Below are positions 1 to 64,000 of a DNA stretch of 64,000 bases, piece by piece. The position numbers and the translations under genes are program-made. The notes beneath the pieces were generated by a model. The model made no database searches. It had not been told where the DNA came from and saw nothing but the letters and a program-made list of their open reading frames with translations. Within the stretch, counting starts at the first letter, position 1. Each line of letters begins with the position of its first letter. The DNA comes from Peronospora farinosa (Eukaryota; Oomycota; Peronosporomycetes; Peronosporales; Peronosporaceae), in NCBI GenBank assembly GCA_947646735.1, contig CANTFK010000713.1, positions 248,001 through 312,000 of the forward strand, read 5' to 3'.

Positions 1-1
1 C

Positions 2-511
2 GCTGCAGCGCTATGGGGCAAACTTATTGGTCACTGGACTGGGCAACAAGTTACCCGCCAAGCGACCAAACACTTTGTGGTGGCCTGTGCAAGCCGAAGG
101 GTTCACAGCATACCCGAGCACCGTATGCAAAGTCTAGCGGACCGATTTCAGGATGACACGGATGCAGCCGAACGTGTCTGGACGCGAATTTGGCACGTCT
201 TGGCAACGATATGTCACACACGGCTATGGGTCGACAGAAATGCCGCTGTCTACAAGGCAGTCCCGCTCCACCTTCCCAGCAGCATAGCCAGTTTTTGGGC
301 TTCGTGCCTTTGTCAGCTCCGAGCGATCGCGAAGAGAGAGCATCAAAAAGTTGCGTCCGCCACAACGGGTGCTTTGCTATATGCATGCATCGAGTTGCTC
401 GAGCGCGAACCTAGAGGGCCACCGCTTTCAACGGTGACCAGCCATGATTTACAGTCGGGCCAACCGGCGTTGACATCCTGGCTCAGGACTTTCCAGAGAT
501 CTTGCACATAG
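2..511 (+). mobile_element. LINE (non-LTR retrotransposon) ORF2 C-terminal fragment
   Basis: The reading frame is open from base 2 (no start in the window) to a stop at 509-511. It reads like the C-terminal tail of a LINE ORF2 protein: a spaced W..W region, then the segment RIWHVLATICHTRLWVDRNA, which matches the usual tail pattern of a tryptophan-rich stretch followed by W-x-x-R-N. No reverse transcriptase motif is in view because the element continues off the left edge. The call rests on pattern recognition of the tail only. A second LINE fragment with a real RT motif lies at 61395-61772 on the other strand. Confidence 0.5.
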
Positions 512-562
512 TTAACACCATGTAAATAGACGATCTGAACAACCAAAGTTTACCCAAGCACG

Positions 563-757
563 GACCCCGATCGTGCGATGTGCTTTACGCACGAAAGTGA
601 GCTGGAGGATGTGTAAGATGTCGCACTCCGTCCTACAAAGCTACAATTTTCTCGGGTGCGCGAATATGTCGCACAAACGTACCATCGACACGAATATTCA
701 AGGAGTGTTCGTCTGATGTTATGTCAACGTGCTAAAGCCAGAGCCGTTCACCGAAGG
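563..757 (-). repeat. Inverted third copy of the GH17 5' flank
   Basis: The reverse complement of this stretch matches 18746-18937 and 24329-24520, the 5' flank and leader of the two GH17-like genes, at roughly 85-90% by eye. Shared blocks include the gaacggctctggct region, gaatattcgtgtcgat, cgtttgtgcgaca and gcgtaaagcacatcgcacga. Similarity fades before the position of the GH17 start codon, and no GH17 coding sequence follows here. It is either a promoter fragment moved by rearrangement or part of a dispersed repeat that the GH17 genes use as a promoter. Confidence 0.75.
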
Positions 758-2018
758 TGACCTGCCCCATACATCCGCTCGACTCGAATGAGGAACCGGC
801 ATAGCTAATCAGGCTTCGGATCTAAATCAACATTCCAAATTAATAGAAGGTAAAAATAGGTTCTCTTTCGTTACAAGTTGTATCAAGCCTTAGTCCGGAT
901 TAGACGTACTCCAACCAATCTTTACCTCATTATCACTGTGACTAATCGACAAGCTAGATAACAAAACTGCGATTCCAGCAATGTCTCATGATCAACTTAA
1001 CGATTGTACCATAAAAAATTGCAATTTTTGTCAAGAAGTGATATATCACTTCCCAATCGATAGCTAAAGGCGACAACGGACGGAGACGAGACCATCTAGA
1101 AAGCTAAAAATAATCCACCTTACTTTGGGCGAGAAGTTCCTTATCGTGGGACCAAGGTAAAGGGGAGTTCTCGCTGCGTGCGGTACAGGAGGCATTGCAG
1201 ATGAGAAGTGGTCTGCAAAATATTTGAGATGCCGGGGCACGTCGACAATGGATTGATACACCCTACACATCGATTAGTTTCTACCCTTTCAGTCTACTTA
1301 CGCATCGCCAACCCGCTCGCCGAGCTTGAGTCCGGTCCCACGAAGGGAATTGCCCTCAATCCGACCTATAGAGCAGAGCAAGTTAACTACGAGGGGAAGG
1401 CCTGGGATTGGCTCGCTGGGACTACCGCAGTGGTAATAGGACTCCTAGTCAAGCGTCTGTTGTCCCCTAAAGCAGGTTGCTGCGAGAGCGAGAGAAGCCC
1501 AGCCATCCGGTTTAGAGTTTACACAATGCACATTCCGGACTTGGTCAAAGAACTGATTTACGAACTCGTATTGGAGTGCCCCGCCGTGAAGCCTGAAGTC
1601 TTGAGCTAATAGAATGAGAAAGCGAGGCGTCCGTAGATTGCATCATGACTTACCACACAACCAGACATCTTAGTAGTCTACGGTCTGTGCTCTCCACCTT
1701 ACATACAATGTAAGTATTTCTCGACGTACGAAGTATTCGACTAGCAAATTTGAACTCATACAAGTGGATCTAGAAAGGATTCTTAGATACTCTTATTATC
1801 CAAACGCAGCTATTGAATGGATGAGACGGATACCAGCGTAAAACGTCGTCATCTTGTGACACAAGATGATATGTATCAGCTCTACGTACTTCATTGCATA
1901 CAACAAATTCATTGTAACGGGCGTTTTACTCTCACCATTACAAGGTGTTCAACTCTGTCCCTTTGATACAAATTTCATAACTAATAAATAGACTACTCAC
2001 TAACTACTCAAGACACAA
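758..2018. other. Intergenic, no gene recognised
   Basis: AT-rich sequence with short open frames (largest about 130 codons at 1208-1609) that match no family I know. I see no clear repeat, tRNA or promoter. It may be decayed transposon DNA. Confidence 0.5.
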
Positions 2019-3936
2019 TTATTCATAATGGCGCTCGCTCTCGGGTAAATCTTCAAGAACCGATTCCTGTTTTAACCACTGGAGCGTGTAAAACTTACCT
2101 AATGCAAAAAGCTGAAGACGATCATGCCCAATCCGGTCGCGGTAGTGCTCGAAAAGCCATTGCAAAATCTCCAGCTCGTCCGCAGACGTTGCATTCACAA
2201 ACGCTTTGGACGTGCACCCTTCCGATCGCTCGTTTTGCAAAAACAGTAAGACCTCAAAGTGGCCATTCAAAGCAGCTCGGTCCATCGCTGCCCCTGTGCA
2301 TCCCTCAGCTCGGTTCTCATTTAACCATTGCACAATCTTCAGGTGACCACTGCCTGCAGCATTATCCATCGCCGCTGTTGTGCAGCCCTCTGGTCGGTTC
2401 TTGTGAAGCCACTGCACAATATCAAGATGGCCCGCGCTAGCAGCACGATCCATTGCATTGCGAGTACAACCTTCCTTTCGATAACTATGAAGCCACTGGA
2501 TTACGCGCAAATGACCTTGAGCTGCTGCTTGGTCCATTGCGTCATTCGTACATCCCTCCTTACGATGCTTATGGAGCCACCGAATGACGTCCAAATGCCC
2601 GTTGCGAGCCGCCAGATTCATAGCTGCAAGAGTACACCCCTCGTTTCGGTTGTCATGCAGCCATTGCACAACTTTAAGATGGTTTGCACGTGCTGCACCG
2701 TCCATCGCTGCTGTTGTACATCCCTCTTTGCGATTTCGATGCATCCACTCTACCACTGCCAAATGTCCGTTCATAGCAGCTCCATCCATTGCACGCGTAG
2801 AGCAACCTTCTTTTCGACTTGCATGTAACCACTTGACAACAGCAAGGTGTCCATTTGTTGCTGCCTCATCTATCGCAGCCTTTGTGCATCCTTCCCGTCG
2901 TTGCACATGAAGCCACTTTACAATTTCCAAATGTCCATTAGCAGCAGCCAAGTCCATTGCTGCTGTCGTACATCCCTCTCGTCGGTTTTTTTGCAACCAC
3001 TCGACAATTTTTAGATGTCCATTACCTGCTGCTTTATTCATGGCCATTGATGTGGCATATCCTGCATTCATCTGTAGCCATTTCAATACCTCTAAGTGTC
3101 CATTTGCAGCTGCATCATCCATTGAGGCCGAAGGCGACGAGGCTAAACACATTTCCTCTCAACCATTTTAACACCTCTAAATGTCCTCCACTTGCTGCTA
3201 AGACAGCTGCATAAGGTGACCATTCTCCTCTTATAGTACAAAGCCATTTCACCAAAAGTAGATCCCCATTTTTGGCCGCTTCTTCTAATGTCACAAAAAA
3301 CATGTGCGTTGGTGTTGGGTTTGTATGGTCTTGTAACCATTCAACAACATGCAAATGTCCATTTTGTCCTGCATAAAATAATTCTTTTGCACCCCAAAAA
3401 ACCGTCACAAAAAGTTCTTTTTTTCCACCTGCTTGATGATGAATGAGACTGTTCCGATGTAGCCATTGTAAAACATCTAGATGACCATATTTGGCGGCTT
3501 CTTCAACTGCAACAGTTACATAACAGCCTGGAAATTGATGAACAAGCCATTGCATGACTTTTAAATCTCCTCGCGCTGCAGCTCGAGCCATGCCAAGTGT
3601 GAATTGTTTTTGACGATAATAAGGATCCAATTTTTGACACAGAATTAAGGACACCTCAGCTTCACTTACAGGTCCTTTCGTGTACGATGATATTTGACGT
3701 TTTGACACAATTAATTCTGCATTCTTGACACAATATGCTTGATGAAGAGCAATTCGTTGCACGAGTCGTAAGGCACCGTCAGAATAGGCAAAACCACAGG
3801 CATTGGGTAATGACCAATGAACGGAATGATCCAAGAAACTACTGATGATCTCGGTAATGTGAGGCAATGAAGCAATACGAAGATATGAGCGAGTTACGAC
3901 CTTGGCAGAGGTTAAGGGGGTTCGGGACATATTCAT
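2019..3936 (-). CDS. Ankyrin-like repeat protein 1, frameshifted
   Basis: Two overlapping minus-strand frames (3936-3115 and 3152-2019) together give one protein of about 640 residues, the length of the paralogs at 43394 and 51725. The N-terminal part carries a short leader (LPHITEIISSFLD) shared with those paralogs. The rest is tandem units of about 27-28 residues of the type NGHLEVVKWLHxNRxEGCTxxAMDxAA, a divergent ankyrin repeat common in oomycetes. The frames join near 3140. In this family 12 codons normally separate the WL and MD landmarks; here there are 37 bases, one too many, so a single-base insertion (mutation or assembly error) breaks the gene. Such repeats mediate protein binding; the partner is unknown. 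Start is the ATG at 3936; a second ATG follows at 3930. Confidence 0.8.
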
Positions 3937-4335
3937 CCGGACGGGATGAAGAAGATGCGGAAATGATAATTGAGAAAAAACGGGCGCATTTTGATAACCC
4001 TTTGATAACGGATAAGCATGTGTTTAAGGGAAAAGGTAGAAGGGGAGTATACTAATGAAAGAATCTGATTTTGACTCAAATAGCGCCATACTGGGTAAAA
4101 TTAGTATAGAAATGGGCTAATATAGAATGCGAATCGGGAGCTGGAGTATTTATACAATGTCCTCATATCCATGCAGATTGACCCAATTTCTTACCTTTCT
4201 GGGTATATTTTACACAAATATGAAGTCATGTTGTCACATTCTACAACAAAAATAACATTTTCAAAATGTTGTTCACCACGTCTTTTAAATACCTTTACGC
4301 AGTTTACGACAATTTCTTTCGTTCGAAGATGTTTT
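3937..4335. other. Intergenic spacer between ankyrin 1 and the U-box gene
   Basis: About 400 bp. It should contain the promoter of the leftward ankyrin gene and the 3' end of the next leftward gene. No distinct motif or RNA gene was recognised. Confidence 0.4.
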
Positions 4336-6618
4336 TTAGGTCGAACACGACGCAAGGAGCAATCCTAAGCGATGATCGCTCAGTAGCGTCTCCATAAGCT
4401 GCTTCAGTGCACGATTTGTATGGAGCTGTGACTTGGTCAGTGGAGCACGCGTCAAGGGATCAAAGCATCCATTGACTTCAAGGTGCTGCTCGATCATAGA
4501 GCGTTCATATGTGTTGCCGTCTGGTGTTGTGACTGGATCGTTCATCAGCTCCAAGCTCAATGGGCAATGAAACATCTCCATCATTTCCGTCAGCGTCTTC
4601 TCGGCGTCTTTACTGGTTCTTAAACCGTCCTCTTCATGAGCACCATGAGCACCATTTGACTCAATGACTTGTTCATCCTCGTTGACAGAAAGCAAAGTAT
4701 CGTAAACTCCTTGGCGCAAAAGCCCCACCACCTTCATTTCCATAAGAATGGACCGCTTTAATGCTGCAGCAGTCATAGGTGTACCAGCTGTTGACAATGA
4801 CATGCACGCAGAAGCTGCTGATGCCGCACTCGCACGGTCAAAAGCTCGTTCGAGCAATTGCAAAGCTTCATCGTAAGCTTTATGGGCTCGACGACACTTA
4901 CCTTTCCAGAGCAGAATAGCAGCCTCACCCTCGACAGACACACCAGCAATATCATGGGCTATATTCAAGTATTGCCACGCATTTTCGGTTTCATCCAGCG
5001 CGAAAAAGCATTTTGCGCATGATACATAGGCACGAACTCGCTGGCGTGTCGTCTCAGCATCCTCCAGACTATTTCCTTCGGATGACGACGAAACAATGCT
5101 CGGGCTGCACGTTGCAGCTTCTTGGTAACACATAATTGCGGCCTGAAAATCGCGGCGAACAAAGAAATCATCACCTTTAGAAAGCTGGTGGCGCATGAAG
5201 AACGGATTTTGAGTCGACGTCGAGATCTCAATTGCCTGAACTTGAAGGTCGGACGACGAGTTTGCCATGGCCGCGAGATAGCTTGCGTTCTCCTCCCATA
5301 AATGTGCAAGGCCGTGAAAGATTGCAGCTTTATCACCACCAAGTGCTTGAATCGCCTGAAAATCGGTAGCCACCAAGTCAAATCTTCGAAGACGTAAATT
5401 TGCCGTCATCCGGTAGGCAAAACACTTAACGTGTTCTGTATTGTCCGGCAAATCATTGGCTGCTAGAGTGAGTTGCTCGACTGCTAAAGGATACTGCTTG
5501 GCGAAAAACGCTTCCACTCCTTTTTCCATCGAAGATTGTTGTGCTGGCGTAATACGCCAAGCACACCACATCGGCCCACCTTCTGTGCTGGATGCTTCAC
5601 GAGCTCCATCTGGCGCTACTCGCGTCAATACATGACGTCTTTTACTGTCCATTAAATCTGCTGTCGGTGCATACAAAAACTCACGCTGGTATGGATTATA
5701 CAATGCAAACACATCTCTTTCGTTGCCAGTCAACGCCACAAGTTGCCACTTTCCCGCTGGTCCAGGAGCTTCTTTTGTTTTTCTCCACGTAAACACTCGA
5801 CTTCTTGTTTTGCCTCTTTTATCTTTTTTAAATTTTGCGTAATCAGCAGCATACATATATTCTTCAAACAAGACACTTTGGATCAAAAATGTATCACAAT
5901 TGACATCCGAGGGAATCAATCGCCATTGGGCTTTGGTTCGATCTTTTTCTTCCGGCCAAATTGGTCCTTCATTCTCTTCCTCTTCTCCCACCCAACACAA
6001 AACATGACGCCGATCATTATCAAATGTACCAGCATTACCAGGAGCATACAATAATTCTTCTTTGTTTGGATTTCCTTGTTGATATTCACTTCGTCCTGTT
6101 CTTGACAAAATCTTGAGCTCTACAGGTTGTCCACTAGCTACAGCACGTAGTGTCGGACTTACCCATGCATACCAATAACTCTCTGCTCGTACACGAGCAC
6201 TGTCTTCCAAATGGCTCATCACTTTTAACAGGAAAAAGGCCAATGGCAATAGTGGATATTTGAGTTGACGAGCTTCAAGTGCTCTTAGAGCGTTTCCACC
6301 GCCTTCGACGCCGGTACTGGATGCTCTTAAAGCCGAACTCACGTTATACAGCACTGCACAGCCATCCAATGTCCAATGCCAACTGGGCAATGCTTCTAAG
6401 AACGTCAATACCACGGGAATCTCAAATAATCCAGCAGCATAAAAATCTCGTAAGGTCGCTTCTAAATACGATTTACGACGTGATTCGAGATCGGGAAGAC
6501 GAAGAAAACTGGCACGAGCACGATCAGGTTCTTTATGAAGCAAATGCGCACGTGTTTCAGCTAGTAGAGACTCGAGATTCGACGTTAAATGGGTCGGAGG
6601 AGGACTCGGTAGCTCCAT
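4336..6618 (-). CDS. U-box E3 ubiquitin ligase with beta-trefoil-like and TPR-like regions
   Basis: Single-exon gene of 760 codons, ATG at 6618, stop TAA at 4336-4338. The C-terminus (about residues 683-748) is a U-box: FHCPLSLELMNDPVTTPDGNTY-type core followed by a HLEVNG...DPLTRAPL segment. U-boxes recruit E2 enzymes for ubiquitin transfer. Upstream, about residues 360-640, are helical repeats resembling TPRs (for example a KGVEAFFAKQYPLAVEQL unit). The middle third (about 180-350) has repeated blocks with the pattern F-x-LYNPYxxEFLYA...RRHVLTR...W, which look like a fascin/actin-cross-linker type beta-trefoil. TPR plus U-box recalls CHIP, a chaperone-linked ligase, but the trefoil insert and length differ. 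E3 activity is a family inference; substrates are unknown. No frameshift or internal stop. Confidence 0.85.
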   Translation of the reverse strand: MELPSPPPTHLTSNLESLLAETRAHLLHKEPDRARASFLRLPDLESRRKSYLEATLRDFYAAGLFEIPVVLTFLEALPSWHWTLDGCAVLYNVSSALRASSTGVEGGGNALRALEARQLKYPLLPLAFFLLKVMSHLEDSARVRAESYWYAWVSPTLRAVASGQPVELKILSRTGRSEYQQGNPNKEELLYAPGNAGTFDNDRRHVLCWVGEEEENEGPIWPEEKDRTKAQWRLIPSDVNCDTFLIQSVLFEEYMYAADYAKFKKDKRGKTRSRVFTWRKTKEAPGPAGKWQLVALTGNERDVFALYNPYQREFLYAPTADLMDSKRRHVLTRVAPDGAREASSTEGGPMWCAWRITPAQQSSMEKGVEAFFAKQYPLAVEQLTLAANDLPDNTEHVKCFAYRMTANLRLRRFDLVATDFQAIQALGGDKAAIFHGLAHLWEENASYLAAMANSSSDLQVQAIEISTSTQNPFFMRHQLSKGDDFFVRRDFQAAIMCYQEAATCSPSIVSSSSEGNSLEDAETTRQRVRAYVSCAKCFFALDETENAWQYLNIAHDIAGVSVEGEAAILLWKGKCRRAHKAYDEALQLLERAFDRASAASAASACMSLSTAGTPMTAAALKRSILMEMKVVGLLRQGVYDTLLSVNEDEQVIESNGAHGAHEEDGLRTSKDAEKTLTEMMEMFHCPLSLELMNDPVTTPDGNTYERSMIEQHLEVNGCFDPLTRAPLTKSQLHTNRALKQLMETLLSDHRLGLLLASCST

Positions 6619-6854
6619 TATTGATGGAATATGTCACTTTTCTGAGAATGACGAATTCCTGAACAAATCCTTATGAAGAGAATGGAAATGACCTGCGATT
6701 TAGAATAAGGACTACAACATGGGTACAACAGAATAATGGCTACATATACTTCAAGTACTGGATGATTAGCCTTATAAGTTGATTGCTTGGTGTGATTGAT
6801 TCATCTATGTGATAGATCGCTTTCTTTAGACATACAAAGGAGAAGTGAAGTGCA

Positions 6855-7940
6855 TTAAGAATTGAAGAGCACGGCAATGTAGAGGAATCCGTCGGCGTAG
6901 GAAAAGTGCCGGTAGAGCTCGACGATTGATACTTTTAACGGGACCACGACGCCATGTACGACGAGCTGAAACTCTTGTGGTTGTGATTCTGAGATAGCGT
7001 CTGGAAACAGATCGGGTAGTAAATAGTGAAGCACTTCCAGCAACAGTTTTTCACGACCTGAAGGTGACATTCATATAACCAGCAATTTGTTAGCAATACA
7101 TTTGTTGTTAGCAACACATTATCCACCACTAAGCAACATGACCACACCATTCTCCAGTGGTGCAATGGGCATTTGAATCGCGGGTTCGTTCTGAAAATGT
7201 ACTCGTAGTGGGAGCTGGCGCAACGCAGAAGCGTCCACTCCTCCATCCAAATGCAGGTCATGTGTAGCTTCTCGATAGCTTTCATAATCATCTGCCACAC
7301 AAAACCAAGCAACAACAACCAGTTAAACATAAATCTATTTCACAGCTAATAGCTTCCTCTTACTCTGCGAAATGCTAGTCCAGATGCGTGTCTGCTTGGC
7401 TTCAGGCAAGCTCATGACAGCTTTTGTAGACCCCATTCTTAAGAACGTAGCCTGCTTGAGACTATGCATAAAGTGTGACTCGACACTCTGCTCGTTGCCA
7501 CAAGGAAGAAGCACATCACTAGGAAAACCTAAGAAATGAACCGTCAGAGCCCAAGGTAGATCCAGTGCTGCAGGACCACACAAAAGGTCACGGAGAAGTC
7601 CAAAAGGCAGATGCCAATGCAATGGGACCTCATTAGCCTCAAACCAGATGGAGGTGCCTTGCATCATGGATACAGGAGGAGCAACATCACGAAAATATTC
7701 AACAACGTCACGTGTTTGGGACACTAAATAGCTCATACGAGGCAACATCGCCTGGAATATGTAAAGGTTAAGTTTTGAATGGAATAGCTCCATAGGTTTA
7801 CAGAAAATGTATTGACTTACGTAGAATGGACGAGGAGCATGAAGTGTAGTTACTTCTTTTGGGTCAAGACAGAAGACAACGGGGATACGACCAGCCCATA
7901 CATGCTGCTTAAGAGTCTCAGCAGAGGAAGGTGTCAACAT
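6855..7940 (-). CDS. ATG5: Autophagy protein 5 (ATG5), four exons
   Basis: Exons 7940-7821, 7751-7364, 7291-7127 (or 7130) and 7057-6855 give about 290 residues, close to the family norm of about 275. Introns are 69, 72 and about 70 nt. Diagnostic ATG5 segments are VWAGRIPVVF near the N-terminus, PRMSYL, the IWFEANEVPLHWHLPFGLL block, LPWALTVHFLGFP, ESHFMHSLKQA, LRQLPLRVHF, and a C-terminal ubiquitin-fold segment ending YADGFLYIAVLF. ATG5 is conjugated to ATG12 and, with ATG16, forms the E3-like complex that lipidates ATG8 during autophagosome formation. The acceptor lysine is expected in exon 2 or 3 but I cannot assign it safely. The first intron is a multiple of three and has no stop, so retention would add 23 residues. 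The last donor is ambiguous (7129 or 7126; both keep frame). The first in-frame ATG is at 7940. Confidence 0.93.
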
Positions 7941-8469
7941 GGGCAAGAATGTTATGTTGCTTTAAGAAACGGCATTTGTGACAAATTAACATGGACAAGT
8001 TAGGAATACAGCAACTTTACTCGAATTCTTTATTCTGTTTAATCATACTAGGGTGTTCACCCTTCGTTCAGACGGTGCGAAGTAGTATATAGAGGCATCT
8101 TGAACGCATCAATTTGTTAGGGTGTTTACTCATCAATTCTACAAATTTAGTACGCGAAGTCTACGGCAATCGTTTATTTAGTGGGTAAATCTTACGTCGT
8201 TTCAAAGCCACGCTGCGCGAAGTCGGCGCGGCAAGGGTGTGTGCCCATCTCTCCGACGGTAACCCGGCGAACTCTACGCTGATAGATTTTTCCATTCTTT
8301 TACATGACTTGTCCACTATCGATCATTAATTTTAAAAAGGTCTTGAGGGTGGTCCCCCAATATTAAAAAAAAATGCACATACAGAGCTCCCTCCGTAAAG
8401 TTATGGGTATGGTGGACGACAATATCCATAACTTAACAAAGGGTAACTTATCGGGTTATGTGTACTGTA
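7941..8469. other. Intergenic region upstream of ATG5
   Basis: No gene seen. A 7-bp inverted repeat (gttatgg ... ccataac) lies near 8401-8434 next to a ctccctccgt string that resembles the ends of some small mariner-type elements. This is too weak to call. Confidence 0.35.
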
Positions 8470-9033
8470 CATAAGAAAATTTAGATACTAAAAGAAACCT
8501 GGCAGGTCCAGCCCTAAGACCACAAAACCAAATCATGAATTCTTGCACTAGATTTTTCCAGTTTCCTCGGACTGAGCGACCCAATTATGGGTACCAGTTC
8601 TGTGCTGGCCCAGTCACCAAAAACCTCCAGAAACAAGACATCTTTCTTCATCTGCCAATTGGTATCTTATAAATGCTGTCTTGACCGTCGATACCCATCT
8701 GCGCGCTCTGTCTTCGTCTTGGTCTCTTCCATGAAATTCTCTGAGATCACAGGTCGCTGAAACTTTGATGCGAGGGACCATATTTGGTATCTGTCCCAGC
8801 GCGGCGTTCTCCATCATCAACTGAGGTCCCTTTCAAATTCATGTTGCCAGGGTCGTACTCACAAGACCGACGGATTCCATGTCGACGTCGGTCATCGTAT
8901 GACCTCTTAGCATTTGTATGCTTGAGTTCTGGTCATGATGAGCGGTCATCCTTTGCGCCACTGGTCTTCCTCCCGATACACTCCCGTTAAGATGTGCCCG
9001 CGGTACTTGACATTCATTCAAAAAGCTTGCCAT
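8470..9033 (-). mobile_element. LTR-retrotransposon gag relic (second family)
   Basis: Minus-strand frames read IPNMVPRIKVSATCDLREF, then a D-x-D-x-D-RAR-WVSTVKTAFIR segment, and after a one-base shift TGPAQNWYPxLGRSVRGNW with an in-frame stop. This is the pattern of a gag family that I recognise from Phytophthora retroelements (R-I-x-VSA...LxEF.GkD.DEDRARxW; LtGPAxNWY). At least one frameshift and one stop show it is dead. It is a different element from the gypsy relic to its right. Confidence 0.6.
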
Positions 9034-9610
9034 CGCCGCGTCGAAGAGGGTCTGTAAATCTTCTGCCTGGTAAGTAAGCGCTCCCCTCTAGCATCTTCGC
9101 CACAAGGTAGAGCAAATACCATTTTTTCTCTTGCTGATTTTCCATTGGCTGAAAGTCGGAATGATTTTTACTCTTGCTACGCGTCGCCGCTTCAAGAGCT
9201 CGTGGTTCTTGCTTCGCGTTGCGCTCTCGGGTCTGGAGAAGCACCGCCCCAGTCGGCTCCAGGGGCATCCTAGTGACTGATCCAGTCGAAAACGATCCTG
9301 GTGATCACGGATAAGCTGCAATCTGGTCAGATGTTGCGATGGACCTTGCTGCGCCCCTGGGTGTAAGGCGGCTCCATACATTTGAGGGTCGACCTCGATG
9401 TCTTAAAGCGTCATTTGGCTATCGCTTGACCGTGTTTGTGTGTGTGTCGTCAGCGCGCTGCAGATTGCAAATTTGCTTGCATCGTAGACGACGCTAAAGA
9501 GCTTAGCCGCGTCTGGCAATGCCAACACCGGTGAAATGCCAAGACCGATGCTTTACTAATGAGAGCGCATCTACTTGCTCCTTTAAACAAGTCCATTCTG
9601 CATTCTTTTT

Positions 9611-10276
9611 CTAAAGATCTGTCAATGGCTTAGTCCGCTCCGTATAATTCTTGCTGTACTTACGCAAGTAATTAACGAGCCCCAGGAATTGTCGCAGATC
9701 TTTCACGTGTCGTGGGACTGGCCATTCCTTTACAGCCTTAACCTTTGCTGGGTCTGCTCGTACACCATGTGTACCTACGATGCAGACCAGCACAGGTATC
9801 TCGGGGAACCCTATTACGCACTTTTGTAAGTTTACGTATAATTGGGCGTCTCCCAGAGTCTGCAACACAGCGTCTAAATGACGCTTGTGCAACTCTATTG
9901 CGCTCAGACCGTCCTCCGCCCTACTATGCACGAATACATCGTCAAAGTAATGGGGCGCGTAGGCACGGTGCTGACGCATCACGTGAGCCACCACTCGGTT
10001 GAATGTTGCCGGAGCATTTTTCAACCCTTGTGGCATCACAAGCCACTCCCATAGCATACCGCTTGGGGTGCTTACTGCCGTTTTGGCTACATCGGTATCT
10101 CTCATGAGAACCTGATAGTAGCCATCCTCCAGATCCAACGCGGAAAAGATAGTTGATTTTCCCATGGAATTCAACAAGACATCTTTCCGCGGGATCGGCG
10201 TTTGAGCTGGAATGGTGGCCGTGTTCAGCTTATTGTAATCATAAACCACGCGCCATCCACCTGTTGCTTTACGCAC
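9611..10276 (-). pseudogene. Gypsy reverse transcriptase fragment
   Basis: 221 open codons carrying the gypsy RT core: GWRVVYDYNKLN, the TIPAQTPIPRKDVL segment, FSALDLEDGYYQVLM (motif A), MPQGLKNAPATFNR (motif B) and HYFDDVFVHSRAE (motif C). The YFDD form at the catalytic site is normal for oomycete gypsy elements as I know them. It continues into the linker DLRQFLGLVNYLRKYSKNY and then frame is lost. Upstream gag frames are broken, so this cannot be expressed as part of a working polyprotein. Confidence 0.85.
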
Positions 10277-11030
10277 ACAGAAGGTCGGGATGCAGTGAGG
10301 CGACTTGCTCTCACGTACATGTCCCGCCTTAGCTCGCTTGTCGATGAACTCATCGATGTAATCGACTTGTTACTTCGGCAACGGCCATTGCCCGGTCACA
10401 CGATACTTGGTGCCAGGTTCCAGGTCAATCTCGTACCTGATGCCCCTATCGGCCGGTAGGCGGCTCGGCACTTCTGCTGGAAACACATCACGGTGTTTCC
10501 ACAGAACATCATAGAACGGCGCTGTCCTTCAAGGTATCTCAGCCTTGAGCAGCAAACCGTTTCTTCTTTTCGATCTCCAAAACACTCACGTCTATTGTGG
10601 ACGACGAGCAACAGTCCAACACGTTCTCTTCTAAAACTGGTGCGACTATCTCGTGGATCTTTCCTTCCTTTAATTCGGACAGAAGCAGATCCCACGTCAT
10701 CTCCGAGAGATTTAATATCTCCTCAGCAGATGCCAAGACAACTTGGAGCACCTCAACTGAGGATGCCTCCGGCATTTTGTCTTCGACGGCCTCGAACAAC
10801 TCGTTCGTAGGTCCATCCTCTTGGACCGAGACTGATCCAAGGGTCACTCGTTTCGATGTGCCCTTGATCGTCTTAATACGTCTGATGCTCGTTGTTCGAT
10901 TCACCGCGATCTTTAACCTGGAAGAAGGCGTCGTTGCTGTATTAGACAACGCACTCCTTCCAAAAGCACCAGGTCCATGGCTCTGTGCCGGTTCTTGTGG
11001 CGCTTGACTTCCTGTCAGCCCATGAGTCAA

Positions 11031-11777
11031 TCAGAATTGGCCATGGTTTCTCAATCCCCTTACGGTTGCCGACACAACCAACAAACCTGGCTTGTATTCC
11101 TGTTCCATGAAAGCATCCACAGAACCACCTGGGGCTAAGCCTTGTTTACCTTTACCTCCTAAAGATTCAACAGAACTTAGTTCTTTCCTAGTAGGGTGCC
11201 CCGCGCCTACTGGGAGCTGACGTTTTGTGCTCGCCTTTTGGATAGGATAAGGGTTACGGATGTGCCGATTCTGACGTTGCTTTAGCAACGGACAGAGGGG
11301 GCGGAGGTGCCTAGTGCTTCCGCACATGTAACAGCTACGAATTTTACTTTGCTGATGTGCAGCTTGAAGCTCAGCTTCTTTCTCTTCAGCATGGCTGAGG
11401 TCCATGGGATAGGCCCTATTAGAGGCATTTGAATTATACCATGGCAGCCCATAACGAGCAGATTTGAAAGAGTACTCAGCGTTAAACACTATGCTCACTG
11501 CTCCTTCGAAGGTCGAAGGATGGACACGGAAAACTTCTATGTTGGCTACCCCAGTACTAAGTCCTTCCATAAAATTGGTTACTCGGACTTCTTCTGCCAG
11601 AGGGTCCTGCTGCATAGCAGCAATGAGAGTTCTTAACTCTTGGACATAGTCCAACAATTCTTTCTTACCCTGTCGGGTAGCTAAGAAGCGTGAGCGCACA
11701 CGATAAGCCTGATTAGGCGGTGCAAACACACAAGTTAATTGCTTTTTAAGCATTTTCCATGTGAAAAAATGCGGCAT
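11031..11777 (-). pseudogene. Gypsy gag fragment with zinc knuckle
   Basis: 248 open codons. The first part matches the gag capsid segment (APPNQAYRVRSRFLATRQGK, then LDYVQELRTLI), followed by a CCHC zinc knuckle CYMCGSTRHLRPLC (C-x2-C-x4-H-x4-C), which binds nucleic acid. A stop ends it at the position where protease should begin; the same frame continues beyond the stop to about 10539. Two other frames hold the N-terminal gag pieces. It belongs to the relic spanning 9040-12149. Confidence 0.75.
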
Positions 11778-12149
11778 CTACAGAGACATCGCTCGTTAGA
11801 GCTCACTCTTTAGCTCTTCCACCGAACTTAGAAATGGCCAAGCCAGCTCGTTGCTTATCTGACACAAGCATGGCGGCATCCATTGCCATTTTTTAACTTC
11901 TCGGATCCAGAGGAGAAGATTTGTTCCTCCTTCCCCTCAAAGGTTTTCACGTTTAGAACGAGTGGCCGAGCCTTTGGCTCTGAATCGGGCACATGCACCG
12001 GGATGTATTGCGTTGGCGCAGCTGACCTCCCTGGTGGTGAGCCTGCCCGAGTAGCGTTGCCTCATAACGCATGAAGGCCTCAAGGCGAGCATTAAAGACC
12101 TTTGGACCCTGGGGATAAAAAACTAACGCACGAAGTGCACAAGAGAACA

Positions 12150-12402
12150 TGTTAGAAAAAGGCACGGTTGAAGTTACAGTTGAGGAAACGGCTGACGACT
12201 TAGGAAGGCGTTCGAGGATCAGTTGAGCGATTGATTGGACAGGTGCGTGGATGGGCGATTGATTGGACAAGAGTGATGGAGAACAAGAACAACTAGTCCA
12301 TCATGCTAGCACGAAAAAGATAACACTAATAACAATGTCAGAATCCTTTTATCACAGTGACGCCGACTTCCTCTCTACAGCTTGCATCATGGCAAGCGAA
12401 CA
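12150..12402 (+). repeat. Copia 5' LTR
   Basis: 253 bp, begins tgttagaaaaagg and ends gcaagcgaaca. It differs from the 3' LTR only at the gtgAcgcc/gtgCcgcc site near 12359. An in-frame ATG inside the LTR (12335, and 12389 near its end) connects to gag, so gag translation may start within or at the edge of the LTR. Confidence 0.95.
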
Positions 12403-13183
12403 GGTTATGAGCCCAAGACGGGAAGCAAACGACGACACCAACGCGGCACAGGCGCCGCCGGCAACCGGTCACGAAAGGGCCGCGGCCGCGCCTGCTACGG
12501 TCGTCTCTCCTACCGCTCACGCAAGGAGCCCGGAGCCTGACGCACTGGAGAGGGTCCTCAAGATGCTCACGGGCATGGACTTGCGAATGCAGAAGATAGA
12601 AGCATCCCAAGCACGCATGGACGAAGACGAGCGCATGCGTGGCGCTCACGAGAGCGAGCTGTTCCGATCAGAGCTCGGGGCGGACTTCGCAGGGCGACTC
12701 CACGGCGGCGCAATGGAGCTTGAGGACTTGCACGATCGGCAGTCTCAGCAGCAATTGCGGCGTGCACCAGCGCGGCTCGAAGACCTACGGATGCGAGCGA
12801 GAGAGCAGCTGCAGCAGCGTGCTGATCCGTTGCCTCAGCCGCCTGCCCCATTGCCACCATACCAGCCGGCACCAGTGCCTCAGACGATGCCGGCAGCTCC
12901 AGGGCAGCCAGTACAGCAGCAGCAACAAGTAATGCCGATGCAGTATCGCACTCCGGATGCCAGGCAGCGCAAGCTAGCGATCCGCAAGTTCGATGGCACT
13001 GAGGTGTACGTTGGACTCGAGTCCGGCTTCTTCGACTGGGGCAAGACGTTTTGGCGCCAGGTCGACATGGCACAGGAGTCTTGCGGTTTCCTGTGGAGCG
13101 AGAATGTGAAGACTGACGTGCTCGGGCAGTACCTCACTGGCACTGCCGAGCGGTATTTCAGCAAGCAGGTCGACACGTGGTGA
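12389..13183 (+). CDS. Copia gag N-terminal part, ends at in-frame TGA
   Basis: The frame is open from inside the LTR to TGA at 13181-13183. ATG candidates are 12335, 12389 and 12407; I chose 12389 because it lies at the LTR edge, but this is uncertain. The N-terminal 150 residues are rich in R, E, A and P/Q (including a glutamine run), then comes the conserved gag core ([34 protein letters not shown]). The next frame begins in the same phase right after the TGA, so one nonsense change separates the two halves. Oomycete relatives, as I recall them, have a second tryptophan where the TGA stands. Confidence 0.75.
12403..12420 (+). other. Primer-binding site, probably anticodon-arm (half-tRNA) type
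   Basis: The 18 bases directly after the 5' LTR are ggttatgagcccaagacg. Their reverse complement contains ttgggCTCATAAcc, which has the form of a methionine tRNA anticodon arm (loop CUCAUAA with CAU anticodon). The Drosophila copia element is known to prime from an internal fragment of initiator Met tRNA with a very similar site. A conventional 3'-end PBS would begin TGG, and this does not. The tRNA itself is not in the window, so the primer identity is inferred. Confidence 0.6.
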
Positions 13184-13186
13184 GCC

Positions 13187-16100
13187 GTGCTGCCTAAATT
13201 GCAGTACGTGATGCAGCGCATGCTGGACACGTTCAAGACGACGATAACCGCCGCTCAAGCGATGAATCTCTTCACGGCGAAGAAAGAAAGCAAGAGATCC
13301 TGGCCAGAACACTACTTGTATCTGGTCGCTGTCAGCGACGCTGCGGGCGGCGCTGAGCAGCAGGTTCTGGACAACATCGTGCGCTACGCCTCGTCTGAGC
13401 TGTCTACAATACTCATGGCGAAGTACCAGACGCACCGCACCGACTACCTCGTGCACGCGGAAGAGCTCGCGCACTTCGCGCAAGCAATCGAGATGGAAGC
13501 TAGATCAGGAAGATCCTTCGGGAAGGAGGTCGTCGCGCACGTGGACGAGTCCGTGTCGCGCAAGGAGACACGCACTTGCCACGGGTGTGGGAAGGTCGGC
13601 CATCTAAAGAAGGACTGTCGCAGCAAGAAGAATGACGACAAGAAGAGGGGCAGAGGCCCAAAAGACGGCGGCAGCATCACGCTAGCTGTTGGTGAAGGAA
13701 GAGGTCGCAACGGCTCGCGCGCCACCGGTCAAAGCCTGGCGATGGCGATTGGTGACGACAGCGATGACGAAGATGACGACTGGATACTCGATAGCGGTTC
13801 CAGCCGCCACCTTGTGAACGACGCAACCCTGCTGCGCGACGCGAGGGACTGCGATCAAGAGTGCCACTTGGCAGATGGGGAGACCATCAAGTTAACGCAA
13901 GTCGGAAGCGTCGTGCTGACTGTGCTCGCGAGAGGACAGCAGCAAGATGTGACGCTGACGGACGTGTATCTGGCGCCCGAGTTATCGCGCAACATCATGT
14001 CCTACGGTAAGCTCGAGATCAAGGGTTTTGGGCTCGTCTACGACGGCGAGTCGCGCGTGTTGGCACGACGCAGCAATGGCCAAGTCGCGTTCGATGTGGC
14101 GATGGACCACAATGTGCTCTACGTCCAGACAGTTGCAGCGGCTCGCGAGCGACGAGCGCCTAGAGACGCGCTCATGGCGATCCTGACGAGCCAGGCAGAT
14201 CCGAAAGAACCCGAGTCGGACACGCAAAGCGGCTCGCTGCTGCACTTTCACCAAAGGCTTGGGCATCTCGCGTACGACACCGTCGAGCGCATGGCGAGAG
14301 ACCCCGCGTCCGGCATCGTGCTAACGGATCGCAAGCGCCCGACGTGCATCTCTTGCGCACAGGGTAAGCAAACAAGGAACGTGCAGTCGAAGAAGGACAC
14401 TGGATCAAACTCGCCGATCGACAGAGTTGGCGGGGTGATCTGCTCAGACCTCAAGGGTCCGATGACCCCGAAGGATCGATTGCACAATCGTTACCTTGTC
14501 AACTTTGTCGATCATAAGTCGAACTACTGTCGCGTCTTCCTGGCGCCTACAAAGGACAAGGCGGCCAAGAAGTTTGAGCACTTCCTCGCGTTCTTTGAGC
14601 GCCAGTTCGACTGCCGGATCCACGTGCTACGCACTGATGGCGGCGGCGAATACGCGAATGTAGACCTCTTCTGCAAGCGAACGGGCGTCGCGCGGCAGAT
14701 CAGCGAGGCGAGGAATCAGGCGTCAAACGGCAAGGCCGAGCGCATGCACAGGACGATCCTGAACATGGCGCGCAGCATGATCTTTGCCAGCCGACTGCCA
14801 TTGACATTTTGGGGCGATGCGGTTGAGTACGCGGCGTACATTCTCAACCGCAGCCCAACGAGCGCGAATGCGAAGCGCGCGTCGCCGATCGAGGTGCTGA
14901 CGAAGCAAGTGCCGGATCTGCGCGACATCGTCGCCTTTGGCTCTATCTGCTCGGTCTACCGTGACCCAGGCAAGAACTCACTCGCGCAGCGCGCACAAGT
15001 CGGCGTGATCATTGGGCGGAGCGACGAGACTAAGGGCTTTCGCGTCTTCCTCCAAAAGGATAACAAGGTCACGATCACGCAGCATGTGCGCAACGTCGAG
15101 ACGCTCAGCGCAGAGCAGAATGGTCAGCTGCAGCGCGCGCTCGAGTATGAAGATCAAGCCGTGGAGCCAGCGGCAACAGCAACAACAAGCAAAGAGTTGC
15201 CGGCTGCTGACGATGCCGCATCGCCGACGATACGCAGCGGTAAGAAGAAATCGAAGTCGTGGACACGCGCGGCTCACCGGACGCGCGGCGCTACCAAACG
15301 CGCACATGCGGCCGCCCATCAGGAGGAGCCAGCTGGCGACGACAGCGTGGTGGCTCATGTGTATGAGTGCGATCCCAAGAACTACGGTGAAGCGCTACGC
15401 AGCACTAAGCGTGAAGGCTGGGAAAAGGCCATGCGCGAAGAGCTCCAAGCCCTAGAAGACAATGGCGTGTGGCGCTTGATCAAGCGACCTCCGGGCAGCA
15501 ACACTCTGCACACGAAGTGGGTTTTCAAGACCAAGACCGACGCGCACGGTGAGATAGAGCGCTTGAAGGCTCGACTGGTCGCCTGCGGCAACGAGCAAGT
15601 CTTTGGGGTCGACTACCAGCTTACATTTGCGGCTGACATGGACATGTCGACCGTGAAGGTGATCTTGGCGCTTGCGGCGATATGGGGTGTCCCAGCAAAG
15701 CATGGCGACATCCCCAACGCGTATGTCAAGGCTGACAAGGAAGCGCACTTGGAAATACTACTCCAGGTGCCGCAGGCAATGACAATCGATCAAGACGCGC
15801 TCAAGATGGTAGGCGCAGCGACAAAGAAGGAAGTAGTGCTGCAGCTACGAAAGAGCCTGTACGGCCTCAAGCAGGCTGGCCGACTCTGGAGCCAGCTCCT
15901 GCACGCTCGACTGCTCGAAGCCGGCTTCCGGCAATGTATTTCCGACATGTGTCTATACTACCAAGTCGAGGGTGGACAGTTGGTCATCGTGGGCGTCTAC
16001 GTCGATGATCTACTTGCTACCGGCACGGACGCTGCAGCCGTCGACCGATTCTTCGTCAAGCTCGGCAGCTTGTCGATCAAGGACCTCGGCACCGTTAGCA

Positions 16101-16978
16101 AGTTCCTCGGCATGCGTGTCACGATTGATAACAGTGGCGGCTACGTGCTTGACCAGGCCGAGGCGATCGGCGAGCTCCTGCGTGAGCATGGGCTCGAGGA
16201 TGCAAACCCGACGAAAGCACCAATTGGGGCTGACTGCCACGACGTGCTACCAGATGACAGCGCGCTGCTCACCGAGACTAAGGTGCAGAAGGCGCCAACA
16301 ATCAAGACGTTCCAGTCCCTCGTCGGCAGTCTTCTGTGGATCGCGCGTTGCACACGGCCGGACATTGCGTTCGCCGTGCACAAGGCGACGCGTCAGACTC
16401 ATCAGCCGCGACTCCACGATATGAAGCTTGCCAAACGCATCGCGCGGTACCTGAAGGGGACGCGGGACTACAAGCTTCGGATGGAACCAGCGAAGCACCT
16501 CGACGGCAAGATCCAGCTCGAGGCGTACTCGGACGCCGATTTTGCGGCGGAAAAGAGTGACAGAAAGTCCTTGACTGGCGGCATCATCCGCCTGAACGGC
16601 ATGCCGGTCAGCTGGACGTCGAAGAAGCAAGGCGGCGTCTCGCTCTCGACGATGGAAGCGGAGTTCGTCGCTGCATCGGAGCAGGCGCGCGAGCTTCTTG
16701 GTATCAGGGAGATGCTAACCGAGATCGGTAAGCCGCCGGCGCTACCGATGGTACTCCACGTCGACAATCAGGCGGCACTGAAGCAGCTGGCAGGCGAGGC
16801 GTCATCTCTAAAGGCCAAGCACATCGATGTTCGCACGAAGTTCGTGTGCGACTTCGCTCGACGCGGGATCATCGTGTCGCAGTACGTCCGCTCGGAGCAA
16901 CAACTAGAGGATCTTTTGACGAAGGCGCTAGATGCAGTCAAGCTCGCGGCGCTGTGTGAGATGATCAGCCTAGGTTAG
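13187..16978 (+). CDS. Copia gag-pol polyprotein (rest of gag, PR, INT, RT, RNase H)
   Basis: 1263 codons with no break. In order: the end of gag; CCHC knuckle CHGCGKVGHLKKDC (about residue 130); aspartic protease WILDSGSSRHLV (about 199); GAG pre-integrase zinc-binding HHCC (about 350-400); integrase with SDLKG, RTDGGGEY and NGKAER giving the D,D,E triad (about 416-517); reverse transcriptase with KWVFKTK, LYGLKQAGRLW and catalytic YVDD (about 776-940); RNase H with YSDADFA, STMEAEFVA and HVDNQAA (about 1113-1200). All expected catalytic residues are visible, so the enzymes may be functional if supplied by read-through or in trans. It is in the same frame as the gag segment upstream, separated by one TGA. 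The listed start is not an ATG, and translation would come from the upstream gag start. Confidence 0.93.
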   Translation: MLPKLQYVMQRMLDTFKTTITAAQAMNLFTAKKESKRSWPEHYLYLVAVSDAAGGAEQQVLDNIVRYASSELSTILMAKYQTHRTDYLVHAEELAHFAQAIEMEARSGRSFGKEVVAHVDESVSRKETRTCHGCGKVGHLKKDCRSKKNDDKKRGRGPKDGGSITLAVGEGRGRNGSRATGQSLAMAIGDDSDDEDDDWILDSGSSRHLVNDATLLRDARDCDQECHLADGETIKLTQVGSVVLTVLARGQQQDVTLTDVYLAPELSRNIMSYGKLEIKGFGLVYDGESRVLARRSNGQVAFDVAMDHNVLYVQTVAAARERRAPRDALMAILTSQADPKEPESDTQSGSLLHFHQRLGHLAYDTVERMARDPASGIVLTDRKRPTCISCAQGKQTRNVQSKKDTGSNSPIDRVGGVICSDLKGPMTPKDRLHNRYLVNFVDHKSNYCRVFLAPTKDKAAKKFEHFLAFFERQFDCRIHVLRTDGGGEYANVDLFCKRTGVARQISEARNQASNGKAERMHRTILNMARSMIFASRLPLTFWGDAVEYAAYILNRSPTSANAKRASPIEVLTKQVPDLRDIVAFGSICSVYRDPGKNSLAQRAQVGVIIGRSDETKGFRVFLQKDNKVTITQHVRNVETLSAEQNGQLQRALEYEDQAVEPAATATTSKELPAADDAASPTIRSGKKKSKSWTRAAHRTRGATKRAHAAAHQEEPAGDDSVVAHVYECDPKNYGEALRSTKREGWEKAMREELQALEDNGVWRLIKRPPGSNTLHTKWVFKTKTDAHGEIERLKARLVACGNEQVFGVDYQLTFAADMDMSTVKVILALAAIWGVPAKHGDIPNAYVKADKEAHLEILLQVPQAMTIDQDALKMVGAATKKEVVLQLRKSLYGLKQAGRLWSQLLHARLLEAGFRQCISDMCLYYQVEGGQLVIVGVYVDDLLATGTDAAAVDRFFVKLGSLSIKDLGTVSKFLGMRVTIDNSGGYVLDQAEAIGELLREHGLEDANPTKAPIGADCHDVLPDDSALLTETKVQKAPTIKTFQSLVGSLLWIARCTRPDIAFAVHKATRQTHQPRLHDMKLAKRIARYLKGTRDYKLRMEPAKHLDGKIQLEAYSDADFAAEKSDRKSLTGGIIRLNGMPVSWTSKKQGGVSLSTMEAEFVAASEQARELLGIREMLTEIGKPPALPMVLHVDNQAALKQLAGEASSLKAKHIDVRTKFVCDFARRGIIVSQYVRSEQQLEDLLTKALDAVKLAALCEMISLG

Positions 16979-16995
16979 GACGGTAAGTCGTAGCC

Positions 16996-17004
16996 GAGGA
17001 GGAG
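16996..17004 (+). other. Copia polypurine tract
   Basis: gaggaggag sits directly before the TG of the 3' LTR. This is the expected position of the plus-strand primer for reverse transcription. Confidence 0.7.
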
Positions 17005-17257
17005 TGTTAGAAAAAGGCACGGTTGAAGTTACAGTTGAGGAAACGGCTGACGACTTAGGAAGGCGTTCGAGGATCAGTTGAGCGATTGATTGGACAGGTG
17101 CGTGGATGGGCGATTGATTGGACAAGAGTGATGGAGAACAAGAACAACTAGTCCATCATGCTAGCACGAAAAAGATAACACTAATAACAATGTCAGAATC
17201 CTTTTATCACAGTGCCGCCGACTTCCTCTCTACAGCTTGCATCATGGCAAGCGAACA
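17005..17257 (+). repeat. Copia 3' LTR
   Basis: 253 bp with one mismatch to the 5' LTR. It is followed by the target-site duplication GAACA (17258-17262). Confidence 0.95.
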
Positions 17258-17964
17258 GAACAAGTGTGATGGATTGGATTCTCAAACAACGCAGGAGATC
17301 CACAAAGACACACAGCACCTTACTGCCAACTTACGGAGGAGGTACCTCGATACCGTGTCGTGTCAACCTTGGGTCTCACCTTGTGTACCCGTCGGCTTAG
17401 CTGGTCTTGCTTCTCGTTAGACGCAGAAGACTTATAGACTTGGTCCTTGTATGGAGGGACTTGGTGGTCCCCGAGTGGATATGCTTCACTCGGGACCGGG
17501 TTTCTTGTGCTCGATCGACTGTTTCGAGAGCGATGCCCCTGGTACTATGTACCCCTATGGTGGCTGACTGTTCTTGGTCCTTGAACCCCTTTGTGTTCTT
17601 CCCCGTAGGGAAACCGCTTCCTATAGCGCGTCGTCGAGTCTTGACACCTCAGGCCAACTATCCTGAGGTTCAACTTGCACAGCTTGAGCCGTCTAACACC
17701 TGCTGATGTCGGGGGGATAAAGGGTATCTCGCCCGAAAGAGGTGAGGCGACGGAGAAGCTTAGAAGGGGCGCTTAAAGCTGCTACGTGTAATGCAAATTC
17801 GAGTGTGTTTATATATCTTATTCTTCGTATCCTTTTCTTGCCTTACCCTACCTTTCGCGCTGGATGGTACCACGTGTTAACTTGTGAAAGAACAACTGGC
17901 TCTTTTAGGACAATGGACTTGTACCGGCTCCTCTCTCAAGGGAAGCCTTGTACCTTCTATAACC

Positions 17965-18095
17965 TTGGGTCACCTGTTCACCTGGGGTACCGGTCACCTA
18001 AGGTCATCCTGATCCACTGGGGTACCGGGTCACCTTGGGTCACATTGGTCACCTGGGGTACCGGGTCACCTTGGGTCATCCTGGTCCACTGGGGT
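17965..18095 (+). repeat. Minisatellite, about 32-35 bp units (copy A)
   Basis: Imperfect tandem copies of a unit containing tggggtaccgggtcacc and ttgggtca. The same array occurs at 23577-23692. The step from diverged to near-identical sequence between the two duplication copies falls inside it. Confidence 0.75.
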
Positions 18096-18869
18096 GCCCG
18101 AACTACTTTCGTGGCACTGGACCTTCGGGCCATTGGCTTTGTGCCGGCTTTGCAATGTAGGAAACGACCTTGTATTTTCTCTGATTCGGAACCCTGGGCC
18201 ACTTCGAGGTCTTGGTCACTCCCTGTCATTCATTCGAGAGAGTGACCGAGAACCTTGCTGCCAGTTATTATAATAATTTGCGAAGGGCCTCCATTTCCTT
18301 GGCACTTCCCCACACAAGTCTTATCGAGACTTGTGACCTTCAACTCAAATTGAAAACTGATTTTATTTATGCATTAAGATTTTATAAATTGTTCTACTCT
18401 AAGTACTCTACACTAGATAAATACAATTATAATAATTATAGTATGCCATCGTCTGTTAATTTGGATATGGAAGCATCCAATCATCAGTGGATGTTGTACA
18501 GTACAACATACACTAAGTACAACTTGTACTGAGTAATACTGTATCACATATATAGCCGATACCAATAGTATACGGTATTACTGATTACTTATAATATGAC
18601 TCATATATAATACTTAAACGGTGATATATTTATATGATACTTTAGCCGTGATGTACTTTCGGTATGATGTTACAACCGTCTTGTTACCCCGTTACATTAA
18701 TAGCAATGCCCGTTCCTCGTTCGAGTCCAGTGCTATACGTACACATTCGGTGAACGGCTCTGGCTCTGGCACGTTGACATAACATTAGACGAGCTCCTTG
18801 AATATTCGTGTCGATGATACGTTTGTGCGACATGTTCGCGCACCCGAAGAAAATTGTAGCTTTGTAAGA

Positions 18870-18892
18870 TGAAGTGCGACATCTTACAAATC
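18870..18892 (+). promoter_or_regulatory. Leader hairpin upstream of GH17 copy A
   Basis: gtaagatg and catcttac form a perfect 8-bp inverted repeat about 160 bp before the GH17 start; the same hairpin lies at about 24453-24475 in copy B. In the inverted third copy near 610-640 one arm is altered, so the hairpin is lost. Its function is unknown. Confidence 0.35.
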
Positions 18893-19051
18893 CCCCAGCT
18901 CACATTCGTGCGTAAAGCACATCGCACGATCGGGGTACAGGGATCCGTGATTGGGATATATCGTAAACTCGCTGGCCATCCCAAATTTCACCCGAAAGCT
19001 CATTTCCAAAACTTCGTTGTGACCAGCATCAATCAAGAAACCACAAACACA

Positions 19052-19927
19052 ATGGTCTCTTCACTGAATCTAGCAGTCTTGGTCGCTGCTTCCACTCTTG
19101 CTGTGGGTATTGCCAAGCCATTGCAGCTCTCCAGCGGTATCTTCTACGATCCTGCGCGTCACTCCCAAGTCAACACGACAGTTATTGCTGAAGACCTGAG
19201 CCTTGTTGCCCAGCACTTCTCCAGTATCCGCACGTATTCCGCGAAGTTCAATGACATCAGTGCCATCGCCATGGCAGCTTCAGCCAATCTTCGCATCGCA
19301 GTCGGCGTAAGCATGGGGGTACCCTGGTTTATAGACTCCGAGATCCAAGCGGTTTGCGACGGCGTAGCCCAATATCCTCAGACCGTCGAAGCTGTTTACG
19401 TCGGCAGTGAGAGTCTCAAGAACGGTGACATTGGCATGTACACGGCTGATCAGATCATTGGGTACATCAACGAAGTGAAAAAATGCGTTAAGGGCAAGGT
19501 GCCGGTTGGATCGATTCTGCGCGTTAACGAATGGCTACACGTTTATACTGCCGATGCGATAGCAAAGGCGTCCGATCTTGTGGGTTGCAACATATACCCG
19601 TTCTTCACGCCCGGTACTGAACCTCCGATAAAGAAGCTGGAAAGTCAGTGGGGAGAAATGGTGAAGAAGTTTGGCGACAAGGTCCGTCTAACAAAGACAG
19701 ATTGGCCCCACATGGGAGAAAAAGTTGATGATAATGTCCCGTCAAAGAACACCATGCAGCAGTATTTTGACGACTACCGTACCACTTGGTCGTCCTATGG
19801 CAAGAATCAGTCGTACTATTTCAGAGCCTTCGACTCGACAGAGATCTCAGGAGCACGTTACGAGATTTTCACTGGTCTCTTTGACATCAATGGGGTACCT
19901 AACATTCAGTTGCCCATAACGCCCTAG
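19052..19927 (+). CDS. Secreted GH17-family protein, copy A, likely catalytically altered
   Basis: 291 codons. The frame is open further upstream (from 18869), but ATG 19052 is chosen because it begins a clear signal peptide (MVSSLNLAVLVAASTLAVGIA). The mature part has the GH17 layout (endo-1,3-beta-glucanase/glucan transferase, TIM barrel): YDPARHS start, IRTYS segment, VYVGSES with the acid/base glutamate (E120), a CNIYPFF segment, and the strand that normally carries the nucleophile glutamate (T-E-x-GWP). Here that strand reads LTKTDWPH, with lysine 215 where glutamate is expected. GH17 enzymes act on cell-wall beta-1,3-glucan, but this copy probably cannot cleave by the normal mechanism. 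It may bind glucan or have a changed role. Copy B is nearly identical and has the same change. The promoter region is shared too. Confidence 0.8.
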   Translation: MVSSLNLAVLVAASTLAVGIAKPLQLSSGIFYDPARHSQVNTTVIAEDLSLVAQHFSSIRTYSAKFNDISAIAMAASANLRIAVGVSMGVPWFIDSEIQAVCDGVAQYPQTVEAVYVGSESLKNGDIGMYTADQIIGYINEVKKCVKGKVPVGSILRVNEWLHVYTADAIAKASDLVGCNIYPFFTPGTEPPIKKLESQWGEMVKKFGDKVRLTKTDWPHMGEKVDDNVPSKNTMQQYFDDYRTTWSSYGKNQSYYFRAFDSTEISGARYEIFTGLFDINGVPNIQLPITP

Positions 19928-20694
19928 CCGAACAACAATGCTTTACTGCAATATCTCAACCGCATTGCATAGTAAGTGAGAATTAGATTAAAAAATCTGA
20001 TCCTTGTAGCTTTTCCATCATTGAAGTCGAATTTTTGTTCGTCAAAACGGTCATGCTACAGCATGAAAGTAAGATGAAGTGAATACGACACACAAAAGGT
20101 TATTCTATTGTCAAGTCATTCAACTTCTAGCGCTAGTTTTGCGACCACTTAAAACCTTGTTCGATACGAAGCGTCTACGGCAGCAACTGTCATCTCCTTT
20201 CTCTCCTACATCTGGACCAAAAAAGGTCTCGATAAGCTCCCTGCTCTTGTCTCCCGTGCTAGAAGGTTGTAATGTAGGGTATACCAACCAGACTGAATAA
20301 GCATCCGTCTACCTGCAGATCGGCTTTCGCTGCTCACCAGCGGACAAGTAGTGTGTGGTATCATGTAGTGCATTCCCGCGATATTTTGTGAGCACTATTT
20401 GTTTGTAAGAAAGCCAAGTTGGAGTCAATAGCGGCTGCTACGTCGTCGTAGCACATTCACTTTTTACTTACAGATACGTTCATGATGTTATTGCTGCCAA
20501 GCCACACCGACAAGTGTGACATCGTACGGACGAGTTCCGTGCTCGATATGATTCCGTCACCTTTTCATTTTGCTGTGAAATAGGGAAAGCATGACATTGT
20601 CAATGTTATTTGAAGTGAAGAGAAGGCAATACACGTTTACAAGCTGCTTGGAACGTTAAAGAGTTATACAAGGCAATTAAACCACTAAGGCCTC
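19928..20694. other. 3' flank of GH17 copy A
   Basis: No gene recognised. It is about 98% identical to the flank of copy B (25511-26270). Short frames here are not supported. A near-perfect inverted string (tgctacgtcgtcgtagca) occurs near 20435. Confidence 0.5.
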
Positions 20695-21288
20695 TGTAAC
20701 GGACTTAAAGTTACACGGTTTCGATACTTCACGGGCAGGCCTAAATGGGTACGAGGTACCTTAGGCCTGCCACTTGGGTGTGGCACATCAATGTGACTCA
20801 CCCTCGTGAATGTGATATTCATGGATGGATTCAGATTCAACGAGGATGACGCCAGTTGAGACTGGGCGTCATGGTGACGCTTCAAAAAGACGTCATCAGC
20901 GATCTTAAATATATTTTAAGCTCGCAGGTAAGGATACCCTTCTAAAGAGACGCGTATCCTACCTTTGCATGATTAACCAATCAGTAGTTAGTTTATATTT
21001 AGTTATCTTCTATTAAATATAAGTCAGTCTTGAATCTACTAATTGCCGTCCACTGCACACGAGAAGCTTAATAAGCTTCTGCGTGTCGTAAGTGTAGCTC
21101 TTGTCGTAGCAGTTCGTTGCGTGGAACGCTCTAAGCGGCCGGCAACACTTTGGTTCGGCGCTTTCTAGCGAACGACCAACACAATCACCACCGCACGCGA
21201 AGGTAAGACGGTATAACCGCTTCCTGGAGCTGCTTGAAGGTGTGCCCGCGTAGTACGTGGCAGCTTTTTTACGAAGTGCCCGTTTACA
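20695..21288. repeat. Solo gypsy LTR with GCCTC target duplication
   Basis: 594 bp, begins TGTAACGG and ends CGTTTACA, flanked by GCCTC at 20690-20694 and 21289-21293. The matching sequence in duplication copy B lacks it, which proves it is an insertion made after the duplication. It resembles the LTR at 62124-62585 in its ends and in its density of hairpins: an 11-bp perfect one at 20734-20771, 8 bp at 21062-21080, 9 bp at 20993-21022, and 11 bp with one bulge at 20846-20872 and at 20926-20964. The internal part was probably lost by LTR-LTR recombination. Confidence 0.9.
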
Positions 21289-21479
21289 GCCTCGATGATG
21301 AGAAGTATGTCGAGAAAGTTCAAATAAATGGTGCCTTAGTAATTTTATGGCACGCAACGTACTAGTAGTTGACGACGGATGCATCGCTTACCAGTCATTG
21401 GAGAATGAAAGGTAACTGATGAATTCGTCGTTAATTACTCTGAGCTTTATGTAGGATTGCCAACATCATCTGTTGCCGT

Positions 21480-22430
21480 TGCCTCGAGATCGAGTCGAGG
21501 CTATTGAAGCTATCTTCGAAGGCCGCCACAAGGAGGGTCATGTTCGTGAGAGTATATTACCACATTCAAGTCCAATTTTCTGCGTAAAGAAGGCTACGGG
21601 AGGCTAACGGTAAGTGTATGCATCTTCTAAGCTAACTGATGCCACTAATTCTTCCAAATGCCTATTCCTATGAAGGACATGGTGTTAAATTTAATGTCAG
21701 ATAGTGTCATCTTCAGTGTTATCTATTTTAAACGATGGATTTTATCCGATTTTGATGCGATCGAGCGATATCCCACTCACCGCGGTGAGCACCCGAGTGG
21801 CAACCTATGGGGGTGGATAGTTATGCTAAAAGAATTAAAGAACGCTCCGTCCACCTTCAATCGCATGGTGTCTCAAGTGTTGAGGCCATTTAGGAACTTT
21901 TCTCCTAGTTATTTCGACGGCATATTTGTCGACAGTCGCGCTGAGGGCAGCCTCAGCGATTTCCAGCTTCACCTTCAACACTCGAAATAGGTGTTTCAAG
22001 TCATGCGAGACAACAAGTTGTATGCGAATCTCAAAAGTGTGTCTTTTGTGCACCAGAGAATCCGGAGCTGGGTTGTTATGTGAGTAACTGGGGACTTCGA
22101 GCTGATCCAGAGAAGGTGTCGTCAACCTTTTTTTGGCCCACTCCCAAGTACCCTATGGGGTTACTCCAGTGGCTCGGTTTGGCTAATTTCTTGCACATGT
22201 AAGCAAAAAATTGTGCTGGTTCTATACAGCCTTTGTCATCACTCTTGAAAGATGCCACGCGGTCGTGTCGTCCCGAGCCGAATCAAGCAGCCTTCAAGGT
22301 ATTGAAGAAGAACCTAGCGTCTGCGCCAGTGCTGCACCTACCTGGCGAATTCAAGCCATTTCACCTGGTACGTGATGACAGTACGGTGGAAGCTCGCCTA
22401 CGACCGCCTCAGTTGTATGCGAGATCTCGT
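21480..22430 (+). pseudogene. Gypsy pol relic (reverse transcriptase) between the duplication copies
   Basis: Frames read LPLPRDRVEAIEAIFEGR, VRES.LPHSSPIFCVKKATGG, a PIPMKDMVL block, LKNAPSTFNRMVSQVLRPF and SYFDGIFVDSRAEG (the usual DD is DG here), then VFQVMRDNKLYANLK and a RNase H linker in other frames. Several stops and shifts make it dead. It contains short perfect palindromes (ctcaccgcggtgag near 21777; cgctgagg/cctcagcg near 21940). It belongs to a gypsy clade different from the relic at 9.6-10.3 kb but close to the hairpin-rich element at the right end. Confidence 0.75.
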
Positions 22431-22479
22431 TTTTGATCGCCTCGGTAAATTTGAGAGCCTCTGCTCGGCCAATGTGTGT

Positions 22480-22705
22480 GTTTTAGAGAGACCCTGCTCG
22501 ATAGTCGATCGGAAGCTTCTGCACATCCGATGTGCTTAAATGCGGGAGACCCTGATCGAACGCCTCTGCTCAGCCGATGTGCTTGTACGCGGCAAGCTCT
22601 GCTCGACCGCCTCGTTGTGAATAGGGAACCGCTGTTCTACCGATATCTGAATATGCAGGAACCCCTGTTCGACCGCCTCAAATTGATCGGGAAACCCTAG
22701 TTGAC
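22480..22705 (+). repeat. Degenerate tandem repeat, about 33-bp unit
   Basis: Four to five imperfect units with the core ccctg(t/c)tcgaccgcctc and a gggaacc or gggagacc lead. In one frame the unit would read (R/Q)EPLFDRL. Origin is unknown, and it is not part of a recognised gene. Confidence 0.45.
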
Positions 22706-23576
22706 TGATATCTCTGTGGCGGAGTGGATTATTAAAAAACGTAGGGAGCCACAAACACATACAGCGCCGGACTTCCGACTTACGGAGGAGGTACCCCGAT
22801 ACCGTGTCGTGTTAACCTTGGGTCTCAACTTGTGTACCCGTCGGCTTGGCTGGTCTTACTCCTCGGTTGACGCAGAAGACTTAAAGACTTGGTCTTGTAT
22901 AGAGGAACTTGGTGGTCCCCGAGTGGATATGCTTCACTCGGGACCGGGTTTCTTGTGCTCGATCGACTGAGTCGAGAGCGATGCACCTGGTACTATGTAC
23001 CCCTTTGGTGGCTGACTGTTCTTGGTCTTTCGACCCCTTTTCTTGTTCCCCGTAGGGAAACCGCTTCCTATAGCGGGTCTTGAATGGGTACGAACCCACA
23101 GGCCAAAATACTTCCTGGGGTTCGTTCAAGCTTGAATCTTACCACACGACTGTCTTTAACGGGGGGGGGGGCAAAATAAATCCCTTCCCCGGAAAAGGTG
23201 GGTATATCGAAACAAGTTCGCACTTAAGTCTTGACACTTACTTGGCACCTCAGGTCAACTATTCTGAGGTTCAACTTGCGTTGTTTGAGCCGTCACCTCA
23301 CCTGACATCGGAGGGCCAAAGGGTATCCCGCCCTGAAAAGGTGAGGTGCGGAGAAGAGCTTGGAGGGGGGGCGCTTAAAGATTCCACGTCTAATGCACAT
23401 TCGAGTGTGTTTATTTATCTTATTCTTCGTATGCTTTTCTTGCCTAGCCCTAACCCTTCGCGATGGATGGTAACACGTGTCAACTTGTGATAGAACAACT
23501 GTCTCTTTTAGGACATGAGACTTGTACCGTCTCTACACCGTATGGAAGCCTTGTACCTTCTATAACCTTGGATCCT

Positions 23577-23692
23577 GGTCACTTGGGGTACCGGGTCACC
23601 TTGGGTCACCCTCGTACCGGGTCACGTTAGGTCATCCTGGTCACCTGGGGTACCGGGTCACCTTGGGTCATCCTGGTCCACTGGGGTGCCCG
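23577..23692 (+). repeat. Minisatellite (copy B)
   Basis: Same family of units as the array at 17965-18095, with one unit arranged differently. Confidence 0.7.
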
Positions 23693-24634
23693 AACTACTT
23701 TCGTGGCACTGGACCTTCGGGCCATTGGCTTTGTGCCGGCTTTGCAATGTAGGAAACGACCTTGTATTTTCTCTGATTCGGAACCCTGGGCCACTTCGAG
23801 GTCTTGGTCACTCCCTGTCATTCATTCGAGAGAGTGACCGAGAACCTTGCTGCCAGTTATTATAATAATTTGCGAAGGGCCTCCATTTCCTTGGCACTTC
23901 CCCACACAAGTCTTATCGAGACTTGTGACCTTCAACTCAAATTGAAAACTGATTTTATTTATGCATTAAGATTTTATAAATTGTTCTACTCTAAGTACTC
24001 TACACTAGATAAATACAATTATAATAATTATAGTATTGTTAATTTGGATATGAAAGCATCCAATCATCAGTGGATGTTGTACAGTACAACATACACTAAG
24101 TACAACTTGTACTGAGTACTACTGTATCACATATATAGCCGATACCAATAGTATACGGTATTACTGATTACTTATAATATGACTCATATATAATACTTAA
24201 ACGGTGATATATTTATATGATACTTTAGCCGTGATGTACTTTCGGTATGATGTTACAACCGTCTTGTTACCCCGTTACATTAATAGCAATGCCCGTTCCT
24301 CGTTCGAGTCCAGTGCTATACGTACACCTTCGGTGAACGGCTCTGGCTCTGGCACGTTGACATAACATTAGACGAGCTCCTTGAATATTCGTGTCGATGA
24401 TACGTTTGTGCGACATGTTCGCGCACCCGAAGAAAATTGTAGCTTTGTAAGATGAAGTGCGACATCTTACAAATCCCCCAGCTCACATTCGTGCGTAAAG
24501 CACATCGCACGATCGGGGTACAGGGATCCGTGATTGGGATCTATCGTAAACTCGCTGGCCATCCCAAATTTCACCCGAAAGCTCATTTCCAAAACTTCGT
24601 TGTGACCAGCATCAATCAAGAAACCACAAACACA

Positions 24635-25510
24635 ATGGTCTCTTCACTGAATCTAGCAGTCTTGGTCGCTGCTTCCACTCTTGCTGTGGGTATTGCCAAG
24701 CCATTGCAGCTCTCCAGCGGTATCTTCTACGATCCTGCGCGTCACTCCCAAGTCAACACGACAGTTATTGCTGAAGACCTGAGCCTTGTTGCCCAGCACT
24801 TCTCCAGTATCCGCACGTATTCCGCGAAGTTCAATGACATCAGTGCCATCGCCATGGCAGCTTCAGCCAATCTTCGCATCGCAGTCGGCGTAAGCATGGG
24901 GGTACCCTGGTTTATAGACTCCGAGATCCAAGCGGTTTGCGACGGCGTAGCCCAATATCCTCAGACCGTCGAAGCTGTTTACGTCGGCAGTGAGAGTCTC
25001 AAGAACGGTGACATTGGCATGTACACGGCTGATCAGATCATTGGGTACATCAACGAAGTGAAAAAATGCGTTAAGGGCAAGGTGCCGGTTGGATCGATTC
25101 TGCGCGTTAACGAATGGCTACACGTTTATACTGCCGATGCGATAGCAAAGGCGTCCGATCTTGTGGGTTGCAACATATACCCGTTCTTCACGCCCGGTAC
25201 TGAACCTCCGATAAAGAAGCTGGAAAGTCAGTGGGGAGAAATGGTGAAGAAGTTTGGCGACAAGGTCCGTCTAACCAAGACAGATTGGCCCCACATGGGA
25301 GAAAAAGTTGATGATAATGTCCCGTCAAAGAACACCATGCAGCAGTATTTTGACGACTACCGTACCACTTGGTCGTCCTATGGCAAGAATCAGTCGTACT
25401 ATTTCAGAGCCTTCGACTCGACAGAGATCTCAGGAGCACGTTACGAGATTTTCACTGGTCTCTTTGACATCAATGGGGTACCTAACATTCAGTTGCCCGT
25501 AACGCCCTAG
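24635..25510 (+). CDS. Secreted GH17-family protein, copy B, likely catalytically altered
   Basis: 291 codons, same start logic as copy A (signal peptide after ATG 24635). I see two base differences from copy A: a silent ACA/ACC next to the altered site, and one giving valine for isoleucine near the C-terminus. The acid/base glutamate (VGSES) is kept, and the nucleophile position is lysine 215 (LTKTDWPH), as in copy A. The lysine was therefore present before the last homogenisation of the pair. Both genes keep intact frames and a complete leader, so the altered protein may be maintained rather than decaying, though the copies are too young for strong proof. Confidence 0.8.
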   Translation: MVSSLNLAVLVAASTLAVGIAKPLQLSSGIFYDPARHSQVNTTVIAEDLSLVAQHFSSIRTYSAKFNDISAIAMAASANLRIAVGVSMGVPWFIDSEIQAVCDGVAQYPQTVEAVYVGSESLKNGDIGMYTADQIIGYINEVKKCVKGKVPVGSILRVNEWLHVYTADAIAKASDLVGCNIYPFFTPGTEPPIKKLESQWGEMVKKFGDKVRLTKTDWPHMGEKVDDNVPSKNTMQQYFDDYRTTWSSYGKNQSYYFRAFDSTEISGARYEIFTGLFDINGVPNIQLPVTP

Positions 25511-28500
25511 CCAAACAACAATGCTTTACTGCAATATCTCAACCGCATTGCCATAGTAAGTTAGAATTAGATTAAAAAATCTGATCCTTGTAGCTTTTCC
25601 ATCGTTGAAGTCGAATCGACGAATTTTTGTTCGTCACAACGGTCATGCTACAGCATGAAAGTAAGATGAAATGATACGACACACAAAAGGTTATTCTATT
25701 GTCAAGTCATTCAACTTCTAGCGCTAGTTTTGCGACCACTTAAAACCTTGTTCGATACGAAGCGTCTACGGCAGCAACTGTCATCTCCTTTCTCTCCTAC
25801 ATCTGGACCAAAAAAGGTCTCGATAAGCTCCCTGCTCTTGTCTCCCGTGCTAGAAGGTTGTAATGTAGGGTATACCAACCAGACTGAATAAGCATCCGTC
25901 TACCTGCAGATCGGCTTTCGCTGCTCACCAGCGGACAAGTAGTGTGTGGTATCATGTAGTGCATTCCCGCGATATTTTGTGAGCACTATTTGTTTGTAAG
26001 AAAGCCAAGTTGGAGTCAATAGCGGCTGCTACGTCGTCGTAGCACATTCACTTTTTACTTACAGATACGTTCATGATGTTATTGCTGCCAAGCCACACCG
26101 ACAAGTGTGACATCGTACGGACGAGTTCCGTGCTCGATATGATTCCGTCAACTTTTCGTTTTGCTGTGAAATAGGGAAAGCATGACATTGTCAATGTTAT
26201 TTGAAGTGAAGAGAAGGCAATACACGTTTACAAGCTGCTTGGATCGCTGAAGAGTTATACAAGGCATCCAAACCACTAAGACCTCAATGATGAGAAGTAT
26301 GTCGTGTAATTCCAAATCATCGAGGCCTTAGTGATTTTATTGCACGCAACTTACAATTGATGGAAGCATGACTGGTAAGCGATGTATCCGTCGTCAACTA
26401 CTTTGAGCTTTTTACGTAGATTGCCAACATCATCCTTCGTTCAAGGCTCACTCGTATCTCGAATAGCAATGTAAAGTGTAAGCAACCCAGCACATCATAT
26501 GGATTTCCAATAGCAAAGGTGGTGCGGGTCCTGTGCACTGGTTCCAAACGCCTCATTCAGGTTACACTGGTACCTCGACGAAAGACATATCATGCGTGAC
26601 TCATTACGCATGCAAACTTGATAAAAGTAGACTTGACATAGCGGACAATATAGCCTAATGGTAATCATACTGTTGTGCTACATGCCGCACATACCTTGAC
26701 CCCATGGTGCTATATTACACGTCCCCAAACCATCGACTGTAACGTCGTACACTCGAGCTTCTCGCACGTTGATGTATCGTTATGATGTGCTAGCATCTAA
26801 CACTGTGCTTGGATCTGCACTGAGGTTTCCATTGCGCAAAAAAAGTTGCCAGCTTTTAACATGTGGCGCATCGCTTCATATAAATTGCATTTCCCACATC
26901 GTTCGCGTTGGTGAACAAAAACAATTGCTACAGCTTCTTCGATGTCGTCAAGAAGCGAGTTATCGAAGGCGATGGATCGAGTTGGGACGTCCCAGCTATC
27001 GGAGGTTGCACAATTTAGCTTGCCCGGTTTCAAGCGATTTTCGCTCCGAGATACAATAGCTTCATCTGGTGTCCACGACCTCTCAACCACCCGCGCTGTC
27101 GACACCAAGTAACGGTACAAACTCCCTATTCAGTCGTGTGGCCGGTACTCGTGCTTGCAAGTGATACAACTCCTATCGCCGGGGTGGATTGTTTTTGGGA
27201 GTAGCTTTAGTATCTTTGGTCGTTGCTGACTTCTAAGCGACGTGCGGTGATCACTAATTTGCATTACTTGGGGTGTCTATGGGATTGCATACACGCACAA
27301 CACGAACCAATTGTTTCGACATTCGATATGCGGTGGGGGCATCGACCTATCCTTATGCCCTGTAGACGTCCTTCACCGTTTCCTGCAAAGCCTTCACAAA
27401 CGATGTAGTTGAGAGAGAAGAATTTTGCACATCTCTTTCCATCAATTCGATTAAGTGGTTCCTGCCAGAGCGTTATTTATCGCCAAGCTGTCTGACGCTC
27501 ATAGAGATGTTAGGACTCAGGGGTCACTGACTAGTAGCAACCAAGAGAGATCGATGGTACGGTTTTGCAGCTCAAAAAGTATCAGAGCTCTTATTTTGTA
27601 GACAGCGGATAACAAAGCTTTCTAAACCCGGCGTGAAAAGAGAAAGCGTTGTCCCCCATGCGGCAAGTCTGCTGTGGCGAGAATACTCTCGATATTGATT
27701 GTCCTTCGACGAAGGCGCGCAAACTGCTTCATCCTCCCGAAGGCTTAGTTATTTAGACTCAGGTCGGATTGACTACAAGTGGTATGAAATCGTAGCGAAA
27801 TACCAGAGAAACTCTTGAAGCCTCTTGGCTATCTTTTATAATTCTAATTCTCTGCAAGACAAAACTTCTCCCAGGTATCTCAAAGAATATGAGTACATTT
27901 ATGGGAAGACTTCCTAAAGAGCATTGTTAACGCTAAGTACTGACGATGTTTTTTTATCTGTAGTTCCGTTACAGACGTAACATGTTTCAAAAGTAATTTC
28001 GTCTTCATGTTGTAGATCTTCTAACGACAACTCATTTATAAAGAAGCATTCTTGTGTCTTTCGAAATAGGAGTCCATAGAGATTGCGATAAGGTCGCATG
28101 CCAACAACAATTGATGTCTGTTTAGTGACCCCGTTCTCTTTGCCATGCGACTGTACAACCAACCTACAGCATCTAGATAAAGGCGTTCCTCAGTGTAGGT
28201 ATGTGAAACCGACTTTAATGTGAATGTTGCCCAGACCCCCGACATGATTCTGTGACCCCGTGCGTGTGTCAGGACTAATGCATCGTAATAATATCATGTC
28301 ATTGTCCGAATACATCGGCTGATCTAAGTAGAGAGTCGAACCATTAAAGCAACTGAATACCTGGTCTCCAATTCCCAAATCTCTTTCATTCATTCGTGTC
28401 GGTTATCGTGGATGCCTCCTGGTCATATCTCTACTCTAAAAAGTGTTTGCCGGATGTAGTGCTTATCAATTTCGTCTTCACTGCAAACTCATTCAGCTTC

Positions 28501-28775
28501 TAGATTATCTTTCCGTTCTCGAAATGGGAACTTCTAGCTTCTAATGCTATGCTACAGACACTTGTAAGTGTTCACAACACTATTGAAACGTTATAAATCC
28601 AGGAAACGCCATTCAAATGTGTGCAAGTGAGCATAAAGGGCGTTTTAAAGAGACCGTTATGCTCGACACCTTATTCTGACCACACCAAGAGAGTTCTAGC
28701 ATTAGGCGCATTCGAGTTCTTTTCGAGCGTGGCTTATGGAGGGCATTCTACAAACGAAGTCACGGGATCAAAAGC
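25511..28775. other. Intergenic, decayed sequence with weak coding-like traces
   Basis: 25511-26440 is the end of the duplication. 26441-28775 has no convincing gene. Two stretches look faintly coding on the minus strand: 27120-26797 (107 open codons) and 28420-27914, where three overlapping frames each hold natural-looking protein (for example WATFTLKSVSHTYTEERLYL and LEDLQHEDEITFETCYVCNG), as in a frameshifted pseudogene or a spliced gene. I recognise no family in either. Confidence 0.4.
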
Positions 28776-30596
28776 ATGCGGAACGATTCTAAGCGAAAAT
28801 CTTGCGCTGTTGTGGATGCCTTTGTGACACCCCATGCAAATTGCAACTTTATGCCCGTCCTCGAAGAAAGTACTTTATCGTGGTGCTCACTCGCTCAAAA
28901 CTCTCATGAAGTGCCGATCCTGGATGTCGATGATCGAGGCTCTCTCTCACATAACTTGGAAGATAGTGTAAATACGACAGCAGCTACAGAAGGGAGTGAC
29001 CTCTACACATATCGACCTCATCCGCCAGGACCTATGCAAAGACTTTTACGGTCGTGGATGGTGTTTCGATGGAAGCTTTCACGGACTATTTTCTCAGTCT
29101 CATTGCCACTACTTACGTGGGCTATCCTCAGAGTGGGCGACTTGTTGGTCACATTGCCGATTGCGGTGGCATCTATTGCGTACTCCGCACTTCAAGTAGA
29201 TTCTCGAAATGTTACAGGTACCGGCATACCTCCTTCAATCGCGTTGGCTCTTGTATTTGGTTTTGCCGTTCGGAATAACTCAGTATTGCTTACAAGTACA
29301 GGTATTTCTTATGAGCGAGCTCTATTTTATCACAAGTGTGCTGCTTTCGTCACGATTATTTTGGCGGCACTACATGGATATGCGTTTGTGCTAGGTTTAC
29401 GCAACAGTGAACAGAGTCTAGATAACCCCAAGGTTGTGACCGGCTTGAGTACGCTTTGTGGCCTGGTATTGATGTATTTGCTGTCACTTCGCTTTATTCG
29501 GCGTTCGTTTTACCAATTCTTTGTTAGAGTGCACTGGATCCTCTTCATCGTAGTTGTAGTGTGTGCGATTCTCCATGGCGCTGGAATAGTAATTGTTGGC
29601 GTAACTCCCTGGGCAATTGATATGGTGTATCGGCTCCTTTATCGATCGCACGTATATGCCCATGGTCCAATTGGCAAGCTAAACAAAGGCGTCATAGCTC
29701 GAGATCATCTCTCCATTTGTGCTTTACCAGGAAACATTACCCGAATTCAATTCCCACGAGTTCGTCAAGATACCGGCGAGACTTTCGTGTATGACGCTGG
29801 CCAATACGCGTTTCTGTGTGTTCCTTCAATCTCTCACTTCCAGTGGCATCCATTCACTATTGCATCTTCACCACACGAAGCAATGGTCACATTCTACGTT
29901 GAAGCAGTGGGAGATTGGACGACTAAGCTATTATCCGCGGCTCTCAAGCGTGAAGCAAGCGCAATGAGAGCCGATGGCCCTTCAACGTTTGATTTACTCG
30001 TCGACGGTCCATACGGCAAACTATCGCTTGACCTAGTGACCCCGACAGTTTATTCACACATTGTGTTGTTTTCTAGTGGAATTGGTATGACACCGATGCG
30101 TTCCATTGTCAATTGGTTACATCACGAATGCTACTATAAAAGTCGCGGCGTGATTCCCCACGTGAGGTTCATTTGGTCGGTGACTAATATGGAAATGATC
30201 TCAAGCTTGCTTGCTCGAGATGAACCACGGCGTGATAGCTGCCTACAAGTGGATGAGGTGGCGTCCTACTTTCCTCATATTCTCACTCACCCTAAGAACA
30301 TGAATTCACCAACTGATGCGTTTGTCAGTGAGGTATATCTCTTTCGAGATATCTTGGACAAGGAAGCTCAAGAGATGCCAGAACTTGCTAATTGTCTACA
30401 TAGTGGATCAAGACCCGATATCATTGCTATTTTACGCGAAACGGCTGAAGAAGCCAAGAACTGTGGGAAGAATCGGATTGCGATTTTCGTATGCGGACCT
30501 TTGATTTTAGTAGATGAGGTTCATTATGCTAGCACAAGACTTTCTCGAGAATTAAAGGTGCACTACGATGTACATGTGGAAATATTTGAACTCTAA
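28776..30596 (+). CDS. Ferric reductase / NADPH oxidase-like membrane flavocytochrome
   Basis: 606 codons, single exon, ATG at 28776. A soluble N-terminus of about 90 residues is followed by several membrane segments containing two pairs of heme-ligand histidines, each 14 apart: H186/H200 and H253/H267. The C-terminal half is a ferredoxin-reductase-type module: FAD-binding HPFTIAS (about residue 357), DGPYG (about 409), NADPH-binding GIGMTP (about 432) and a CGP motif (about 573). Such proteins carry electrons from cytosolic NADPH across the membrane to Fe(III)/Cu(II) or to oxygen. No EF-hands or peroxidase domain are seen, so ferric reductase and simple NOX are both possible. Confidence 0.88.
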   Translation: MRNDSKRKSCAVVDAFVTPHANCNFMPVLEESTLSWCSLAQNSHEVPILDVDDRGSLSHNLEDSVNTTAATEGSDLYTYRPHPPGPMQRLLRSWMVFRWKLSRTIFSVSLPLLTWAILRVGDLLVTLPIAVASIAYSALQVDSRNVTGTGIPPSIALALVFGFAVRNNSVLLTSTGISYERALFYHKCAAFVTIILAALHGYAFVLGLRNSEQSLDNPKVVTGLSTLCGLVLMYLLSLRFIRRSFYQFFVRVHWILFIVVVVCAILHGAGIVIVGVTPWAIDMVYRLLYRSHVYAHGPIGKLNKGVIARDHLSICALPGNITRIQFPRVRQDTGETFVYDAGQYAFLCVPSISHFQWHPFTIASSPHEAMVTFYVEAVGDWTTKLLSAALKREASAMRADGPSTFDLLVDGPYGKLSLDLVTPTVYSHIVLFSSGIGMTPMRSIVNWLHHECYYKSRGVIPHVRFIWSVTNMEMISSLLARDEPRRDSCLQVDEVASYFPHILTHPKNMNSPTDAFVSEVYLFRDILDKEAQEMPELANCLHSGSRPDIIAILRETAEEAKNCGKNRIAIFVCGPLILVDEVHYASTRLSRELKVHYDVHVEIFEL

Positions 30597-30777
30597 AGTG
30601 AATTTTTAATGTAAATATCTCATCTTGACGAAGTGTATTACCGTATCATCTCTTCTATTTCCGATGATATTAAAAGTACTTAAGTACGGTTTCCAAGGTA
30701 TTTTTCCATCATTCGATCCAAAAAAGCAACCGACGACGGTAATATATTTCCCGCTTCTTTATCGCCTTGTATCGTCC

Positions 30778-32082
30778 ATGACAGAACCTTCCAGTGTTTT
30801 TGAAGGTGTTCCAGCTGTTGGTCATGAAGTTGAGAATCTTTCTGTTGTGTTTTCCGCTTGTAATTCGTCCTCTGGGACGAATAAACGGTCAGCTACTGAA
30901 GTGTTTGAAGGAGACAGTATCGAAGACTTAAACGACACGAAAACGACGTTAGATGACGTTTCAGTGCCTCGTGTACCCAAAAAAAGTAAATTAATTGACG
31001 AGGAGCTACCAGATGTGGACGATAATGAAGAATTTCCGATGCAAACGGAAGAAATGGACGAAAATTTGGCTCTTAGCTTGGAAAATGGGGAAAATGACTT
31101 AAATGTGGACGACGAGGCCCTTCTTTTAGCAAGTAGTAGTCATAATATTAGGGATAAAGACCGTTATGTAGCTACTGAAAAAGATGAAGAAGGATTCGCA
31201 CTTGTAAAAGAAGAAAAAGAAGAAGAAGAAGAAGAAGAAGAAGAAGAAGAAGAAGAAGAGAAGAGTGATTTTTCGACGTTGATAAACAATGAAATTGATA
31301 TTGTAGACGTTGAAGATGAAGATGAAGAAGAAGAAGCTGAAGATTATGAAGAACAATTTAGTGAAGAAGAAGAAGAAGAAAAAGCGACGATGCGAGCTGT
31401 TGCACGGGCTCAGAATCAGAAAGAAGCTCGAGACTTGTTATTGCAATTGGATGATTCGACGCGCAGTAAATTGTGTTTAACAGCAATGGAAAAATATGGA
31501 GAAGAGCTTTTTTATGGACATGAAGATGCACGAGATGCCATTTTAGTCGATGCCTGTGCTCAAGATTCAATTTTGTCGTTAATGCGAGATGCAATTCGAG
31601 TCAAGGATTTGTACTTGAGAGGATCATCAGCAGCAGCACCTTTGGAATTGGATGATGACGAGGAAGAGGAGGACGAGAACGAGGACGAAGGAGAGGGAGA
31701 AGATGAAATTGGAGGTTATGAAGATGAAGATGAAATTGGAGGTTATGAAGATGAGGAAGAAGAGGAAGAAGATGCTGACGATGAAGAGGAACAATCGACA
31801 GGTTCAATTGAAGATAACGATGATGAAGTTGTTGTCATTTCAGAGGAGGAAGAAGGGGAAAAGGCAGACATTGAAGCTTCAAGTATGATGCCACAACCAC
31901 ATTCTGCTGCCGAAACTGGCTGTGATACAGATCCGAACGATGGGTACAAAGGTGACCACAGCGAGCAGGGGATTATGGAAGGTGAATCACTAGGTAATGT
32001 AGGGGCAACAGGCGACTCAGCTTTAGAGTTGTCGATCGATGAGGAGGGGTCTTCACTGCCCAATGCAAGCAGCTACACCTAA
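30778..32082 (+). CDS. Acidic low-complexity protein of unknown function
   Basis: About 434 codons from ATG 30778; the frame is open upstream to 30625 but that leader looks like untranslated sequence. Nearly half the protein is D/E, with a pure glutamate run encoded by a GAA repeat. One segment of about 75 residues (ARAQNQKEARDLLLQLDDST through SLMRDAIRVKDLYLRG) is not low-complexity and looks like a folded helical domain. Acidic proteins of this kind are often nuclear (chromatin or ribosome biogenesis), but nothing here proves it. I do not recognise the family. The stop lies about 120 bp from the convergent phosphatase gene. Confidence 0.65.
   Translation: MTEPSSVFEGVPAVGHEVENLSVVFSACNSSSGTNKRSATEVFEGDSIEDLNDTKTTLDDVSVPRVPKKSKLIDEELPDVDDNEEFPMQTEEMDENLALSLENGENDLNVDDEALLLASSSHNIRDKDRYVATEKDEEGFALVKEEKEEEEEEEEEEEEEEKSDFSTLINNEIDIVDVEDEDEEEEAEDYEEQFSEEEEEEKATMRAVARAQNQKEARDLLLQLDDSTRSKLCLTAMEKYGEELFYGHEDARDAILVDACAQDSILSLMRDAIRVKDLYLRGSSAAAPLELDDDEEEEDENEDEGEGEDEIGGYEDEDEIGGYEDEEEEEEDADDEEEQSTGSIEDNDDEVVVISEEEEGEKADIEASSMMPQPHSAAETGCDTDPNDGYKGDHSEQGIMEGESLGNVGATGDSALELSIDEEGSSLPNASSYT
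31207..31260 (+). repeat. GAA trinucleotide repeat inside the acidic gene
   Basis: About 14 uninterrupted GAA units plus imperfect flanks, encoding a glutamate run. It is likely length-polymorphic but stays in frame. Confidence 0.9.
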
Positions 32083-32205
32083 ATCTTAACTCACTATTGC
32101 AAGACAGACAAACGACGTCGTGCGTAATTTTCATCGTGTTGCTGCTTTTCTAACTATTTTTCATACTCGTTAATACTAATATTCCCTAATAGATGACCTC
32201 GGCTT

Positions 32206-34288
32206 CTACTGCAGCAGCTCAGCTATCTTCTCCTCTTTGGTCTTGTGTTTCGTGACTCGCGATGCGATAACGGTGATGTCGTCAGGAATACCACCACCCC
32301 ACAACAAGTCGTTTTCCTTGGCAAGGCGAGCGAAGGGCGAGTCGCGTGTACGGTCAAGAGACAAGTCATAAGCTTTCTGTACAAGCTTGCGCGTCATGGT
32401 CTCAAGATCGGGTTCAGTACGCACGATCTCAAGGAGATCTTCCTCGTCGACGTTGTCAAAAAGTCCATCGGTGGCAAGAATAATAAGATCTCCTTCAAGC
32501 ACAGGCACCCGCAGTCTCATTCCATTCTCTGGGGTTTCGAAAAGTGGTTTCTCGCGCATATGTGACTGCGTTCCGCGAGCCAAGTCTTCTGCGACAGTAC
32601 TCACGAGGTCGGCACTTGCGAAACCCAATTGAAAGGGGCAATTGAAGTAGTGCAGCTGCTGTGGTGAGCGGTATGTAACATGGGCTCCCTTTCGTCTTCC
32701 TGCAGGTGTGAGATCCAGTTCGCTGTCTGTAATCTTACGCGTAAGCGAGCCGTCCAGCGTACCACGTAATCGTGCAGTCTCAAGATCCGAGGCTTTGTCG
32801 CGAATAATCAGAAACCCAGAGTCTCCCAAATTAATGCTGTGGAGTTCTCCTTGTTCAGGATCCAGCGCTAGCACACAAGCAGTCGAGCTGCCAATGATTT
32901 CATTCTGAAGCACTGTGGACCAAGCAGCGTGCAGGATTTCTGAAGGCTCAATGTCGTGATCCTTCGCGTACGACATTTGTACTGCCTGATGTGCAGCAAC
33001 CATAAGTTCTTCCGCATACCGCCGTGCACTTATCCCTTTTTCGAACCACGAGCCTACACCATCCGCAATTCCCATTGCCAGTACATCCGCCGGTCCCTGT
33101 GTGCCATGAGTTACCGTTGACACAAGATCAATGGGTCGATCTTCCGGTGCAAGAGGTGCTATATTGCCTTCTTCTTCTCCGTGAGGCACAACCCCCAAAA
33201 AGAAAGCATCTTCTCCACCTGTATCTTTTTTCTGTGGATGTGGAATTGACTTGGCGAATGAGTGCAGATAGTACGTCCAATTGTTTGGGTGGATGCTCTT
33301 GCTATCAGCAGAAACAATTGTCAGTCATGGCAACACATAAATCAATGATCGAACGATTCAAATACCTGTGAACAACAGTCTTGTCGAGAGACGTATTGGC
33401 AGGTAACCCCTTGCGTGGCAGGATAAGGTTGATGTAGTCCGACTTGGCGCTGTATCACCACAGCAACAACATAAAAGTTAATTTAACAAGATGCGACTTT
33501 TGCGTCGATCAAACTTTCTTAATCACCTTGTAGGATCAGGATTCAGCTGAGCATCATGACGATGAATTAGCGATGCAATATCTGTTAATGACACTGTGCC
33601 CATCAATTTGCTTCCTTTTATTACTGGCAGTTCCCCAACACTTGATAACGCCATCACTGCTCGACACTAAACAAAAACTCCATTACATTGTTAATTTCCA
33701 AACATTTTTTTTCTATAAAAAACTATTTTTTTACTTACATCTTCCAGTGAGTCTTCAGGCGACACAAAAAGCATTTTTCTTGCAGGTATCGCTACCTCTG
33801 ATACCTGATATCATCAAACAGCCAAATGAAAAACATAATAAACCTCAATCCATTAATAACACCTCGATAAAATCCAGATAAAATCGAGATAAAATAGCGT
33901 CTACCTTTACGTTCCAGTCCGTCCTGTTGCTAGTCGTTGACCGCATCCGTACTACCTTTTGCAATGCCAAGCGATTAGTAATCAACCCCACGACGTGATG
34001 CTTCTTGTCAACCACCACGAGCGTCGCTGAGTTCTCATTCTGTGCCAGACATTTTACAGCTTCATCTAATGGTTCATCTTCCTGGATATAATTCGTCTGT
34101 TTACTGCGAAATTGTTTGGATATTTCCAGCAAATCGGCTACAATCATCCGGGACGGAGATGGCAACGGCTTGGCACGAAGATAATGACGTAATCCAATAA
34201 GCAATGGAAAGGATGTGCAGATACCGGTGAAGCGAGATGGATGTCCATATCGACGCCAGTGACGGCCGGACATCAAGAGCCGCTCCAT
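32206..34288 (-). CDS. CBS-domain pair fused to PTC7-type PP2C phosphatase, five exons
   Basis: Exons 34288-33905, 33804-33739, 33666-33527, 33449-33366 and 33301-32206 join in frame to 589 residues. Introns are 100, 72, 77 and 64 nt with GT-AG ends. The first ATG (34288) begins a basic, R/H-rich leader (ERLLMSGRHWRRYGHPSRF), a plausible mitochondrial signal. Exons 1-3 encode two CBS motifs (VADLLEISKQF ... VVGLITNRLAL; VSEVAIPARKMLFVSPEDSL ... LMGTVSLTDIASL), which usually sense adenine nucleotides. Exon 5 is a PTC7-like PP2C: KKDTGGEDAFFLG, MGIADGVGSW, NLGDSGFLI, LATDGLFDNV and IPDDITVIA give the metal-binding aspartates. PTC7 phosphatases are mitochondrial in yeast. Regulation of the phosphatase by nucleotide binding to the CBS pair is an inference from the fusion. 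The exon junctions fall at conserved motifs, which supports a single gene. Confidence 0.85.
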
Positions 34289-34533
34289 TGATACGGTCTC
34301 AAGCAGATTTGGATAATTGGAAAATATTGTCGGATTTGGATGGATATTTTTGGATTTTTTGAAGAAATTGACCAATGAAAAAAAACAGATTTTATTTTGT
34401 GGTTGAAGCCACTAAGGATTTTTTTGCGGGATATTTGAGAAGAATTTTGAAGTTAATTTTTCTGCTTTTTTTTAACAAAAAAAGCAGAAAAGGACTCGTC
34501 ATAACGCACATTTGGCATTATCTACGCCTTGTA

Positions 34534-35666
34534 TCACGTATTTTTCTTCATCATGTCCTCATAGTATCGACGATGATCGGGGTCAAGTGTGATGGCACGT
34601 TCGTACAGCTCCACACTTTGCTTTTTTGACTTTTGCCAGCCATGAACCTCTGAAATCAAACCTATGCGGGAATGTAGATCCGCTAGTGTAATAATAACCC
34701 ACTTTGCTTCCATCTCCATTTCCATTAATTCCTCCAGCCACTGCACTTGGCTCTTGATGAATCCAACTGCATCCTCAGCAGACGACTCCACTAGTTCCAA
34801 CATAGCTGTCAAGAGCCAGCGGTAATAAAACCAAGCACTCTGGTCATCTGGCTCCGTGAATACAGCTTGCTGCACCAATCCAATTTCATCAAACAGTACA
34901 TCAGCCGTTAATGGCTTTAGAAGTGTAATGCTGCGATAATGCAGCGCTGAGTAGTTTGAAAAATTCTGCTCAATCTTCTGCGTCGTAAATGCCAGCTGAT
35001 CCTCATCTGATACTCCAGCCATCTTGCACACATGTCGACGGTAGGTCCAACAGTGAAAGTTCCGCTCATCTAAAGTTGAAAGAACAACAACAACGGTCAC
35101 TTTGACAATAACAACAACAACAAAAGTCACAACAATTTACAATAATGTACCGAGATCCAGCAATTTGTCACACAATCCAATCTCTTTCTTCAGATCTCCC
35201 AATCCACGATCAATTATCCATTTCCGCTGGAACCAAGTTGAATAGGATTTGGGGTTCCGTTGTAACGCGTCCTACTTAACAACAAAAGTGTGACAAAATA
35301 TTACTACCTTTGATTCTTCATCTAAATTTCAAAAAAATAATTTCCTCATAAATAACTTACCAAGGTAAGTTTCAGTTCTATTTTTGCCATTTTTTGCATT
35401 TCCGTCACCGAATTTTCGGATTTTTTAGCCAACGCCTCGATTATCTGGCGACGGTAGCTCCAGATTATGTGGAACTCGGGATTTAGTAGCAAGAGGTGAC
35501 TGGTCAGTGGCAATGCACTGGGCTCGTAAAGCTCCTGTTTCTTCATTAGTAACACTTTTCCTGCGACCTCGTGGTACATTCGCACCTTGGAAAGCTCCTC
35601 CTGACGCTGTTCATCCGTCTTATGTTGCTCCTTCTCGCGCTCCACACTCTTGACACGTCCATGCAT
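34534..35666 (-). CDS. Rab geranylgeranyl transferase alpha subunit, three exons
   Basis: Exons 35666-35361, 35271-35151 and 35069-34534 give 320 residues, near yeast Bet4 (327) and lacking the Ig and leucine-rich parts of animal proteins. The N-terminus has the usual HGR-K start; prenyltransferase-alpha repeats follow: [59 protein letters not shown] and [13 protein letters not shown]. With the beta subunit and Rab escort protein it attaches geranylgeranyl groups to Rab GTPases for membrane traffic. Introns are 89 and 81 nt. The splice joins restore the repeat pattern exactly ([12 protein letters not shown]), so I trust the model. Confidence 0.92.
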
Positions 35667-36063
35667 GGTATCGGATATTTACTGAGATATTTTGACTGGG
35701 ATGACACTCGAACGGGGGAAAACCTCGATGACGAACACTTGTGCCCATGATTACACTAAATTTTACGAACACAATTACAGGCTATTTTGCTACTTTTTAG
35801 CTTTATCGTTTAAGACAAAATACTCATATTCCTGGCCTTTTTTACTTTTCAACTAAAAGTCGGAGCTTATCGAAGTACGTCTTTTCTTTGCAGCAATCAT
35901 GCCAATATGTCCTCTCTCTTGTACACTATATCATACTGTACGACCTTACAGAGCGTCCATGCGAACGGCTCTTTTTTCCTTTTAATAGTTATAACTAGCG
36001 TCCACAATCCTCCACTTTGGTATTTTTATTCTCTCGACTTACTTCCATACCGTCTTCTTGTCC

Positions 36064-37971
36064 ATGGTGACTTCCGAGACAATATGGGTGCGTAGTGCTT
36101 CAGTCAATTTGGCTTGGATGTACACGTATTGTCTTGCTCTTTTCTTTTCTTGTAGTATGACAATGTTAGCTGCTTATCATATGCGTCAATTAGGAGGTGA
36201 TCTCTTTCGTTCGACTGTGCGTTTTGTGATTGCCATGTTTCTCTTTTGCAGTACATTACATGCATTTGCAACGGGTGTACTCTACGCTTACTTAGCTCAT
36301 GCTATTAATGGAGTCGTCGTTCATATTCACGATACAAAGTCCAAGTCTCATTTGACTCAATCTGAAATTATCTTAGGACAATTGCTTCATATTGACAATG
36401 AGAGTGACGGTGGAGAAGCTGCATACATTACTAAACTGACGCAGAATGATGTACCCTTGACTACGGCATTGGAAGCGCTTTTACTGGTTGAGGATTTGTT
36501 CTTTATCTTGAGTGCCTATTGGATTTTTTTACTATCAAGAGAACTGTTTAAACTTGCGATGCGGACATTGGATCGAGGTGAACAGAGTGAAAAAGCAACA
36601 ATTTTGAAATACGTGTCACGAGGATGGCTCATTGTTGGATTATTTGTTGGAACACGAGTAGTAATTGTCATTGTGCAACATGGATACAATCGGACTTACA
36701 AGTATTTCAGTTTCATGGAGTTGGGAGGCCTGCTGTTCTCGATATTTTACACTACAGGAGCTCTGGTGGTCTTGCGATTTTCGGGTCGGAAACATGAACA
36801 TATTCATGGTGTAGTGATGGCATCACCGCTGTATCGAAGATTGAAGCTGTTGATGATTGTGTGTGCCATTTTCACGCTGCCGTACTGCTTTTTGCAGGTA
36901 GGACTACTGTGTATGCCACAGGATCAGGTGGATGCTATCCCGGACTTTTTGGTTGGTATTGTAACGATGCTGTACTATTTGTTTGGTGCAGCTCAAGCAC
37001 TTGTAATGGGCGGAAGTCAACAGTGCTGCATCAGGATGTTATCACCGATTATCTCGACTCAAGTGAGGAACTCGCCAGAATGGGCCAATCTCCGTGCGAA
37101 TCGAAGACTAGATTCGTACGCGATATACGAGACGACAGCCCCACCGGACAAACCAGTATTTGTGAACACGGACATTGAAGGTTCGAGTGCACTGTGGGCA
37201 CAAAAGGCACCGGAGCCCATCCTTGACACAGCACAAGACCTTCACGACGACTTGTTGCGCTCGTTATTGCCAAAGTACAATGGATATGAAATTACGACAG
37301 CAGGAGATGCGTTCCAGTTAGCTTTCCATCGAATTCCGGATGCTGTCAACTATTGCTTGGAGGTCCAGCTAGAGCTATTACAGGTGAGGTGGCCATCAAA
37401 GCTTGAAGGACTGGTGCCATCCGTCAAAACTGAAGTTGCGCTTGGCCTCAAGCCTCAACTTTTATTTCGTGGAATTCGTGTACGTATGGGTATTCACGAC
37501 ACTAATGTGTCCGAAGAAGGCAATTTAATCATGCAAACGCACCGTGTAACAGGCAAAGCACTTTACATTGGGGCCTCGGAGTATATCGGTCGTGAAATTG
37601 GCGACGTAGGTTTTGGTGGACAGATCATTATCTCCAGACGTGTGGCTGCGTGGCTACAGACGAATGACAATGCCTCGAGAATAACGACACCGATTCGACT
37701 AGACTACTATGGCATGCAACCAATTCATCAACTTGATATTGACATTGAGCTGTATGAAATTACGCCCAAGGTCCTGAAAATGCGACGTAAAATTTTCCGG
37801 AGGCGGATGGCGAGCAACATTAGTGATGAAAGTGCTTTTGGTACGGACACAGATGACCCACCTCTGGAAGATTGTTGTTTTGATGTAGAATACACGTGCC
37901 AACGGACACCGACAAGTCGATTTCGAGAGAAGATGCCGACTGTGATTTGGCAGACAATAGGTGATAGATAG
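36064..37971 (+). CDS. Membrane protein with class III nucleotide cyclase domain
   Basis: 635 residues, single exon; ATG 36064 is the first ATG of the open frame. The N-terminal half (about residues 15-330) has about six hydrophobic segments, with a polar loop of about 60 residues after the third. The C-terminal half is a class III adenylyl/guanylyl cyclase domain: VNTDIEGSSALW carries the first metal aspartate (D370) and ITTAGDAFQLAF the second (D415), followed by RVRMGIHD, an insert, and GGQIIISRRVA. Both metal-binding aspartates are present, so it may make cAMP or cGMP. Class III cyclases act as dimers; only one catalytic domain is encoded, so a homodimer is likely. Substrate choice cannot be read with confidence. 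Confidence 0.82.
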   Translation: MVTSETIWVRSASVNLAWMYTYCLALFFSCSMTMLAAYHMRQLGGDLFRSTVRFVIAMFLFCSTLHAFATGVLYAYLAHAINGVVVHIHDTKSKSHLTQSEIILGQLLHIDNESDGGEAAYITKLTQNDVPLTTALEALLLVEDLFFILSAYWIFLLSRELFKLAMRTLDRGEQSEKATILKYVSRGWLIVGLFVGTRVVIVIVQHGYNRTYKYFSFMELGGLLFSIFYTTGALVVLRFSGRKHEHIHGVVMASPLYRRLKLLMIVCAIFTLPYCFLQVGLLCMPQDQVDAIPDFLVGIVTMLYYLFGAAQALVMGGSQQCCIRMLSPIISTQVRNSPEWANLRANRRLDSYAIYETTAPPDKPVFVNTDIEGSSALWAQKAPEPILDTAQDLHDDLLRSLLPKYNGYEITTAGDAFQLAFHRIPDAVNYCLEVQLELLQVRWPSKLEGLVPSVKTEVALGLKPQLLFRGIRVRMGIHDTNVSEEGNLIMQTHRVTGKALYIGASEYIGREIGDVGFGGQIIISRRVAAWLQTNDNASRITTPIRLDYYGMQPIHQLDIDIELYEITPKVLKMRRKIFRRRMASNISDESAFGTDTDDPPLEDCCFDVEYTCQRTPTSRFREKMPTVIWQTIGDR

Positions 37972-38433
37972 ATAGAGAGGCATCAACTGGTTTATTCGTA
38001 CGCCTTATTCAGCAAACAGCTGCAAAGGTTTTGCACTTGCGTTCAATATTTGATTGAACGTGCGTACAACAAATTTGTTGTACGCACAGTATTTTTTGTG
38101 ATTTGGTTTCGACTTGTCTTCGCCTCGTCTGCTTTCAGCTCAAAATCTAATATTAAGTAACACTATATTTGCCTGTCATCGCAAATTTTATATAAAATAT
38201 AGAAGTGATTATGTGTAGTAATGCTGTCTCAAAGTAATATGTTGCTTCAGCTAATACTACTACTACTACTACTACTACTGACTCTAGCTAATACTACTCA
38301 CTAGAAAAAGACGCTTTTTTTCCTTGTCTCTTTTCATCCAATCATATCATTAGTATATTTTCCTCCATCTGTCATTATTAATCATTTTCTAAATAGCTGT
38401 GAAAACAGTGTCTCGTCTCATTAGTAATAGTAT
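37972..38433. other. Spacer with ACT repeat, upstream of the metal transporter
   Basis: Holds a (TAC)n microsatellite at 38255-38279 and, at 38382-38389, a tcattttc string followed by aaat, similar to the oomycete initiator element, about 45 bp before the next ATG. A 16-bp near-palindrome, gtacaacaaatttgttgtac, lies near 38065. Confidence 0.45.
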
Positions 38434-39688
38434 ATGGGAATTACTGAGCACTCTACCGAGACAACAAATGCATTGGGAAAAGCTTCACTTATTCAATTGA
38501 TAGTAACAGGAATGCTATTTGGTCTTATTCACGTTTTAACAGGTCCTGACCATTTGAGTGCCTTGGCGACATTGTCCGCCGGTTCTTCGTGGCGTTCATT
38601 TGCACTTGGAATACGATGGGGTTGTGGTCATAGTATTGGATTGATTGTAATGGCTATTATCTTTATTGCATTGGATGGAAAATTGGATTTTTCGGTCTTG
38701 AATATTGTTACGGATGTGCTTGTGGGGGTCTTTATGATTGCATTGGGGATCTATGGAGTACATGAAGGTGTGAAAAAATCTAGACAGAGTCAAAGACGAG
38801 GAGGTTCACGAAGAAAAAGAAAAAATGAAAAGGATACGAAGAAAACTAATGGGGTGCAGGAGGAAAGTAAAGATAATGACGTAGTAGAGATGGAGACGAA
38901 AGTGGAAACGGACACGGACTCGGTTGTAATACCCAGTCAGACGTTGCTGAAAGAAGACGCGACGAGATCGAACGACGAGATCTCAGTGACTTTTAGTGAT
39001 GAGGACATGATGATGCCAAGAAGGTTGGAGGATATGAAGAATGTAAAGACAATTGATGATGATGTTGAGAACGATGCAATTGTCGTTGATGTGAAAATGT
39101 CACTAAAACAACCTTCAGGTAAAGCAGACACAGATACTAGTCCATGTGGGAGTGTAGTGGCGCTGGAGGAACTATTGTCGTATCGTAATCAATCTAGCGA
39201 TGAAACGGATTCCGAGATGGAAGGAGCGAAACGAGGCACTGGACCCATGTGCTGCGGCTTGAAACTACCGACGATCGACTTTCAGAACGCGCAGACGCAA
39301 AAGGTATTGGTGTTGGCTGATGATCTTTTTTGTAGACTAATACATTGTTTTAACTTTCTGTTGTGTCATGTTTTCTTAGTGCACTGCGTTGGTAGTAGGA
39401 ATCATTCATGGAATTGCAGGACCAGGTGGTATTCTCGGTGTATTGCCTGCAGTGGGGCTGCATAATACGATCAAGTCGTTCACATACTTGGGTTCTTTTT
39501 GTTTGACATCTATTCTCGCGATGGGTGGCTTTGCCGCTGGGTACGGTGAAGCAACAGGTCGGCTTGGTGAACGTTCGGAGCTGCTGGCTTTCCGTATATC
39601 TATCTTCTCGTCCATGCTCTCAGTAATTGTGGGTATTTTGTGGCTAGTCTTAGCTGCCATTGGCAAGCTTCAGGAAATTTTTGGGTAA
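38434..39688 (+). CDS. UreH/NicO-type (nickel-cobalt family) membrane transporter, two exons
   Basis: Exons 38434-39303 and 39380-39688 (76-nt intron) give 392 residues. The first membrane segments carry LIHVLTGPDHLSALATLSAG and GIRWGCGHSIGL, the HxxxxPDH-type and second histidine motifs of the NiCoT/UreH-like family. A charged cytosolic loop of about 150 residues (K/R/D/E-rich) follows, then the second half with GIIHGIAGPGGILGVLPAVGL and three to four membrane segments. These proteins move Ni, Co or related divalent metals; the actual ion is not readable. The splice restores frame exactly before TALVVGIIHG. Two symmetric halves with a long loop fit the family. Confidence 0.82.
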
Positions 39689-39912
39689 AAAGCCATATAA
39701 TGAAGGTAATGCTAAAGCGAGCATCATTTGAAAGAAAAGTTTCATACATGTCGTTGTGCCGCGTAACGTCATCATTACAGCTTTCTCTGCTTCTATACAG
39801 ACCGTTAGGCAGTCATCACATGAGACCTCACTCTTCCAACCCCAGCCATGTGTTGACTTCAACACAGAAAAGTCTTCTTTGTAAGATATCTCGTTGTCTT
39901 TCTTCCTCCTGT

Positions 39913-40433
39913 CTATTCCTTAACAGGTTTCTCCGTGACGGGTGCGATCTCTTGAGCAGCAAGTTCTTCCTGCTTCTTGTCCTCCATCTCCTTATTCACC
40001 ACCTTGTTCACGTTCTTGTCCCCATCAACAGTGTCCTCCTTCTTGTCTTCGTCTGTCTTGGCTGTAAACAATACAATTCTTAGCTCTCGCTCTTTTTTTT
40101 TTTGAAAAAATGTCGCAACTTCCGAGTCCACCTACACTTTTCATCCTTATTCTTCCAATAATTGTCCATGTCACTGTCCAGTTTCTTGGCTGCATGTTCC
40201 TCGGATTTTCCCCAATAACTGTCCATCTCAGCGTCCAATTCCTCAGCAGTTTTCGACTTGGGCTTGTCGCCACCTCGACGACTGTGTCGGCCGCCCTTCG
40301 CTCGTCCCTTGGATTCGCCACCTCCACCCCCTCCACGACGACGGCTACGACCTTCACGTGCTCCCTCGTAGGGTGTTGCACGGTTTCTCCCACCGTTGCC
40401 GTTACTGCTGCGTCCTCCACGTCCACGAACCAT
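39913..40433 (-). CDS. RGG protein with FoP-duplication-type C-terminus, two exons
   Basis: Exons 40433-40136 and 40061-39913 (74-nt intron; donor chosen because it keeps frame into KTDEDKKED) give 148 residues. The N-terminal half is rich in RG/RGG and RRGGG, typical of arginine-methylated RNA-binding proteins. Then KTAEELDAEMDSYWGK is followed by AAKKLDSDMDNYWKNK, two copies of the motif seen at the C-terminus of Friend-of-PRMT1 (CHTOP) and ALY/REF, which contacts the mRNA export helicase. The tail is acidic/basic low complexity. No RRM is present. A role in mRNA export or chromatin is likely from the motif but not proved. Confidence 0.7.
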
Positions 40434-40705
40434 TACTAACTATCACGTAGATATGCTTCGATACAAAATTGCAGTGTAAAAAGCAGGACGGATAACCCCA
40501 GATTCCCTCGAACTGTCGCTTCATTCATTTTGACGGGGTTTACTGTAATATTTTATTTCAGCATCTTTTGACAATGTACACGTAATCAGACCAAGTAGCG
40601 AGAAAAGAGCCAGACTTTGGTCCTCAAGCGTCGCCAGGGCATCACGACCATCATTCCTTCAAACTTCAACAACCTGTCACCATATTCTCATTTACCGACC
40701 ACCAG

Positions 40706-41323
40706 ATGCCGAGGAAACTGCGTCATTGCGTCACCAAACAGGAGCCCATGATGACGCGCAGCTCAACCAGAGCCAGCACTGCATTAAAACCCATCGCTCC
40801 CAAGCCACGCGAACAAATGCCTGTCTTCGCTACGATCCTTACGAGCAAAGATACGACCTTAGAGAAGGCAAAACGTTCGGTAAGAATTGCATCATTGCCG
40901 TCTATTGCTCCAACGATATCTCCGTCAATAAAAGAAACGCGACCTAAGCATCGGAAACGTGAAGCTATTGAGCTCCCGTTTGGTCTTGCAGCTGCAGAAT
41001 TAAGTGGCAAAGAGGTGAAGCGACTAAAGAATCGCATTGCAGCCACTCGACTGCGTCAGCGGTCGCAGCAGGATGTGCGATCTCTACAAGAACAACTCAA
41101 GTATTACAAGACACGATGTGAGTTCTTAGACATTGTAGTGTCTGGCTGCGGTATTTGTGCTAGTCTCGGCGCTATGCATGTTAGAGAATTTGAATTGATC
41201 CCGGCGGAAACGAAAACAATCAAGATCGAGCCTGAGCTTGCGCTTGAGATCGAGGATGATGGAGAATTGCCAGTACTCACTGAAGCTGAGTGTGTTGTGC
41301 TTGACAGCGTTCTGCGTTATTGA
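40706..41323 (+). CDS. bZIP transcription factor
   Basis: 205 codons, ATG 40706. A basic region lies at about residues 100-125: EVKRLKNRIAATRLRQRSQQ, matching N-x2-A-A-x3-R of bZIP DNA-contact helices, followed by a short zipper (VRSLQEQLKYYKTRCEFLD). The residue normally Cys/Ser before the invariant Arg is Leu here. The C-terminal part is acidic (PELALEIEDDGELP) and could activate transcription. Oomycetes have many bZIPs with unusual contact residues. The target genes are unknown. Divergently arranged with the FoP-motif gene, about 270 bp apart. Confidence 0.82.
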   Translation: MPRKLRHCVTKQEPMMTRSSTRASTALKPIAPKPREQMPVFATILTSKDTTLEKAKRSVRIASLPSIAPTISPSIKETRPKHRKREAIELPFGLAAAELSGKEVKRLKNRIAATRLRQRSQQDVRSLQEQLKYYKTRCEFLDIVVSGCGICASLGAMHVREFELIPAETKTIKIEPELALEIEDDGELPVLTEAECVVLDSVLRY

Positions 41324-41750
41324 CCGTCGTGGTAACAATGTAACTTTGTGGTCGGTCTGCTCATTCGAGCTGCCACGTGATTGGGTCTCTTCTGACGACA
41401 GAGACATCATCACGAAGGGATACTAAACCCATTAAAAACGGTCCGTATCTTCAAATCAGCGTGAGATTACCATTCACTTTTGAGCTGAAGGTATCTGTCA
41501 TTGCTTCATGGCAATTCCTATTAGTATAAACACCTCGTAAACGTGTCGAGGAATTTAGGTAAAGGTTGCTGGTTATGTGTGAAGTTATTCTATGCACGAG
41601 TTGTGACAATGCCGATCGCTCTCATACAGCTACAGTCCGCACAATGACGTCCCGGGGATGCGTTCGCCTGCAGAAAACCCCCACAACAACACAAGAGATC
41701 GTTATTCTTAAGCACGTACTTGCATCTAAAGCACAGCACGAGCAATGCAA
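41324..41750. other. Convergent spacer between bZIP and STIMATE-family genes
   Basis: About 430 bp with no gene. Open frames seen here on the plus strand run into the antisense of the next gene and are not supported. Confidence 0.5.
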
Positions 41751-42656
41751 CTACAAAATCTCGTACATATCGGCAGCACTGGAGACATTTGACATACCAC
41801 GCGGCTTCTGCACTGCGTTCATGACACCATCCACTGATGGATCCAGTAGCGGGAGCTCCTCACTACTTGGTTGGCTATGGTCCATGAGGAAACTATCTTG
41901 GAGCCAGAACTGCACCATGTTCATGACCAATGGACAGCCAATCATGACGATCAGAAGCTCAATCTTCGGATAGTTGTGCACGGGGTAAAACAGTAGCGAC
42001 CCCATCCAACCCAATGGTGTCGAGAAGGCGTATAACACCAGACCCACAAAGAACTTCATAAAGGTCAGGACGGCACACCATTCCAGCAACTGTAGCCACC
42101 AGACTTTCCACGACGGTGGAGAGCCGTAATATCCATGACACCGAAGACTCGTCCATTGTTGTCGAATCTACATTAGCAAATTAGAATGAATTAACAGTCG
42201 CAAGAAGTTGCTGTAAAGTAGATGTAGTACTACTACTTACTGCAATTAATGTCACCAATTGGAGTAATAAATAAGCAATGTATACGCCTAATGTCGTATC
42301 AATTACTACATTCATGAAGTAAAAGGCACACTACATAGTCACATAGTCAGTCCAGTACCTCCTTTTTTTCATTCCCTTCAGCAATTAATAATATATTAAA
42401 TGTCACTAGCTACCTGATCCTGATCATTGGGCGTATCAGATATTTCCACCAGACCAATTGCATACAATATATTCATGACGTGGATCATCGCAGCCGATGT
42501 GCCTTGTTTCATAGCGTCCATGAACCAGATTTTAGCGGATCTCCGTGGTCGCTCAAAGTGCCATTTAGCGTATAGTGATGATAGAGCAATAAAACCCAAT
42601 AACATTTGCACAGCGTCATCTGTACGATCAGCTACGAGCGTACATTTGGAGCTCAT
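41751..42656 (-). CDS. STIMATE (TMEM110)-family membrane protein, three exons
   Basis: Exons 42656-42414, 42330-42241 and 42167-41751 give 249 residues; introns are 83 and 73 nt. Hallmarks of the family are seen in order: LLGFIALSSLYAKWHFERPRR, KIWFMDAMKQGTSAAMIHVMNI, CAFYFMNVVIDTTLGVYIAYL, a HGYYGSPPSWKVWWLQLLEW segment, and the C-terminal PLVMNMVQFWLQDSFL. In animals STIMATE sits at ER-plasma membrane junctions and supports STIM/Orai calcium entry; fungal relatives are vacuolar membrane proteins. Oomycete function is unknown. ATG 42656 is the first in frame after non-ATG open codons. Confidence 0.88.
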
Positions 42657-43393
42657 GTTAGCAGGGAGAATCTGCAACTGACGTATGTAGGGAGAACAGT
42701 CGTATGTGCTTGAAGCCAATTGTACCAAGTACTGATTGGTGGAAAAGAGAGGTCAGATAATGGTAACCCTCTGTAACTGACAACATCGAACATGTCGCAA
42801 GCTATCGAAAAAAAGCATGGAATTTGCTGTGACGTCAATTTGATGGGATTTGCGCCTCATTAACGTAACGCCATCAGTATTATTATCCTTCGAAAAAATG
42901 GTGTTTAAATTTAAGATATATGGCTACAAGCACGTGTCTTTTTATCAATATATATCAAAAGTTAGTTTGTTCAGTCCTTTTACAACGGCAATCGGGGTCA
43001 TTGACACCACACACAAGTGTCTAGTTATAGGAAGACCAAACATTTATAAAAATATATAATTTGCGGTCACAAATTTCATGAAACTAATCGTGGTTTCATG
43101 TGAAGGTTTGTCTCCAATCAACAGCATACAATGTCGATAATGTTAAAGAATAAATGTCAAGAGTATTGCTTGTGCGAAGTATATTAAAAGTTGATTATAA
43201 ATCACAATATCATCGTCTTCTATGAGCATTTTTCATGGCTGAGTCTGTCTGATTCTTAGAAAGGGAAGAAAGCCAATAAATGGTAGTATTGTTAATACAC
43301 CTAGAAGACTTTGATCTTGTTTTTCTAATAGAGCAGACATATCTGTTCCTCATTCATTAAATAAGTATGGACATCCAGACACCTCCTCTTTCT
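42657..43393. other. Intergenic, AT-rich
   Basis: About 740 bp; no gene, repeat or RNA recognised. It contains the promoter of the leftward STIMATE gene and the 3' end of ankyrin 2. Confidence 0.5.
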
Positions 43394-45184
43394 TCACCCC
43401 ATCTCATAATCAACAGCTTTGCCTGTTCGTACAAGCCAGTCAACGCAATAGAGGTCGTGACGCTTGGCAATGCGTAGCAAGCGTGCAGACGGAATAGGTT
43501 CCGGGTAGTGTTGGAAGAGCCATTGCAGGATTTCCAAGTGTCCTCCAGCCACAGCTTTGATTGACACGTCTGCTGTACACGACGCGAGTCCTTCGCGTTC
43601 GAGAAAGTCGAGAATGTCAATGTGACCACCGAACGCGGCTGCCTCCATTGCTTGGTTGTTGCACCCGAGACCATACGTCGTATGCAACCATTGCAGGATA
43701 TCGAGTCTCCCTGCACCAGCAGCATTGTTCATTCCGAGCAAGCTGCAGCCTTCGTTCCGATGCACGTAGAGCCACTTGACCATGTCAAACTTGCCTTGAC
43801 GTGCAGCACGGTCCATAGCATTCGTGGTACACCCTTCCTGGCGATTTTCGTTTAACCACTGCACGACATCCATGTGACCAAAAGCGGCCGCGTTGTCCAT
43901 TGCCGCGGTACTGCAGCCTTCTTCTCGATTAGCGTGTAGCCATTTGACCATATGCAAATGACCGTTCAGTGCAGCGTCGTCCATTGCGGCAGTCCCACAT
44001 CCTTCCGTTCGGTGCTCATGCAGCCACTTGACCGTCTCTAGATGTCCATTTGCAGCAGCCTGGTTCATTGCAGCGGTAGTACAACCTTCCGATCTGTGCT
44101 GGTGCAGCCACTGCACAATCTCAAGGTGTCCATTCATAGCCGAGTTGTCCATTGCTTTGTTAGTACAGCCTTCACTGCGGTTCGCATGCAGCCACTTGAC
44201 CACGTCAAAAAAGCCCCTTCTTGCAGCACCATTCATTGCAATAGTAGTACAACCTTCCGATCGATGTGCATGAAGCCATTTCACCACTTCCAAGTGGCCA
44301 TTGACTGCAGCCTGGTCTATTGCAGCACGTTCGCAACCTTCCAATCGATTCACATGCAGCCATTTCACCGTCTCTAAATGTCCATTTGCAGCTGCCAAGT
44401 TTATAGCATTGGTCGTGCAGCGTGCATCGTTTGCGTGTAGCCACTGAACCATTTCCAAGAATCCATTTGCAGCTGCCTGGTCCATCCGAATTGATGGGCA
44501 TTGATGATCAAAGCAATGCTCAGTGAGCCACTGCACCGTCTCAAGATGTCCGTGCTCGGCTGCATTGACCACTGCATTGACTGTCCACTCATCTGACGTG
44601 CTGATACTGTACAGCCACTGGATCATGACCAAGTCGCCATTACGTGCAGCTTCATCAATTAGAAATTGATGTTCCGGTGGTGTCGTATGTTGTATAAGCC
44701 ACTGTGCCACCTCCAAGTGCCCATTTCGGACAGCCAGCAGTAGTTCCCGTGCACCCCAGAACACATCCAGTCTCTGAATCTGATGCTGATCATATAACCA
44801 TTGCAATACGCTCACATGGCCATTCTTAGCCGCAATTTCTACTGCTTTAGTTACTCGTGCACGGGGAAAAGTCGTCGCCAATCGACGTAGCACAGAGATG
44901 TGACCACTGGCTGCAGCCGATGCCATAGCCGACGTGGCCAGTGCCTGACACAGTAATTTGTCCATGTGCTGGATCTTATTCGCATCACGAGCGAGGATAC
45001 GCTCCACGAGATGCTCAAGTCCAGCATGACATGCTGAATCTAAAGTCCAGAGCTGGGAATAATCCAGTAGCGCGTCAAGTTCACGCGTCACATGGTCAAG
45101 TGCTTCAATATGAGGATATTGACGGCAGATAAAAGCAACAGAAGTTAAAAGAGGAAACGAAGAAGACAGTGATGGACAAACCAT
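43394..45184 (-). CDS. Ankyrin-like repeat protein 2
   Basis: 596 residues from ATG 45184, the first ATG in the frame. A short N-terminal leader (PSLSSSFPLLTSVAFICRQY) precedes a helical region, then about 15 tandem units of the type NGHLEVVKWLHxxRxEGCTxxAMDxAA. Intact. It is a paralog of 2019-3936 and 51725-53611; all three are on the minus strand, of similar size, and share an N-terminal block (a PHI segment followed by LDYS or LDHS). These repeats usually bind proteins; the partner and place of action are unknown. No signal peptide is evident, although the leader is fairly hydrophobic. Confidence 0.88.
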   Translation of the reverse strand: MVCPSLSSSFPLLTSVAFICRQYPHIEALDHVTRELDALLDYSQLWTLDSACHAGLEHLVERILARDANKIQHMDKLLCQALATSAMASAAASGHISVLRRLATTFPRARVTKAVEIAAKNGHVSVLQWLYDQHQIQRLDVFWGARELLLAVRNGHLEVAQWLIQHTTPPEHQFLIDEAARNGDLVMIQWLYSISTSDEWTVNAVVNAAEHGHLETVQWLTEHCFDHQCPSIRMDQAAANGFLEMVQWLHANDARCTTNAINLAAANGHLETVKWLHVNRLEGCERAAIDQAAVNGHLEVVKWLHAHRSEGCTTIAMNGAARRGFFDVVKWLHANRSEGCTNKAMDNSAMNGHLEIVQWLHQHRSEGCTTAAMNQAAANGHLETVKWLHEHRTEGCGTAAMDDAALNGHLHMVKWLHANREEGCSTAAMDNAAAFGHMDVVQWLNENRQEGCTTNAMDRAARQGKFDMVKWLYVHRNEGCSLLGMNNAAGAGRLDILQWLHTTYGLGCNNQAMEAAAFGGHIDILDFLEREGLASCTADVSIKAVAGGHLEILQWLFQHYPEPIPSARLLRIAKRHDLYCVDWLVRTGKAVDYEMG

Positions 45185-45472
45185 TGAGCTATTGGTCTGA
45201 GGCAGGACGCAAATAAAAGAATGTGTGTAAAAGTGGTGGTGAATGAATGTCAACGGCTCTTGCACACCAAGCAGAAAAGAAGCGAGCAATCGAAACGAAA
45301 GGGAGATGAGCAGTTTCTAATCAGTTGAAGTAATAGATTCAATATCTAGGGGATGGAAGAGTATTATAAAAAACCATTTCTAAAAGGAAGGTACGGATAA
45401 ATTACCATCTTGCTGCAACATTGCGCAACATCGCCCGTTTTAAAACTTTACACCAATTCACGTCCAGCGAAT

Positions 45473-47691
45473 ATGAACGAGGGACGTCTCCAGCACTTGC
45501 TACAGCCCATTCGGTACCTTTCTCTACCTTTCATCGTCTTCATTATCTTTTCTTCTTTCTTCTCATATAAATTTTATCTTGTTTTATTACGCAGGGACTT
45601 GAGTAAAAATTGGAATATTGACTTGGCTACAGAATTAGAAGAATATATGGACAAATTAGAGAATTTAAATATTGCGTTTGATCCAAAAGATGGGGCAAAT
45701 ATTACTAAAGAGGGGGATCAAGTTGGGGTCATGAATTTTGCCGAAGCGGCACTATTGATCCAAGGAACAAGTGTCATTTATAGTCGAAAAGTCGAGTATT
45801 TACATGCGTTAGTGTATCAAACACTAGCGCATTTATCCAAGCAACAGGACGATCATTATCAAAGTCAGCGAAACCAAGAGACAGGAGAGATACAGGAAAA
45901 TAAAGAAGATGACGGTGCAGGAGACAGTGTCTTTGATAATCCACTACCGCTATACAATGAATTAAAGGAGGCCAAGACGTCACATATAACTCTTAAGCGA
46001 GCAGATGAAGAGAATGAAGAGACAGAGAATGATAAGAAGAGGAAAAAAAAGAAGCCAGAGCACTTCATAGAAGCAAGAACAATATTCAGGCATCTATTGC
46101 GTTAATGGGGTCCCTCGTGCCGGATGAACGGGATCATGGAGAAACATTCAAGTTGTTATCGTGCAATTTACATGCAAGTGGTGTGTTGCTGCTGGATGAA
46201 GCGAGTAAGAAGTATCTCAATCCACAACAGAGAGCAGCGGATAATGCATTTGGTGAGACGCCAGGAAGACATGGAGGCATGTGGGTCGCTGCAGATGGAG
46301 ACAATCCAGCGACTGCATTGAATTTTGACGATATGGATGCGAGGGATGATGAGGATAGAGGTGATAACAATGCTTTGGATGAAGAGCCGGATTATGACTA
46401 CGATGCTGGTGCACCACTACATGACGCTCCGATGGATGATGCTGCAGATAATGCACAAGAGAGAGCAGTTGCTGAAGAGCCGTCTCGCACTGTCACGCGG
46501 TTGATGACCACACTTCCAGCGGGTGAAAAGGACCCGTGGGCACCGCTGGACGCGTATGATGCGAGTACATCGGTGGCACGCCCATTCAAGAAGGGACGGT
46601 CGTACCCGCGTGTACCGGCGTACAAGAAAAAGAAAGCAGATCTCACAGCTTTAAATAATAAGGAAGGTGTCGTGGGCATGAATGATGATGCAGAGCAGGA
46701 CGGTCTATCAGACCCGGCATTCCGAGACCGCTTCTTTACGGGATCGAAAGGACCGCAGTGGGCATCATGGATCTGGTCAGAGACAGCAGCAGAGAATCCG
46801 CTGGAGAAGACGTGCAAGCGCACGTTCTGCCGAGCTCCACTTCTGCTTAAGACATGCCACACGCTCTGGCAGCGTGAAGCTAAATGGCGTAGTATCATGC
46901 GTCGTTGCGAAGCCCGCGAGAAACAGAGTGCTGAAGCTATGCTATTGCGTGAGGAGGCCATGGAGGAGGAGGAGGCAGATGGAAACGATCGCTTGCAGGC
47001 ATTGACGCTATCAACGGCTACAGCACGATTAGACATGGCTTTTCAGAATGATGCAAATGGCAATAACGACGAGGACGAGGAAAATGACAACGACTATGAC
47101 GATGGTGGTGACTGGGACCAAGGAAATGACACGGACGGGCCGCTCGGTTTTGGCGATGCTGCCGCAACAGTTGCTGGTACTTCTGATCGGCCGCTTACGT
47201 ACGATGAGATCTGCAGACAGCACTTGGCGTCGTTCATGTCCGGCACGGAGAAATACGTCCGAGAGACAGACCTAAGCAAGCAAGTTAGCGACTGGCAGGA
47301 GAGACTCACGCCATTGCTGAAGCAACAAGATGCTCACCCCCCTTTCGATATTCATCACTACGGTCGCGAAATTATTGAGCGCTTGGAGGAAGAACACAAG
47401 AGCTCCAGTTTGGACAAGCTCAGTAAATCCGCCAAGCGTGATAAGAACAAACGCGCCAGGATTGACTTGGGGTCAGAAGACGACGAGAAGAAGGAGACAG
47501 TGCCTTTTGAGACTTTGGTGGATGGCAAGAGCCAATTTGAGGTGTGCCGCCTCTTTTTGGCGACACTGCAGCTGGCAAACAGTGGAAATGTGTCACTTTC
47601 GCACGCACATACCATAACAGAGCATGGACAGGTGCCATTTGAGATGCAATTACTTACTAGTGCCAATACCTACGAAGCATTACAAGCATGA
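45473..47691 (+). CDS. Condensin II subunit H2 (CAP-H2), frame broken at an A-run
   Basis: Exon 1 45473-45513, an 81-nt intron (45514-45594, stop-free and a multiple of three), then exon 2. The N-terminus reads [20 protein letters not shown], then [12 protein letters not shown] and [13 protein letters not shown], the CAP-H2 signature. The frame from 45473 stops at 46103-46105, but a second frame from 46105 continues CAP-H2 ([80 protein letters not shown]). A change of one base in the run of eight A at 46043-46050 would join them. CAP-H2 is the kleisin of condensin II, bridging the SMC2/SMC4 heads in chromosome compaction. Either the gene is mutated or the assembly lost one A; the second is more likely in an otherwise clean frame. 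Confidence 0.88.
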
Positions 47692-47826
47692 CCTGAACAA
47701 ATTGACATGATATGTACAGCAGGTCCCAAAGTTTTTTGATTGTTGTTATAACGTTGAAAGGGTCGATTTTTTTAAATCAAGATTTTTCAAATGTATAAAT
47801 AGTAAAAATCCGAACAACCCAAATAA

Positions 47827-47843
47827 TCATTCTAAATTTTATC
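47827..47843 (+). promoter_or_regulatory. Possible oomycete initiator-type core promoter
   Basis: tcattctaaattttatc lies about 30 bp before the ATG at 47871. It fits the oomycete initiator (YCAYTYY) followed by an AWTTT-type flanking element. Motif match only. Confidence 0.4.
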
Positions 47844-47870
47844 TTTTCCCTTTCGATTAACTACAACATA

Positions 47871-48677
47871 ATGGATACAGTACACCGAGTCATCGAGTAC
47901 GTGGAGGAATTTCCACCTGAAGCAGGCGCTATCGAGCTAAAGAGCCAACTAAGATCTTTTACACTCGACGATTTACGTGCTGCTTGCAGTCGTCTTAAGT
48001 TATCCATGCGCAACAAACAGAAGAAAAAAAGCGGCTTTATTTCCGTCCTCGTTTCGTACTGGAAAACTTCGCACAATTTCGAATCAAAAGGCGTTAAAAC
48101 ACCGCTAAAAGCTTCTGAAACTTCGGTAAAAACAGGGATTGAACTGCCGTATGATGTAGCGCAATTTGTGCAGCATTTTCCACCTCATGGTTGCATCAAG
48201 GAGCTCCAGAACCAACTCGATGCCTGTCGCTCAAGGACATTGCGTTCAGCCTGTGTCCTGATCGGTCTGCAGCCCAAGAAAAACTTTACCAAAAAAGGAT
48301 TTTTACATCTTTTAGTCGCCTATTGGCAGGACAGTTTGGTGATGACGCCAACAGTGTCATTTTTGGAGGAGACTCCAAAAGAAGAAGAGGTTAAGAAGGT
48401 GGTGCAGACGAAGAGAGTGAGATTTGAAGAAAGCGACCTGATGAAGACACCTACGAAGAACAAGAAGATCAAGACACTGAAAGATAAAGGAGATGTTTGT
48501 GAAAAAAAGGAGGGGGCTTTGGCTACGTCGATGGAGAAAGCGCAAGTTGTGAAGGAATGGGCATCAGCTATCGAGATGTTGTCTCGTGTGGAAGGAAGTA
48601 CAAGGAGCATCGAGGCTATTTGTAAGATCATTGAGAGAGTGGTGGACAGCGCCAGTAGTGAGTTGTGCGAGAGCTAG
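47871..48677 (+). CDS. Unknown protein with two copies of an SAP-like helical module
   Basis: 268 codons, single exon. Residues about 5-65 and about 95-155 are two copies of one module: VIEYVEEFPPEAGAIELKSQ then LRSFTLDDLRAAC...FISVLVSYW, against VAQFVQHFPPHGCIKELQNQ then RSRTLRSACVLIG...FLHLLVAYW. Each has a short helix pair followed by a basic KKK/KNF stretch, similar to SAP-like DNA-binding folds. The rest is charged (FEESDLMKTPTKNKKIKTLK) and ends in a short helical region. A nuclear role is plausible. I do not recognise a named family. Confidence 0.7.
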   Translation: MDTVHRVIEYVEEFPPEAGAIELKSQLRSFTLDDLRAACSRLKLSMRNKQKKKSGFISVLVSYWKTSHNFESKGVKTPLKASETSVKTGIELPYDVAQFVQHFPPHGCIKELQNQLDACRSRTLRSACVLIGLQPKKNFTKKGFLHLLVAYWQDSLVMTPTVSFLEETPKEEEVKKVVQTKRVRFEESDLMKTPTKNKKIKTLKDKGDVCEKKEGALATSMEKAQVVKEWASAIEMLSRVEGSTRSIEAICKIIERVVDSASSELCES

Positions 48678-49301
48678 AGGCAAATATCATCGAATAGCTC
48701 TTGTATTTCATTTCTTAAGGTTACAAAGCAGTTTCTTACAAAGTAGTTTATAGACTGAACACTTTAAATTAAAACTCATGCAGTAACAACACATTAGGCG
48801 TAGTACCTGTCCTCTTCTTCCTTAAGACAAAAAAGCACCTTGTATTACACTATTATTTTGTAGTTTAAAGGCAAGATGCGACTCCACTACGAAGCAAAAA
48901 AGTAGAAGCTGGCCATAACACTTGTGAATAAACAATCACTCTGGATAGTCGGTCAACAACTTTTAAAGATCTCGCTTGCTTGACAATAGCTTTTGCAACA
49001 CAAGTTATTATCATTTAGAGTGGTATTAACTTTACATGTAAATAAAATTAAAGTTTTGCTTTACCAGGTCTCCTTTTAAGATATGAAAGGACTAACATTA
49101 TGATATTTTACCAAAGGATATAATTACTGGTGTATAGTTTCCATAGTAATTAAGTCAAGAGAAAGAAGTCGGTAACACAATAGCTATAACCAAGCAAAGG
49201 GTATAACCTAGTAGAGATATACCTGTTCAGTGCCTTATAAACTCAATGTCACCACTAAATATTCATTTCAAGAGTAAATACAATTAGCAAGGTTTATATT
49301 T
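48678..49301. other. Intergenic between the duplicated-module gene and LysRS
   Basis: About 620 bp, AT-rich, no gene seen. An attcatttcaag string at about 49261, 40 bp before the LysRS ATG, resembles the oomycete initiator. Confidence 0.45.
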
Positions 49302-51370
49302 ATGGCTTTATCCACTTTTGTAATTTCTAAAACTTTCCGATTTTCGCCTGGAGCCAATCATTATCCAAATTTCCTCGTATCCATCAAGTGGTTCATAATC
49401 ATGAGTAATAAAACCGAGAGTCCCCCTATTATTGAAACCTCAGAAGTGGATTCTGCTGTACCACTTAGTAAAAATGAACTCAAACGTCGTCTAAAAGCCG
49501 AAAAAGCAGCAAAAGCCAAAGCTGAAAAAGCTGCTAAAAAAGCGGCTGAAGCTTTACATACACCTAAAAAAACAGCAACTCTTGCAGATGAAGAAGAATT
49601 AGACCCGACTGCCTATTTTTTCAATCGGGAAAAGATGCTAAGTGAACTTGAAACCCAAGGAATCAACCCTTACCCTCACAAGTTTCATGTATCCATTTCA
49701 TTACCTGAATTTCATGAAGCATATGGCAATCTTGAAGCTGGTAGCCATTTAACTGAGATTGTCTCCGTTGCTGGTCGACTTCATAGTAAACGTTCTTCTG
49801 GATCAAAATTGGTCTTTTATGATCTTCGTGCCGATGGAAAAAAGCTTCAAATCATGTCGGACATTGGATCCTATGAAAATGACCAAGCTTTTCTCAAAAT
49901 TCATAGTATTTTACGTCGTGGAGATATTGTGGGGGTCCAAGGGTATCCTGGTAAATCAAAAAAGGGGGAATTATCCATTTTCCCACAACAATTGGTACTC
50001 TTGTCTCCTTGTATGCACATGCTGCCAAAAAGTCATGCTGGACTTACTTTACAACAGGATACACGGTATCGTCAAAGGTACTTGGATCTTATTATGAATG
50101 ATGATACTCGTAGCGTCTTTTACACTCGAGCCAAGATCATTAACGTCATTCGTCGATTTTTAGACGATAAGAATTTTCTGGAAGTTGAGACTCCAATGAT
50201 GAACATGATTGTTGGAGGGGCTACTGCAAAACCTTTTGTTACGTACCACAATGATCTACACATGAACTTGTTCATGCGTGTGGCTCCAGAGCTGTATTTG
50301 AAGCAATTGGTGATTGGTGGACTGGACCGAGTGTACGAGATTGGACGTCAGTTCCGTAACGAAGGTATTGACTTGACTCACAATCCAGAATTTACCAGCT
50401 GTGAGTTTTACATGGCCTATGCGGACTACAATGATCTCATGACGATGACGGAGAAATTGTTCTCCGAGATGGTGAAGGAGATCACTGGAAGTTACAGCAT
50501 TACGATTCAGAAAGAACCTGATGAAGAGCCTGTGACGATCGACTTCACTCCCCCTTTACCAGAGTGAGCATGGTGTCTGCTGTGGAAGAAGCGACAGGTG
50601 TCACGATCCCGATTGATGATCCCGAGAAGTGTGTGGCTGTTTTAGAGGAACAAGTGACCAAGTATGAGCTCGAGTGCGCTCCGCCTCGCTCAATTGCTCG
50701 TTTGCTGGACAAGCTGGTGGGCCACTTTATTGAGGACAACAAGGCTTACTGGGCCAAGCCGTTCTTCATCATGGACCAGCCAGTGTATAACTCGCCACTG
50801 GCCAAGTATCACCGCACAAAGCCAGCACTCACGGAGCGTTTCGAACTGTTCTTAGCTGGAGCGGAGATTTGCAACGCTTACACGGAGCTGAACAACCCCA
50901 AGGTGCAGCGTGAGCGCTTTATCGAGCAGATGGAGCAGGCTGCCGCTGGTGACGATGAGGCCCAGCCACACGACGAGTCCTTTTGTACAGCCATGGAATA
51001 TGGTCTGCCACCTACTGCTGGATGGGGCTGCGGTGTCGACCGTCTAACCATGTTTTTGTCCAACCGCTTCAACATTAAGGAGGTATTGCTCTTCCCTGCC
51101 ATGAAGCCGGACGAACAGGTTGGTCCGATGCCTTCAGCCAGTGGCTCGTCCTCGCTGCTTTCTACCACGGGTTCTGTAGCTCTGGATGTGCTGGAAAAGC
51201 GTCTGGCTGGATCTACTTTTGTGAATGGCTCGTCCCCCTCGAAGGACGACACGGCTGTGTTTGAGCGCGTCAAGGTTGTGGGTAAGGATATCTTGACCAA
51301 GTACCCAAATGTCGAAAAGTGGCTGGACTTTGTGACTGCGTTTCCCAACGAACTGCGTGCCAAGTGGTAA
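49302..51370 (+). CDS. Lysyl-tRNA synthetase (class II) with C-terminal GST-C-like domain; one frameshift
   Basis: Frame 49302-50567 covers the N-terminus, OB-fold anticodon-binding domain ([19 protein letters not shown]), motif 1 ([18 protein letters not shown]) and motif 2 ([20 protein letters not shown]). After a one-base loss near 50562 (short CC run before AGAGTGAGC) the frame 50564-51370 continues without a gap and holds motif 3 ([19 protein letters not shown]). LysRS charges tRNA-Lys and is essential, so the shift is probably an assembly error. Two in-frame starts exist: ATG 49302 adds 33 residues with K/R but no D/E (a possible mitochondrial signal); ATG 49401 begins the cytosolic-type lysine/alanine-rich leader. 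The last 65 or so residues ([16 protein letters not shown]...[12 protein letters not shown]...[11 protein letters not shown]) resemble the GST-C-like domain of eEF1B, an unusual addition for LysRS. Confidence 0.92.
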
Positions 51371-51724
51371 AGCGAGAGGAACAAAGCAACGCATCGATGT
51401 CTGCATTGATCTTTTTGGGTACCCACCTGACTGCTAGGCATGATGATTAGCAACTACGAGTACGTCTCGGCCAAGCTCGAGGTACTAACAGGTGTAGCTG
51501 GATCACAAGCGAGGATAAAACTTGGACCAATGCATGCGTGTCACTTTATTCATAAGCTTTTTAACCGTTTAGCCATTGTTTCTAGTCCTAAATTGTATTA
51601 GTCCTCACCACACCCAAAGCAACGTTTCATCAACGATCTTCAGCATTAATTCATAGTATCTCGTAGCACCGACATCACTGCGCGTTGCTTCGGCTTCAAT
51701 CCACTTGGCCCAAGGTCGAAAGCG
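51371..51724. other. Convergent spacer between LysRS and ankyrin 3
   Basis: About 350 bp of 3' flanks. No separate gene recognised. Confidence 0.5.
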
Positions 51725-53611
51725 TCACAATTCATGACGCCCCCTACAATATTCAAGACTCTGTAGCCACTCCATTAAATAGAAATCGTCTCTATCGGCG
51801 ATGGCAATGACGCGATTGCAATCAAACTGGTCAGGATAATGAATGTAGATCCACTGCAAAATTTCCAGGTGACCCGAGCGTGTCGCGTTTTCCGCTGCTA
51901 GCCACGTGCAGCCCTCATTGTAATTCGAGAATAGAAACATTAATACGTCCAAATGACCTCCACCAGCTGCCTCATCCATCGCATTAGTCGAGCATCCTTC
52001 AATACGATGCAGATGTAGCCAACGCACAGTTTCCAACCACCCTCCAGCTGCAGCCTTGTCCATAGCTGCCGACGTGCAGCCTTCAAATCGGTTCGATTGA
52101 AGCCATTTGACCGTTTCCAAGTGACCTCCTGCAGCGGCACAATCCATTGCCCGCACTGTGCAGCCTTCTTGACGATGAATATGAAGCCACTTCACCACAT
52201 CCAGGTGGCCATTGGCAGCCGCATTGTCCATGGCGTTGGAAGTGCATCCTTCCTTCCGCTCCGCATGAAGCCACCTTACCACCTGCAAGTGACCAGCTCC
52301 AGCAGCTTCATCCATCGCAGCCGTGTTGCAGCCTTCTCGTCGATTTTGATGCAGCCAATACAGAGTAGGTAGCTGATTGTTAGCAGCTGCTGCATTCATT
52401 GCATCTTGCGTGCAGCCTTCAAACCTGTTCGTATGCAACCACTCAACGATGTTCAGATGACCGTTTGCAGCAGCGTTGTCCATCGCCTTGGTTGTACAGC
52501 CTTCATGACGATTTTTGTGTAGCCACTGCAACACCTCCAAGTGACCATTACGCGCCGCACCATCCATAGCTTCTCGAGTACAGGCCTTCCACGATTCCAA
52601 CAACCTGTTTTGATGTAGCCATTTGACCATCTCCAAGTGTCCATTAGCGGCTGCTTTGTCCATCGCTATCGTCGTCCAGAGTGCAAACTTGCCCTCAAAC
52701 TTCTTGCCATGGAGCCACTTAACCACATGCATCTGTCCATGCTCCGCTGCTGCAGTAGTTGTCCTTGTTGTTACCAAGGTTGGTTGACGTCTTGCAAGCT
52801 TCTTCACTGCGTCTAAATGTCCTCTTCCTGCTGCTTCATTCAACGCACTTTCTCGAAGTACAGTATGTCCCTTAATCATGTACTTGAACACATCCAAATG
52901 TCCATGAGCTGCTGCTTCACCTGCTCCATTACCAGACCACTGTCTTCGTACATTATGTAACCATTTAACAAGCTGTAAATTGCCATTGCCAGCTGCTGAT
53001 TCAATTGCATGCATTCCAACAAACGTCGAGCTTGTATGTGCATGTAACCACTTGACAACAGCTTCATGATTATATTGTGCAGCGACCCGCATCTCCCTTG
53101 CACCCCAAAAAACCTTGGGATGATGTTCATGGAGCCATTGCAAAATCTGTAAATATCCAGCTTGTGCTGCTTTTTCAACAGCATCTGTAACTCGTCCATG
53201 AGGATAATAAACATTACAAAGCCATTGAATGACATGTAAATCCCCTAGTTCAGCAGCTTTAGCCGTTCCTCGAGCAAAATTCCATTGTCGATACAAGAGC
53301 TCGTCGGCTGGATCTTGTCGTTGATTGGTCAATTCAATGATTCGTAATCGATTCAATAAATGAAATTTTGCGTTACTTAAGACACGAGAACAGGCGTGGG
53401 GGATAGAAAAGTGGAAAGAATAATCCAAATAGGAAGAAATACTGGTCTGGATGTGAGGAAGAGTTGCTACAGATGGACAAGAAGTACGGAGAACAACCAA
53501 GACGCATGTAAGAGGAGGGATACAATGATTACAATATAGAATCGGCTCTTTTTTATGCATTGGTATGACGCGCTCGTGTTTGTTGGATGTCCATAATGAT
53601 GACGACGTCAT
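51725..53611 (-). CDS. Ankyrin-like repeat protein 3
   Basis: 628 residues from ATG 53611; a second ATG at 53560 would remove 17 residues and gives better alignment with ankyrin 1. The leader (SVATLPHIQTSISSYLDYS) matches that of ankyrin 1. About 15 divergent ankyrin units follow, including NGHLEVLQWLHKNRHEGCTT. Intact, with one slightly longer unit (QNRLLESWKACTREAMD). Same family and orientation as the genes at 2019 and 43394. Role unknown; protein binding is expected. Confidence 0.88.
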   Translation of the reverse strand: MTSSSLWTSNKHERVIPMHKKEPILYCNHCIPPLTCVLVVLRTSCPSVATLPHIQTSISSYLDYSFHFSIPHACSRVLSNAKFHLLNRLRIIELTNQRQDPADELLYRQWNFARGTAKAAELGDLHVIQWLCNVYYPHGRVTDAVEKAAQAGYLQILQWLHEHHPKVFWGAREMRVAAQYNHEAVVKWLHAHTSSTFVGMHAIESAAGNGNLQLVKWLHNVRRQWSGNGAGEAAAHGHLDVFKYMIKGHTVLRESALNEAAGRGHLDAVKKLARRQPTLVTTRTTTAAAEHGQMHVVKWLHGKKFEGKFALWTTIAMDKAAANGHLEMVKWLHQNRLLESWKACTREAMDGAARNGHLEVLQWLHKNRHEGCTTKAMDNAAANGHLNIVEWLHTNRFEGCTQDAMNAAAANNQLPTLYWLHQNRREGCNTAAMDEAAGAGHLQVVRWLHAERKEGCTSNAMDNAAANGHLDVVKWLHIHRQEGCTVRAMDCAAAGGHLETVKWLQSNRFEGCTSAAMDKAAAGGWLETVRWLHLHRIEGCSTNAMDEAAGGGHLDVLMFLFSNYNEGCTWLAAENATRSGHLEILQWIYIHYPDQFDCNRVIAIADRDDFYLMEWLQSLEYCRGRHEL

Positions 53612-54788
53612 TGAGTGGAAAATAAAAGGTTACGCAAGGGGTTACACTGTGAATTGTCGACTGATGATGGATGGGATACACCGAAGAAGTCAACGGTAGG
53701 TTGTTGAAACTTATATTTAATTATGTTTGACAGGATGATCGTGTTCTAGAGTTTAATTCTGCTTGGTTTTGCAGGTAGAAGATGATACAATATTGATGTA
53801 TATGTAATTCCACAGGTTCAATTTGAAGGGGATGCTTTAGCAATACATAATCGGGACGGTACGTGAGTACAGTGGCATAATCTCACCGGATGTTTCAGTT
53901 GTGGATGGGGTTAATTGGTTGAGAAACTTATCTGATATGGGTTGGTACAGTAATTGATAGAAATATGGGACTCATCTGTATCGGACAACGTTAAGACATT
54001 GCTTAAGATGATATGTCCTTGACTACTTGGCCATATTCAACGTCTTCATTAATGTGTACGGATTAATTAGAAACACGCATTGTCCGTGATCTCGGTAGGC
54101 AATTCAGCGCATTTCGTTTTAAGGTCAGTATGAGAATAAGAAAAACAGAGAATAGCGAGATCTTGACGGACTTTGAGGTGTCACTGATGTTCATTTCAAC
54201 GACTTGAGTGCTATAACCGATCTTCTTCCTTGCAATCATGTCAAAATAAACTGCAACGTAACTCGATTCATGCACGAGCAATCAAAAAGCTTGTAAATCA
54301 TACTACAAACAGCTTGTCACCTCGTTGTATACACACTCAAAAGTAGTTTAGGTAGATATTGAGTTACTCGTAATGGATCATTTGGTCAGACTTTGAGCCA
54401 CTGCGGCCAAGTAACAGTAAGATGCGTTTTATCAGGCTAGCAAGTTGGTGGTTAAGAGTTTCAATTTGGTTTTGTAAAGTAGATTGGACACGGTCTGACG
54501 GTGTGATACTGGCTGAGTCAAAAGAATGTAAAACTCCTTTGCGATGGTGCTGTCCATTCAGATACAAAGTTTTTCGATTGCACCTTACAAGCGGCGCTAG
54601 GAATGATCTGAAACAGTCGGCCACGCCAAGTGAATAATAAAACGGCATAGGAAGCGACACTTGACGCGACAGCTCAACTCGGACGATTGCGCGCGTGTTG
54701 TCTGATGGGGAATTGATTGTCTATCACTTCCTCAATTGCCTCCTTCAGCACAGTTCTTGAGCTTCACACCACCTTCACCTCGTCAATC
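53612..54788. other. Intergenic before the SWEET array
   Basis: About 1.2 kb. A minus-strand frame at 54660-54364 (98 codons, with a helical NQIETLNHQLASLIKR segment) is natural-looking but matches nothing I know. It could be a small gene or chance. Nothing else was recognised. Confidence 0.4.
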
Positions 54789-55619
54789 ATGGGGTACCTC
54801 GAAGCAACGTTTCAAATACTGACAGTCAGCTCATCCATCATGGTGCGCCTTTCGCCTTGGCCGGATTTCCAGCGCATTTACAAGACCAAAAACACTGGCG
54901 AAGTACAAATCCTTCCTGTGGTGATGCTTTTTGCCAATTGCGTCGTGCTCGGATGGTTTGGCTACTTGTCCGAGAACATTTTTCCGCTCTTCGTAACTGC
55001 CATGCTAGGACTCGTCACTTGCGGAGGATTCATCGCAGTCTTTTACCGCTACGCTGACGACAAACGATCCGTTCACAAAATTGGCGCTGTCGCTTTAGTT
55101 GTTATCGTACTTGTGTGTCTGTACGGTGCCATTGGCCTTGCAGGCATTACGGGACAGTCAAAGTCTTCTATGGCTACAGCTATGGGTGCATTTTCCGTTG
55201 CTACGTCCATTGGTCTATATAGTTCCCCGCTTGCTACAATCAAGCGAGTTGTGCGCAGTAAATCGACGGCCTCAATGCCATTTACGCTCTGTCTCGCGAA
55301 CTTTTTCAGCAGCGTATGCTGGGCGGTCTATGCGATCATTATCATGGACGTGTGGATCCTACTCCCGAACATTTTCGGCTGTGTGCTTACGATGATCCAG
55401 TTGGCTTTGTATGTCATCTATCCTACCTCAAAGGTGGTGGAGTCACAGCTTGAGGTTGTGATAGTCGACCACTCCGGTGCCACAACTGAGCACGAGCTTA
55501 AGATCGCACTGTCGAGTGTTTTGGACACTGACACACTGCAAGGAGGTCATCTAGGAAGGAAGAGTAGCATTGGGCATAACGAATGCTTTGTCGCGGTTCA
55601 ATCGCCTGTAACGCAGTGA
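54789..55619 (+). CDS. SWEET sugar transporter 1
   Basis: 276 residues from ATG 54789. The frame is open 24 codons upstream without an ATG. Seven membrane segments arranged as two MtN3/saliva triple-helix bundles: the first with SPWPDFQRIYKTKNTGEVQI and VVMLFANCVVLGWFG, the second with SPLATIKRVVRSKSTASMPF and ANFFSSVCWAVYA. These are the usual P-x-x-x-I and S-x-x-MPF patterns. SWEETs are bidirectional uniporters for mono- and disaccharides along the gradient; in a plant pathogen they would move host sugar across its own membranes. The soluble C-tail of about 60 residues ends in ECFVAVQSPVTQ, related to the tails of the two neighbours. Confidence 0.9.
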   Translation: MGYLEATFQILTVSSSIMVRLSPWPDFQRIYKTKNTGEVQILPVVMLFANCVVLGWFGYLSENIFPLFVTAMLGLVTCGGFIAVFYRYADDKRSVHKIGAVALVVIVLVCLYGAIGLAGITGQSKSSMATAMGAFSVATSIGLYSSPLATIKRVVRSKSTASMPFTLCLANFFSSVCWAVYAIIIMDVWILLPNIFGCVLTMIQLALYVIYPTSKVVESQLEVVIVDHSGATTEHELKIALSSVLDTDTLQGGHLGRKSSIGHNECFVAVQSPVTQ

Positions 55620-56293
55620 TTGTCACTGATAAGTCGCCATCAGACGTTATCCACCCATGAATAGACTATGCTTCATCTTTTACTTTGCGCGTTCCTAATT
55701 TTTTCATGCACATTCGTATGTGAACCTTCCGTTTTCACGTTTTTTAAGTTAAGACAACGTCAGAGCAAGTCGCCACTTAAACACATTGATCGCTAATCGC
55801 GCTACAAACCGATCCATGCTGGGATCGGTTCAACTAGCAGTGTAGATAACTCGATGCTAGCGTTAAAATCTCACTGCGACAACCTATACGTCTCTGTTCC
55901 AAATAGCGCTCAAACGAGTTCGCCAACTTGTCCGTCATGACCTTCAACGGTCTCAAGTCGTACTCTGCAGGCAAAAGCGCTTGCCGAAAAGTATCTCTTA
56001 ACGAGTGCTGTAAGCTTCTAGAACAGTCGTGACACTTGAGTGCACCGTTCTTAAATCGACCGGACGACTTATAGTCTCAATCTGTTGGCTTACAATGCTT
56101 TGCTCTTATCTTCTTGTGGTACGGCGAGCTGCGGAATGTTTTCTTCAAAGTCAGTAGCGTTGATTGGATGACCAGCAGATCATCATGGATGTTCCACACG
56201 TATCACGATGTGCGAACGAAAGCCATTGACTCATGGTCACCCACTTTTCAATTGATCGTAAAGGTCGTAGTTGAAAAGATCGTACGTTAAACA
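55620..56293. other. Spacer between SWEET 1 and SWEET 2
   Basis: About 670 bp; no gene or repeat recognised. Confidence 0.5.
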
Positions 56294-57103
56294 ATGAGCG
56301 GACACGACACCGCTCTCATGGTCGCCAGAGTGCTAACTACTATTACTACCATCATGCTGCGAATTTCGCTCCTACCAGACTTCAATCGGTGGCGAAAAAA
56401 GCGGAACACGGGAGATATGTCCGTGATGCCGTGTGTCTTACTCCACACTAATTGCTATGCGTTGCTGTTCTACGCATACGCCATCGACGAAATGGTCCCG
56501 TTATTTGCAACGTCAGTGCTAGGTGTTCTCGTCGGAGGAACCCTCGCCTACTATTTCTATCGGTGGACGGACTACAAGCGTGCAACCATGAAAATCTTTA
56601 TTGCATCCTTTGTGGTCTGTGTAGCAGTAACGATCTACGGGACCCTAGCCATAGCTGGTAGAACGGGTCAATCGCGAGATGCAGTCAAGACAACTCTAGG
56701 CTTTATCACTGTTGCGACAACTATCGTTCTGTACGCGTCGCCAATGGCCACTATCGTAAATGTCATACGTACTAAGACGGCTTCGTCGATGCCGTTCACA
56801 ATGGGGCTTGTCCTATTGTTTAACAGTTTTTGCTGGGGATTCTATGGTGGGTTGTTGGGCAACGCATTCATCATGGCTCCCAATATTGCTGGATTTACAC
56901 TTGGTCTAGTTCAGCTGAGTCTCACCTTTATATTTCCCAACGATACGCCAAAGGATATTCCAGTCGTCACATGTCGGAATGCACAAGCTCGTTCTGTCGT
57001 GCTTCTGTCGCCACTTCAAGACGGCGAATGTGACAGACACCTCAGCTCAGTAGATAGCCGGGAATATGTCGCAGTACTTTCTCCTAGACAAGATAATGTA
57101 TAG
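56294..57103 (+). CDS. SWEET sugar transporter 2
   Basis: 269 residues, ATG 56294. It has the same seven-helix layout as its neighbours: RISLLPDFNRWRKKRNTGDMSV with LLHTNCYALLFYAYA in the first bundle, then ASPMATIVNVIRTKTASSMP and LLFNSFCWGFYGG in the second. The C-tail has VVLLSPLQDGE and REYVAVLSPRQD. It is closer to SWEET 3 than to SWEET 1 (shared SPMATI, KTASSMPFTMG and APNIAGF/GPNIAGF strings), pointing to a recent tandem duplication of 2 and 3. Confidence 0.9.
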   Translation: MSGHDTALMVARVLTTITTIMLRISLLPDFNRWRKKRNTGDMSVMPCVLLHTNCYALLFYAYAIDEMVPLFATSVLGVLVGGTLAYYFYRWTDYKRATMKIFIASFVVCVAVTIYGTLAIAGRTGQSRDAVKTTLGFITVATTIVLYASPMATIVNVIRTKTASSMPFTMGLVLLFNSFCWGFYGGLLGNAFIMAPNIAGFTLGLVQLSLTFIFPNDTPKDIPVVTCRNAQARSVVLLSPLQDGECDRHLSSVDSREYVAVLSPRQDNV

Positions 57104-57731
57104 TAGTGATAGACAGCAGTATGCTGTTTTCTGCTGGCTGTATGCCGTAGCTTGTTAATACGAAATACTAGTCTAAGTAACTTTGTTCTGCAAGTTTTGC
57201 TTCTTTTTGTGTTTGTCCTCATTAACGTGTCTAGCGACATGATCTCGCCCGTTGAAATTTATTAAAACCTGTGGACGTAGCAACCTCAGACCGGTCAACG
57301 AACGAAGCACGAAACGGTCAGCGCCGTACCATTGCGATTTTCTGCCTTCCTTTATACTAAATACTAGTCGAAGTAACTTTGTTCTGCAAGTTTTGCTTCT
57401 TTTTTTGTTTGTCCTCATTAACGTGTCTAGCGACATGATCTCGACCGTTGAGATTTATAAAACCTGTGGACGTAGCAACCTCAGACAGGTAACGTCAACG
57501 AATGAAGCACGAAACGGTCTGCACAGTACCATTGCGATTTTTTCGCCCTCTTCTGTCTAGAACTGAGCTGTTGTTTACAAAGACGAAGTGCAGAAGTTTC
57601 AAGAACATCGTTGATCGTGTATCTCGGATTGAAATGTTTTAGCTGAAGACTGGAACGATCGAGTCATATTCAAATTGTATTCGAGACCCCAACAAACGCT
57701 ATCTTCAAGATCAAGACACGCACTCTATACA
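57104..57731. other. Spacer between SWEET 2 and SWEET 3
   Basis: Mostly filled by the 196-bp tandem duplication listed separately; the rest shows no gene. Confidence 0.6.
57163..57558 (+). repeat. 196-bp unit tandem duplication between SWEET genes
   Basis: Unit 1 starts at 57163 and unit 2 at 57359 (both aaatactagtc). They share about 90% over nearly 200 bp, including ttctgcaagttttgctt and acctgtggacgtagcaacct. It lies after the SWEET 2 stop and before the SWEET 3 start, so it doubles any 3' or promoter element it contains. Confidence 0.85.
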
Positions 57732-58559
57732 ATGAGCACCTACGAGATTACTGTCATCGTGTTCGAGTGGCTAACGCTTTCTACGACGCTTATGCTACGA
57801 CTTTCGTTGATTCCAGACTTCCGGCGGATGCACAAGTGCCACAGTACGGGTGAGATGTCAGTCATGCCGTGTTTATTGCTTTTCACAAATTGCTACGTTG
57901 GCTTTTTCTACGCTATTGCTGTCAACAACATGATGCCGCTTTTAGCGCAAGCGATTGTGGGAATCGTCGCGGGAGTATTCTTCAACTACTTCTTTTATCG
58001 CTTGGCTGAGGACAAGCTCGCTGTTGTAAAAGCATTTGCTGGATCTTTCGCTGTGTGTCTTATCGTGACAGTTTACAGTATTCTCGCATTGGCCGGACAC
58101 ACGGGCCAATCTCGAGAATCAATCAGTACGACGTTAGGTTTCATGACCATTGGAACGAGTGTCGGATTGTATGTATCGCCAATGGCAACCATCGCGACGG
58201 TACTTCAAACGAAGACTGCGTCATCCATGCCGTTTACAATGGGAGTCGCGAATGTCTTTAACAGCTTTAATTGGGCGACGTACGCTGCTCTGGTCGACAA
58301 CAAGTTCATTTTGGGCCCAAACATCGCGGGATTTATACTAGGTTGTATCCAGTTGATCCTCACGTTTGTCTACAGACCCCAATCTAGTGATTTAGCTGAC
58401 GAAGCTAAACCTGATGGAACTCTCTCGGTTGTAGTTATTTCTCCTCATAACGAAAAGGTGGTTCCTTCGGCTAATGCGAAGAGTCCAAGCTTTGTAGCAG
58501 TAACCACTCCATATCACGAGGATCCATTTACAGCCAGAGGACACAGTGGGAAAGCCTAA
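57732..58559 (+). CDS. SWEET sugar transporter 3
   Basis: 275 residues from ATG 57732; the open frame upstream (from 57675) would add 19 residues including an earlier ATG but spoils alignment with SWEET 2. Bundle 1: RLSLIPDFRRMHKCHSTGEM and LLFTNCYVGFFYAIA; bundle 2: VSPMATIATVLQTKTASSMP and VFNSFNWATYAALV. The C-tail carries VVVISPHNEK and PSFVAVTTPYHED, the shared tail motif. Function as for SWEET 1. Confidence 0.9.
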   Translation: MSTYEITVIVFEWLTLSTTLMLRLSLIPDFRRMHKCHSTGEMSVMPCLLLFTNCYVGFFYAIAVNNMMPLLAQAIVGIVAGVFFNYFFYRLAEDKLAVVKAFAGSFAVCLIVTVYSILALAGHTGQSRESISTTLGFMTIGTSVGLYVSPMATIATVLQTKTASSMPFTMGVANVFNSFNWATYAALVDNKFILGPNIAGFILGCIQLILTFVYRPQSSDLADEAKPDGTLSVVVISPHNEKVVPSANAKSPSFVAVTTPYHEDPFTARGHSGKA

Positions 58560-59059
58560 GAACCTTCATCGTAAAACAGGCCTAGTTTCTCATCAGTTTT
58601 GTACAGCAACTTTTGCAGGCTTGTACATCCATTAGTTAAGAGACTGTGAATGAGTACAGCACAAACAATACTTCTCCTTCATACCAATATACAAAACATC
58701 TTGACTCGAGCTGAAACTTTCATTAAATGTACCGTTATCGGTTTGGGATCATTGTTAGAAGTAGCATTCTCATTATATATGAATGTTTATACATGTAAAC
58801 CGAGAGACACGGAGCAGCTTTCTGGAAGGCGTGTCATTCTTTTTGAAAAAAAAGTTGCGCTCTAAAGTGTTCGTAAGATTGATTCATCATCCTCGTATGA
58901 TAGACTTTCTCCATCGTCATGGTATCGCAAATGATATTTCGAGCACGAACGACGTCAACGAGTCGCTCATGTCAGTCGAATGACTTCGCAATATAAAAAT
59001 TTATTGGGAAGTGCATGCAAAAAAGTTGGGCTGAAGAGCAATAACAACCAAGCGACAAA
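58560..59059. other. 3' flank of SWEET 3
   Basis: 500 bp without a supported gene. Short frames of about 65-70 codons have no recognisable features. Confidence 0.45.
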
Positions 59060-59139
59060 GGCCTCCAAAGTGCCGGCATATCGGTCCTCTTATCTTGGGC
59101 GGGAAGTAAGAGGACCGGTATGTTAGCTTTTTGGAGGCC
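59060..59139. repeat. Fold-back inverted repeat
   Basis: Arms of about 33 bp (ggcctccaaa ... tcggtcctctta and taagaggaccggta ... ttttggaggcc) with a 14-nt loop, about 75-80% paired. The innermost 12-14 bp and the outer 10 bp pair almost perfectly. It could be a small fold-back element or a transcribed hairpin. Confidence 0.7.
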
Positions 59140-59334
59140 GCTTGGCCGCTGAGGGAGTCTTCTGCGTGAGCCATGGGAGACAGCGCAGCGTGCGAACTGA
59201 TGGGGAGTAATAGGCACGAAGTGTCGAGGTGTGGGGCACGTCGACAAAGCATCAAATACCCTCCACTTGAACAAACAAGTTCCTTCTCTTCTCCGTTCCG
59301 CCTGCCGGTCAATTTTCGATCACATGGAGCGAAC

Positions 59335-59790
59335 TCTCGTAGAACGTGATTCCGTCCATTCCGATTAAGAACCGGAACTGCTTGTCAGGGATATGTGAGG
59401 TTGACCCGTTTTGATTTGAAACAATTCGCATACTCTTATCATGCTACGCATGGCCATCGACAACTACTTGCCGCTATTCGCGTCGTCAGCTGAATGTGGT
59501 GGTTGGCGTCTTTTCACATAATGTTTCTAACACCGGGCTAGGACAAGTGACGTAATGAGGATGGCGCTGCATCATCAATTATCTTTCTCGCAGTCACCTC
59601 TTCTCTCTGCGGTATTATGGATGATTACATTCCTTGATTGAGACGGTATTGGGATCCATTATGGTCAGTCGTACGAATATATGCGTCCAATGACCACAAT
59701 CATCTTCCTCAGTCAAATCAAACAGCGACATACAATGCCGTTTGCTGTGGGAACGAAAGAGAGGTCTATTTATCTTTTAGTGGTTGCAGG
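59335..59790 (+). pseudogene. SWEET pseudogene
   Basis: Three frames carry SWEET remnants in the right order: LRMAIDNYLPLFASS (compare YAIDEMVPLFATS of SWEET 2), a weak middle region, then YMRPMTTIIFLSQIKQRHTM with PFAVG (compare SPMATIVNVIRTKTASSMPF). Stops and shifts between them rule out function. It extends the array to four members, the fourth decayed. Confidence 0.7.
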
Positions 59791-61394
59791 ATGTCTGGTA
59801 AATCCTAAGCCTGGTTAGAGACGTCGATTCCTCGTTCAACTCCGGTGGTTGTACGAGGCTTGTCACCTGCGGAGACGGCTTTTGGATTGTCTAACTATGG
59901 CAAGTTAACATAGATCAGATGGCTTCCTTGCATATTTGTGTTGGTTCGCCGGTACTCTCGCTTCGTTACGGTTCGAAGTTGCCTCATGCTGGTCCGACGA
60001 CACGGTTGTTTTCTTCAGGACCGCTTGTTTCGTTCAGGGCCAATAATACGTGTTTGCTCGCGATAGGGTCGGGCACGATCCATGGGAACCCGTTGATGAG
60101 CGCATTCGCATAGAATACGATACCCCCTACATTTTGGCCCTTTCGGAGCCTCTGACAGTCGGCAACCGTCTGCTGATCCTCGACGTTGTCCGCTTCCAAT
60201 CAATTTCATCGCTGTCCTGCTCCAGTTCGATGACGCAGACCGTTGTGGTGTATTCTTACGTGTAGTCGGTTGCGGGGAACTAGTCCCCATCGTCGCAGCT
60301 TGGCTTGTTGATTCGTGGTTGCGCCAACAGTTGGAATGAAGAAGGAGTGCTTACGAACTCCAATCCGATGCAGTTGCAGTTCCGCTACAGTGCAGGGCCG
60401 AATTCTGTCGTATATTCCCATGGCACTGAAACATTCTCCTACTGGCCCATAATCCATGATTTGTCGGCCCAGCAGTAAGTGATTCAGAAGGTTTCTGAGC
60501 TGGTTTCATTGTCAGGGTGCGTGGGCGTAGTGGTCGAGAGAGCTACACCACCCATCCCTCTGGTGTCGTCCAGCTGATCGTCTCCAATGACAGACTTTCG
60601 AGCTCCGTTGTTTACTACCCTCAGGATCCGGCAGTGTTGGTAACAACAAAGTCCGATCAACTACAGAAGAGTGCTCTCAGGACTCCTGCGATCCTTGGAG
60701 AGCTGACGTCCTCTTTCTTGGCGCGAAGATACCCTTTCTGTCTAGTCCTGCGTTGCTCCGCGGAAAGCCCAACCCTGCCCCGGGCAGGCCATAAAGTAAA
60801 TGTATTTGCGTTAGGTGAGCTAGAATATGGCGTGTTTTACCCGCTACGTCTTGTATGCAATTAGTATGGAGGCCAGACCGACTCCTCCCGCGTGTTTGGG
60901 CGTATGAAAAAGCGCTGGATCAGTGCTTGTAGAGTGATACTAGACATCCCTTTTAAAAGTTTCGTAGATATTGCTCTGTCTATGGTGGCATCTCGAATAT
61001 TGCCGCAGTGAACAACGCGGCTGGCAGCATGATGATGTTGAGAATCAATGCTCTATTCTTGACGCTGGTTGTGAGCTGAGTCGCTATCGACAGTCGCCGT
61101 TATACGTTGCGAATACGCACACCCCAATTCGCAGTTATAAGCTCTCCTGTTCCACTGCGTAACATAAACACCTTACCGCATCCCCATGCTGTAACACCGG
61201 TATCCCGAAAAGATATCCTCCCTGTCGACGGCTGTGTTAAGATTTTTTTGTCAGTTGTACCTCAAGCCGACAACCATCCAAATTGTATCACGATGTTCAC
61301 CGCTCTGAGTACGTGTTGCGCATCCTGCATTAACACCGTCGAGCGTCGATGAAAGCCGAAAACTCATTTTCCTCACCAGCCCTTCCTGGCACTT
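59791..61394. other. Intergenic, probable transposon debris
   Basis: 1.6 kb with no supported gene. Open frames up to about 115 codons (60517-60864) show no family motif. The flanking LINE fragment suggests old retroelement sequence. Confidence 0.45.
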
Positions 61395-61772
61395 TCATAC
61401 CGATGACCTCGACTCTTGTTGAATTGCCAACGCTAGTACCTCCGTCGCGACGATGAAAGAGCAACGAAACCTCTGCCGTAACTCATTAATCTCCTCCTGT
61501 GGATTTGGAAGCTCCCCGCTAACCACGAATTGGGCCGACGTACCGTCGTATATCTTCCGGATCATGTTCATAAAAAAAATATTGAAAAATCCGAAGCGTA
61601 CGAGTGCCACGAACAGGGATTCTAGTGTGTCCGTGTCGTACGCTTTCCGATAGTCGAGCAGGAGGACGGCCCGACTGCGCAAAGCTGCTAGCTCTGGTTT
61701 GGCCATGTTGTTGCGAGGAGAGCCAGCATCATCATCACGGTTATGCGCATCTGTGTTCAATAGAGGAACCAT
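61395..61772 (-). mobile_element. LINE reverse transcriptase fragment
   Basis: 125 open codons containing RAVLLLDYRKAYDT, the non-LTR RT motif A region, then LVRFGFFNIFFMNMIRKIYD, AQFVVSGELPNPQ, and ATEVLALAIQQ (the stretch after motif B in oomycete LINEs). The usual GIRQGCPLAP box is disrupted (LRQRFRCSF). Partial and inactive. Confidence 0.75.
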
Positions 61773-62012
61773 TGCTGCGATTTCCCAATAAGTTTCCCCA
61801 GTTCTCGTGGGGCTCTCGTCGCAATTATTTTTGTATAGACCTTGTATCTAGTTTAAAGGAGTGCGACAGGGCGGCAGTCGATGGCGTCACTAGAATTATA
61901 GACGGGCGCTTCTACGAAGTTGCCTCGAACTACTTAGTTCACACCTTCAGCACAAGCGAGGAAGCGGTTAGGCCGTCTTACCTTCGCGTGCGAGGGTTGC
62001 TGTGTGGTTGGT

Positions 62013-62092
62013 CGACTGCTTAAGCAGTCGTACCACCAGTTGTCTCTCGCTTAAGCGAGAGGGCAACGAACTTCTTACTTCTTAACAAGAAG
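62013..62092. repeat. Three consecutive perfect palindromes upstream of the gypsy LTR
   Basis: cgactgcttaagcagtcg (62013-62030), ctctcgcttaagcgagag (62044-62061) and cttctt-aac-aagaag (62078-62092). They sit 30-110 bp before the LTR, start the hairpin-dense zone, and may be internal sequence of another copy of the same family. Confidence 0.85.
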
Positions 62093-62123
62093 GCACCGAC
62101 GTCACGCAGAAGCTTTTCAGCCT

Positions 62124-62585
62124 TGTAACGGGGTGAGCCCGTTACATAATATTGACACTTATATGAAGTGTCAATAAAAATATTATTATAACTAATAATA
62201 TTTTTGACAATATTACCTTTTCTAATAATATTGTTCCTAGATCTCCTTGAAGTTTGAGATGCCCTATCATTGGTTGATATGGGCCATCATATCAACCAAC
62301 GCACTGACCAATGACCGATGGACGCGCGCAATGAGTGGAGGGCAAGTCGTCAACATACATAGTTGTAGTTTAATATAGTTAACACAGGTTATAACAGATT
62401 AGTTTTATTAAGATAGTTAACTATATTAAATACAGTTTTCTTTTCCTCTACTTCTAAGCGTTTGTTTAGAAGTAAAGCTTCCTCTGCCTCTTGTGTAAGA
62501 GAGGTAATTGAGGCACCTGCTTTCACTGTAATCGGTGAAAGTAGACTATATTGTAATCAGTATAGTCAAGGGGTGCCCCATTACA
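62124..62585 (+). repeat. Gypsy 5' LTR
   Basis: 462 bp, begins TGTAACGGGG and ends CCCCATTACA. Contains perfect hairpins of 9 (62124-62146), 10 (62151-62175), 13 (62176-62205), 9 (62207-62234), 12 (62270-62299), 15 (62369-62430, 32-nt loop) and 9 bp (62449-62474). Its ends resemble the solo LTR at 20695. It may be a 5' LTR of this element or a shared LTR with debris to its left. Confidence 0.8.
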
Positions 62586-62587
62586 CC

Positions 62588-62600
62588 TGGTAGCACTTCG
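62588..62600 (+). other. Probable gypsy primer-binding site
   Basis: tggtagcacttcg begins two bases after the LTR with the TGG expected from pairing to a tRNA CCA end. I cannot assign the tRNA. Confidence 0.55.
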
Positions 62601-62632
62601 TGGTCCGTTCAGCGACCACCGCACCACCCGCT

Positions 62633-63640
62633 ATGGAATCAGCGGGTGATGAACGTCATTACGCAACGCGTGATGATTTCCGCCATTTGAGTGACCTCGA
62701 ATGGAATGCGGTTCAGCGTATGGCTGAAACCATCGGCAACCCTGCCGTTGGTGCCATTTTGCTCTCTCTTAGCGGAGACGACCAACATGCAACCATCGCC
62801 AAGTTCATACAACATGAACTTGACGAAGTCGTAAAGAAACTCACCTTGCTACAGGAGCAAGGTTCTCAACAGGTTGAACTGTTGAGACAACAGCAGGCTA
62901 GTGCTGTTGCTGCCGGGTCGACGTGTATACGCCGACCCGAGTCCTTGAAGATTGATGTCTCCAAGTACAAGGCAGTCGAAAGCGACTCCTTGTTGAGATG
63001 GTTCGTCGAACTCGACGATGCCATTGAGGCTCGTCACATCGATGACGATGCGATGAAGGTCAAGTTCGCCATGTCGAACTTAGCAGGACGTGCCAAAGCT
63101 TGGGCCTTAGGGCTCAAACTGCACGACCCATACGTTTTCCCAACGTATGACGTCTTCAAGGCGCGGCTCAAACACACGTTTGAACCGCCTCGCGCCGAAT
63201 TCAGGGCTCGGGCTGAGCTCCTGGATTTGAAACAGGGTAAGCGTGACATACACGCTTACGCCCAACACGTACGATACCTCGTTAGCTGTATCGTACTGAA
63301 CCCAATTGATGAACACACGCAGGTTACTGTGTTCATCAAGGGTCTGACAGATGGTCCTGTCAAGACCCACCTGTTCCGCTTGGAACTAGAATCGATGGAT
63401 CAAGCGATCTCTGCAGCGGAACAGTAGGACTTTAGCCTACAACAGGCTCACGTCCACTCGGGATCCTATCGTCCACCGAGACGACAGGAGGGCGGAGGTC
63501 CAGAACCAATGGACCTCTCCTATGTAGAAAGCGAGCGACCTCGCTCTCCAGGGTACAAGCGATTGCAAAAGTGCAATCGCTGTCAGAAGTTGGGCCACTA
63601 CGCTTATGAGTGTAGTGCCCCACGCCCAGTGTGGGAGTGA
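62633..63640 (+). pseudogene. Gypsy gag with internal stop
   Basis: The first ATG (62633) lies in the loop of an 8-bp hairpin (62625-62648); the frame is open from before it. An N-terminal helical part is followed by the retrotransposon gag core: WFVELDDAIEARHIDDDAMK, NLAGRAKAWALGL, FKARLKHTFEPPRAEFRARA, LLDLKQGKRDIHAYAQHVRY and VFIKGLTDGPVKTHLFRLEL. A TAG follows at 63425-63427; the same frame then continues DFSLQQAHVHSG, EGGGPEPMDLSYVE and a CCHC knuckle CNRCQKLGHYAYEC before a TGA near 63638. Relatives as I recall them read through both sites. The coding sequence carries a perfect or near-perfect hairpin about every 40 nt. Confidence 0.82.
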
Positions 63641-63897
63641 CGATCGACCGTCTGCCAAGAAGGGCCAGAGACGTGGGTCCCACGTTGCTGCGAAATCGCA
63701 ACAACGTGGTGGACGATCAAAAAACGGTCGGGATCAGTAGGGGCGGAGCGCCCTACTGATCCAGCAACGTCAAGAGAGTTCGCAGGACTCTTGATGAGGG
63801 TTGCTCCCAACACACAGTCACTGTGTGTTGCCGCTCCCAGTGATGAGGTATCCCTCATCACCTTAAAGATCGAAGTGACAAAGAACATGTCACTTCG

Positions 63898-64000
63898 GCC
63901 CTAGTTGATTGTGGGGCTTCGAACAACTTTGTTCGACGCCAATCGCTAGATGATCGTAGGCTCAAATATGTTGAGCGCGAGACCCCTCCAACGAGGATGA
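63898..64000 (+). pseudogene. Gypsy protease start (partial)
   Basis: Frame reads LVDCGASNNFVRRQSLDDRR, the aspartic protease active-site region with D-C-G in place of the common D-S-G. It is one base out of register with gag, whose frame ends in TAG at 63902-63904. The element continues past the window. Confidence 0.65.

Follow-up and report, generated by a model that had tools for sequence, protein, structure and literature searches.

Genome-wide RNA folding has been described for RNA viruses under the name GORS, with genome-wide folding-energy excesses of 7–15%, a highest vertebrate virus value of 23.4% and local peaks above 50% reported in the accessible part of PMC7642675. In Qbeta replicase systems, intramolecular structure hinders the formation of dsRNA (PMC6913131, accessible part). 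Stable structured regions are reported to account for up to 30% of the RNA of the LTR elements Ty1 and Ty3; those of yeast Ty3, which belongs to the same superfamily as the element described here, are spread over the genome by SHAPE-MaP, but the accessible part of PMC11381356 neither contains the word 'hairpins' nor describes perfect hairpins arranged in a chain. Two abundant Gypsy elements of Phytophthora infestans are matched along their length by small RNAs of either orientation (PMC3522703, accessible part). Amongst the matches listed in open-access PMC, none dealt with LTR elements tiled by hairpins or with GORS in LTR retrotransposons. The claim of the preliminary description of this locus that no such element had been described therefore stands, within that scope, for LTR elements only, since GORS in RNA viruses and the folding of RNA phages are known.

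The locus lies at the end of the window, by which we mean the whole 64,000-nucleotide stretch of Peronospora farinosa DNA analysed here (Table 1). The carrier is a Ty3/Gypsy LTR retrotransposon, as identified by its LTRs, gag, reverse transcriptase (RT), RNase H and integrase. It is 8.0–8.2 kb long and extends beyond the window end. The preliminary description had named the superfamily correctly but set the start at 61980, within a different repeat family, the end of which occupies 61980–62122; the true start is 62124. That other family has 40 scored places out of 688 candidates, the 39 others being 89–91% identical, and six pairs lie about 7.5 kb apart. The partner of the 5' LTR is at 8204–8663 of copy L021, outside the window (97.0% LTR identity). 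When the flanks of six copies were read by eye, a 5-bp target-site duplication was seen in three (L021, L026 and L023), an inexact one in L024 and no clear one in L022 or L028. A foldback or MITE-like element was ruled out, the ends being direct LTRs and not long terminal inverted repeats.

Pfam matches above cut-offs cover gag, RT and RNase H (PF03732, PF00078, PF17919 and PF17917), and in L021 the RT (3575–4834) is followed by integrase (PF17921 at 4838–5395, PF24626 at 5624–6751); no Pfam match was found with L021 2476–3489 and no Rfam family matched L021 at gathering score. The gag of copy L024 is 407 amino acids, stop to stop. The element also carries an antisense gene, whose frame falls in a protein family (184 homologues at E ≤ 0.001); every named member amongst the 120 listed comes from Peronospora, with P. 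effusa matches at 80–92%. No homologous DNA was found amongst the viral contigs or genome contigs searched. Elsewhere in the window, a ferric reductase gene has its nearest named relative in Peronospora belbahrii (81%).

Table 1 Coordinates of features at the end of the window
Feature	Position	Strand	Basis or remark
Other LTR-like family, outside Ty3/Gypsy element	61980..62122		terminal part of that repeat family
Two perfect 9-bp palindromes, in other LTR-like family	starts 62013 and 62044		inverted-repeat check
Ty3/Gypsy portion within window	62124..64000	+	31 stems of score ≥7
5' LTR	62124..62585	+	462 bp, TG...CA; self-comparison
Hairpin, 9 bp, loop 5, LTR end	62124..62146		inverted-repeat check
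Hairpin, 11 bp, loop 5	62150..62176		inverted-repeat check
Hairpin, 13 bp, loop 4	62176..62205		inverted-repeat check
Hairpin, 9 bp, loop 10	62207..62234		inverted-repeat check
Hairpin, 12 bp, loop 6	62270..62299		inverted-repeat check
Inverted repeat, 15 bp, loop 32	62369..62430		inverted-repeat check
Hairpin, 9 bp, loop 8	62449..62474		inverted-repeat check
Hairpin, 8 bp, loop 8	62625..62648		inverted-repeat check
gag reading frame, Retrotrans_gag PF03732	62633..63427	+	stop at 63425–63427 in window copy
gag hairpin, 9 bp, loop 5	62800..62822		inverted-repeat check
gag hairpin, 8 bp, loop 5	62843..62863		inverted-repeat check
gag hairpin, 9 bp, loop 6	62864..62887		inverted-repeat check
gag hairpin, 8 bp, loop 6	62888..62909		inverted-repeat check
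gag hairpin, 8 bp, loop 5	63129..63149		inverted-repeat check
gag hairpin, 9 bp, loop 5	63237..63259		inverted-repeat check
gag hairpin, 9 bp, loop 10	63269..63296		inverted-repeat check
gag hairpin, 12 bp, loop 10	63306..63339		inverted-repeat check
Hairpin, 8 bp, loop 7	63495..63517		inverted-repeat check
Hairpin, 10 bp, loop 4	63558..63581		inverted-repeat check
Hairpin, 14 bp with one mismatch, 2 nt between arms	63680..63709		inverted-repeat check
Hairpin, 12 bp, loop 8	63731..63762		inverted-repeat check
Hairpin, 11 bp, loop 1	63808..63830		inverted-repeat check
Hairpin, 9 bp, loop 4	63840..63861		inverted-repeat check
Hairpin, 10 bp, loop 7	63871..63897		inverted-repeat check
Hairpin, 8 bp, loop 2	63919..63936		inverted-repeat check

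The hairpins first reported here are confirmed, and the pattern is larger than originally stated. In all 23 inverted repeats on the original list the arms are perfect over at least 8 bp, with the details that the repeat at 62369 has a loop of 32 nt and that listed at 62151 begins at 62150. An independent count between 61980 and 64000 (arms of at least 8 bp, loop of at most 15) found 24, against a mean of 0.28 and a maximum of 2 in 100 dinucleotide shuffles; for arms of at least 10 bp the figures are 7 and 0.01. That the hairpins run through coding sequence also proved correct, with 8 in gag against 0.46 in codon-preserving shuffles, and 10 and 13 in RT against 0.3–0.4. A greedy count, which omits hairpins touching one another, places 22 in the last 2 kb of the window and 34 in the remaining 62 kb. 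The copia element and the neighbouring host genes lack the pattern, as had been said, both in counts and in folding energy. A mild hairpin excess is seen at window positions 1–2000 and 18–26 kb. Tiling is not limited to the LTR and gag, as first described: both are rich (17.3 and 18.8 hairpins per kb in L024), but pol (17.1) and the antisense frame (21.6) are covered too. As the density over the antisense frame is only slightly above that of the rest (17.7 per kb), the antisense gene is not required for the pattern.

The other copies are hairpin-rich too. Stems of score at least 7 number 134 in L021, 152 in L024 and 149 in L023, against means of 8–10 in dinucleotide shuffles, and 42–47% of the bases of these copies lie in hairpins (42% for the portion within the window). 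Arms measure 7–14 bp and the total span is mostly 18–32 nt, as in 144 of the 152 L024 stems. Perfect hairpins with arms of at least 8 bp number 35–63 at every one of 50 family loci (4.2–5.0 kb each, some overlapping). By eye, the L024 loops share no motif and no special tetraloop; their one visible feature is an enrichment in A (0.31). Amongst four other gypsy sequences (all LTR elements compared are from the same host), two fold strongly but lack perfect hairpins. The weakly folded families of L059 and L060 (68–69% RT identity) contain just 16 and 8 stems over the region compared, and the 45 stem centres of L031 have 3 in common with L059 (0.9 by chance) and none with L060 (0.4 by chance). 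With arms of at least 6 bp L060 looks hairpin-rich (33 against 8.5), but many of these hairpins stem from repetition of an internal tandem unit, the 87-nt period of which was read from printed hairpin positions.

Predicted folding is extreme along the whole element. The folding z-scores called for by the preliminary description are between −5.4 and −11.5 relative to shuffles in all 26 plus-strand windows of L024, with means of −8.2 (plus) and −8.4 (minus), compared with −0.1 for copia and −0.6 for host sequence. The folding-energy excess, obtained by the same method for all sequences compared, is 45.9% on the plus and 47.0% on the minus strand of the element (computed on 11/22 fragments), 27.2 and 23.0% for MS2, 29.4 and 25.4% for Qbeta, 3.9 and 3.2% for copia and 1.6 and 0.4% for host sequence; the portion within the window gives 47.1%. 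Bulk folding energy has no minus-strand preference (p = 0.86 for z-scores, p = 0.70 for energy excess). Per 350 nt, MS2 and Qbeta lean towards plus by 4.4 and 5.0 kcal (p = 0.07 each), whilst the element leans by 0.7 towards minus (p = 0.70). On the sense strand, G-U pairs in stems are no commoner than control A-C mismatches (66 of 931 versus 61 of 998 pairs).

Variation was scored amongst 30 copies in the RT region and 19 of 20 in the gag region (L005, which has an internal deletion, being left out), variants in three or more copies being termed shared and those in one copy private. Blocks with more than 12% local divergence from the commonest bases were masked, using 25-column blocks for shared-variant constraint, double changes and pairing probabilities and 50-column blocks for pair restoration by private variants and the spectrum outside arms; mutation spectra were otherwise unmasked. 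At RT third codon positions, with stems present in at least 10 copies, shared variants occupy 9 of 452 arm positions, 33 of 694 outside and 21 of 143 in loops (arms versus rest, p = 0.0002); with stems in any copy the figures are 18 of 606 in arms and 45 of 683 elsewhere (p = 0.003). Using pairing probabilities averaged over eight copies, 26 of 917 paired and 23 of 232 unpaired third positions are variable (p = 1.5e-5), and minus-strand probabilities give 24 of 895 and 22 of 243. In the RT region, no avoidance of arms is seen for private variants (p = 0.30) or at codon positions 1 and 2 (p = 0.75), and amongst third positions lying beyond the perfect hairpins, those that pair vary no less than those that do not (14 of 326 versus 2 of 78). 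Since in RT private variants hit arms freely and shared ones avoid them at third codon positions, the constraint acts during replication and not on resting genomic copies. The gag region does not reach significance, with 12 of 1466 versus 21 of 1988 for stems in any copy (p = 0.60), 11 of 1262 versus 22 of 2192 for stems in at least three (p = 0.86) and 6 of 1180 versus 27 of 2274 for stems in at least 10 (p = 0.06).

Of the two origins proposed at the outset, selection for folding is supported, by the synonymous constraint in RT and the extreme predicted folding though not by the gag region, and it is highly probable that the genome-wide predicted folding is under selection. The other, a copying process, is not supported. 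Quasipalindrome correction by template switching yields short perfect inverted repeats of a size similar to those of the element, and a reverse transcriptase that folds back and switches template might perfect near-palindromes without selection; the Watson-Crick exactness of the arms, in coding and non-coding sequence alike, and their short span would fit. The signatures of ongoing conversion are not in excess, however. Compensated double changes number 4 in RT and 1 in gag, against 0–4 and 0–3 in slid controls, and private variants restore pairs in 41 of 100 cases, against 179 of 480. A first count of 22 and 75 compensated cells, which had suggested the compensatory evolution that was to be looked for, was mostly an artefact of badly aligned sequence (L005, parts of L036, L049 and L051, and flanking DNA), and the excess vanished on masking. 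As the window's copia element lacks any excess and two other gypsy sequences fold strongly without perfect hairpins, template switching is an improbable source. A pattern due to chance, to base composition or to misassembly has a negligible likelihood: shuffles contradict it, 30 RT loci on 22 contigs each have 35–52 hairpins, and family sequence holds 3149 hairpins in 265.7 kb (overlapping loci counted more than once) against 49 in 33.8 kb of neighbouring sequence.

Which strand is selected is a finer question. Classical GORS acting on sense RNA alone, for packaging, compaction or protection from nucleases or host sensors, would match the signature seen in SARS-CoV-2, in which repeated variants are enriched at unpaired sites and single ones are not (PMC7642675, accessible part), and strong folding recurs in the two gypsy sequences mentioned above; yet folding is equal on both strands, where MS2 and Qbeta lean towards plus, and G-U pairs show no excess over A-C mismatches, so that selection on the sense RNA by itself is unlikely. 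Equally unlikely is selection on first-strand (minus) cDNA, which hairpins might compact or protect in the particle or keep in register during reverse transcription. Watson-Crick pairing is strand-symmetric, and single mismatches point to the minus strand over both strands as target: they are milder on minus in 27 versus 6 of 33 L024 stems of at least 9 pairs and in 21 versus 4 long stems of gag and pol (codon-shuffle null 50%, p = 0.0009), or 26 versus 11 with shorter stems added (p = 0.02), the kinds tolerated on plus being G-T or purine-purine on minus. Shared variants, unmasked, have no strand bias of mutation (transitions 52 versus 54, transversions 19 versus 17). Against this, bulk folding energy has no such preference, shared transitions in arms lean the opposite way (9 versus 5), A-C versus G-T mismatches alone give 13 versus 3 (p = 0.07), and private transitions outside arms have a strand bias that runs the same way as that of the mismatches (163 versus 109; all private variants, unmasked, 308 versus 289), so mutation may explain part of the mismatch bias. 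On balance, we lean towards a selection target that includes both strands.

In comparison with described systems, the element works like GORS, the wording reflecting that its carrier is an LTR retrotransposon and not an RNA virus. It resembles GORS in that the excess runs along its whole length, most stems are placed differently in relatives and repeated variants avoid paired sites where single ones do not (in RT; not significantly in gag). It differs in that its arms are perfect, short, G-U poor and strand-symmetric, and in its excess of 46–47%, about twice the highest genome-wide vertebrate RNA virus value in the accessible part of PMC7642675 (one paper, with similar but not identical methods). 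By identical methods, it is well above MS2 and Qbeta. These phages also fold strongly on both strands by computation, but only 54–55% of their pairs span 30 nt or less (81% in the element), they lean towards plus, 8–11% of their pairs are G-U (5.4–5.5% on either strand of the element) and they replicate RNA to RNA, which a retrotransposon does not. From the equal computed folding of the element's two strands, we infer that the anti-annealing logic of single-stranded RNA phages may operate here in an LTR element, at higher intensity.

The explanation we prefer, with slightly better than even confidence in it as a whole, is that selection has made coding and non-coding sequence fold as a string of about 150 short hairpins, such that sense RNA and its complement, whether antisense transcript (the element carrying an antisense gene) or first-strand cDNA, would each collapse locally before annealing or being probed. 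Strand symmetry leads us to favour shielding of sense and antisense from annealing, and local collapse would restrict the formation of dsRNA, cleavage by Dicer and the access of guide RNAs. That the benefit is avoidance of sense–antisense annealing or of silencing is a tentative proposal, its silencing step in particular being conjectural. More doubtful still is its fullest form, a strand-symmetric hairpin armour written into codons, with pre-folded stretches of 20–30 nt on both strands opposing silencing by structure alone; gypsy families of one genome would then reach folding by different architectures, perfect mini-hairpins here and longer imperfect stems elsewhere.

For work on the purpose of genome-scale folding, a family with this many copies supplies abundant natural replicates. 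Private mutations provide a built-in near-neutral control, and weakly folded sister families share the same cells, making the effect of folding on small-RNA load and copy number testable. In such elements neutrality should not be assumed for third codon positions, for LTR-based dating or for measures of codon usage. If hairpin armour of this kind does exist, sense and antisense transcripts would not readily anneal into dsRNA and would offer few open targets for guide RNAs, and a eukaryotic retrotransposon lineage would possess an anti-silencing device built from sequence structure alone.

Re-reading of 60500–64000 recovered all 23 inverted repeats listed in the preliminary description, their arms perfectly matched over 8 bp or more; one begins a base earlier than stated and another has a 32-nt loop. 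Our own scan (arms ≥8, loop ≤15) found 24 hairpins in 61980–64000, whereas 100 dinucleotide shuffles averaged 0.28 and never exceeded two. The rough chance expectation of about 0.4 offered earlier was sound. Seven hairpins have arms of at least 10 (0.01 in the shuffles), and an identical scan of a control stretch, 40000–42000, found none. Codon-preserving shuffles were also far exceeded, with eight hairpins against 0.46 in the gag frame, and 10 and 13 against 0.3–0.4 in the reverse transcriptase (RT) of two copies. The pattern is therefore carried by synonymous choice, in line with the suggestion that the hairpins bend codon choice.

Recognisable gag, RT, RNase H and integrase domains follow one another in Ty3/Gypsy order along the element. 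In the 46.9 Mb genome, where the window is C193:248001–312000, an RT search gave 100 scored places from 4234 candidates: 60 at ≥80% identity belong to the element family and the 40 others lie at 68–69%. In five copies the two LTRs are 97.0–99.3% identical to each other, and on this evidence the family is recently mobile. The copy in the window is broken, with a stop in the gag frame at 63427 and pol in pieces, whilst in L024, another long copy, the frames measure 407 aa (gag) and 1289 aa (pol) from stop to stop. At ~62857–62893 most scored copies match in two pieces that share query bases but are separated by ~30 bases in the genome, so most of these copies have extra sequence here relative to that in the window. 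The reading of 61980–64000 as one gypsy element holds from 62124 onward but not for the first 143 bases, which match a different repeat family; given the palindromes in that repeat, the hairpin habit may extend beyond one family.

Features of the window and of the long copy L024
Feature	Location	Strand	Remarks
5′ LTR of the element	starts 62124		462 bp; partner ~7.6 kb downstream, 97.0% identity
Other repeat family	61980–62122		end of a different LTR-like repeat with two perfect palindromes of its own; 40 scored places of 688 candidates, other 39 at 89–91% identity; six pairs ~7.5 kb apart
Antisense frame	L024:6426–8324	minus	up to 633 aa; overlaps end of sense frames, extends into 3′ LTR
Copia element	12150–17258		254-bp LTRs, 99.6% identical; no hairpin excess; good internal control
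Gypsy RT frame	9614–10369	minus	
3-kb stretch in two direct copies	17640–20694; 23241–26285		copies share 96% identity and both show a mild hairpin excess; a 355-aa frame with no Pfam match lies in each
Start of window	1–2000		mild excess, arms ≥7 (6 vs 0.6); perfect palindromes at ~1014, 1035, 1849
Strand-asymmetric stretch	31001–32000		strong local asymmetry, GC skew 0.418, over a 490-aa frame at 30610–32079

In three copies spanning both LTRs, stems of score ≥7 number 134, 152 and 149, whereas ten shuffles of each copy average 8–10; hairpins take up 42–47% of the bases of these copies. In L024 the commonest loop is 4 nt and 144 of 152 stems span 18–32 nt. Hairpins had been described in the LTR and gag, and both are indeed dense (17.3 and 18.8 stems per kb), but there is no confinement to them, pol (17.1) and the antisense frame (21.6) being tiled too. 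The total span of perfect hairpins with arms ≥7 in gag and pol peaks at 21–23 nt (28 vs 0.9 expected), with no clear excess at spans of 33 nt or more. Nor do other copies lack the hairpins: across the loci retrieved for this count, overlapping ones being counted repeatedly, family sequence holds 3149 in 265.7 kb and the remaining sequence 49 in 33.8 kb.

Computed folding is correspondingly extreme. Along the L024 plus-strand RNA, all 26 windows (300 nt each) have z-scores between −5.4 and −11.5 (means −8.2 plus, −8.4 minus), and the 977 nt starting at 62124 gave −12.1 and −14.4. Means of −0.1 for copia (nine windows) and −0.6 for host sequence (13 windows) bear out the earlier remark that these look different. 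Expressed as excess over shuffled energy (350-nt fragments, 12 dinucleotide shuffles each), folding reaches 45.9% on the plus and 47.0% on the minus strand of the element (11/22 fragments) and 47.1% on the plus strand of the window part alone, compared with plus/minus values of 27.2/23.0% for the RNA phage MS2, 29.4/25.4% for Qbeta, 12.6/13.4% for the related gypsy family L059, 3.9/3.2% for copia and 1.6/0.4% for host genes. Values published for viruses, by methods similar but not identical to ours, are 7–9% for HCV and ~15% for SARS-CoV-2, which locally peaks at more than 50%, the top genome-wide value given there for vertebrate RNA viruses being 23.4% (PMC7642675).

Folding strength varies among related families. 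L061, from a gypsy family 62% identical in RT and covered by just 439 bases, and the gypsy RT frame elsewhere in the window have codon-shuffle z-scores of −9.9/−10.0 and −5.0 to −6.8, respectively, with median pair spans of 27–33 nt. Their extreme folding comes from longer imperfect stems, perfect hairpins with arms ≥6 showing no clear excess (2 vs 1.25 and 5 vs 2.3). Folding is weaker in L059, whose 3-kb frame has 10 perfect hairpins with arms ≥8 against 1.0 expected, and weakest in L060, a related family from C177 whose pol-region frame contains tandem repeats of ~87 nt bearing small palindromes. Perfect mini-hairpins are thus one route to strong computed folding. As in the genome-wide folding of RNA viruses (GORS), stem positions are little shared: set against 45 stem centres in the reference copy L031, L059 has 16, three of them in common (chance 0.9), and L060 has eight, none in common.

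Two origins had been proposed for the hairpins, selection for folding or a copying process that perfects them. Around RT (30 copies, 4.2 kb), private variants, presumably mostly post-insertion changes, occur at about the same rate inside and outside arms (p=0.24). Those that at least three copies share are rare in arms, at 18/1386 sites against 98/2771 with stems defined on L031 (p=1.5e-5); with stems from any copy the effect is weaker but still there (40/2049 vs 79/2193, p=0.001). At pol third codon positions, with stems present in ≥10 copies, arms have 9/452, sequence outside 33/694 and loops 21/143 (arms against the rest p=0.0002, against loops p=6e-8); stems from any copy give 18/606 against 45/683 (p=0.003). 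Codon positions 1 and 2 of pol show no such difference. Pairing probabilities used in place of the stem list give 26/917 at paired and 23/232 at unpaired sites. Two results run counter to this: the gag side (19 copies) shows no significant arm constraint (p=0.60, 0.86 and 0.06 as the stem definition tightens), and outside perfect hairpins pairing has no effect (14/326 vs 2/78). Copying of arms onto each other would perfect hairpins and predicts common compensated double changes, but only four and one were found in the two regions, within slid controls (0–4 and 0–3), so arm changes are not demonstrably compensatory. At imperfect or terminal pairs, private variants re-form pairing about as often (41/100) as in slid controls (179/480). 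Since shared variants are rare in arms and compensated changes are not in excess, we conclude from these alignments that selection on computed folding, not conversion, shapes the element, with synonymous constraint in one of the two regions tested.

The hairpins might serve sense-RNA functions such as packaging. Were sense RNA alone the target, G-U pairs should be welcome, but in stems permitting either wobble they are not favoured (66/931 pairs) over A-C (61/998). Predicted folds contain 5.4% G-U on the plus and 5.5% on the minus strand, compared with 8–11% in the phages, and the plus-strand energy advantage per 350 nt seen in MS2 (4.4 kcal) and Qbeta (5.0 kcal; p=0.07 each) is absent from the strand-symmetric element (p=0.70). 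In our reading, both strands are exposed to selection. The minus strand may carry additional weight: single mismatches inside long stems of gag and pol are mostly A-C and pyrimidine pairs, types that correspond on the minus strand to G-T and purine pairs (21 vs 4, p=0.0009 under a codon-shuffle null of 50%; 26 vs 11, p=0.02 with shorter stems admitted; A-C against G-T alone 13 to 3, p=0.07). Shared arm variants lean in the opposite direction (9 to 5), and a separate strand bias (163 to 109) is seen among private variants outside arms.

The antisense frame of L024, although without a Pfam match, belongs to a protein family: 184 relatives occur in the database, and among the 120 matches listed every named one is from Peronospora; one P. 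matthiolae cluster comprises 1335 sequences, and the source genome has at least 85 matches (70 scored places of 927 candidates). The element is therefore probably transcribed from both strands. The small RNAs of Phytophthora infestans form size classes of 21, 25/26 and 32 nt, and two abundant Gypsy elements have small RNAs of either orientation mapping along them (PMC3522703).

In Qbeta replicase systems, intramolecular structure is reported to impede the annealing of an RNA strand to its complement (PMC6913131), and folding of viral RNA has been proposed to shield it from recognition (PMC7642675). The benefit to the element would be that its sense and antisense strands fold before annealing to each other, which may starve Dicer of substrate and block guide RNAs; rival readings are that the hairpins protect or compact first-strand cDNA, or that they serve sense-RNA functions such as packaging. 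Folding at genome scale is a known kind of phenomenon, and our literature search found no case of it in LTR retrotransposons. What sets this element apart is the intensity of its folding, its short perfect architecture and its strand symmetry.
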